Source of the DNA: a virus
DNA length: 32,187 nt
Reading direction: 5' to 3' (one strand)
IMG/VR virus record: IMGVR_UViG_3300008111_000162
Coordinates: 1 to 32,187 of that record
In this document: positions 1 through 32,187 of the stretch, in pieces
Layout: each line of letters begins with the position of its first letter
Numbering within the stretch: position 1 is the first letter of the stretch
Program-made: the position numbers and the translations under genes
The notes under the pieces: generated by a model
What the model was told of the DNA's origin: nothing
What the model saw: only the letters and a program-made list of their open reading frames with translations
Database searches by the model: none

Positions 1-74
1 TCATCAAGGTTTTCCCATGATATTTCTAACATTTGTGGGTCTCCATAATTCCATTCTAACATATCTTTTAACCA
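1..74. repeat. 74-bp exact direct repeat, copy 1
   Basis: Bases 1-74 equal bases 470-543 without a mismatch; the match ends where the two genes diverge at their N-termini. It may extend to the left of the window. The perfect identity at all codon positions indicates a recent duplication or gene conversion between neighbouring paralogues. Confidence 0.95.
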
Positions 75-122
75 TTCCATATAGCTTGCTCCTTTTGTTT
101 CATATATTTGTTCTATGGTCAT
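1..122 (-). CDS. Small phage protein, paralogue of the gene at 325-567 (3' end outside window)
   Basis: The frame opens at the ATG at 122-120, which overlaps the stop of the preceding gene as ATGA, and runs off the left edge after about 40 codons. A second ATG at 80-78 (protein start MEWLKDML) is preceded by AAAGGAG with 8 nt spacing, a rare Shine-Dalgarno-like sequence here, so it may be the true start. From MEWLKDML on, the protein is identical to the gene at 325-567 as far as the window goes, because 74 bp are an exact repeat. Function is unknown. It is part of the downstream end of a chain of coupled small genes. Confidence 0.7.
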   Translation of the reverse strand, partial: MTIEQIYETKGASYMEWLKDMLEWNYGDPQMLEISWENLD

Positions 123-328
123 AACTTCTCTATCTCTTGTTTTACTTTGCTCCAATAAATAATAACTGCTGCTAACATCTCTTCATCATACGCCTCTCTT
201 GCAATCTCTATTATCTCATCTATGGCTATCAATGCACCTTGCTTTGCTCTCCAGTCCGGGTCTGGCGTATCAGCCACCAATTCATAGAAGCGGCTGTCTA
301 ACTCCTGTGCTTTTTCTTTTGGTGTCAT
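119..328 (-). CDS. Conserved small phage protein, 69 aa
   Basis: The protein starts MTPKEKAQELDSRFYEL and ends YWSKVKQEIEKL. It is acidic, mostly helical by composition, with no membrane segment or known catalytic motif. Proteins with this start (MTPKxKAxEL), a central ALIAxDEI stretch and the VKQEIEKL ending recur, as I recall, as uncharacterised proteins of phages infecting Bacteroidetes. Both ends overlap neighbours as ATGA (start at 328-326, stop at 121-119), so translation is probably coupled along the series. No function can be assigned. Confidence 0.85.
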   Translation of the reverse strand: MTPKEKAQELDSRFYELVADTPDPDWRAKQGALIAIDEIIEIAREAYDEEMLAAVIIYWSKVKQEIEKL

Positions 329-567
329 TTGTTTCCAAATTCAGATTTGTAATAACCTTCTTTAGTATTATAGTCTACGAATAAGTTTCCGTTCCTTCCT
401 AAGAAGTTACCATCATGCCAAGCATCTTGGATCTGCTCCTTCTCCATTTGTTTAGCTCGTTCTAATAAATCATCAAGGTTTTCCCATGATATTTCTAACA
501 TTTGTGGGTCTCCATAATTCCATTCTAACATATCTTTTAACCAACTTACTGCTGTTTGTTGTGCCAT
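325..567 (-). CDS. MAQQTAVxWL-family small protein, 80 aa
   Basis: It begins MAQQTAVSWLKDMLEWNYG and contains a helical RAKQMEKEQIQDAWHDG segment, then a tyrosine-rich C-terminus (GYYKSEFGNK). The gene at 5597-5842 shares the start MAQQTAVNWL, the helix QAKQIQKDQLIQTYNDG and a YYNETF ending, so the two are paralogues; the truncated gene at 1-122 is a third member. Function is unknown. The start follows the stop of the preceding 45-aa gene by one base (TAATATG), and the stop overlaps the next gene by ATGA. Confidence 0.88.
   Translation of the reverse strand: MAQQTAVSWLKDMLEWNYGDPQMLEISWENLDDLLERAKQMEKEQIQDAWHDGNFLGRNGNLFVDYNTKEGYYKSEFGNK
470..543. repeat. 74-bp exact direct repeat, copy 2
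   Basis: This is the second copy of the repeat at 1-74, lying inside the gene at 325-567 and covering its codons for WLKDMLEWNYGDPQMLEISW and the following NLDD. Confidence 0.95.
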
Positions 568-568
568 A

Positions 569-706
569 TTATTCTGTTTTAGAAGTTAAATACCCTGTTA
601 CAAATCCATTAATCCACATATACTTATCCATCTCGTCACATCCATCACATCCTTCCCATAGCTTTTCTGCAAGCTGTTTAATCTCTTCTAGTGTTAGTTG
701 CTCCAT
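569..706 (-). CDS. Small protein, 45 aa (MEQLTLEEIK...), first part duplicated upstream
   Basis: An ATG at 706-704 opens 45 codons, MEQLTLEEIKQLAEKLWEG then CDGCDEMDKYMWINGF, ending YLTSKTE. The stop TAA at 571-569 lies one base before the ATG of the 80-aa gene, which supports translation. It has a CDGC pair but no complete metal site. Its first ~22 codons lie in an exact 65-bp tandem repeat; the upstream copy encodes the same start but runs into a stop after 25 codons. It fills an apparent coding gap between the neighbours. Function is unknown. Confidence 0.7.
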   Translation of the reverse strand: MEQLTLEEIKQLAEKLWEGCDGCDEMDKYMWINGFVTGYLTSKTE

Positions 707-772
707 ACATCACATCCTTCCCATAGCTTTTCTGCAAGCTGTTTAATCTCTTCTAGTGTTAGTTGCTCCATA
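643..772. repeat. Exact tandem duplication, 2 x 65 bp
   Basis: Bases 643-707 and 708-772 are identical at all 65 positions and directly abut. The unit carries the last codons of the upstream 46-aa gene, its stop, and the first 22 codons of the 45-aa gene. Because 65 is not a multiple of three, the copies are in different frames, leaving a 25-aa truncated copy (771-694) and an intact copy (706-569). The 13-nt overlap between an upstream stop and the next ATG is reproduced in both copies. Confidence 0.97.
694..771 (-). pseudogene. Truncated duplicate of the 45-aa gene (25 codons)
   Basis: The upstream copy of the 65-bp repeat starts with the same ATG and first 21 residues as the intact gene at 569-706, then reads VWSN and stops at TAA 696-694. 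Its stop overlaps the start of the intact copy by 13 nt, so it may still relay ribosomes. It is most simply a by-product of the tandem duplication. Confidence 0.6.
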
Positions 773-899
773 GCTGTTTTAGTGTTTTCAACTTCCTATT
801 AAACTTACCTCTGTTCTGGTAGACATACACATTATAGATATGTTTGTTTCCATCCTCATCTATATAGTATAGTTTACGTTTTTTAAATGATTTGATCAT
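759..899 (-). CDS. Small basic protein, 46 aa
   Basis: The ATG at 899-897 opens MIKSFKKRKLYYIDEDGNKH, then IYNVYVYQNRGKFNRKLKTLKQLWSN, stop TAA at 761-759. Strongly basic with an aromatic-rich centre; the pattern KRKLYYIDEDGNKHIYNVYVYQ reads like a short beta hairpin followed by a helix. It overlaps the duplicated downstream start by 13 nt. The gene is supported by its fit in an otherwise unfilled gap and by the A-rich leader. Function unknown. Confidence 0.6.
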   Translation of the reverse strand: MIKSFKKRKLYYIDEDGNKHIYNVYVYQNRGKFNRKLKTLKQLWSN

Positions 900-904
900 T
901 TGAA

Positions 905-1117
905 TTAATAGTCTAGATCATTCAATATAAAGTCTTCTAGATCTTGATCAGGATAGAATTCAACCCACCTATCATTTTCTAAAATGTAATAGCCACCACC
1001 TTTGGTATCTTCCCATTTCCTGATCAATAGTTCTTTACCGTTCTCATCTTCTAGTGTAAACTGGTATGTGATAGCATCATATACTACCTTTGGTTGTTTG
1101 TTTACTTTATATTCCAT
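905..1117 (-). CDS. Unknown protein, 70 aa
   Basis: The product starts MEYKVNKQPKVVYDAITYQF, has a GGGYYILENDRWVEFYP stretch and an acidic C-terminus (DLEDFILNDLDY). The alternating hydrophobic/polar pattern suggests a small beta-rich domain. The ATG is preceded by the leader AAAAATAAGTT, in which the TAA is the stop of the preceding gene. No family recognised. Confidence 0.8.
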   Translation of the reverse strand: MEYKVNKQPKVVYDAITYQFTLEDENGKELLIRKWEDTKGGGYYILENDRWVEFYPDQDLEDFILNDLDY

Positions 1118-1120
1118 AAC

Positions 1121-1669
1121 TTATTTTTCTTTCTTTAACCATTTAGAATTAGCCAATAGATCATCCCAATCTTTGTAACCTTGTTCTTGAGCAAACTCAT
1201 CATTCTTTTTATGGCGATATTCTTTTACTTTCTCAGGATCACGCATCTCCTCATCATCTTTGAAGCCTAATGCTATAGCACATTCATGTTCACACCATTT
1301 GTGTGATCCTATTTCAATATTGATTGGTAGGTCTGTTTCAAGTGATTCAATAAAGTCTTGAAACTGACTTGCTGCCATATGAGGCATTGTGTATATGCCT
1401 TCATGAACTGCATAACCACTTTCATCTTGACTATCAAACACTTCAATACGACCCATAGTATACTTCTCACCAAGAAGACTAAACACACCATAACCTACGG
1501 TAGAATAACGGAATCTTCCTGGGTGGCTTACACCTTCCATATCAATACACCTAGGATTGGCTTCCATGTAAGATGCTAAATGATCTGCTAGTTGAGTATC
1601 ATTAGCTTCAGGATACTTCCTACGAATGTTATTTAAGAACCACAATATGTCATCTCTATTTACTTTCAC
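1121..1669 (-). CDS. Unknown protein, 182 aa, GTG start
   Basis: The start codon is GTG at 1669-1667 (MKVNRDDILWFLNNIRRKYP), following the AAAGGTT leader; no ATG fits better. The protein has a helical N-terminus, a central beta-like region (RFRYSTVGYGVFSLLG, then YTMGRIEVFDSQ) and a charged helical C-terminus. CIDM, KWCEHECAIA contain Cys/His residues but no clear zinc motif. The stop is inside the leader of the next gene. Not recognised. Confidence 0.85.
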   Translation of the reverse strand: MKVNRDDILWFLNNIRRKYPEANDTQLADHLASYMEANPRCIDMEGVSHPGRFRYSTVGYGVFSLLGEKYTMGRIEVFDSQDESGYAVHEGIYTMPHMAASQFQDFIESLETDLPINIEIGSHKWCEHECAIALGFKDDEEMRDPEKVKEYRHKKNDEFAQEQGYKDWDDLLANSKWLKKEK

Positions 1670-1674
1670 AACCT

Positions 1675-2013
1675 TTATCTTATTTTTAAGTGATCAGGTA
1701 TCTCTGGTATTTCATGAACTTCCCACCATTCTGAACCATCGTACTCACCTCTTGTTGCCCATGTGCTATCTTCAAACCATACAGTTCCGAATATTTCTTG
1801 TAGTCCGTGCCCTCTATCGTATTGGAAGTCTAGGTATTTCAAGAACTCTTTAAAATCTTCTGGAGTGTAGTTACACTTAAGATCTGCTTTAGTTCGTCTC
1901 TGTACACTAGCAGGACTTAGCATGCCTTCAGTCCAATACTCATGAACGATCGTAGCACATGACACCGTCTTGCCTTTACACATGTCAAGAAACTCTTCTT
2001 TAGCGTTAATCAT
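1675..2013 (-). CDS. Unknown protein, 112 aa
   Basis: The longest frame reaches a TTG at 2061, but that part overlaps a better 45-aa gene in another frame. I choose the ATG at 2013-2011 (MINAKEEFLDMCKGKTVSC), one base after that gene's stop, the same TAATATG junction seen at 567-571. The protein has acidic, tryptophan-rich C-terminal segments (FGTVWFEDSTWATRGEY, GSEWWEVHEIPEIP). No recognised domain. Confidence 0.8.
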   Translation of the reverse strand: MINAKEEFLDMCKGKTVSCATIVHEYWTEGMLSPASVQRRTKADLKCNYTPEDFKEFLKYLDFQYDRGHGLQEIFGTVWFEDSTWATRGEYDGSEWWEVHEIPEIPDHLKIR

Positions 2014-2014
2014 A

Positions 2015-2152
2015 TTACTTAGTATATAAGTTAATGTAGACTCCCCATTTCCACCAAGCAATGGCTAGATCCACTTGATCTGGATAGTTATAAACTGCTA
2101 CCATTGGAAGTAGGTGTCGACACCTTCTCTCTGTGTATTTGTTGAATCTCAT
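2015..2152 (-). CDS. Small protein, 45 aa, hidden behind an over-long neighbouring frame
   Basis: The ATG at 2152-2150 opens MRFNKYTERRCRHLLPMVAV, then YNYPDQVDLAIAWWKWGVYINLYTK, with TAA at 2017-2015. Basic N-terminus and a W-rich amphipathic C-terminal half (AIAWWKWGVYI). It fills the space between 2013 and 2178 and its stop is one base before the next ATG. Function unknown. Confidence 0.65.
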   Translation of the reverse strand: MRFNKYTERRCRHLLPMVAVYNYPDQVDLAIAWWKWGVYINLYTK

Positions 2153-2177
2153 AAGGTAAATTTAAGACTATTTTATG

Positions 2178-2447
2178 TTATTTATTATCTTTTGGTTGGT
2201 AGTGATGCAACTTCTTTTTTAACTTGTCTATCTGAATCTGTCTGTACCAATTACCAAGCCAACTAGAAGGTTTATGGTTTTCCCAATAGTGAATTTGATC
2301 TAACACTTCGGCGTTTGCTTGATTCAAATAGTCAATGTCATCATAAGAGTGATCTCCTCTCATGGCTTCTTCCCATTCATCTAAACTAATCTTAGGTTTA
2401 GGTTGGTACTTTTTCTTAAGTTGTTTCTTGATTTTTTTGGTTGGCAT
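2178..2447 (-). CDS. Lysine-rich unknown protein, 89 aa
   Basis: Both ends are highly basic: MPTKKIKKQLKKKYQPKPK and IDKLKKKLHHYQPKDNK; the centre is acidic (DEWEEAMRGDHSYDDIDYL) with PSSWLGNWYRQIQ. The start overlaps the upstream gene by 32 nt. The basic tails could contact nucleic acid, but nothing identifies a role. Confidence 0.75.
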   Translation of the reverse strand: MPTKKIKKQLKKKYQPKPKISLDEWEEAMRGDHSYDDIDYLNQANAEVLDQIHYWENHKPSSWLGNWYRQIQIDKLKKKLHHYQPKDNK

Positions 2448-2670
2448 ATAGTAGTTTAAATTTTTCGAAGTCTACCCATTTGTCTTCTAACTCAACTATA
2501 GTTTCACCAACATCTGACTTACCGATGCCACCTATTCCGAAGCCTTCACAAATGTAACCATAAACACACCAACCATCTTCTAATTGGCTTGCAACATCTT
2601 CTATTGAAAAGTCTGGTTTAATACCGTAGTGATCGTATATCTCACACCATTCTTTTGAAAATTCTGCCAT
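2416..2670 (-). CDS. Unknown acidic protein, 84 aa
   Basis: Begins MAEFSKEWCEIYDHYGIKPD; includes a glycine-rich stretch (CEGFGIGGIGKSDVGETIV) that is not a clear P-loop because the GKS is followed by DVG without the preceding strand pattern. Overlaps the genes on both sides by about 30 nt. No family recognised. Confidence 0.75.
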   Translation of the reverse strand: MAEFSKEWCEIYDHYGIKPDFSIEDVASQLEDGWCVYGYICEGFGIGGIGKSDVGETIVELEDKWVDFEKFKLLYANQKNQETT

Positions 2671-3025
2671 ATTTTGAATTTTTTATAGGTTCTATCCAAT
2701 TATTATATATGAATCTAGGTAGTTTGAATTCATCGTCAACATTCTTTACAAACTTATTGACATATAAGATTAGAGTCATCAAGTCTTTTTCTTTTGGTCT
2801 TCTACCACCATTCTTGTGGTAAAAGTTCTTGATCTCATCTAAGATACTACTAATTCCTCTGTCTTTGATTTGTCCATAAGTTATATAGTAACTAGTTACA
2901 TCGTAGATCTGGAACGTTTGTTTTCTTTTTAGAATTAGTGTAGGTAGTTTGAATTTCATTTCAGCTTTGTATTTGTTCCAGAAGCAATACCAAACTGAGC
3001 CGTTACCCCATCTGCTGTATATCAT
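2642..3025 (-). CDS. Unknown basic protein, 127 aa
   Basis: Starts MIYSRWGNGSVWYCFWNKYK and is lysine-rich; GRRPKEKDLMTLILYVNKF in the middle resembles a DNA-contacting helix region but is not a defined HTH. Start overlaps the upstream stop by ATGA (3025-3022). Function unknown. Confidence 0.8.
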   Translation of the reverse strand: MIYSRWGNGSVWYCFWNKYKAEMKFKLPTLILKRKQTFQIYDVTSYYITYGQIKDRGISSILDEIKNFYHKNGGRRPKEKDLMTLILYVNKFVKNVDDEFKLPRFIYNNWIEPIKNSKYGRIFKRMV

Positions 3026-3459
3026 TTTCTGTTAATTTTTTTAGATCCTTTATAGTAATAAACTCCATCTTTGAATACAGCAACATGCATAACAGTTGAT
3101 TCGTTAAAGCTAGCATGAGATATTCTCAACAACTGCTTTTGAATCTGGTAACCATCCCAACCACGCTGATCTTCGGTAACCTTACATTCGTGTATCTCAC
3201 CTGTCTCTGTATCTATTAGGTCGTGGTACAGGTGATTCTTATTCTCGTTAAGCCTTTCAATAGCCTTTATAAACTTAGGATCCTCTTGCATTAAATAATG
3301 TTCAAGAGGAAGTCCAATGTACGTCCTTCTATAAATGTCTTCGTCTGATCTGTTCTTACGTCTTGTCTTACTATTTATAAGACGTTGGTAAGTGTCTTCG
3401 ATATCCTTTCGAAGCTTCTTCTTATCTTTTATGTCTTCTAAAGTAAACTCTGTTTTCAC
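3022..3459 (-). CDS. Possible PD-(D/E)XK-type nuclease, 145 aa, GTG start
   Basis: The start is GTG at 3459-3457, overlapping the upstream stop as GTGA, which fixes the choice. Residues 1-45 are a very basic helix (KDKKKLRKDIEDTYQRL, KTRRKNRS). Around residues 78-94 the sequence reads YHDLIDTETGEIHECKV, i.e. an Asp followed by E91-C-K93 on a predicted hairpin, the arrangement of the D-(E/D)xK core of restriction-like nucleases; Q104/Q107/K108 follow. This is a weak motif-level guess, and an unrelated basic DNA-binding protein is equally possible. Confidence 0.75.
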   Translation of the reverse strand: MKTEFTLEDIKDKKKLRKDIEDTYQRLINSKTRRKNRSDEDIYRRTYIGLPLEHYLMQEDPKFIKAIERLNENKNHLYHDLIDTETGEIHECKVTEDQRGWDGYQIQKQLLRISHASFNESTVMHVAVFKDGVYYYKGSKKINRK

Positions 3460-3620
3460 TTTACAAGATTGTACATTTTAAATTTCGACATTTCATTTAC
3501 TTGTTTGATCAACTCATTTATTCTTAGTTTCCACTCCTGATATTCTTTCTTCTTTCTCTTATCAGGCTTTTCTTCTAATAGTAGTTCGATCTCGTCTGTT
3601 AGTTCCAATACTCCAGGCAT
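3456..3620 (-). CDS. Small charged protein, 54 aa
   Basis: ATG at 3620-3618 opens MPGVLELTDEIELLLEEKPD, then a KRKKKEYQEW basic patch and a helical tail ending YNLVK; stop TGA at 3458-3456 overlaps the next gene's GTG. Composition indicates a single long helix or short coiled coil. It is supported by tight coupling on both sides. Function unknown. Confidence 0.7.
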   Translation of the reverse strand: MPGVLELTDEIELLLEEKPDKRKKKEYQEWKLRINELIKQVNEMSKFKMYNLVK

Positions 3621-3697
3621 TTTGCTAAGATTAAAAGTAAAACAATTCCAATAAAACCAAAGAATACAACTCTCTCGCTAAATTCTTGCTTGTTCAT
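3599..3697 (-). CDS. Single-span membrane peptide, 32 aa
   Basis: ATG at 3697-3695: MNKQEFSERVVFFGFIGIVL, then LLILAKCLEYWN, TAA at 3601-3599. Residues 10-25 form one continuous hydrophobic segment flanked by charged residues, a typical small phage membrane peptide. It overlaps the 54-aa gene by 22 nt and its start is 3 nt from the preceding gene's stop. It could modulate the host membrane, but nothing specific is shown. Confidence 0.6.
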   Translation of the reverse strand: MNKQEFSERVVFFGFIGIVLLLILAKCLEYWN

Positions 3698-3699
3698 AA

Positions 3700-3927
3700 T
3701 TAAAAGCGTTTTGATATATTAATGATAGTCTCTTCTTCTTCTTGTGATAGTCTATTCCATTTGCCGTGTAGTTTATTTAAAGCATCTTCGAATTGGCTTT
3801 CTGATACAGATCTAAAGTCAATATCTTCTTCATGTATAAAACCGTTGTCTCTTAACCAATCAATTGCATACTGAAGAACACCTTGCTCATTCATTTTGTC
3901 CATTGTTTCTGATACTGTTGTTCTCAT
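3700..3927 (-). CDS. Unknown acidic protein, 75 aa
   Basis: Starts MRTTVSETMDKMNEQGVLQY; contains AIDWLRDNGFI and RLSQEEEETIINISKRF. Mostly helical and acidic. It begins 12 nt after the phosphoesterase gene and is probably co-transcribed from the promoter at 4707-4738. No family recognised. Confidence 0.82.
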   Translation of the reverse strand: MRTTVSETMDKMNEQGVLQYAIDWLRDNGFIHEEDIDFRSVSESQFEDALNKLHGKWNRLSQEEEETIINISKRF

Positions 3928-3938
3928 GTTTAATTGTT

Positions 3939-4694
3939 TTATCTTGTACTACCAACTCTTAATTTACCATCTTCAATAACAAGATACTCACCTGAGGTTC
4001 CCATAGTATCAACAAAGTAATATCTACCTCCAGCAGCTTTTTCAGATCCTTTCAGATCAAGCTTTCTCATTTCAGTGTGACCTACTATTTGAATCACACG
4101 ACGATTAAGTATGTTCTTGTTTGCTTTCATTAAAGATCTAGGCCTAATCCAAACAGGAGTCTGGTATGTATTGTCACCGTAAGGATCCATTCCGTTGAAG
4201 TCAAATAGTCTTGGCTTGTATTTGAATAGTTCATTTAGTTTATCAATCATATTCTCTACTTGCCAACCACCAACACTAAACACCTGATCTAAGAACTCGA
4301 TACTAATACCTGCGTGACTGAATACAAAGTCGTCGAACTGATAAGCCATTTGTAAGTGCTTTCTGTTCTCATCAATCACTTGCATAATAGATGGAGCAAT
4401 TCTAGCTTGATAGCCTGAGGTTCCTGTATTACCAACTTCTGGTAGATAGTGCAGGTCATGGTTACCAAATAAGAGTATGACTTCAGTCTTACGCTCTTTA
4501 AGAGTTCCTACGTTACTAAACGAAGTCTCTTTGTATTTTATAATGTCTTTGAAGTTTTGGATCTGTTCTACTCCTGTTATATCGAATGAATCGAAGTAGT
4601 CTCCCATAAAAATCACACGATCGGGATTCTCTTGGTGTATGGCAAGTTTCCAATTAGATCTGCCATGCGTATCTCCGAGTACCAACGTTCTCAT
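3939..4694 (-). CDS. Calcineurin-like metallophosphoesterase, 251 aa
   Basis: All metal-site motifs of the superfamily are present in order: GDTHG (7-11), GDYFDS (31-36), GNHD (77-80), SHAG (126-129) and GHTE (205-208). This is the two-metal hydrolase fold used by Ser/Thr protein phosphatases (PPP), ApaH-type nucleotidases and related enzymes. GDYFDS is close to the GDYVDRG box of PPP enzymes but lacks the RG. Phages often carry such enzymes, some acting on host phosphoproteins or on RNA/DNA ends; the substrate cannot be told here. It is the first gene after its own promoter-like block, with a leader of only a few bases. Confidence 0.93.
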   Translation of the reverse strand: MRTLVLGDTHGRSNWKLAIHQENPDRVIFMGDYFDSFDITGVEQIQNFKDIIKYKETSFSNVGTLKERKTEVILLFGNHDLHYLPEVGNTGTSGYQARIAPSIMQVIDENRKHLQMAYQFDDFVFSHAGISIEFLDQVFSVGGWQVENMIDKLNELFKYKPRLFDFNGMDPYGDNTYQTPVWIRPRSLMKANKNILNRRVIQIVGHTEMRKLDLKGSEKAAGGRYYFVDTMGTSGEYLVIEDGKLRVGSTR

Positions 4695-4706
4695 AACCTG
4701 TTTTGT

Positions 4707-4738
4707 TAAATATACAATATTAATTGATCGTAATAAAA
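4707..4738 (-). promoter_or_regulatory. Promoter-like block P-4.7 (TTTTA-N19-TATATTTA)
   Basis: On the minus strand TTTTA (4738-4734) is separated by exactly 19 bp from TATATTTA (4714-4707), the same boxes and spacing as at 8051-8083 and 12537-12569. It fills the 45-bp gap between two genes and its -7-like box lies 12 bp from the ATG at 4694, implying a very short leader. The boxes resemble the Bacteroidetes primary-sigma promoter (TTTG / TAnnTTTG). Confidence 0.7.
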
Positions 4739-4739
4739 T

Positions 4740-5081
4740 TTATTTCCAAAGTATCTGAATAAGAATGATTGCTAAACTTAATAGTAAGCACATACCTGTC
4801 TTTAGAGTAATGCCCTCTCTAAACAAATACCAACCCATGATACCAAATACAATGATCCCTATAGAAAAGCCAATCAATCGACTTGGATAGATCTCACCAT
4901 CAAATGCGGCTATAAAATGTTGAACACTCTTCATAAAGAAAAAGCTTACAGGCAGTCCTAACAGTACCATTGCCCATGTATACTTAGGAGTCCAACCCCA
5001 TTTTATTCCACCTTGTAATTGAATGAAAGATATCACTTGACCAATGATACCATAAAGTACCCCGTAAAGAAAATTTTGCAT
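4740..5081 (-). CDS. Four-span membrane protein, 113 aa
   Basis: Hydrophobic segments at about residues 4-22, 34-53, 68-86 and 93-112 predict four membrane helices with short loops; no signal peptide is needed. No transporter signature is clear; length and topology resemble small multidrug resistance-like or holin-like proteins, but the glycine/aromatic pattern (YGVLYGIIGQVISF) does not settle either. It ends just before the promoter block at 4707-4738. Function unknown. Confidence 0.85.
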   Translation of the reverse strand: MQNFLYGVLYGIIGQVISFIQLQGGIKWGWTPKYTWAMVLLGLPVSFFFMKSVQHFIAAFDGEIYPSRLIGFSIGIIVFGIMGWYLFREGITLKTGMCLLLSLAIILIQILWK

Positions 5082-5099
5082 AACTAATTTTAAATGTGT

Positions 5100-5375
5100 T
5101 TACTCCTCCTCTGGGTTTAATGTTAAACCTGAGCTCATATTGCCACCTTCCTCTTCAAGAGGTTCATGAATCAACTCATAGATCTCTTGCTTGATCTCTT
5201 TGATAGCTTCAACGTACTGCTTCAGTTTCTCTTTCTTGTCTGGAGACAGGCTAGCAATTCTTTCTTTCATGCTCATCTCACCTTTAACAGGTACAGTCTC
5301 CTCAGTCTGAGGCATTTCGTCTTCCATCAAAGATAGGATCGTATTGCGATATTTAACTGGATCTACGTAATTCAT
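5100..5375 (-). CDS. Unknown acidic/helical protein, 91 aa
   Basis: MNYVDPVKYRNTILSLMEDE at the start, then a long charged helix (MKERIASLSPDKKEKLKQYV, EAIKEIKQEIYELI) and an acidic tail (LNPEEE). The centre could form a coiled coil. No catalytic motif. Coupled loosely to genes on both sides. Confidence 0.82.
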   Translation of the reverse strand: MNYVDPVKYRNTILSLMEDEMPQTEETVPVKGEMSMKERIASLSPDKKEKLKQYVEAIKEIKQEIYELIHEPLEEEGGNMSSGLTLNPEEE

Positions 5376-5386
5376 ATTGATTCTTT

Positions 5387-5593
5387 CTAATAAATATTGG
5401 AAAGCTCAACAAGTTGTTTAGCTACCTCTGGGTCCTTGATCACATGGACCTCGAAGTCATTCTTAGATCCGGCTGCTACGATTCCGGTATACTTGGATGC
5501 AGTTGAGTGATCTACACAAGTTGTACTATAACCCATCTTAACACGAAGTGGGTGAATCTGCTTCTGACATACTTTACAAAATTTTATCTCCAT
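5387..5593 (-). CDS. Small zinc-finger protein, 68 aa
   Basis: C6-x2-C9 (FCKVCQKQIHP) and C26-x2-H29 (TTCVDHSTAS) give a plausible CCCH zinc site in the N-terminal half; the rest (DFEVHVIKDPEVAKQLVEL) is a short beta-helix tail. The pattern KVCxKQIHPxR...VDHS recurs, as I recall, in uncharacterised phage proteins. Role unknown; a transcription- or host-takeover adaptor is possible but not shown. Confidence 0.85.
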   Translation of the reverse strand: MEIKFCKVCQKQIHPLRVKMGYSTTCVDHSTASKYTGIVAAGSKNDFEVHVIKDPEVAKQLVELSNIY

Positions 5594-5596
5594 GTT

Positions 5597-5842
5597 TTAC
5601 TGTTTTTTAAATGTTTCGTTATAATATAGTTTACCATTACTGCACTCTGATATATCCTTTGATCTATCTGGATCAGTTTGTCCATCACGATAACCATCAT
5701 TATAGGTTTGGATTAGTTGATCCTTTTGTATTTGTTTGGCTTGTTCAATTACTCCTATCCATTCACTTGCGGATAAAGCCTTTTGATTTTGATCACTCTT
5801 AATCTGATCAACTAACCAGTTTACTGCTGTTTGTTGTGCCAT
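5597..5842 (-). CDS. MAQQTAVxWL-family small protein, 81 aa
   Basis: MAQQTAVNWLVDQIKSDQNQ start, QAKQIQKDQLIQTYNDGYRD helix, and a KLYYNETFKKQ end. It shares the start, the middle helix and the aromatic C-terminus with the gene at 325-567, but at clearly lower identity, so this copy is an older paralogue. Function unknown. Its ATG follows a 10-nt gap after the gene at 5853-6047. Confidence 0.87.
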   Translation of the reverse strand: MAQQTAVNWLVDQIKSDQNQKALSASEWIGVIEQAKQIQKDQLIQTYNDGYRDGQTDPDRSKDISECSNGKLYYNETFKKQ

Positions 5843-5852
5843 ACTATTTGTT

Positions 5853-6047
5853 TTAAGATCTAACTAATTCATTTAAGTATACTACTATCTTTTCACCAGT
5901 ATATCCTTTAGAAATTACCGCCTCTTCTTTGTCTTTGTATCCGAGGAACATACATTCCTCTCCGTTATAAGACACCCATTGTCCACATTTAAAACCCCAA
6001 TATTGGTGCGGATGAATAGTCCTAATCTCTTCTTTAGTTAGTGCCAT
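5853..6047 (-). CDS. Unknown protein, 64 aa
   Basis: MALTKEEIRTIHPHQYWGFK; then GQWVSYNGEECMFLGYKDKE and a KIVVYLNELVRS end. The alternating pattern suggests a small SH3-like beta barrel (WVSYNGEECMFLGY), as in proteins that read W-V-x-Y-x-G-E-x-x-x-L-G. No partner or activity can be inferred. Confidence 0.8.
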   Translation of the reverse strand: MALTKEEIRTIHPHQYWGFKCGQWVSYNGEECMFLGYKDKEEAVISKGYTGEKIVVYLNELVRS

Positions 6048-6061
6048 GTTGTTTGTTTTAA

Positions 6062-6523
6062 TTACCAGCTTGATTGATAGTAATAGTCTGCCTCTTCGTC
6101 CCAGTTTTCTAGGATAGTCTCTATAGATTTGATAGTCGACTTGATTTGATCAAAGTAGTATTCATCGTACTCTTCACTACCAAAAAAGTAACCATCGGAA
6201 ATAGGTAGTATCAATGGTGCATCGATAGGATCGTCATGTACAGCGTAACAATCTTCTAGTAGTGCATTAAGATCTTCTTTAGATACGTAGTACTCACGAC
6301 AATTGTCTTCACCATTTTGAACGTTCTTGACAAACCAACCATGAATCTGGTTGGCTTTTCTCCAGTACTTCATTTCCTCTTCAACATAGTTAACTCTTGA
6401 AGGATCAATATTAGGATAGGATTGTCCTCCTCTAGTCACTGTGACTTCATACTGTTTATCAGCCGGAATGTGATCCCACTTCTTTACGTACGTCTTCTTG
6501 ACTAAATACATGTCTAATCCCAT
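6062..6523 (-). CDS. MGLDMYL-family phage protein, 153 aa
   Basis: The start MGLDMYLVKKTYVKKWDH and the central block YWRKANQIHGWFVKNVQNG, then DNCREYYVSKEDL, are hallmarks of a widespread uncharacterised family found in phages and some bacterial genomes. The C-terminus is acidic and aromatic. No function has been shown to my knowledge. The start is preceded by the AATAAAAGTT leader. Confidence 0.9.
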   Translation of the reverse strand: MGLDMYLVKKTYVKKWDHIPADKQYEVTVTRGGQSYPNIDPSRVNYVEEEMKYWRKANQIHGWFVKNVQNGEDNCREYYVSKEDLNALLEDCYAVHDDPIDAPLILPISDGYFFGSEEYDEYYFDQIKSTIKSIETILENWDEEADYYYQSSW

Positions 6524-6528
6524 AACTT

Positions 6529-6969
6529 TTATTCTTTTACTAGTTTGATAATCTTGTTCCCTACATATTTAGGCGTATTCATTTCATTGAACTTGGTCTT
6601 GGCATATACCATGATACCGGCGTCTTCTTTGATCTTTGACCAATCGACTCCTCTTTCCTTTAGATAAATGTCTAGTGCACGAAAAGCTGAGTCAGTATCA
6701 TTGTGTGCCTCTTCAAACATAAATACTTCAGAATAGTCATATTCCTCTATTAGCTTAGCTCCATTTTCAACACATAAATTTCCAAAGCAATCAGTATAGA
6801 CACTACAACCATCTTCTATATTGACTAACGTTAGAGTCAATTCTGAAGGATCAAATGAAGTACTACTAAAATTGTCTTTTAGCTCATCGAACTTAAGCCT
6901 AGCTTTACTAAAGCTTGTGAAATAATTTTGTGTAAAATAATCAGGACAATTGAAATAAACTAGATACAT
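6529..6969 (-). CDS. Unknown acidic protein, 146 aa
   Basis: MYLVYFNCPDYFTQNYFTSF start; beta-like LTLTLVNIEDGCSVYTDCFG, then a helical C-terminal third ending NKIIKLVKE. No recognised motif. The ATG is directly preceded by AAAAATAAAAGTT, and a tRNA-like gene ends 15 nt upstream of the start. Confidence 0.82.
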   Translation of the reverse strand: MYLVYFNCPDYFTQNYFTSFSKARLKFDELKDNFSSTSFDPSELTLTLVNIEDGCSVYTDCFGNLCVENGAKLIEEYDYSEVFMFEEAHNDTDSAFRALDIYLKERGVDWSKIKEDAGIMVYAKTKFNEMNTPKYVGNKIIKLVKE

Positions 6970-6984
6970 AACTTTTATTTTTAG

Positions 6985-7074
6985 TAGTCAGGACAGGAAT
7001 CGAACCTGCTTGCATCACCTACTCTTTCATCAATTTCGGTCGTAATGCGCGTCTTACCATTCCGCCACCTGACT
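6985..7074 (-). tRNA. Class II (Leu-like) tRNA gene with a non-canonical anticodon arm
   Basis: Read on the minus strand, a 7-bp acceptor stem (AGTCAGG / CCTGACT), discriminator A, a D arm TGGCGGAATGGTAAGACGC of tRNA-Leu type, and a T arm GCAGG-TTCGATT-CCTGT are all intact; total 90 nt with no encoded CCA. The anticodon arm is abnormal: the natural stem positions give CATTA, which pairs with TGATG only if the loop is 10 nt (CGACCGAAAT) and lacks the conserved U33, and GCATTAC can instead pair with GTGATGC seven bases long. I therefore cannot name the anticodon. It may be a degenerating tRNA or a tRNA-like decoy. Confidence 0.75.
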
Positions 7075-7090
7075 TACGATAACCCAAATA

Positions 7091-8023
7091 TTAGCTTAAA
7101 TTAGGAAGCCTAATACTAGTAGATCTTTTGCTAGCTAGCTCTTTCTCTTTAGCGATCGTTTCCATGATCTCGTTGAAACGTTGTACAGCTCGATCAGTAC
7201 GATCTTGAGCTCCACTATTCTCCCAACTAGTAACCGAGTCAATAAAGTCCTCGAACTGTTTGGTAGTCACTTGAACGTTTCTAGACTTGTCGTTATGATC
7301 CAATATAGTAAGATCATATTTGTAGCCGACCTTCTTGTTAACCGTGAACTCATGAACGAACATGTAGTCGTATTTAGATCGACCTGTCTGAAGCTTAAGC
7401 TCACCAGGCTTGTCTTGAAGTTCACGATCATTAGACGAGTCGTCACTACTATCAACCCATTCAATCGACTTATAGCTCTTGAGCTTGAGTGAAAAACCAG
7501 GCTTCATGTAAGACTCTTTTTGATCGTCTATCATTTCATACTTGAGAGCGTGTATGCTACTTTGAAGTGAATTAACAGGCTCTTGTAAGGCTCTAAGCTT
7601 TTTCTGATAATCTTTGTACTTTACCGTCCATTCATTTATGAATAGATCTTTGATAGTATCGTGGTTCTGACATACGCGACCGATTGTAATACCGTACTCG
7701 ATATCATTAGGATCGGAGTAGGTGTTACCACTAGACCAATTGAATTCAAATTCAGGAGCCTCTTTTTCACGCCAATAGTTTCTAATATTGAATTGGATGC
7801 GGTTAGCCCAACGGTCTTTTTGTGTATGCATAGTAAGACTGTCACTGCCGATCTCGGCTTTGATAAGGCTAAAACTAATGTTTTGGTGGAACCACTCTAG
7901 GATTGAATCATTAAGATCCTGTACTTGAGGATTGAACACTTCTTGAGTGTACGTAGTAACCTCTGTTTCCTTCACTGACAATTGCGCTTCTAGCGCTTCC
8001 AACATAACTTGTTTGTTATTCAT
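7091..8023 (-). CDS. Unknown coiled-coil protein, 310 aa
   Basis: The open frame extends to 8065 but the ATG at 8023-8021 (MNNKQVMLEALEAQLSVKET) follows the recurrent leader AAAAATAAAAGTT and lies downstream of the promoter block at 8051-8083, so it is the start; the 14 extra codons would be the leader read as protein. There is an N-terminal coiled coil, a central WREKEAPEFEFNWSSGNTYS region, a second coiled coil (YKDYQKKLRALQEPVNSLQS) and a long C-terminal helix (RFNEIMETIAKEKELASK). It is the first gene of the operon that runs to lower coordinates. No family recognised. Confidence 0.87.
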   Translation of the reverse strand: MNNKQVMLEALEAQLSVKETEVTTYTQEVFNPQVQDLNDSILEWFHQNISFSLIKAEIGSDSLTMHTQKDRWANRIQFNIRNYWREKEAPEFEFNWSSGNTYSDPNDIEYGITIGRVCQNHDTIKDLFINEWTVKYKDYQKKLRALQEPVNSLQSSIHALKYEMIDDQKESYMKPGFSLKLKSYKSIEWVDSSDDSSNDRELQDKPGELKLQTGRSKYDYMFVHEFTVNKKVGYKYDLTILDHNDKSRNVQVTTKQFEDFIDSVTSWENSGAQDRTDRAVQRFNEIMETIAKEKELASKRSTSIRLPNLS

Positions 8024-8050
8024 AACTTTTATTTTTGTTAAACGATCAAT

Positions 8051-8083
8051 GTAAATATACAACAATTATTTGAGCCGGTAAAA
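8051..8083 (-). promoter_or_regulatory. Promoter-like block P-8.0 (TTTTA-N19-TATATTTAC)
   Basis: TTTTA at 8083-8079 and TATATTTAC at 8059-8051 on the minus strand, spaced by 19 bp. The boxes, spacing and flanking AAATATTTTA match the block at 12537-12569 exactly. A transcript would start about 20 nt before the ATG at 8023. Confidence 0.78.
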
Positions 8084-8112
8084 TATTTAGTGAACTATTT
8101 TAAAAATTGTCG

Positions 8113-8205
8113 ATTGAGAATCAATCAGTTATGCAAGTTCTTGATAGTCAATATGTTATAAGTGATTGGTTATCAATAGGTTAACCTAACTCATTGATTA
8201 TCAAT
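8113..8205. promoter_or_regulatory. Operator-like array: four 13-bp palindromes upstream of P-8.0
   Basis: Copies of ATTGA-NNN-TCAAT or one-mismatch variants lie at 8113-8125, 8140-8152 (C/G change at one end), 8165-8177 (one mismatch) and 8193-8205. The last overlaps the stop codon of the gene at 8191. A separate 12-bp palindrome TAGGTTAACCTA sits at 8177-8188. The positions and sequence next to the promoter (TCGATTGAnAATCAATC, then AGTTATGCAAGT) are shared with the array at 12599-12662. Repeated palindromes just upstream of a promoter suggest a dimeric regulator. Confidence 0.75.
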
Positions 8206-8622
8206 CCCGTACTTCTCCATGAGTTTATCTATTAACTCTTGATCTAGCTTATTGAACGTCTTTTGCCCTTGTATCTTCTTAACGTAGTCAATGTGTTTGT
8301 TTATAGTGATCAGCTTCAAAGCGTACTGCTTGTGAAGTGATCCTTTAACTATATATTTCAGAATAGTTTTCTGTAGCTCGGCTAATGCTTGTGTATTTTC
8401 TCTAATCAACTCTGATAGTCTATCTCTTTCTTCTACTAACAGTATCATCATTTGCTCTTGGAGTTTATCGACCTTCTCTTCTAGCTGATCGTTCTTCTTA
8501 ACTAGTCTTTGATATTGCATCCAAGCAAAATAGCCAAGAACAAATGCAACGAGTCCTAATACTCCGTATTGTAACAAATATTCTTTAGTGCTAGTAGTTG
8601 CAACGGCTTGAAGTAAATACAT
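8191..8622 (-). CDS. Single-span membrane protein with coiled coil, 143 aa
   Basis: Residues 18-36 (YGVLGLVAFVLGYFAWMQY) form one membrane helix, followed by a long coiled coil (KKNDQLEEKVDKLQEQMMIL ... RENTQALAELQKTI) and a basic C-terminal domain. The layout, a short N-terminal tail, one span and a charged coiled coil, is that of BhlA/UviB-type holin-like proteins, but this one is twice as long, so the assignment is tentative. It is the last gene of its operon; its stop lies inside the first operator palindrome. Confidence 0.85.
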   Translation of the reverse strand: MYLLQAVATTSTKEYLLQYGVLGLVAFVLGYFAWMQYQRLVKKNDQLEEKVDKLQEQMMILLVEERDRLSELIRENTQALAELQKTILKYIVKGSLHKQYALKLITINKHIDYVKKIQGQKTFNKLDQELIDKLMEKYGIDNQ

Positions 8623-8631
8623 TTCCGATCT

Positions 8632-8847
8632 CTAGTTTAGTTGACTGAATTTTTGGTACAACATATATTCCCAGAACTTTGCATATTCGTAGAGGTTATC
8701 ACGTTTCTCGTCAATTATCTCTCTTTCAATCATGTCAACCATAACTTCCACCCAAGCATATCTAGGAATAACATGTAAATATGGGTGAACTTCATTTGGT
8801 ATACCTGACCCGTCTGCGATGTCGTCTAACACGTCATAATATAACAT
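8632..8847 (-). CDS. Unknown acidic protein, 71 aa
   Basis: MLYYDVLDDIADGSGIPNEV start, tryptophan/aromatic-rich centre (YLHVIPRYAWVEVMVDMIE) and a helical end (FWEYMLYQKFSQLN). No recognised motif. Lies between a metallopeptidase-like gene and the membrane-coil gene in the same direction. Confidence 0.8.
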   Translation of the reverse strand: MLYYDVLDDIADGSGIPNEVHPYLHVIPRYAWVEVMVDMIEREIIDEKRDNLYEYAKFWEYMLYQKFSQLN

Positions 8848-8876
8848 AACAATAAATATTAGTTTTACTTTAAGGA

Positions 8877-9254
8877 TTAGTTACCGAACAGTTCTTTGAC
8901 ACATTTTTTGGCATCACGCTTCTCAATCTTATAGGCTTCTATCTCCATCGGGTGTTTGTTATCCGGTAGATACAGGCTCAAGATTTGGTAATGCCTCATG
9001 TTCTGCTTGTAATGGGTATACTCGTGTATGATACTACAAGCCAGGTCATACAAGGTATGATGCTTAGTCTTGTCTATGAATATAGTCGATTCTATATCAT
9101 CATAGAAAGCCATGCAACCTTCGGTATAGTAGTCCCCATTCTTGAACTCTATCTCAGGAAGTTCTCTGTTATATTTAGACTTGCCGTACTTCTCAATACA
9201 CCAGTCAAATATTTTTAGAGCATGTCGTTTAGTCAGCTTTAGTTGTTTGTCCAT
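8877..9254 (-). CDS. HExxH zinc metallopeptidase-like protein, 125 aa
   Basis: Residues 77-81 HEYTH on a helix (LACSIIHEYTHYKQNMRHY) are the two His ligands and catalytic Glu of a gluzincin/SprT-like site, and E104 or E106 in HPMEIEAYKIEKRDAK is a good third ligand. The size is that of a minimal, domain-only peptidase. It may process a phage or host protein or be a structural relic. A second, unrelated-looking HExxH protein is encoded immediately upstream, 2 nt away. Confidence 0.85.
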   Translation of the reverse strand: MDKQLKLTKRHALKIFDWCIEKYGKSKYNRELPEIEFKNGDYYTEGCMAFYDDIESTIFIDKTKHHTLYDLACSIIHEYTHYKQNMRHYQILSLYLPDNKHPMEIEAYKIEKRDAKKCVKELFGN

Positions 9255-9256
9255 AA

Positions 9257-9850
9257 CTATATTTGCTCCTCTATAAAGACCTGTTCGATCTTCTTAGGAA
9301 GCTTGTTGTAGTTCATTCTAAAATGAGCCGGCATTTGTTTGATCAGTCTCTTATTGTTATAAGGGCTATTGTCTGGGCTACACCACTTTCTGGTAGCTAG
9401 CATGCGGTTATAAAAATGCACGTAACAATTTGCCTTCTTAATATACTGATCAATGTCAATGTCTAGACCGAACTTCTTTATGATCTTAACGGCCCTCTTC
9501 TCGTTGTCTAGTTCTAGGTCTCTAGACACTGCTAGATGCTTCTTAATATCTGGCACATCTTCACCCATCAACCACTCATCCACTTTAGGGATCGATACAT
9601 CAGCCTTTTTCCATAAGTCTATCTGATCTTTCCACTGAGTGACATGGCCAAATTCATGTGCCAATATCTCTAGTGAGTCTGGCCTGTTCATGGAACAGAC
9701 TAGCTCCATATCATGATCGTCAAAGTAACCTGAACACTTCAGTTTACCTGGGAGTCTAACGTACTTCGTACGTCGAAGATCACATTTGATCCCATACTTC
9801 TTACACTCATCTTTTACGTACTTGATGAATTCTTTTGCTTTCTTATTCAT
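9257..9850 (-). CDS. HExxH zinc metallopeptidase-like protein, 197 aa
   Basis: Residues 65-69 HEFGH (SLEILAHEFGHVTQWKDQ) form a zincin motif with the usual hydrophobic residues before it. A downstream helix LELDNEKRAVKIIKKFGL (112-129) offers E113 or E117 as third ligand. The C-terminal third (YNRMLATRKWCSPDNSPYN ...) is basic and phage-specific. Substrate unknown. Coupled to the next HExxH gene; the two may act in series or be divergent duplicates. Confidence 0.86.
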   Translation of the reverse strand: MNKKAKEFIKYVKDECKKYGIKCDLRRTKYVRLPGKLKCSGYFDDHDMELVCSMNRPDSLEILAHEFGHVTQWKDQIDLWKKADVSIPKVDEWLMGEDVPDIKKHLAVSRDLELDNEKRAVKIIKKFGLDIDIDQYIKKANCYVHFYNRMLATRKWCSPDNSPYNNKRLIKQMPAHFRMNYNKLPKKIEQVFIEEQI

Positions 9851-9868
9851 AGAATGTCTTTTTAAAGG

Positions 9869-10135
9869 TCAAAGAATCCTATGATAAATATTGCTCTTGG
9901 ATCTGCTCCACGTGTTTACAGGCTCGTTTATTTCCACTAAATTTGAAGGCATGGCAATTACATGACCAATCCTCATCGTACAACCTAACCTTGTAAGAAC
10001 GGCCACCAGAACCATCCGTATGTCGGCCTCGGTCGTTCCACTTGGAACATCGATTCTTCTACCATCTACTGGCACGTAAGTACCTTTCTCGTCTTGAGTA
10101 GGATACGGGTATTGAAAGCTGTGGATTATTATCAT
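9869..10135 (-). CDS. SWIM zinc-finger protein gene interrupted by a frameshift
   Basis: The ATG at 10135-10133 overlaps the upstream stop as ATGA, and the frame reads MIIIHSFQYPYPTQDEKGTY then VPVDGRRIDVPSG. From about there the zero frame becomes unconvincing, while the -1 frame (10058-9879) encodes a complete SWIM domain. So the native product was probably the N-terminal part joined to the SWIM part, about 90 residues in total. Whether this is a true mutation, a sequencing error or a programmed shift cannot be told; no classic slippery heptamer is visible. SWIM domains bind DNA or proteins through CxC...CxH zinc. Confidence 0.65.
   Translation of the reverse strand: MIIIHSFQYPYPTQDEKGTYVPVDGRRIDVPSGTTEADIRMVLVAVLTRLGCTMRIGHVIAMPSNLVEINEPVNTWSRSKSNIYHRIL
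9879..10058 (-). other. SWIM zinc-finger coding segment in the -1 frame (59 codons, no start codon)
   Basis: Between a TAG at 10061-10059 and a TAG at 9881-9879 the frame reads KNRCSKWNDRGRHTDGSGGR, then SYKVRLYDEDWSCNCHAFKF and SGNKRACKHVEQIQEQYLS. C33-N-C35 and C47-K-H49 give CxC-x11-CxH, the SWIM signature. There is no ATG, GTG or TTG at the beginning, so it must be entered from the frame at 10135. Confidence 0.8.
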
Positions 10136-10344
10136 AGGGGCTTAAATTTAAACAATTCCCAGACCCTGGAAAAATCAAACCCATTAGTTCTAGGTTTTAG
10201 TTTTCCAAAGTCATAGTCACTATGAAGATTGTGTTTTTGAGGTCCTACACTTCGGCAAGCAGATCCTACTTCAAACATATTCATCCACTCTTGTTGATCC
10301 ATTTTCTCAGGATAAACCGTACTCTTAATTTTAATTTTACTCAT
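10132..10344 (-). CDS. Unknown protein, 70 aa
   Basis: MSKIKIKSTVYPEKMDQQEW start; ends WELFKFKPL. Contains KHNLHSDYDFGKLKPRTNGF, reminiscent of loops in small DNA- or nucleotide-binding proteins but not assignable. Leader TAAATAAAAGTAT before the ATG; stop overlaps the SWIM gene by ATGA. Confidence 0.78.
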   Translation of the reverse strand: MSKIKIKSTVYPEKMDQQEWMNMFEVGSACRSVGPQKHNLHSDYDFGKLKPRTNGFDFSRVWELFKFKPL

Positions 10345-10350
10345 ATACTT

Positions 10351-11052
10351 TTATTTAGTGTAACCAAATTGTTTTGAATCATCAATTTCACAATAAGAAT
10401 ATTCTACTTTAACTACCTTAGTTAACTCCTTTTGCTTGATAGTACCAGTCTTACGATCTTCAATCATAACTGTACCTATACCTTCATAAGGATCAAGATC
10501 AACTGAATTGTAGTACTCGTTGGCTTGTTCAAACGTATCAAACAAACGAATCTGTCTGTCTTTGTCTGTATAACCATCTAGCAACTCTGCTTCAATCTCC
10601 ATGTTAGCTGGATAACCAAACTCATTGTTATCAACAGTAAAGTAAGGGCTAACTGTCACAAAGAACTTGTTAGGATCTTTACCATCACCTACGATCTCTG
10701 TAGCTAACTGATCAATTTGTGCTTCGGTCAATTCAAGTGGACTATTATCTCTAGATGACAACATAGCTTCACAGATTTGTCTAGTAGCTTCATCAGTAGT
10801 TGCTTTATCAAATCCACCTATGTGCCATTCTACTTCTTCATCTAGACGGAGCACTCGATATTCTTTGTAGTCGTATACAGTGAACACTTCACCTGACTCG
10901 AGTTCCATGTACCACTCGAAGTTAATTTTGCCCTCACCAGTATTTGGCTCATAATCAGGCTCACCTAATACATGGATTAACTGATCTACGGTTGCAATTA
11001 CTGTACTGTTGTGGAAGCTTGTTCCATATGCATGCTTGTTTATCTTTTTCAT
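10351..11052 (-). CDS. Conserved phage protein, 233 aa (TSFHxxTVxxTVDQL family)
   Basis: Residues 9-60 (YGTSFHNSTVIATVDQLIHV, LGEPDYEPNTGEGKINFEWY, ESGEVFTVYDYKEYR) match a domain I have repeatedly seen in phage proteins of unknown role, in which a GTSFH start and an FTxYDxKEYR motif are constant. A HIGG motif at 77-80 fits the same domain. The remaining ~130 residues (LELTEAQIDQLATEIVGDGK ...) are a second, acidic domain that is not part of the usual family. Function unknown. Confidence 0.87.
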   Translation of the reverse strand: MKKINKHAYGTSFHNSTVIATVDQLIHVLGEPDYEPNTGEGKINFEWYMELESGEVFTVYDYKEYRVLRLDEEVEWHIGGFDKATTDEATRQICEAMLSSRDNSPLELTEAQIDQLATEIVGDGKDPNKFFVTVSPYFTVDNNEFGYPANMEIEAELLDGYTDKDRQIRLFDTFEQANEYYNSVDLDPYEGIGTVMIEDRKTGTIKQKELTKVVKVEYSYCEIDDSKQFGYTK

Positions 11053-11069
11053 AACTTTTATTTTTTAGT

Positions 11070-11300
11070 TTATGCTTCTTCTCTTGTAAAATAATTCCAC
11101 ACTTGGTGATCTTCACAAGCAAAGTTGTTTGATCTTAAAATACCTTTAATGTCTAGTATAGTATGAAATGGAACATCAGACACAAAGATATTTTTACTTA
11201 GTTCATTTTCTAGTACTTCAACACTAAGAGGAAATGATTGTCTATGTTTCTCAATAGCCTGTTTAAGCTCAGGCTTGGCTCTTTCTAACAACGTTTTCAT
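11070..11300 (-). CDS. Unknown protein, 76 aa
   Basis: MKTLLERAKPELKQAIEKHR start, then SFPLSVEVLENELSKNIFVS and a WNYFTREEA end. Helical, no motif. Preceded by the leader TTAAAATAAAAGTTAT and followed by a 17-nt spacer with the same AAAAATAAAAGTT sequence before the next gene. Confidence 0.82.
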   Translation of the reverse strand: MKTLLERAKPELKQAIEKHRQSFPLSVEVLENELSKNIFVSDVPFHTILDIKGILRSNNFACEDHQVWNYFTREEA

Positions 11301-11307
11301 ATAACTT

Positions 11308-11475
11308 TTATTTTAACTGTTTTTGTAATTCTTTGATCGGATCTTGCTTCGAGATACGTTTTATGTATGAAGCAACCCTATGTCTTTCATTAAGTGATCT
11401 CATTAGTTGATCACGTTCTAAGGTCTCTTTCAACCACTGCTCGTTAAGAGTCTTTTGTTTTTTATCTTTATTCAT
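11308..11475 (-). CDS. Small basic helical protein, 55 aa
   Basis: A longer frame exists to 11502, but its first nine codons lie within the coding end of the upstream gene; I choose ATG 11475-11473, overlapping that gene's TAA as ATGAATAA. The product MNKDKKQKTLNEQWLKETLE, then RDQLMRSLNERHRVASYIKR, is a basic, fully helical peptide. Function unknown. Confidence 0.75.
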   Translation of the reverse strand: MNKDKKQKTLNEQWLKETLERDQLMRSLNERHRVASYIKRISKQDPIKELQKQLK

Positions 11476-11734
11476 AATCATTATTTGTATCATAACAACC
11501 AACCATACGTTCTAACTCAGCATCAATCCGAATTTGATGAGGCTGCCATCTAGCCCAACGTTCGGCATTAGTTTCTGTATCTTCATACCAACGACTATCG
11601 TCGTTCCAGCCTTTTGGAAACATCGGCTTAAGATCTTCATCGGTTACTTCAGGATTGACCTGTTTAATAGTAACGTCATACTGATTTTTGTCTAGGCTAA
11701 TTAGCCATTCTAAACTTTCTTTTACACTTTTCAT
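11468..11734 (-). CDS. Unknown acidic protein, 88 aa
   Basis: The open frame could start at a TTG (11743), but the ATG at 11734-11732 (MKSVKESLEWLISLDKNQYD) is the better start. Tryptophan-rich middle (FPKGWNDDSRWYEDTETNAE, RWARWQPHQIRID) and an acidic tail. No known domain. Confidence 0.8.
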   Translation of the reverse strand: MKSVKESLEWLISLDKNQYDVTIKQVNPEVTDEDLKPMFPKGWNDDSRWYEDTETNAERWARWQPHQIRIDAELERMVGCYDTNNDYE

Positions 11735-11752
11735 AACACACAATTTTTATAA

Positions 11753-12064
11753 TTAATAATTAAATACATCTCTCTCGTCCCAATCTTGTTCTAGTAGCAT
11801 GTCAATTTGCTCATCGATCACGCTGTCTGGAATATCACTGTCGACAAATACCTCTCGCTCAATTGCTTTCAATAACGAATCAATGTCCGTATTTTTGAAG
11901 TCACGAGTCTTGACCTGCATTCTCTGACCTAGGTACTCTATTACTATGATACCGCGACCACCTTCTCCGTATGTATACTCTCGTCCTAATGGACTTACGA
12001 ATGTCTTACCAACTCTAGCACTATTCCAATCTCTTTTCTTACCAATTTCTTTTCTTTGCATCAT
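11753..12064 (-). CDS. Unknown protein, 103 aa
   Basis: The frame reaches 12091, but its first residues (NNIKKIKV) are just the recurrent AAAAAAATAAAAGTC leader read as protein. The ATG at 12064-12062 gives MMQRKEIGKKRDWNSARVGK. Residues 20-50 (VGKTFVSPLGREYTYGEGGR, GIIVIEYLGQRMQV) look like an SH3-like beta barrel, the rest an acidic helical tail. Function unknown. Confidence 0.82.
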   Translation of the reverse strand: MMQRKEIGKKRDWNSARVGKTFVSPLGREYTYGEGGRGIIVIEYLGQRMQVKTRDFKNTDIDSLLKAIEREVFVDSDIPDSVIDEQIDMLLEQDWDERDVFNY

Positions 12065-12083
12065 GACTTTTATTTTTTTAATA

Positions 12084-12278
12084 TTATTCAAACATACAAT
12101 TCTCTTGTTCCCACTTACCGTCTACAAGTCTTTCGATCGTGTAGTCGCCGTTGTACTTACGATTGTCTGGGTGGGTTAACCACACCTTAGTTTCGTCTTT
12201 CCAGATCTTGAGTTCGTCTCCGTCCCAAGCTTGCTCGATCGTATCGAGGCTTTCTAATTGTCTTTTTGTGTATGTCAT
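12084..12278 (-). CDS. Unknown protein, 64 aa
   Basis: The true start is ATG 12278-12276 (MTYTKRQLESLDTIEQAWDG); the longer frame to 12335 overlaps the upstream gene and again translates the AAAATAAAAGTT leader (LIKIKV). Contains WKDETKVWLTHPDNRKYNGD and ends ENCMFE. No family recognised. Confidence 0.8.
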   Translation of the reverse strand: MTYTKRQLESLDTIEQAWDGDELKIWKDETKVWLTHPDNRKYNGDYTIERLVDGKWEQENCMFE

Positions 12279-12306
12279 AACTTTTATTTTTATTAACTTA
12301 AAGAAC

Positions 12307-12513
12307 TTAATACCACACCACCTGAAAGTTCTCACAGAACTTCATGATCTCCTTAGACTCGTCTTCCCAGTCCAATTCAAAAAGATCTATACCTAACGTG
12401 ACCTTGATCCAATCGTGGACGTCACAAATGTTTAATACAGGGAATTCATTCTGTAGCTCAGCTACAACTTTGTTTCTACCTAAGATCTCGTACATCGTGT
12501 AATTTACTTCCAT
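12307..12513 (-). CDS. Unknown acidic protein, 68 aa; first gene of its operon
   Basis: MEVNYTMYEILGRNKVVAEL start and an acidic, aromatic end (FELDWEDESKEIMKFCENFQ). It lies just downstream of the promoter block at 12537-12569, so it is probably among the first proteins made from that transcript. No motif. Confidence 0.8.
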   Translation of the reverse strand: MEVNYTMYEILGRNKVVAELQNEFPVLNICDVHDWIKVTLGIDLFELDWEDESKEIMKFCENFQVVWY

Positions 12514-12536
12514 AGTCTTTATTGATTTGTTACATA

Positions 12537-12569
12537 GTAAATATACTACAAACTTTTGACACCATAAAA
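12537..12569 (-). promoter_or_regulatory. Promoter-like block P-12.5 (TTTTA-N19-TATATTTAC)
   Basis: TTTTA at 12569-12565 and TATATTTAC at 12545-12537 on the minus strand with a 19-bp spacer. It matches the block at 8051-8083 in both boxes and the flanking AAATATTTTA, while the spacer differs, as expected for a true promoter rather than a recent duplicate. The ATG at 12513 is 23 nt away. Confidence 0.78.
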
Positions 12570-12598
12570 TATTTTGGCATCTTTTTTGAAAATTCTCG

Positions 12599-12662
12599 AT
12601 TGAAAATCAATCAGTTATGCAAGTGATTGAAAGTCAATCAGTTACACATATTGATAATCAAT
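12599..12662. promoter_or_regulatory. Operator-like array: three 13-bp palindromes upstream of P-12.5
   Basis: ATTGA-NNN-TCAAT occurs perfectly at 12599-12611, 12626-12638 and 12650-12662, with spacers of 14 and 11 bp. The first palindrome, together with the following CAGTTATGCAAGT, is shared with the array near 8113-8139. The remaining intergenic bases to 12699 are AT-rich with no gene. Confidence 0.78.
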
Positions 12663-12699
12663 TAGTTATATATATAGGAAATAAAAATATATAAGTGGT

Positions 12700-13200
12700 T
12701 CACTTCTTGAAGTCTATCAAGTCCGATAGACCGTCATCGTCCACGGGCGTGTCCGTAGGTTCTTTAAATAATACGTCCCCACGGTCGTCTAGTCCAAGCT
12801 TCTTTAAGTGTTCAAAATAAAAGTCATCGAGTTGGAATAACTCTTGTGCATCGTCTTTTATATCTGGTGCATCTAGAGGCATTGCTTCTAAACGCTGTAG
12901 CATTTTATTTGAGAATGGATCTTCTATGAACAAGAAGTAACAGTTATAGCAAAGCCATCTTAAGTTCTCAATTCTCCAGTCACTACGCTTGCCGTTAACA
13001 AAGTTAAGTAGTAATGGTGCTTTCATGTCAGTTAATCTCTTCTCACTGAATTTACACGTGGCGCATTGATACCCCAATCTACCATCTTTCATTAGCATCT
13101 CTTTCAACCTTATAATCTTCTTGGTATTGATAGGTTGATTCTCTACTAACATTTCATCTAGATTCTTTTTCCACTGTCCACCTGCCCAGTTTTTAGGCAT
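12700..13200 (-). CDS. Zinc-binding, HNH-like protein, 166 aa, likely without nuclease activity
   Basis: The frame extends to 13317, but the extra N-terminus is the shadow of the overlapping HTH gene; the ATG at 13200 (MPKNWAGGQWKKNLDEMLVE) overlaps that gene's stop by 8 nt, and ATG 13209 is an alternative. C46-x2-C49 (CATC) and C84-x2-C87 (CYNC) form a zinc site, and N79 in IENLRWLCYNC fits the Asn of HNH enzymes. The His pair is replaced by LLNF and the last His by Tyr/Phe, so catalysis is unlikely. Related phage proteins, as I recall, carry an HTH in front, here encoded separately. Confidence 0.8.
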   Translation of the reverse strand: MPKNWAGGQWKKNLDEMLVENQPINTKKIIRLKEMLMKDGRLGYQCATCKFSEKRLTDMKAPLLLNFVNGKRSDWRIENLRWLCYNCYFLFIEDPFSNKMLQRLEAMPLDAPDIKDDAQELFQLDDFYFEHLKKLGLDDRGDVLFKEPTDTPVDDDGLSDLIDFKK

Positions 13201-13387
13201 TCTTTGCATACTTCTTGTATGTAACGTCTGTGATGCCAAGCCATCTAGCAGCTTCTTTATTGCTTCTAGTATTGGCCATAGCTTCTCTAATTCTTTCTGG
13301 AGATAGTTGTAGTCCACGGTTCCACCAATGTTCTGGTCGAACTCCTCTTGCCATATTTTCTTTGGTAAAGTTATATGTTTTGCTCAT
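13193..13387 (-). CDS. Helix-turn-helix DNA-binding protein, 64 aa
   Basis: MSKTYNFTKENMARGVRPEH, then WWNRGLQLSPERIREAMANT, then RSNKEAARWLGITDVTYKKY. The last block is a typical HTH (SNKEAARWLGITDVTYKKYA), suited to sequence-specific or non-specific DNA binding. The coding end overlaps the HNH-like gene by 8 nt and its start overlaps the upstream gene by 17 nt. It is probably the N-terminal half of a split two-domain protein. Confidence 0.83.
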   Translation of the reverse strand: MSKTYNFTKENMARGVRPEHWWNRGLQLSPERIREAMANTRSNKEAARWLGITDVTYKKYAKNA

Positions 13388-13787
13388 CGATCTTCGGGTT
13401 TACTTTACACATCAAGTTCCACAAGTCCGTTGGGTTATTTAAGAATAGCTCTTCATCATCATTAATTATCAGTGCATTGATTGTGCCATCAGCATTTACT
13501 CTATCATACAAATAGAATCCTATTAGTTCCATACACTGCTTACCAAAGTTCATGTATAGTAACATGTCTATGATAGTAAAGAACTTCTCGTCATAGTTAG
13601 TAAAGTCAAGATTCAAATCAGCATAGACTAAGTTTTGTCTAACAAACAACTCTTCCATCATCAAGATAACATTGAAGAACAGTTCACGCTTCTTGTCTAA
13701 GACAGACTTCCTCTTTCTTCTGATCAAGGTCTTTGTGCCTAAGATACTATCTACTCCTAACTGTACTTGCTTATATTCTTTTTCCAT
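13371..13787 (-). CDS. Unknown protein, 138 aa
   Basis: MEKEYKQVQLGVDSILGTKT start, a basic RRKRKSVLDKKRELFFN patch, then helices with aromatic residues and an acidic end (NDDEELFLNNPTDLWNLMCK). Overlaps genes on both sides by 17 nt. Position between the glycan island and the HTH/HNH pair gives no functional clue; a virion or DNA-metabolism role is equally possible. Confidence 0.83.
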   Translation of the reverse strand: MEKEYKQVQLGVDSILGTKTLIRRKRKSVLDKKRELFFNVILMMEELFVRQNLVYADLNLDFTNYDEKFFTIIDMLLYMNFGKQCMELIGFYLYDRVNADGTINALIINDDEELFLNNPTDLWNLMCKVNPKIDEQNI

Positions 13788-14130
13788 GCTTCTTCTTTTT
13801 AGGAACCTCTATCTTACCTGGCTTAGGCTTCTCTTGTATAGTTTGAATCAAGTTCTTTATGTGTGTACACATCTCGTAGTCTTCATCTTCTACATACCAT
13901 ACTAAACAGGTCTCAAGAGCCTGGACCCAGTGGTTCTTGTGCACCTCTATGTACTGGCCTGAATCGTTTATTTCAAATAAGGATGCGTAGATCTTCTTGT
14001 CTACAATAGCTTCCTCTACAGCAAGAGGTACGTGCTTCTTGACCAACTGCTTCAGAATATCTGACTTAGATATCTGTTCAGGTGTTAGTAGGTCTAGGTT
14101 ATCAAATAGTGCTCTGACAGGTTTACGCAT
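13771..14130 (-). CDS. Unknown protein, 119 aa
   Basis: MRKPVRALFDNLDLLTPEQI start; central WVQALETCLVWYVEDEDYEM and a strongly basic, disordered tail (KPKPGKIEVPKKKKHGKRI). The tail could bind nucleic acid. Not recognised. Confidence 0.82.
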   Translation of the reverse strand: MRKPVRALFDNLDLLTPEQISKSDILKQLVKKHVPLAVEEAIVDKKIYASLFEINDSGQYIEVHKNHWVQALETCLVWYVEDEDYEMCTHIKNLIQTIQEKPKPGKIEVPKKKKHGKRI

Positions 14131-14153
14131 AACTAATTTAAGTGATGGGATTA

Positions 14154-14468
14154 TTAGGCTCCTCCTTTCATGGCTTGTATGATCATCTTGGCCACAGAAT
14201 TCAAAGGCACGATAAAGCCTATAACATTCTTGTAAGGGTTACGATCATCGTAGTCAACCATGACGCCAGCGGCACCAAGACGTTTTTGTAGAGCCACACT
14301 GATTTCGTTGGCCAAAGCCTGTTTGTCTCTAGGATCTTGGAACTCTTGGTCTAGAATGAACTGGAGTTTAACTCCTTTCTTTGTAGGGTTATCGTTAACA
14401 TCAAACTGAAGTTTGTACTTCTTGCCACCTACGGTTATATTGAATAATGGGTTAATAGCCTGCGCCAT
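14154..14468 (-). CDS. Unknown protein, 104 aa
   Basis: MAQAINPLFNITVGGKKYKL start; reads as beta strands (KYKLQFDVNDNPTKKGVKLQ) then a helix (DKQALANEISVALQKRLGAA) and a glycine-rich end. Its composition is that of a soluble structural protein, and it could belong to the virion, but there is no direct evidence. Located between the last glycosyltransferase and unknown genes. Confidence 0.82.
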   Translation of the reverse strand: MAQAINPLFNITVGGKKYKLQFDVNDNPTKKGVKLQFILDQEFQDPRDKQALANEISVALQKRLGAAGVMVDYDDRNPYKNVIGFIVPLNSVAKMIIQAMKGGA

Positions 14469-14488
14469 CTTGTTTTTAAATAAATATC

Positions 14489-15772
14489 TTACTCTATAGT
14501 TAACAACGTCATGTCGAATGGTGGATTCTGAACCACAATTTGACCTGGAGCTAGACTAACCACGTTCTTTACGTCTATCTTGGCAGATCCTAGTTCATAC
14601 ACACCTGGCTCATAAGGTTCTACAATCGAGCTTATACGCGTCAGGTTCTGTAAGAATATATCTTGTTGTGGGTTAACACCACTAAAATTAGCCTCTACTT
14701 TAATGTTATATTCCTCAGGCTGTCCTACTTTGTAGATCGAATCAAAGTCCACTTGGTTATAAAACTGCTTTGCTGATTCCCAGTCTTCAACTGAGAATCC
14801 AAGGAGTTCATTAGCTGGATCGTGTTGATTGCTGAATATAGACGTGATTGCTTTCTTTTGCTCTTCTGTTTCTAACCATACTCTTGAGAAGAAAGGTTCT
14901 ATCTGTACTATAAACATTGGGTTTAGTTTACCAGCTTCAGATAGTACTAGATCCATGTCTAGTTTATTTAGTTTATCTTCACCATGATTAAAGTTACCCC
15001 ACTTTTGTAAGAACTTCCTGATCTCTATACCGTCAGCGATCTTTTGTAGCTCTACTTTTCTTTGAGCTGCCTCATTAGACTTATCAAACCAATTCTTTCC
15101 TCTAGATGCTACGCAACTGAAATGGTATACGTTTGCCTTAAACGTTTGTTTGATCTTAACTCCTTTGTGAACAAGCCTTTGCAATAGATCAGAATCTTCT
15201 CTAGATCTTCTGAATCTGGTATCATAGCCTCCGATATCTAACCATACACTCTTATAGAAAGTAAATGGAGCAAAAAAGTACTCTAATGTCTTGGTCTTCT
15301 TTTCTAGTTCTGCAAAAGTTATAAAATCATTCCAATTGAATTCATTGGGATCTACACCAAAATCCTTAGTGATCGTAGTTTCTGATGGTCCATGTAAAGG
15401 AGGTTCTATTCTTGTAGCGCTCAATATACAATTAGGTTCTATCTCGTCTAAGATATTTTTATCATAGTACTTACTTATAACCATATCTGATTGTAAGTAA
15501 GAACAAATATCGTGCTTAGCAAGTTCAACCATTAGGTTGTTGTTTCTTGAATAGCCAACACACGGTTTAAGTTTATGTGTTATAATCTTAAGATCTTTGA
15601 AATACCTCTTCTGATCTTTTAAGAAGTCTACGGTACCTTCATTGTCTGAATCAACAAATACTATTATCTCATGATCTGGAGAATATAGGTTCTCTCTTAA
15701 AGACTTTAGTAATAACTTAACGTGGTCTAACGTATTTACTGATGTGTTAATTAAAAAGCTTATTTGTTTCAT
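14489..15772 (-). CDS. GT2 glycosyltransferase with extra C-terminal domain, 427 aa
   Basis: Residues 1-230 are a GT-A fold: hydrophobic first strand (QISFLINTSVN), FVDSDN (39-44) and LQSDMV (93-98, the DxD-like metal site region), GGYD (181-184) and RREDSD region with E192-D193. The enzyme would move a sugar from a nucleotide donor onto a growing glycan in the cytoplasm. The ~150 residue C-terminal region has no recognised fold and includes a beta-rich end (VKNVVSLAPGQIVVQNPPFD). Start overlaps the preceding SDR gene by ATGA. Last gene of the glycan island. Confidence 0.85.
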   Translation of the reverse strand: MKQISFLINTSVNTLDHVKLLLKSLRENLYSPDHEIIVFVDSDNEGTVDFLKDQKRYFKDLKIITHKLKPCVGYSRNNNLMVELAKHDICSYLQSDMVISKYYDKNILDEIEPNCILSATRIEPPLHGPSETTITKDFGVDPNEFNWNDFITFAELEKKTKTLEYFFAPFTFYKSVWLDIGGYDTRFRRSREDSDLLQRLVHKGVKIKQTFKANVYHFSCVASRGKNWFDKSNEAAQRKVELQKIADGIEIRKFLQKWGNFNHGEDKLNKLDMDLVLSEAGKLNPMFIVQIEPFFSRVWLETEEQKKAITSIFSNQHDPANELLGFSVEDWESAKQFYNQVDFDSIYKVGQPEEYNIKVEANFSGVNPQQDIFLQNLTRISSIVEPYEPGVYELGSAKIDVKNVVSLAPGQIVVQNPPFDMTLLTIE

Positions 15773-16536
15773 TTTAACTTATTATATACTTGTCTAATTC
15801 CTTCTTCTAGACCAATGTAATTAATTCCGATTGACTTATATTCACCGATGTAATTAGTGCCAAAATTATTACTAGCTGATATGGCTACTTTATAATCACT
15901 GAGATTGTTTATGATCATTGCAATATCAATAAGTCTTTTCTTATCTTCATAGACACAATCGTACGTTTTAGGTAGGCTATCGTTATTGATATAATAGTCA
16001 ACTACGCTGATTAAGTCTTGCATATAAAAGAAGTCCATTTGTTTGTATTCGTGTATCTGCATGTCTTCTTTGTCTATGTATCTTTGTATACAACTCTTGA
16101 TAAATCTAGTATTTAACTCATTCTCATCAAAAACAGCATATATTCTCAAATTATAGAAATTGTCTATTTCTTCTATAGATCTGGCTATTACTTTCTTACT
16201 TAGTCCGTATGGTTCGTCTGGCATGTAGATCTCTGCTCCTGAACCAAAATTAATTAGCTTATCGTATGACAATCTATTCTCTAACAAATTGTAGTACATA
16301 GACAAATTAATGTCCATGTCTTTATAGTTATCCTTTCTAAGTCTATGACCTCCTGATACTGCTGTATGAATGACAATGTCATAATGCTTGTCTCGCATGT
16401 AAATTCTTGTATCAATAGAATTAGAAAGATATAGAGTATCTCTGCCAAGACACGTTATGTTATATTTCCCAGAAAGTTCTCGATATAAACTCCTGGCAAT
16501 GTAACCGTTCTGTCCTGTTATAAGAATATTTTTCAT
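15769..16536 (-). CDS. Short NAD(P)-dependent sugar epimerase/dehydratase/reductase (SDR), 255 aa
   Basis: Starting at ATG 16536-16534, which overlaps the ThDP enzyme's stop as ATGA (a GTG nine bases upstream is less likely), the protein has GQNGYIA (8-14, Rossmann GxxGxxG), GSG (98-100) and YGLSK (110-114), the SDR Tyr-Lys pair. It is shorter than typical extended-SDR epimerases (~310 aa), which fits RmlD-like reductases or small 4-keto-sugar reductases. It probably finishes a nucleotide sugar begun by the neighbouring enzymes. Confidence 0.85.
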   Translation of the reverse strand: MKNILITGQNGYIARSLYRELSGKYNITCLGRDTLYLSNSIDTRIYMRDKHYDIVIHTAVSGGHRLRKDNYKDMDINLSMYYNLLENRLSYDKLINFGSGAEIYMPDEPYGLSKKVIARSIEEIDNFYNLRIYAVFDENELNTRFIKSCIQRYIDKEDMQIHEYKQMDFFYMQDLISVVDYYINNDSLPKTYDCVYEDKKRLIDIAMIINNLSDYKVAISASNNFGTNYIGEYKSIGINYIGLEEGIRQVYNKLK

Positions 16537-18266
16537 TCTATCCACTGTATGTTATTCAATTCGCCTGGTATAAATTTGCCATCTTCTCCTAGTTTTGCCA
16601 TTACTTTAGGTTCGTGAAATTCACTAGGATCTACAAAGACTTCAATTAATTGAGGACCTTCTGTTTTAAAACATTGATCAATCTTCTTTTGAAGACCTCT
16701 CTTACTTTTAATAGCAATATAAGGAATGTTGTATGCGTCTGCAATCTTTTTGTAACTAGGTAGTGTCAATCCACTAGAAGCATCTGATAAAGACAGTAAA
16801 CCTTTACAGAAAGTCTTCTGTGTTATTTTAATCGATACGTAGCCATCATTATTAATCACAAATATCTTAATAGGTAGTTTATTTTGTGAGACTACTTGAA
16901 GTTCATGCACATTCATGTGTAAGCTACCATCTCCTTCTAAACATACAACCTCTTTTCTATCATTAGCAAAACAAGCACCAATTGAAGCAGGAAGACCATA
17001 ACCCATCGGAGCTGTTGATTTGTTACTGAATAGTCTCTGACCCTTTTTCAATTTTATAACCTGCATTCCTACAATATTAGCAGATCCATCTGAAGTAATT
17101 ACAGGAAGGTCTGATCTCATGTTTGAGTTTAATGTTTCCATGAAAGCATACGCACTCAAAGGATCTTTTTGCCTGTGTCTCTTTAATACAGTAGGAGACG
17201 ACTTAACCTTCTTTTGGCAGTATTTTCTCCACTTATCTATATCTGCTATTTTAATTTCAGACTTGATAGCATTTAAAAATTCAGTTACATCAGACTGTAC
17301 TTTTATATCTGGATAAAGTGTGGGTTTGTCTAACTCTCCTTTGTCTATATCAACATATACTTTGAATGCATTCTTTGCAAACCCTTTAAAGTTATAACCA
17401 ATTTGTCTAACATATAAACGACTTCCTAAAGACAATACAAAGTCTGCTTGTTGAACTATATCATTGGCTGCTATTTGAGCATGTGTTCCAAATCTACCAC
17501 AGTAGTACTCATACTCATTAGATACTGAGTCGTTGCCATTAAAAGAAGTTATAACAGGTATCTGATATTCGGTAAGTATAGAGTCTAATAACTCAACTGC
17601 ATTAGACAGTCTAACACCGTGTCCAGCAATGATCAAAGGTTTTTTACTCTTTGACAGTTTGTCTACAATTGTTTTGATTGTATCTTCTGATAAGTCATTA
17701 CTATCTGCTTCAGGAACAAATCCTAGTAAGCCATTTGGATCAATAGTAGTTGATTGAACATCTAAAGGAACATCTACCCAAACAGGACCTTTTCTTCCAG
17801 TTGTAGCTTCATGATATGCTTTTTCTAAATAGTATCGTATCTTCTCAGGATCGTTAACTTGAACTGCATACTTGGTGAAGTTCTTTACTGTCTTTATCAC
17901 ATCAAACTCTTGATCTCCTAACTGTCTTAGATTGAGTCCTGTGTAATTAGTAGTTAGATCTTTATTTACATTCCCGCTTATAACCATAACAGGAACACTG
18001 TCTTGATACGAACACAACGTACCTGTCCATGCATTAGAACCACCTGGTCCTGAAGTAACTAAACAAACACCTAGATGCCCGTTTAATCTAGCATAACCTT
18101 CAGCAGATAAAGCACATGCTTGTTCATGGTGATTGACCACCATATTGAGATCAGTGTTTCTTGCAAAGGCATCATTTAAATGAATACAACCACCTCCTGG
18201 TATTGTAAACACATCTTTGACTCCTTTATTAGATATAAAACTAGCGATATAATCAGATACTCTCAT
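16533..18266 (-). CDS. ThDP-dependent acetolactate synthase-family enzyme, 577 aa
   Basis: Full-length three-domain fold: N-terminal Pyr domain with catalytic E48 (NHHEQACALSAEGYAR), middle dehydrogenase-like domain (180-340), and C-terminal PP domain with GDGS (445-448) ... NND (472-474), the ThDP/Mg motif. Start at ATG 18266 rather than the over-long frame to 18326. Acetolactate synthases are absent from phages as housekeeping genes, but relatives such as YerE attach a two-carbon unit from pyruvate to a keto-sugar to make branched sugars. With an SDR directly downstream and sugar genes upstream, that kind of sugar role is more likely than amino-acid synthesis. No small regulatory subunit gene is nearby. 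Confidence 0.88.
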   Translation of the reverse strand: MRVSDYIASFISNKGVKDVFTIPGGGCIHLNDAFARNTDLNMVVNHHEQACALSAEGYARLNGHLGVCLVTSGPGGSNAWTGTLCSYQDSVPVMVISGNVNKDLTTNYTGLNLRQLGDQEFDVIKTVKNFTKYAVQVNDPEKIRYYLEKAYHEATTGRKGPVWVDVPLDVQSTTIDPNGLLGFVPEADSNDLSEDTIKTIVDKLSKSKKPLIIAGHGVRLSNAVELLDSILTEYQIPVITSFNGNDSVSNEYEYYCGRFGTHAQIAANDIVQQADFVLSLGSRLYVRQIGYNFKGFAKNAFKVYVDIDKGELDKPTLYPDIKVQSDVTEFLNAIKSEIKIADIDKWRKYCQKKVKSSPTVLKRHRQKDPLSAYAFMETLNSNMRSDLPVITSDGSANIVGMQVIKLKKGQRLFSNKSTAPMGYGLPASIGACFANDRKEVVCLEGDGSLHMNVHELQVVSQNKLPIKIFVINNDGYVSIKITQKTFCKGLLSLSDASSGLTLPSYKKIADAYNIPYIAIKSKRGLQKKIDQCFKTEGPQLIEVFVDPSEFHEPKVMAKLGEDGKFIPGELNNIQWIE

Positions 18267-18645
18267 ACAAATTATTGAATTGATCCATTGCGGAATTCCA
18301 GTCTGTGAATCTAATAGCTTTGTCATCTATATAAACTAACGCTCTTGGTTTTTCAGAAGTGATCTCTTTAACATACTGACCTAGATCATGTTTGTCTAAC
18401 CACTCTCTTACGAGCTCTGCTCCTGTCTTACCGTTTATTAACGGTCTATCAGGTTTTGCTTTTGCAGTAAAGATAATGATATTGTACTTTTGTGCCAACT
18501 TCTTGATAGCTTCACTAGAACCTTCAATTATTGGTCCATAGATAGTTCCATCTCCGAACCCATCATAGTTGTCATGAATTACACCATCAAAATCTATGCA
18601 CACATTTTTACTTTCGTCTTGTTGAATTGTTTGTACGTATTCCAT
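18253..18645 (-). CDS. HAD-superfamily phosphatase, 130 aa
   Basis: D18-F-D20 (CIDFDGVIHD) is the nucleophile/acid pair, T60 (IIIFTAK) motif II, K99 motif III and IDD (106-108) motif IV, so the catalytic set is complete. It lacks a cap domain, as do phosphatases acting on larger substrates or on phosphosugars. Located between the aldolase and ThDP genes, it may dephosphorylate an intermediate of the same pathway. It overlaps the ThDP gene start by 14 nt. Confidence 0.88.
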   Translation of the reverse strand: MEYVQTIQQDESKNVCIDFDGVIHDNYDGFGDGTIYGPIIEGSSEAIKKLAQKYNIIIFTAKAKPDRPLINGKTGAELVREWLDKHDLGQYVKEITSEKPRALVYIDDKAIRFTDWNSAMDQFNNLYESI

Positions 18646-18646
18646 A

Positions 18647-19411
18647 TTAGCTTAATTTATTGATTCTGGATATATCTTGGTTATATAAACTATCATAATA
18701 GTCTCTCTTAGCTTTTAGATAGTTCAGTTCAAAGTTTAATGCTTCTTTGATCAATTGAGAGAATGAATAGTAATTTAATGCTTTAACACTAAACATAACA
18801 TTTCTAGTTTCAAACTTATCTAATAGTCCTTCTTCTATAAGTGTTGTAACAAATTTCTCTGAATTAACTGACATAGATCCTCCTAAAGTGCAACCCATTC
18901 CTTTCTTTCTTGCGAGTTTGAACACGTGTCTTGTCATATTAAATACCTCTTCTGAATCTACCGATCCATTGTACCTGTCTAATTCCATAGACTGAACTAG
19001 ATCGCCTCTCCCTACAGTGATACTAGACAACTTATTAAAATAAGCTGATGATGCTATTACTTCTAAATTGTCATAACATGTTTTAGATTCTACATTGATA
19101 GCCAGCTCTCCATTTTCTACTGTGTAGTATTTGTCACAACTTTGAATGAACTTCTCAAGAGCAAATTTAGACTCTAACATAGGAGCTACAATCTTTTGAA
19201 TCTGCATTTTATTAGCGTCCTTAATATCTCTGATAGCTTCACCGCCACTTACTTTAAGGATAAGAGGAATGTTGTTTCTGTCACAGAATGTTTTTAAGAA
19301 CAGTACTTCAACAAAGTCTGCTCCTTCATCTTCAAAAGACGTTTTGATCCCTACCAAGTTTTTGGTAGCTAGATCTAATATTGTCTGGTTGTTTAGTGAG
19401 TTTAATTTCAT
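18647..19411 (-). CDS. HpcH/HpaI (CitE-like) aldolase/lyase, 254 aa
   Basis: The start is ATG 19411 (MKLNSLNNQTILDLATKNLV), five bases after the dehydratase stop codon; a longer frame to 19471 overlaps that gene. It has KVSGGEAIRDI, IVAPMLESKFALEKF and ITVGRGDLVQSMEL, the pattern of the CitE/HpcH TIM-barrel family, which cleaves or forms C-C bonds with pyruvate or acyl-CoA partners using a divalent metal. It is short for the family (~290 aa). In a sugar island this suggests addition or removal of a small acid; the exact reaction is unknown. Confidence 0.82.
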   Translation of the reverse strand: MKLNSLNNQTILDLATKNLVGIKTSFEDEGADFVEVLFLKTFCDRNNIPLILKVSGGEAIRDIKDANKMQIQKIVAPMLESKFALEKFIQSCDKYYTVENGELAINVESKTCYDNLEVIASSAYFNKLSSITVGRGDLVQSMELDRYNGSVDSEEVFNMTRHVFKLARKKGMGCTLGGSMSVNSEKFVTTLIEEGLLDKFETRNVMFSVKALNYYSFSQLIKEALNFELNYLKAKRDYYDSLYNQDISRINKLS

Positions 19412-19415
19412 AGTA

Positions 19416-20372
19416 TTACCAAATAAAGTTTTTCTTGTAATAGTCAACAATTGCTGGGAGTTCTTTGTCAAAAATAGCTTTAGGTTCCCAACCTAACAAT
19501 CTAAGTTTAGAGTCATCTAAAGCATAGCGAACGTCTTGACCTTGTCTATGGTAAGAAAGATCTAGATAAGAATCAATATAATCAGATCCGTTGAATTCTT
19601 TTATAACTTTCTTTACAGTGTCGTAATTAGATTGCTCGAATCCTCCGGCTATGTTATAGATCTCATTTGTAACTCCTGATTCTATAATAGCTACAACTGC
19701 ACTAGCAGTGTCTGAGGCATGTAGCCAGTTACGAATAGGTGTACCATTATTGTGTAGAGGTATCTTCTTACCAAGGTGTAAGAACTTGCATGCTTTTGGT
19801 ATAAGCTTCTCTACGTATTGACCCATTCCATAATTGTTAGTAGGTCTTACAATAACATAAGGAAGATTGTAGGTTCTGGCCCAAGCCAATACTAACATAT
19901 CTGCAGCGGCTTTAGTTGCTGAGTATGGATTAGATGGCTTCAATAGATCTGTTTCTATGTGAGCGCCTGATTCAATATCGCCATAAACCTCATCGGTTGA
20001 GAAGTGAAGTAGTACTGGCTTCTTTGTTGATTCTTGTCTGTAGTTCTTGATCAACTCAAGAAGATTATGAACACCATCAATATTAGAATGGACAAACTCA
20101 TCTGAGCTAGCTATAGAATTTCCTACGTGTGTTTCTGCTGCTGTATTAATTACATAGTCACATTCATACAAAAACTCAATGTCGTTGATATCTTGGCGCT
20201 CAAATGCGAATCTGTCACCATATTTTTCAGCAAATTCAAATATAAGATCTTCATTAGATGCATAGGTACATTTGTCTATCCCTCTAACATACCAACCTTT
20301 TTCTAAACAAGCTCTGGTTACGTAAGATCCTATGAAGCCGAAGCAACCTGTTACATATACTACCTTTGTCAT
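19416..20372 (-). CDS. dTDP-glucose 4,6-dehydratase-type enzyme (RmlB/RfbB-like), 318 aa
   Basis: Rossmann motif TGCFGFIGS (8-16), the diagnostic STDEVYGD (125-132; T126, D127, E128) and YSATK (150-154), then RPTNNYG. These residues carry out oxidation, water elimination and reduction of an NDP-hexose to its 4-keto-6-deoxy form. The TDE set is typical of the dTDP-glucose enzyme; the N-terminal NDP part is shorter than in RmlB (~350 aa), so the nucleotide is not certain. The product is a common entry point for 6-deoxy and 3,6-dideoxy sugars. Overlap with the aldolase frame is an artefact of the long reading frame. Confidence 0.9.
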   Translation of the reverse strand: MTKVVYVTGCFGFIGSYVTRACLEKGWYVRGIDKCTYASNEDLIFEFAEKYGDRFAFERQDINDIEFLYECDYVINTAAETHVGNSIASSDEFVHSNIDGVHNLLELIKNYRQESTKKPVLLHFSTDEVYGDIESGAHIETDLLKPSNPYSATKAAADMLVLAWARTYNLPYVIVRPTNNYGMGQYVEKLIPKACKFLHLGKKIPLHNNGTPIRNWLHASDTASAVVAIIESGVTNEIYNIAGGFEQSNYDTVKKVIKEFNGSDYIDSYLDLSYHRQGQDVRYALDDSKLRLLGWEPKAIFDKELPAIVDYYKKNFIW

Positions 20373-20374
20373 AA

Positions 20375-21022
20375 TTAAATTGTTTTTTCAATTACTATTG
20401 TTTCACAATATACGTGTATACTGTAAATTTCACCTTTATGCCTATCAAGATCTTCTATCTTACTTAATAAGAACAGGTCAAAATCACCTCTGTGGTTTTT
20501 AAAATCAGTGCCAGTATTATAGTTCATACCAGGCCAATCTTTAGCATATTTATCAAACTCTGGTTGGAATTTATCTCCATACGTGCAATGTGTATCTTCA
20601 ATAACATAATAGCCTCCTGGTTTTACTTGAGGGAAATATAAATTGAAACTTCTAAAAGTAAGGCTATTAATGTGAGAAGCATCGTCAATTATAATATCAA
20701 ATCCTTGTGAGTAGTCTGATTGAATTTGCTTAGACAATTCTAAACTATCTTGTGAACCAATATAAACTTTAACTCTGTCTTGCTCATGAACTTTTCTAGC
20801 AGGATCTATGTCCACACCGACTACATTTCCTTTTTCAAAATAGTCTTTCCACACTCTAAGAGAACTACCGTTTAATATACCTAACTCCATGATATTAACT
20901 GGTTCATTTCTTAAGTGATCAAAGTGGCGCTCATAAATGTCTAAAAAGTTTCTGTGATTAAACGTATGAATTCCTACTTTATCTGTACTATGTCTTAGTC
21001 CTAGATCTCTTAACTGTTCCAT
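20375..21022 (-). CDS. Class I SAM-dependent methyltransferase, probably sugar O-methyltransferase, 215 aa
   Basis: Motif I MELGILNGSS (45-54), the acidic end of strand 2 VDIDP (70-74) and IIDDASH (111-117) identify a Rossmann methyltransferase of the CmcI/macrocin-O-methyltransferase type, where D113/D114/H117 bind metal and substrate. Neighbours are sugar enzymes, so it likely methylates a hydroxyl of a glycan or nucleotide sugar. It follows the three-module glycosyltransferase with 5 nt between. Confidence 0.87.
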   Translation of the reverse strand: MEQLRDLGLRHSTDKVGIHTFNHRNFLDIYERHFDHLRNEPVNIMELGILNGSSLRVWKDYFEKGNVVGVDIDPARKVHEQDRVKVYIGSQDSLELSKQIQSDYSQGFDIIIDDASHINSLTFRSFNLYFPQVKPGGYYVIEDTHCTYGDKFQPEFDKYAKDWPGMNYNTGTDFKNHRGDFDLFLLSKIEDLDRHKGEIYSIHVYCETIVIEKTI

Positions 21023-21027
21023 ATTAT

Positions 21028-23415
21028 TTATTTACTATATTGTTGTATTAATTTTACTTTTTGACTTTCTAGTTTAGTATTGTCACTATTACTGACTGTG
21101 TCTTGGTGTTCTACATATATGCAAAGTACATGAGGTATTAATTTAAATTTAAGACCCATTCTAGACATTCTCCACCACATTTCCCAGTCTCCTACAATAC
21201 TGTAGTCCTTATAATTAAACAAACCTCCGAATAAATGAAAAGTTTTTCTCCATAGTGGATCAGGTCCTGCCATGCAAGCTACGTGTGTATGAAGATGGTA
21301 GTCGTCCGGATAGGCTTGTATAGCTTTAGTACTAAGATCTTTTCCTGCTTCTATTTCTTCAGGTGAAGCTGCCACATACCAATTGTAGGCTAGATCTATT
21401 CCTACATTTTTTGATAGTACATCATACTTAACTTTATTATTAATAGGGAATCTAAGATCATCTATATTCCAATTTGTAACATATTCAGAGGTAGCATTAA
21501 TGATACCTAAGTTCCATGCATTGTAAACTCCTAATCTTTCTTGTTCTTTAACAAATCTAACATTAGATAACTTAGTGTACTTGTCAAATGTATTAGACCA
21601 TTCACTATAAATGATAATGACTTCAAATCTATCAAAGTTTATTTGCTGTTGTAGGTTACTAAAATAACTGTCTACAAACTTTTCGTACTTTTCTAGAGGC
21701 CCAATACCAGTAACTATTGAGACTATATACTTTCTCTTAGTTGCTGATGCATTTAATTTGTAACTATCATATTGAATATTCCATCTAGATCTGAATATGA
21801 CTGTATTATTAGTAACTCTTTTTGGATCATGTGTTATATGGATCTTTTTATTGTTACCATCTACAAATAAGTTACAATCTATATTATCATTATCATGAAC
21901 CTGTACATTGTATTTTAGTTTCCTAGCTTGTATACTAAATAAGGTTTGATCATGTCTAGCCATACCCCATCCATTAGGACTAGTTCCATCATCTTCAAAG
22001 TTCTTAATGTCTTTACTCAATTCATACATAGGAAGAACGTATTCGTCATAGACTTTACGCGATACTCCTTGAAAACCTGCGTCTATACCTAAAAGATCAT
22101 CATCTAATAAGAATCTGTTATCATCAGATTCTAAATCAAATTTGTTTATCACGTATTTAGTTGCCATCCATCTAATAGACTTACCACAATCTAATAACAG
22201 ATATCCATTTTGTTCAATATGTTTAAATAGATCATTTAGTGGTTTTAAAACAGTGGTGCCTGAATCAAGATATAAAACATAAGGACATTTATCCAAAGCA
22301 TCTTTTATGACAACAGGTTTCCATGAGAACAAACCTTTTACTTTTCTATTAGGACCAGTTTCTATGTCTGTTAATATATCTGGGTTGGTTGCTTCTATTT
22401 CACACAGTTCTACTTTTTTAATGTTCTGTAGTTGTGTCTTGTTTATTTCACTAAGTCCTAAATCATAGACAAGTATTTTTTCTACATCATAAAAGTTATG
22501 TAGATGAATACTTCCTATCATATTCAAAAGTATAGGGAAGTGTTTATCGTCTGCAGCAGTACAAAAATACATTGGAATACTGTTATGGATATTATATCCC
22601 CAGTCTCCTAAGTTTGGTATATCGTGTTCTTTAGTTTGTTCCTTTATCCACTGAACTCTGTAATTTTGACTGTTTGTTTGATCTTCAAATATGTCCTCTT
22701 TTATCTTTAGGCTAAAATCAAAATACTCTTCTTCCCAAAGAAAGTTATTAACTGATTCATCATAGGCTTTATTTCCTACTACTTCTACTCCATATTTTTT
22801 GTTGTTGACATAATCATATGCCTTCCAATAATATTGTTTAATAGCCACATGATTTTTATCTAACCATTGAAGATGGGCTACAAATAAATTATCTGGATCT
22901 AAAGCTAATTGATTTTTGGGGATCGGTAAATGAGTAGAATGGTTTTGCTTTGTTTCAAATTTACATCTCTCAGTATAACAACCTATTCGATCTTTAAAAT
23001 TATTTTTCCAAGGTCCATCTACTCTTATAGTATTAGAGGATGTATATTGTTTCCAAGATAAATGAAATACTGTGTTTGGGTTTTTATCTAATGTATCTTC
23101 TAAGTCTTGTTTAGACATTTGTCCGTCTAAATATTCATCGGCATCTAAGCATATTACTTTATTAGAGTGTTGGTAAGCAGTATCAAACAATCTCTGTCTC
23201 ATATCTGTTTCAACTACGAGACTGTTATCTTTATGATCTGTTGTTATGACCTCTAATATATTGTACTCTTCTTTGACTTCATTTAGATATTGGATAGTTC
23301 CATCATTACACCTGTCTAACATAAAAACAAAACCATCGGCGTACTGACTCCAAATAGGAAGTAACTCTCTAATAAGAGTTAATTCATTTCTGGCCATCGT
23401 TATTTGAACTATCAT
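21028..23415 (-). CDS. Three-module glycosyltransferase, 795 aa
   Basis: Three GT modules in one chain: (a) 1-240, GT2-like, DRCNDGT (34-40) and LDADEY (90-95); (b) about 280-530, a GT8/DUF-like A-fold, PMYFCTAADDKHFPI, YLDSGT (382-387) and ARHDQTLFSI; (c) 563-795, GT2 of the WcaA type with ERLGVYNAWNLGI (626-638), NIDD (650-653) and a VGDWEMWWRM motif. Each has an acid pair in a DxD position. Such fusions build an oligosaccharide in steps. The second module could also be inactive. Confidence 0.87.
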   Translation of the reverse strand: MIVQITMARNELTLIRELLPIWSQYADGFVFMLDRCNDGTIQYLNEVKEEYNILEVITTDHKDNSLVVETDMRQRLFDTAYQHSNKVICLDADEYLDGQMSKQDLEDTLDKNPNTVFHLSWKQYTSSNTIRVDGPWKNNFKDRIGCYTERCKFETKQNHSTHLPIPKNQLALDPDNLFVAHLQWLDKNHVAIKQYYWKAYDYVNNKKYGVEVVGNKAYDESVNNFLWEEEYFDFSLKIKEDIFEDQTNSQNYRVQWIKEQTKEHDIPNLGDWGYNIHNSIPMYFCTAADDKHFPILLNMIGSIHLHNFYDVEKILVYDLGLSEINKTQLQNIKKVELCEIEATNPDILTDIETGPNRKVKGLFSWKPVVIKDALDKCPYVLYLDSGTTVLKPLNDLFKHIEQNGYLLLDCGKSIRWMATKYVINKFDLESDDNRFLLDDDLLGIDAGFQGVSRKVYDEYVLPMYELSKDIKNFEDDGTSPNGWGMARHDQTLFSIQARKLKYNVQVHDNDNIDCNLFVDGNNKKIHITHDPKRVTNNTVIFRSRWNIQYDSYKLNASATKRKYIVSIVTGIGPLEKYEKFVDSYFSNLQQQINFDRFEVIIIYSEWSNTFDKYTKLSNVRFVKEQERLGVYNAWNLGIINATSEYVTNWNIDDLRFPINNKVKYDVLSKNVGIDLAYNWYVAASPEEIEAGKDLSTKAIQAYPDDYHLHTHVACMAGPDPLWRKTFHLFGGLFNYKDYSIVGDWEMWWRMSRMGLKFKLIPHVLCIYVEHQDTVSNSDNTKLESQKVKLIQQYSK

Positions 23416-23422
23416 TTTTTTA

Positions 23423-24058
23423 TTACGCTTTTAGTTTGAACAAATAGTCATGGCCTAATCTTCCATTTAACCCGTCTTTTTTATCTATTTCGTAATTGTA
23501 AGAAGCCATCCATTCTAATATAAGATTTTCAATAGGATTTCCTGGGTTTATCTCTATAGTCCAATGTAAAATCTTTCTGTTGTTTTTAGGTAGAAAATCT
23601 TGTAAGACATATATTTCAGATCCTTCAATATCAAGAGATATATAATGAATCGTTTCTGGAGCATTGTGATTATTCAATAGAGTATTTAGAGATATAGTAG
23701 TTCTCTCTGTTAAAGATTTAACCGGTAGGTTAGCGGATATTGTACCTTCTACTGAAGATAGTAGGTGTTCATAGTCAGTCAGCATTTCATACTCTGTAAA
23801 GTTTATCTTGGACCCATCATCTAATATTACATTACTATCACAAATGCAACCTCTTGATTCTTTCAGCTTTTTAAAACTAGTGCTATTCGGTTCTATACAT
23901 ATACCAGTCCAATCAAATTCTTTTTCTAAGACAAAAGTATTAGATAAAAAAACACCGTCTCCTGCAGCTAAGTCTACAAAATAACCTCCTTTAAAATTAG
24001 GAAGCATTTCCTCTATAATCCATTTATCTTGACCGTATTGACTTTTATAAGAACTCAT
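23423..24058 (-). CDS. FkbM-family methyltransferase, 211 aa
   Basis: SQYGQD (6-11), FVDLAAGDG (27-35, SAM loop), IEPN (55-58) and DIEGSE (143-148) are the standard FkbM signature. FkbM enzymes methylate hydroxyls, often on sugars or polyketides. Located between GDP-mannose 3,5-epimerase and the three-module GT, a methylated sugar on the glycan is likely. Complete for the family. Confidence 0.92.
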   Translation of the reverse strand: MSSYKSQYGQDKWIIEEMLPNFKGGYFVDLAAGDGVFLSNTFVLEKEFDWTGICIEPNSTSFKKLKESRGCICDSNVILDDGSKINFTEYEMLTDYEHLLSSVEGTISANLPVKSLTERTTISLNTLLNNHNAPETIHYISLDIEGSEIYVLQDFLPKNNRKILHWTIEINPGNPIENLILEWMASYNYEIDKKDGLNGRLGHDYLFKLKA

Positions 24059-24069
24059 ATTACTATCTA

Positions 24070-25089
24070 TTAATTGTTGTTAATTAGTTTACTTATCCAC
24101 TCAAATGTTTGTTTAAGACCTTCTTCTAAAGGTTTAGATGGTGACCAACCCAACTTCTCTTTGATTAGTTTATTATCACTGTTTCTTCCTCTTACACCTG
24201 TTGGTCCATCAACATGCTTAATAGATAATTCTTTTCCTGCAATTTTAGAAGTTATATCAACTAATTGATTGATAGTAACCATTTCATCTGATCCTATATT
24301 AACAGGACCTTCAAAATCAGATCGCATTAATCTCAAAATACCTTCAACACATTCATCAACATATAAGAAAGATCTAGTCTGTTGACCGTCTCCCCATACT
24401 TCTATTTCATTAGTAGCCTCAGCAACTTTACGGCAAATAGCAGCAGGCGCTTTTTCTTTTCCTCCTTTCCATGTACCATAAGGACCAAAGATATTGTGGA
24501 ACCTAGCAATACGAACAGTTAGTCCATAATTACGGGCAAATGCTAAAAATAATCTTTCACTAAACAACTTTTCCCAACCGTACTCTGAATCTGGATTTGC
24601 AGGGTATGCACTAGACTCCTCACAATTAGGATTGTTTGGATCTAATTGATTATGCTCTGGATACATACAAGCTGATGAGCTGTAAAATACACGCTTAACT
24701 TTTTGTTCAACTGCTTCTTTGGCCACATTCAAGTTAATCAAAGCTGAGTTGTGCATAACATTAGCATCGTTTTCACCAGTAAAAATATATCCAGCTCCAC
24801 CCATATCAGCTGCTAATTGATAAACTTCATCAAACGCTAAATTATCTGAGAAAGGATGCTTATGATATGCTACAGGAAGCGGATGTCCGTTATATCCTTC
24901 TAAACGCATTACGGCTTCTACATTTCTAGGATCGCGTAAATCATAGGTCTGAAAGTCATCTGCAAAAGTGTCCCAGTGTTCAGGTCTTTTAAGATCTACT
25001 CCTCTAACCCAGAATCCTTCTTCTTTTAATCTCTTAACTAAATGCGAGCCAATAAAACCACCAGCTCCAAGTACTAACGCTGTTTTCAT
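24070..25089 (-). CDS. gme: GDP-mannose 3,5-epimerase, 339 aa
   Basis: Rossmann GAGGFIG (8-14), the block LAADMGGAGYIF (92-103), SSSACMYPE (137-145, with catalytic Cys C141), Y170-x3-K174 (YGWEK), RFHNIFGPYGTWKGG (196-210) and VNIGSDEMV match the plant/bacterial GDP-mannose 3,5-epimerase family closely. K213 in GGKEKAPAA lines up with the second acid-base residue. The enzyme converts GDP-D-mannose to GDP-L-galactose and GDP-L-gulose. An insertion at about 62-82 is unusual. It supplies an L-hexose to the island. Confidence 0.92.
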   Translation of the reverse strand: MKTALVLGAGGFIGSHLVKRLKEEGFWVRGVDLKRPEHWDTFADDFQTYDLRDPRNVEAVMRLEGYNGHPLPVAYHKHPFSDNLAFDEVYQLAADMGGAGYIFTGENDANVMHNSALINLNVAKEAVEQKVKRVFYSSSACMYPEHNQLDPNNPNCEESSAYPANPDSEYGWEKLFSERLFLAFARNYGLTVRIARFHNIFGPYGTWKGGKEKAPAAICRKVAEATNEIEVWGDGQQTRSFLYVDECVEGILRLMRSDFEGPVNIGSDEMVTINQLVDITSKIAGKELSIKHVDGPTGVRGRNSDNKLIKEKLGWSPSKPLEEGLKQTFEWISKLINNN

Positions 25090-25090
25090 G

Positions 25091-26080
25091 TTATATTTGT
25101 TTTAGTATATTATCCATTCTCTCTTTCCAATCTGTTATTGAATAGAATAGCTTATAATTATTCTTTGCTTGATAAGAACAATCTTCGTAGAAGCTTTGAT
25201 CTTCTTTTAGTTGTTTAGCAAGTTCAACGGCTCTTTGTACGTCATTAATATCTACTGATAAATTAGGATGGCAAAGCTTTTGTGTATCTACTTCACGGTT
25301 ACCAATACAAGGAATTCCAAAATATGCACAATTTAAACTAAACGTACCTGCTGCTATGGTTGGCATTAAGTGAACTCCATATTTGAATGTAGATAAATTT
25401 CTCATCCAATCAACCCATGACATTCTAGGAAAGTGTTTAATACCTCCTATGAGGTTTTCATTGTCTCTTCTAGCATGACTGTCTTGAGCAAATATATCTG
25501 TCTTAAACTCTGAGGCTACGATATAACTTTCAAATCCACCGTACCATCTTGCCATGTTTCCTCCAATGATACTCCTGTCTTGTTTGTTTGGAGTGATGTC
25601 CTTGATCAGATCATGAATCATTAGAGTGTGTATTGTATTCACAGGTTTGTTTTGGAACAATCCTTTGTAATATACAGTATCATGCTCATTGTGACAGAAG
25701 ATCGAATCACACGCGGCTATCATGTTATAGTAATAAACCTGATCATAGATCTCATAATCATTCCATAACCAATGTGGACCTTCTTGAACAAAGTGTACCT
25801 TCTTATTATTTTTCTTTAGTGTACTTACTAATGTACTACGAAGAAGGCCTGATGCTGGGTTCTGATCATTTGTCAATTTTGCAGCGAACGCATTTAGATA
25901 AACTCCACCTTTAGGAAAAATAATGAATATATGATCGTAATCACTAACCTGTTCAAAAAGAGTTATGTTTATGTGATCTGCTTCTAGAGCATGCATCCAA
26001 GCAAACTCTGTTCTCATATTAACATTATCAGAACGAACTTTTCCTTGAAATGTTAACTCTGTTAAAAACGCTATTTTCAT
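25091..26080 (-). CDS. GT-B fold glycosyltransferase, 329 aa
   Basis: The N-terminal half (MKIAFLTELTFQGKVRSDNV start) and the C-terminal half with the donor-site pattern GTFSLNCAYFGIPCIGNR are the two Rossmann-like halves of a GT-B enzyme. No classical E-x7-E of GT4 is visible, so the family is uncertain. Overlaps the RfbH gene's stop as ATGA and precedes the epimerase with a gap of one base. Confidence 0.78.
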   Translation of the reverse strand: MKIAFLTELTFQGKVRSDNVNMRTEFAWMHALEADHINITLFEQVSDYDHIFIIFPKGGVYLNAFAAKLTNDQNPASGLLRSTLVSTLKKNNKKVHFVQEGPHWLWNDYEIYDQVYYYNMIAACDSIFCHNEHDTVYYKGLFQNKPVNTIHTLMIHDLIKDITPNKQDRSIIGGNMARWYGGFESYIVASEFKTDIFAQDSHARRDNENLIGGIKHFPRMSWVDWMRNLSTFKYGVHLMPTIAAGTFSLNCAYFGIPCIGNREVDTQKLCHPNLSVDINDVQRAVELAKQLKEDQSFYEDCSYQAKNNYKLFYSITDWKERMDNILKQI

Positions 26081-27390
26081 AACTTACTTATAAACTGATC
26101 TAATATAGTTTCGATGTAGTCTGTTTTTTCTTTATCAATTACAGGACTTGTGCCTAAGAAGAATGTGTCTGTTGTAACTTTACGAGCAACTGGGAACTTC
26201 TCTATCACTTCTTTAGGATGCATAAGTCCTTGATAAGCTGGTTGAAGCATAATGTTACCAGCAAAATAAGGTCTAGTTTGAATCATGTTAGCTTCAAAGA
26301 ACTTACAGATATCAGACCTTTTAAAAGGAGCACCATCTTTTACAGTAACAGGAAATGCAAACCAATCTGGATCAGATCCTGGTTGTGCTTTATGTAGATG
26401 GAAATACTGTTCATATTTTGAGAACGCACTAAACAAGTTGTTGTAGTTCTCACGACGTTTAACACCGATCTCTTCTAGCTTCTTCATTTGAACAAGACCG
26501 ATAGAAGCTTGTAGTTCAATTGGTTTCAAATTGTAACCGATCTCTTCATACACATACTTGTGGTCAAATATATCGTCTGGCAGTGATGGTAGCCAATTAC
26601 TAAACCTGCAACCACACGTACCATTCTCTAACAAGTTTTGTTTACCTATACAATAGCAACCACGACCCCACTCTCTAAAGCTACGTACAATCATTTCAAG
26701 GTTCTTGTCATTCATGGCAACAAAACCACCTTCACCCATAGTCATATGATGCGCAGGGTAAAATGAACAACTTGCCATTGTACCAAATGAGCCTAAAGGT
26801 TTTCCTTCAAAAGTAGATCCTAAAGCATCACAACAGTCTTCTAATAGTACTAACTTATACTTCTCAACAATCTCCATTAGTCTATTCATGTTAGGAGGGT
26901 TTCCTAATACGTGAGCGAACGTAATGATTTTAGCATCAGGATTATCTACGCAAGCTTTCTCTACTTGATCGAGATCTAAATTTAATGTATCTAACTCAAT
27001 GTCTACAAATATAGGTATGAATCCTACTTGTAGTATTGGATTGATAGTTGTAGGAAAACCTGCAATAGGTGTAATTACTTTTGTACCTTTAAGTAGATTA
27101 AGACCTCTCTTAGAAGTCATAGCTAGCATCATAACTAGATTAGCACTAGAACCACTATTCAATAGTAAGCCCCACTCTTTTCCAAATAGCTTAGGAAAAG
27201 TTCTTTCAAACTTGTTAGCCTCAGCTCCTAATACTAACCACTCTCCTAATAGTGTTTTAACTGCTGCTACATATTCATCAGAAGAAAAGTATGGGCCTGC
27301 ATATTGAACCCAATCTTTACCAGCTTCCCACTTCTTGTTAGAATGTTTTTCTTTTATATACTGGTCTACTAAGTCTAATATTTCTTTCAT
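26077..27390 (-). CDS. rfbH: CDP-6-deoxy-4-hexulose 3-dehydrase (E1, RfbH-type), 437 aa
   Basis: A DegT/DnrJ/EryC1-fold enzyme in which the usual PLP lysine is replaced by His: SFYPAHHMTMGEGG (209-222, H214). Only PLP/PMP dehydrases of the E1 kind have this change; they use PMP and an iron-sulphur cluster to remove the C3 hydroxyl. Cys ligands C245 and C247 (GCYC) and C259, C261 (TCGC) are present, so a [2Fe-2S] cluster is likely. D185 contacts the pyridine nitrogen. The product leads to 3,6-dideoxyhexoses. No partner reductase (E3) is seen in the window. Confidence 0.93.
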   Translation of the reverse strand: MKEILDLVDQYIKEKHSNKKWEAGKDWVQYAGPYFSSDEYVAAVKTLLGEWLVLGAEANKFERTFPKLFGKEWGLLLNSGSSANLVMMLAMTSKRGLNLLKGTKVITPIAGFPTTINPILQVGFIPIFVDIELDTLNLDLDQVEKACVDNPDAKIITFAHVLGNPPNMNRLMEIVEKYKLVLLEDCCDALGSTFEGKPLGSFGTMASCSFYPAHHMTMGEGGFVAMNDKNLEMIVRSFREWGRGCYCIGKQNLLENGTCGCRFSNWLPSLPDDIFDHKYVYEEIGYNLKPIELQASIGLVQMKKLEEIGVKRRENYNNLFSAFSKYEQYFHLHKAQPGSDPDWFAFPVTVKDGAPFKRSDICKFFEANMIQTRPYFAGNIMLQPAYQGLMHPKEVIEKFPVARKVTTDTFFLGTSPVIDKEKTDYIETILDQFISKL

Positions 27391-28004
27391 ATCACTGAGT
27401 ATAACGTATTTTGTTTCTCCTGTCTATCGATTGTTTTAGGATGTATTAGGCAATAAAATTCCTCAGCAGGCATCAAAGCATATGTTGTATGTCCTGTCAA
27501 AACCTCATGGACCTTATTTGCCCAATTGATCTTAGGTGAGTTCTGTAGGATCCTTGTCTGGTAGTCTGGGAAGTTAACCCATCCGTTTTCATCTACACGC
27601 CACCTCCAAATGTCAATATGCTTTTGAGTAAGCCCTTCTACTGTGTTTATCCTAGGTAGTAAAAATACATCAATTGTTGGATTGTCTTGTAGTATTTCTG
27701 GCAAGTGTTGTACAAATTCTTCTCTCAAGTATTCGTCAGCATCTATTTGAAAGATCCACTCTCCAGAACAGTTAGCTTTGAGATTGTTCTTAAAAGCACC
27801 AAAGTTACCTTTAAGACCAAACTCTACTAATCTAATCTGATCCTTATGTCTATCAACCACTTGATAAACCTCTCTAGTAGTGTTACCAAGATCTGCTTGA
27901 ACCACGATCTCATCTTCTTGCCTTTTGTTCTTAATCAATAAGCTCAAGAGTCTATCTAACTCTTCATGCTCATTACAAACTGGTATGGCGTAACTTATTC
28001 TCAT
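27387..28004 (-). CDS. GT2 glycosyltransferase (WaaE/KdtX-like), 205 aa
   Basis: YAIPVCNEHEELDRLL (5-20) start of a GT-A fold, and QIDADEYL (86-93) with the DxD metal site. Short, single-domain, of the family that includes LPS core transferases such as WaaE. Start and stop both overlap neighbours as ATGA. It adds one sugar of the glycan; acceptor unknown. Confidence 0.87.
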   Translation of the reverse strand: MRISYAIPVCNEHEELDRLLSLLIKNKRQEDEIVVQADLGNTTREVYQVVDRHKDQIRLVEFGLKGNFGAFKNNLKANCSGEWIFQIDADEYLREEFVQHLPEILQDNPTIDVFLLPRINTVEGLTQKHIDIWRWRVDENGWVNFPDYQTRILQNSPKINWANKVHEVLTGHTTYALMPAEEFYCLIHPKTIDRQEKQNTLYSVI

Positions 28005-28453
28005 TGTTGTATGTCAAATAAACCAATATAGTCACATGCTTCAAAGTAACCTTCTTGACCAAAGCTCTCTAATGTTTTAGAGTCTGACTTGTGTGTTTTT
28101 CCTTTGAATCTTGGATTCTCTTTCTCTTCTTCTGTTAAAACAACAGACTTAATACCACTCCACTGCCAATCATCTTTTGATGTGCCATTAGCAAATACTG
28201 TGCCTAGTCCATCAATATTGATAACATTAGGATACCAAACACGGCCTTCTTCATCTACATGCTTAATGTCTTTATAAAGTTCAGGCATCTCAGCTTCATA
28301 TGATTCAATATCATATTCACCTTCTCTGATAAGATCAGATGTATTAAAGCCACAACTTAAACAAGAGTATCCACTATGGAACTCATTGATAGGAGTTTTG
28401 TAACAAGCTAGTGCCTCTTTACACTTAGGGCAAGTAATTAAATTGTCAGTCAT
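28001..28453 (-). CDS. Zinc-ribbon phage protein, 150 aa
   Basis: C8-x2-C11 (CPKC) and C31-x2-C34 (CLSC) form a zinc ribbon at the N-terminus; the rest is a domain with FANGTSKDDWQWSG (88-101). It resembles an uncharacterised protein found in large phages of Bacteroidetes and cyanobacteria (from memory). It sits inside the glycan island but has no sugar-enzyme features. Confidence 0.83.
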   Translation of the reverse strand: MTDNLITCPKCKEALACYKTPINEFHSGYSCLSCGFNTSDLIREGEYDIESYEAEMPELYKDIKHVDEEGRVWYPNVINIDGLGTVFANGTSKDDWQWSGIKSVVLTEEEKENPRFKGKTHKSDSKTLESFGQEGYFEACDYIGLFDIQQ

Positions 28454-28664
28454 TAAGTTGCTGTTTAGTTGTATATGATATTGTAGTACCTTCAGGATAT
28501 TCTAAGGATGTAGAAGTACTGCCAAAAGTAAAAATAGGGTCACAATTATCTTCAACTTTATTTAACTCTTCTACAATAGTCTCCCACTGTTTTGGAGTAA
28601 TGTTGTATTCATTGGCAGCTTTAGAAAAGCCTTTTAACCAAATTATAAACTCTTTCGATGTCAT
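28446..28664 (-). CDS. Conserved small phage protein, 72 aa
   Basis: MTSKEFIIWLKGFSKAANEY start, then NITPKQWETIVEELNKV. This MxSKEFIIWLKGF / TPKQW pattern is a recurring short phage protein of unknown role. It overlaps the zinc-ribbon gene by 8 nt and the GT4 stop by ATGA. Confidence 0.87.
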   Translation of the reverse strand: MTSKEFIIWLKGFSKAANEYNITPKQWETIVEELNKVEDNCDPIFTFGSTSTSLEYPEGTTISYTTKQQLND

Positions 28665-29971
28665 GCTTTATTTAGTTTAGGTAGTTCTATCTTCTTTAAT
28701 TTAGGTAGTTGTAATTGAGGCTGAGTTGATTTAGGTATCTTATCAAAGTAAGTTTTGATCAACTCTTTCATTTTATCAAATGAAAACTCTTCTCTAGACT
28801 TTCTAGCTTGCCTTTTAGCAAGCTCTTGATATTTGTCATACTTTTCAAATACCTCTTTAAGATAGTGCTTTGCTCTTGAAATATCTGGGCTAAACCATTG
28901 TGCATCTGGAAGAATAATTCCTGGCACGTGTGCAGATGAATGGGTTACTTTTAACTCTCCTCCTATTTGACATGTAAACTCTTGATCCAAGAAGTCAGTG
29001 TGTCCTGACCAGCCTGATACAATAATAGGCTTTTTAGCTAATGAGAACTCAAGTAAAGGTCTACCAAAACCTTCACCTTTAGTTAGATTAAACATTGCTT
29101 TAACCTTACCATGATTATAAAGGTAGTTGATGTCTTTATCATCTAACTCACCATGAAGTAGATAAACGTTAGGTAACTTTCCTTTAACAGATTCTCTGAT
29201 GCCGTCTATCTTCTTTAATAAAGCATCACGATCCATAATACTAGAACCAGCGCCCGATACTTTCATAATCAAAGCAGGCTGATTCTTTTTATCTTTGAAT
29301 GTCTCTAAGAATGTTTTGAGCATTAGACCAACGTTCTTTCTGTCTTCACCAACTTCACCTTGAAGCCAGTGTCCAACAAACAAGAAGCAAAAGTCTTCTT
29401 CAATCTCATCTAACTCTTTAACTAGATCAGTCTCTTCGATATCACTGTCTTCTAAGAAAAAGTATTTGTCAAGATCTACACCTTCAAATAATACTTCAAC
29501 AGGTTTTTGTAGTTTAATATCTTGAACTAATTGGTTAGTCGTCTTATCTCTCTTCTGATAAGCTGTTTGTTGAAATACTTTTTTGGCGTGCTCTGATGAC
29601 ACTAAAGTTATATCCATTCTATTTACACCTTCAATCCATGCTGAGTCACATGCTGTTGTTTCTACACCTGCAGTTAGACCAATATTATAAACTCCTATTG
29701 GTTGAAATTCATTTGGTACAGTTATCTGAATCCAAACATCAGGCTTTTTTGGAAGTTCTGGTGTATGATGAATCATAGGTATTACCCAGCCCCAATCCTC
29801 CATATTGTCTTCAATGTATCCCCATGGAGTGGCTCCCCATCTTTGGCTCAATATTTTAAACTCATACTCATCTTTCTTAGCTTGGTATAAAGCTCTAAAG
29901 AAGTCCCTGGCTCTTGCACCGTAGCCAGAGTATGTATCGATAGGGCAAGACACAATACACAACTGTTTCAT
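28661..29971 (-). CDS. GT4-family glycosyltransferase, 436 aa
   Basis: GT-B fold: N-terminal sugar acceptor half with SGYGARARDFFRAL (15-28), donor half with FLFVGHW (196-202), VSGAGSS and KGEGFGRPLLEFSLAKKPII (298-317), the GT4 E-x7-E region. A basic, repeat-like C-terminal tail (LQLPKLKKIELPKLNKA) could bind a membrane or partner. It is directly followed by the second GT4 gene upstream, with a 1-bp gap, so the two act together. Confidence 0.9.
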   Translation of the reverse strand: MKQLCIVSCPIDTYSGYGARARDFFRALYQAKKDEYEFKILSQRWGATPWGYIEDNMEDWGWVIPMIHHTPELPKKPDVWIQITVPNEFQPIGVYNIGLTAGVETTACDSAWIEGVNRMDITLVSSEHAKKVFQQTAYQKRDKTTNQLVQDIKLQKPVEVLFEGVDLDKYFFLEDSDIEETDLVKELDEIEEDFCFLFVGHWLQGEVGEDRKNVGLMLKTFLETFKDKKNQPALIMKVSGAGSSIMDRDALLKKIDGIRESVKGKLPNVYLLHGELDDKDINYLYNHGKVKAMFNLTKGEGFGRPLLEFSLAKKPIIVSGWSGHTDFLDQEFTCQIGGELKVTHSSAHVPGIILPDAQWFSPDISRAKHYLKEVFEKYDKYQELAKRQARKSREEFSFDKMKELIKTYFDKIPKSTQPQLQLPKLKKIELPKLNKA

Positions 29972-29972
29972 A

Positions 29973-31415
29973 TTAATATATTAATTTATGTACAATTTTG
30001 TTTTTAGGTAACTTTTCTATTTTAATCAGCTCAAACTTCTTTCTAGGTTTAAACTTGTCAAATGTTTGTTCTATAGACTCTATGACGTTATCACACATAT
30101 GTTCTGCACTCATCATAGACTCTTCAGATAAAACCCATTTGCGTCCTGCCATACCACGACGTTGTCTTTCTTCTACTGACATATTATAAACCTGCTCTAA
30201 TTTTTCAGCGGCGTCAATAAAGCTACAACGATCGTCTAGAATGTATGGTGTAGGAATAGAACCAACTATGCTTTGATTTGTCGGAAATAATGGTATAGCC
30301 CACTCTCCACATTCTTTATATGTACCATAATGATTAGAACAGAAGTTCTCATCAAAATCAATCCACTTACCATTCTCATCAACAAATCGCATTTGATCTT
30401 GCATACCTCCAGTTACATTGGCCATAATCATTTTACCACACATCATACCTTCAGTTAAGCTAAGACCCCAACCTTCGTTAGAAGACATTAGAACTACGAT
30501 ATCACTTAGGTTATAAAGTAAGTTAACCTCTTCAGCTGGAACACGTGAATCTGAAAAGTAAACTTTTTGATAGGTTGGGTCACACAACAGATCTATTACA
30601 GCTTCTAAGTCTGTACCATTCTCATCTTGACGCTGTGTATGGAGTACAAGTGCACATTTAGCAGCCTTTTCTTTACCTATTCTATCACAAAATACAGAAT
30701 ACGCTGCAATAGTGTCTGCTGTACATTTACGCCTAATGTTTCTTGAGTTATAGAACGCAACAAACTCTGGCTCGAAATCACCGAAGATCTGTCTTTTCTT
30801 TGCTTCTAATTTATCATTTTCAAGCTTCATGAACTCTGTGATAGGATAGAATATCTTTTCATTGATACCATGAGGTACATACTTAATGATCTTGTCTTTA
30901 GCTTTATCTCCTAGTACAAGTCTATTAATGTTCTGAGTTTGTTTAGAGATAGCCATTAAAGTATCGCAAGACTCATAGTATGACTTATTGTATAATGGAG
31001 CTGGCATGTCGTCCCAAATGTTCAAATAGATCATTGGCACTTTCTTACGTATCTCATTCTCCATTTGAAATAACCAGATCCAGTATCTAGGATCAGTAAA
31101 GAATAGAATAGCATCTGGCTTTTCTATATCCATCAATTGTCTAATTAGTTCAACTGTACCATAACCAGATATTGGGTACATATAGACACTAGCATCAGGA
31201 ATACCTGCAACACGACCGGTATCTTGTGAAATGTCTAAACGTTTACCTTGATCTGGATGGTTGATAGCCGCGCCTAAATTAACCCAATTGTATTTGTGTG
31301 CTGTTCCTACTACGATCTCTCTAGCCATTGTAGAGATACCTGAGGTCATACGTATGTCGTCACATAAGAACAGAATTTTCTTTCTCTGTTCTCTAGGAAT
31401 GTAACCTTTTTTCAT
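29973..31415 (-). CDS. GT4-family glycosyltransferase, 480 aa
   Basis: N-terminal half with FLCDDIRMTSGISTMAREI (16-34); donor half with VPHGINEKIF (180-189), FYNSRNIRRK (221-230) and SSNEGWGLSLTE (311-322), the GT4 signature. It is longer than usual, with inserts near 343-395. It is the first transferase gene after the promoter-like block at 31664-31696. It likely acts early in glycan assembly. Confidence 0.9.
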   Translation of the reverse strand: MKKGYIPREQRKKILFLCDDIRMTSGISTMAREIVVGTAHKYNWVNLGAAINHPDQGKRLDISQDTGRVAGIPDASVYMYPISGYGTVELIRQLMDIEKPDAILFFTDPRYWIWLFQMENEIRKKVPMIYLNIWDDMPAPLYNKSYYESCDTLMAISKQTQNINRLVLGDKAKDKIIKYVPHGINEKIFYPITEFMKLENDKLEAKKRQIFGDFEPEFVAFYNSRNIRRKCTADTIAAYSVFCDRIGKEKAAKCALVLHTQRQDENGTDLEAVIDLLCDPTYQKVYFSDSRVPAEEVNLLYNLSDIVVLMSSNEGWGLSLTEGMMCGKMIMANVTGGMQDQMRFVDENGKWIDFDENFCSNHYGTYKECGEWAIPLFPTNQSIVGSIPTPYILDDRCSFIDAAEKLEQVYNMSVEERQRRGMAGRKWVLSEESMMSAEHMCDNVIESIEQTFDKFKPRKKFELIKIEKLPKNKIVHKLIY

Positions 31416-31422
31416 TTACAAC

Positions 31423-31641
31423 TTATTTTATTGCGTCAATTAAAGTAGATCCTGTGTAGTATGTGTTATACTGTTCGTGGACAGATTGTCTGAAGCTAGA
31501 GTCAGTTAAATACATGAACATAGCTCTTTCAACTATATCTTGTAGACTCATCTTAGTTTTTACTGATGTAACTTTGAAGTCTTCGTACAAAGTCTGTGGG
31601 ATCTTAACAGACGTTATAACTCTTTTTGCTTTACTTACCAT
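31423..31641 (-). CDS. Ribbon-helix-helix regulator, 72 aa
   Basis: KAKRVITSVKIPQTLYEDFK, then VTSVKTKMSLQDIVERAMFM, fits the beta-strand (ITSVKIP), two-helix layout of the CopG/Arc family, which bind DNA as dimers. The gene has its own promoter-like block and is followed at 8 bp by the GT4 gene, so it is a candidate autoregulator of the island, or of the palindrome arrays at 8113 and 12599. Confidence 0.82.
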   Translation of the reverse strand: MVSKAKRVITSVKIPQTLYEDFKVTSVKTKMSLQDIVERAMFMYLTDSSFRQSVHEQYNTYYTGSTLIDAIK

Positions 31642-31663
31642 ATTCCTTTCTTAATAAATATAC

Positions 31664-31696
31664 TAGAATATACAAATAAATACGTAAATAAAAAAA
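31664..31696 (-). promoter_or_regulatory. Promoter-like block P-31.6 (variant)
   Basis: On the minus strand a TTTTT box (31696-31692) with AAATATTTTT flank and, 19 bp on, TATATTC (31672-31666), with a second TATATTTA just after it (31662-31655). The flank matches the other blocks at 9 of 10 positions, but the -7-like box differs, so this is weaker. It precedes the ribbon-helix-helix gene; the region 31642-31701 is otherwise very AT-rich and non-coding. Confidence 0.5.
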
Positions 31697-31701
31697 TATT
31701 T

Positions 31702-32187
31702 TTATGCCTTTTTGTCACAAAGTTCTGGCTTATTTGTATACGGACAGAACTTGCAACTGTTTAAGTTCTTAGGATACAGCCTATCTTTTTTGTATTTAGC
31801 ATCATGAGTAAAGCACTCTCTAATGAATAGTGACAGATCTTTAACAGCATCTTCTACTTTCTTTTTACCATTAGAAGGTACAAACTCTTGCACTCTGTAG
31901 ATTGGATAGTCTGGGCTCTGATATACTTTTCTCTTTACTATAAAGAACTTAACGTCTATCTTGTCCTCAGGCACATTCATTACTTTTGAATAAAACCTCT
32001 TGTACAACAGTATTTGATTGATTTTAGTCTGGTCTTTCTTTTCGTAGTCTGACCAACCTTTTGTACTGGTTTTGATATCGTAGATGGTGTAGGATTCTGT
32101 GTTTTTTTCATAGATAATAAAGTCAATTGATCCATTCATTAATACATTTGGTATATCTTCTAGAACTGGTTGTAGGATAGGAATTTC
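31702..32187 (-). CDS. PD-(D/E)XK nuclease, Cas4/RecB-like (N-terminus outside window)
   Basis: The frame is open from the window edge (reads EIPILQPVLEDIPNVLMNGS ...), so the ATG at 32139 is not the true start. Core residues: G-S-I-D in VLMNGSIDFIIY, then YTIYDIKTS (D-x-K) give the D...DxK catalytic site; QTKINQILLYKRFY is the QxxxY helix. A C-terminal NSCKFCPYTNKPELC has three Cys of a Cas4-type Fe-S site. Such exonucleases act in recombination, end processing or DNA replication. It has no CRISPR neighbours, so it is a phage DNA enzyme. Confidence 0.88.
   Translation of the reverse strand, partial: EIPILQPVLEDIPNVLMNGSIDFIIYEKNTESYTIYDIKTSTKGWSDYEKKDQTKINQILLYKRFYSKVMNVPEDKIDVKFFIVKRKVYQSPDYPIYRVQEFVPSNGKKKVEDAVKDLSLFIRECFTHDAKYKKDRLYPKNLNSCKFCPYTNKPELCDKKA

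Follow-up and report, generated by a model that had tools for sequence, protein, structure and literature searches.

The window, i.e. the whole stretch of 32,187 nucleotides that was analysed (IMG/VR record IMGVR_UViG_3300008111_000162), belongs to a large T4-like phage of Bacteroidota-type bacteria related to Immutovirus. As listed in Table 1, two of its intergenic regions contain a tandem array of palindromes, which is followed by an A/T-tract spacer, a promoter and a gene. To my knowledge, little is known about how T4-like phages that infect Bacteroidota-type hosts control their promoters. The arrays provide a concrete, conserved cis-element with a candidate protein.

Table 1. Positions of the palindrome arrays, promoters, duplicated module and flanking genes in the window
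Feature	Position	Strand	Remark
First gene downstream of array 1	7091..8023	-	310 aa; unmatched in Pfam and PHROGs
Promoter 1	8051..8083	-	TTTTA 8079-8083, N19, TATATTTAC 8051-8059; Bacteroidota -33/-7 type
Duplicated module, copy 1	8051..8158	-	81% identical to copy 2
A/T-tract spacer, array 1 to promoter	8084..8106	-	
Array 1, promoter-proximal palindrome	8107..8131	-	distal half, TAACTGATTGATT, matches the IHF consensus perfectly
Array 1, second palindrome	8134..8158	-	TAACATATTGACTATCAAGAACTTG
Array 1, third palindrome	8159..8183	-	TAACCTATTGATAACCAATCACTTA
Array 1, distal palindrome	8187..8211	-	overlaps the stop codon of gene 8191-8622
Gene upstream of array 1	8191..8622	-	143 aa; not confidently assigned to a family
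First gene downstream of array 2	12307..12513	-	68 aa; function not assigned
Promoter 2	12537..12569	-	TTTTA 12565-12569, N19, TATATTTAC 12537-12545
Duplicated module, copy 2	12537..12644	-	81% identical to copy 1
A/T-tract spacer, array 2 to promoter	12570..12592	-	
Array 2, promoter-proximal palindrome	12593..12617	-	25 bp
Array 2, middle palindrome	12620..12644	-	
Array 2, distal palindrome	12644..12668	-	
Gene upstream of array 2	12700..13209	-	HNH-endonuclease-like (PHROG 10822)

Two promoter modules with palindrome arrays

A scan of the window for ATTGA-N3-TCAAT found exact matches at positions 8113, 8193, 12599, 12626, and 12650 and matches with one mismatch at 8140 and 8165. The total of seven is a mild excess over chance (3.4 in shuffled sequences), and all seven are confined to the two intergenic clusters. 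A sequence-only reading of this DNA had placed such palindromes in these two regions, which was confirmed with five exact and two one-mismatch copies, and the search for further sites that it suggested led back to the same clusters. Its 13-mer unit is right as to the core sites but too short, as the actual palindrome is 25 bp in length (TAA-N3-ATTGA-N3-TCAAT-N3-TTA). The units follow one another head to tail with a start-to-start spacing of 24-28 bp, four in array 1 and three in array 2.

The Bacteroidota -33/-7 promoter consists of a TTTG-like box and a TAnnTTTG-like box about 19 bp apart. It was found that TTTTA-N19-TATATTTAC, claimed earlier for both regions, is exact in both on the minus strand. 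The only two copies of TATATTTAC in the entire window are the two -7 boxes, and in both modules the centre of the proximal palindrome is 64 bp from the centre of the -7 box. Apart from these elements the two regions had been thought to differ. It was revealed, rather, that positions 8051-8158 and 12537-12644, promoter included, share 81% identity in a gap-free alignment of 108 bp. Thus, the entire module is homologous. Judging from the sequences, the two modules are an old duplication maintained by selection. The earlier idea of a duplicated multi-site control module kept by selection upstream of promoters is supported by this identity, the conserved position and the presence of orthologous modules. 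Homologous modules lie at equivalent places in relatives of the window phage, and homologous modules precede different genes. Concerted evolution of the two modules was considered and rejected, because similarity is higher between orthologous modules (0.81-0.92) than between the pair in the window (0.77).

Distribution in phages and in bacterial chromosomes

Eight more large contigs were found to have similar, mostly intergenic arrays before a subset of their promoters. Modules of this kind recur within single contigs in a broad range of phages, so that the proposed switch of two operons is too narrow. A relative, G001, has T4-type terminase homology. Several of the phage contigs compared are fragments. 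Since scans with short-core patterns include chance matches, the comparison was made on whole contigs. Across 12 phage contigs, the sites are found mainly in the roughly 10% of the DNA that is non-coding (for example, 24 of 28, 16 of 19, and 13 of 14 sites), and the equal frequency in coding regions that would have spoken against the earlier reading was not observed. From 117 intergenic units of the 12 contigs, the consensus TAACT-N-ATTGAT-W-ATCAAT-N-AGTTA was obtained, with A or T at the centre in 96%. In most arrays, successive units start 24-29 bp apart. At most arrays the promoter is TTTTA or TTTGG, N19, and TATATTTAC or TATCTTTAC, i.e. two boxes about 19 bp apart as in Bacteroidota promoters. 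The distance from the centre of the proximal palindrome to the -7 box is preferentially 45, 49, 54-55, 58-60, 64-65, or 70-71 bp. These values are separated by steps of half a helical turn (R 0.56 at a period of 5.25 bp), although many of the distances are not independent because they were drawn from related modules.

Neither the window nor the array had a nucleotide match among named phages, and Rfam did not match the window. The nearest named relative is the Flavobacterium phage vB_FspM_immuto (Immutovirus, NC_055915). It shares with the window phage a gene block (glycosyltransferases and HNH) and a related -7 box with the N19 spacing. In contrast, its -33 box is GTTGC, and it has no palindrome and zero intergenic sites despite 34 promoter-like starts.

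The sequence-only reading had called the palindrome phage-specific. This cannot be upheld, since the same 25-bp palindrome is present in Bacteroidota chromosomes. It is scattered in the chromosomes of Microscillaceae (641, 38, 22, 14, and 12 copies) and nearly missing from the rest of the phylum (five in 147 genomes). The unbiased flanks of palindromes from a bacterial genome, obtained independently of the phage units, gave TAA (95%)-N3-ATTGAT-W-ATCAAT-N3-TTA. The bacterial loci have single sites or a wider spacing, and the 25-bp array spacing was not seen there. No consistent gene was found next to the single bacterial sites from which a regulon might be deduced.

The IHF consensus and candidate binding proteins

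The IHF consensus is TAAnnnnTTGATW / WATCAAnnnnTTR (PMC10380432). In both its phage and its bacterial form, the palindrome consists of two overlapping IHF consensus sites with the central W in common. Of 95 clustered units, 89 (94%) contain one or more perfect copies of the 13-bp IHF consensus, a likeness that was spotted post hoc, once the motif was known. IHF sites of phages and bacteria also lie upstream of promoters, so that the arrays agree with them in both consensus and position. Strong IHF sites have an A-tract opposite the consensus side (PMC8421141). About 50% of the proximal units, versus 10% of the upstream units, have a promoter-side T-tract opposite the better conserved half, and the distal half is intact in 80% of the proximal units. 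The trade-off between half-sites expected of an IHF-like reader was weak (Fisher p 0.03-0.07). The arrays differ from known IHF sites in that two copies of the consensus form each palindrome, and the palindromes stand in tandem every 25 bp. IHF wraps 35 bp of DNA (PMC8421141), whereas the unit repeat of 24-29 bp leaves less than about 35 bp per bound dimer. Thus, adjacent units could not all be fully wrapped simultaneously. A further difference is that the arrays occur in phages of Bacteroidota-type bacteria, a phylum said to be without true IHF, which according to the literature is limited to Proteobacteria (PMC5683647).

Which protein might read these sites? A search for PF00216 (HU/IHF) gave no match in the window or in 13 other phage records, while genomes of Flavobacterium, Mucilaginibacter, and several Microscillaceae do have HU/IHF genes. 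The HU-family proteins of Bacteroidota are candidate binders. One Bacteroidota HU/IHF paralogue has the RGFGSF motif as in IHF-beta, where IHF-alpha has S and the HU paralogue V, although it scores under the IHF cut-offs. In the Prado074 MAG with 641 copies, which may be incomplete, no RGFGSF paralogue was detectable and there were only two weak PF00216 matches. I know of no sequence-specific palindromic site for Bacteroidota HU-family proteins, and the papers searched for PeSL, for promoters of Immutovirus, for the Bacteroides host factor, and for IHF in Bacteroidota yielded no direct precedent. The HU-HIG family (PF18291), found in two of three host-type genomes, was set aside as it showed no link to the palindrome.

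The virus probably uses a bacterial DNA-bending protein for putative promoter control. That the arrays are tandem sites for an IHF-like bender of the host, lying upstream of host-type phage promoters and tuning a subset of them, has about an even chance of being true. Each array would comprise three or four double-stranded DNA binding sites, each a palindromic IHF consensus, and the likeliest occupant would be a HU/IHF-family bending protein of the bacterial host, bound as a homodimer. I infer both the protein family and the host origin. The DNA may be bent or wrapped just upstream of RNA polymerase, which would set the activity of the promoter subset in an early or small-gene region. As to the inferred sign of regulation, repression is less likely than activation or an architectural role, since about 50 bp separate the last site from the -7 box downstream and the promoter is left uncovered. 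In its widest form the proposal is more tentative and falls somewhat short of an even chance: Bacteroidota would have a homodimeric, sequence-specific IHF-type protein reading the symmetric TAAnnnATTGATWATCAATnnnTTA, from which a T4-like phage group has built upstream arrays for a promoter subset and which at least one bacterial family has spread hundreds of times as a site. If a HU/IHF-family binder is true, IHF-type recognition would exist in a phylum thought to lack IHF. The symmetry of the site would be explained by both subunits of a homodimer bearing the IHF-beta-type Arg, the scatter of the palindrome in Microscillaceae chromosomes would also be accounted for, and Bacteroidota work would gain a defined promoter element.

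Alternatively, the arrays may be operators of a phage repressor or activator shared by the group and unrelated to HU/IHF, which would time early or middle genes, the likeness to IHF being accidental. Tandem palindromic operators at promoters are a classic layout, and the arrays have it. The array-bearing phages form one broad group with many genes in common, which leaves room for a shared phage-encoded regulator, and the 25-bp spacing is seen in phages but not at the bacterial loci. However, the 25-bp motif is abundant in the chromosomes of one bacterial family. Among the G001 proteins common to at least four of five large array contigs, a sequence-only screen of these incomplete contigs found no evident DNA-binding protein absent from immuto. 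The ribbon-helix-helix protein (31423) and the HTH protein (13193, an HTH-HNH protein) had been proposed as regulators. Both have homologues in immuto (55 and 122 bits for the G001 orthologues), which has no intergenic site, and are thus poor candidates. A phage-encoded regulator is possible but rather unlikely.

Hairpins, iterons, and stop codons

Could the arrays instead act as RNA? Promoter-stem-loop (PeSL) cassettes reportedly occur in T4-type phages, an account attributed to Arbiol in 2010 and Comeau in 2014, both as cited in PMC4503421. The arrays resemble PeSL as a repeated intergenic promoter cassette before small unknown genes, likewise in T4-like phages. By analogy, they might be a row of hairpins that terminate transcription of the upstream gene and are coupled to the promoter that follows. 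They lie downstream of one gene's stop codon and upstream of the next promoter, and some overlap the stop codon. A T-tract follows some proximal units, and a GC-richer unit with a T-run, seen in G020 (L235) and in L321, resembles a real terminator. The array transcripts also fold better than shuffled sequences (z -3.1 and -3.6). However, the promoter-proximal unit of array 2, folded by itself, is no stabler than shuffles (z -0.9), although the middle unit is (z -5.1), and a terminator scan predicted none at the arrays. The distance from array to promoter is more constrained than that from array to stop codon. The arm pairs do not covary: positions 4-22 are paired in 43% of units versus 44% after shuffling, and the corresponding values are 42% versus 40% for 6-20 and 74% versus 78% for 7-19. 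This argues for a DNA site rather than a conserved RNA or terminator hairpin, and the lack of a conserved stem-loop sets the arrays apart from PeSL. Thus, the terminator explanation is improbable.

It is very improbable that the arrays are replication-origin iterons or partition or packaging sites: tandem repeats of about 25 bp with A/T-rich DNA nearby are iteron-like, but each contig has several arrays, which almost without exception stand at the promoter end of genes and at constrained distances, and neither a GC-skew switch in the window nor a recognised initiator gene adjoining the arrays was found. TAA or TGA occurs in several frames of the palindrome, and the idea of a translational stop signal was dropped because the N6 varies freely.

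The duplicated array-promoter module and its relatives

The 13-bp palindromes ATTGA-N3-TCAAT were found where the sequence-only reading had placed them, and a full scan of the 32,187-bp window gave no others with one mismatch or fewer. The promoter-like TTTTA-N19-TATATTTAC proposed beside them likewise has two exact occurrences, and TATATTTAC is absent from the window outside these two promoters. In gene direction, the repeated unit is TAACT-N-ATTGA-N3-TCAAT-N-AGTTA (25 bp, with a spacing of 24-28 bp), and the order in both copies is array, A/T-tract spacer, promoter. The two regions had been described as unlike apart from these elements; this does not hold, since a repeat search aligned them without gaps at 81% identity across 108 bp. 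Thus, both regions are copies of one module.

Features of the window and their positions
Feature	Position	Strand	Remark
Array 1	8107-8211	-	four palindromes
Array 2	12593-12668	-	three palindromes
Module copies	8051-8158; 12537-12644		extent of the repeat-search alignment
Promoter-like TAGTATATTTA	31642-31668		third such sequence; resembles 12525-12551; palindrome-free
Ribbon-helix-helix gene	31423-31641		downstream of the promoter-like TAGTATATTTA
Sugar-nucleotide/glycosyltransferase-type genes	14489-31415		long run, like the Immutovirus immuto block; epimerases, aminotransferase, TPP-enzyme-like, methyltransferase-like (assigned by eye, no family search)
Identical segments	1-74 (start of the record); 470-543		74 bp, 100% identical; either recent gene duplication or assembly artefact
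Tandem repeats	639-772		two of 65 bp, 98% identical, within a short gene region

The window, a complete IMG/VR virus record, is a fragment of a large phage whose genes are almost all minus-strand, with A-rich leaders ahead of the start codons. No nucleotide record of a named phage matched the window in the nucleotide search. Among named phages, vB_FspM_immuto of Flavobacterium (Immutovirus, NC_055915) is the closest relative; it has a glycosyltransferase-HNH gene block in common with the window. Contig G001, a 162-kb relative, encodes a terminase of the T4 type (56% identity to the immuto enzyme) and shares many genes with contigs G020, G021, G026, G027, and others. The terminase of Microcystis phage Mel-JY01 (PP395634.1) shows 54% identity to the one in this phage group; the phage also has the glycosyltransferase in common (43%) and carries a single near-perfect palindrome at 98198. 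Its host is stated as cyanobacterial, which may merit checking.

It is certain that a conserved, duplicated array-promoter module exists. In relatives located via neighbouring proteins, the module lies at the same or similar places (loci L125, L126/L130, L128, L132, L137, L140, and L207). In an alignment of 14 sequences, conservation spans three units, the spacer, and the -7 box, with far lower agreement beyond. Orthologous modules are 81-92% identical in this alignment and the two modules of the window 77%; therefore, the duplication predates these phages. A second group (L135, L136, L139, L143, and L144) has one or two 25-bp palindromes right after the upstream stop codon, as far as ~150 bp from the promoter. 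Another conserved, partly palindromic element like CTTTGAAGATTCTTCAATAAATCCTAG lies between palindrome and promoter in this group.

Distribution and geometry of the sites

Equal frequency of the sites in coding DNA would have told against the sequence-only proposal. In 12 contigs of the broad phage group, however, the 25-bp site (consensus TAACT-N-ATTGAT-W-ATCAAT-N-AGTTA) is enriched in the non-coding 8-13% of the DNA (24/28 sites in G027, 16/19 in G023, 13/14 in G029, and 10/10 in G024, with a weaker bias of 6/12 in G026). Immuto has two matches, below the chance level of four, and none is intergenic. Most clusters lie upstream, in the direction of transcription, of a TTTGG/TTTTA/GTTGC-N19-TATCTTTAC/TATATTTAC promoter, and arrays accompany only a subset of promoters (12/27 in G027, 3/21 in G021, and 0/34 in immuto). 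The preferred distances from the centre of the proximal palindrome to that of the -7 box are 45, 49, 54-55, 58-60, 64-65, and 70-71 bp; they advance in steps of half a helical turn (R 0.56 at 5.25 bp), but because many modules are related, the p-value must be read with caution. Unit-to-unit spacings across arrays are 25-29, 36-40, or 49-52 bp, classes that could reflect helical phasing or lost units.

A probable protein-binding site and its candidate occupant

The arrays are very probably sites for a sequence-specific DNA-binding protein. As an alternative, the units might act as RNA hairpins or terminators. Transcripts of the whole arrays do fold more stably than shuffles (z -3.1 and -3.6), but any row of palindromes must do so. 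Folded singly, the middle unit of array 2 is unusually stable (z -5.1), while the proximal (z -0.9) and distal (z -0.6) units are not. Among 117 units, no arm pair was paired above the one-side-shuffled level, the outer pairs 4-22 and 6-20 being paired in just 43% and 42%, and no terminator was predicted at either window array. These patterns point to a DNA site rather than an RNA hairpin. A few units elsewhere (L235/G020 and L321) are GC-richer and followed by T-runs, where local terminator use is possible.

The phage palindrome combines both forms of the IHF consensus, TAAnnnnTTGATW and the equivalent WATCAAnnnnTTR (PMC10380432), with a common central W. At least one perfect 13-bp consensus copy is present in 89 of 95 clustered units, and intact halves are commoner on the promoter-distal side (~78%) than on the proximal side (39%). 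In proximal units the last TTA is often swapped for a T-tract (T-run in 50% vs 10% of upstream units), much as strong IHF sites pair the consensus with an A-tract (PMC8421141). An asymmetric reader should produce a trade-off between half-sites, and the one seen is weak (p 0.03-0.07). The two kinks in the IHF-H' structure lie 9 bp apart, and the dyad between them presumably falls on the central W of the palindrome. The match to IHF carries less weight than a predicted one, because it was noticed after the motif had been seen.

A search of the window and 13 other phage records for PF00216 proteins gave none. A host-supplied bender of the HU/IHF family is a plausible candidate for the occupant, at about even odds. 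An HU/IHF paralogue bearing RGFGSF, which aligns to IRGFGSF of IHF-beta, is encoded in genomes of Flavobacterium and Mucilaginibacter; the position of its Arg is S in IHF-alpha and V in the Flavobacterium HU paralogue. This residue corresponds to beta-Arg46, which recognises TTR. Two identical subunits of this kind in one dimer would recognise TTR at either end and would therefore favour a symmetric site. The paralogue scores under the IHF equivalog cut-offs, and true IHF has been reported from Proteobacteria only (PMC5683647). The regulators suggested earlier, the ribbon-helix-helix protein and the HTH protein at 13193, are disfavoured, since immuto has retained a homologue of each yet has no intergenic sites.

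Copies in bacterial chromosomes

In a genome scan, the palindrome was overwhelmingly in Bacteroidota among the matches listed. The Microscillaceae MAG Prado074 (G012; JALONJ01..., 6.8 Mb; e.g. L445-L457) has 860 copies of ATTGATNATCAAT against no control matches, and 641 exact full 25-mers TAAnnnATTGATWATCAATnnnTTA. Within the contigs sampled, the copies are mostly intergenic, and their unbiased flanks have TAA at 88-96% per position. Other members of the family have 38, 22, 14, 12, 7, 7, 3, and so on, and 147 other Bacteroidota genomes have five copies in total. The chromosomal copies suggest that the motif is read by a cellular protein. Prado074 has no detectable RGFGSF paralogue, which counts against an HU/IHF occupant unless the MAG is incomplete.

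In Bacteroidia bin 39 (L402 1543, 3646, and 5581; L362 7487), the palindrome lies a few bp upstream of a sigma-54-like promoter, TTGGCACG-N4-TTGG, that precedes repeated secreted-protein genes, and sits within an outer inverted repeat, GTGCCAAAAT...ATATTGGCAC. In four genera of Flavobacteriia (L369, L428, L356, and L390), it lies ~25-30 bp ahead of a conserved CTGTCCG stretch, possibly a mobile-element end or an RNA gene.
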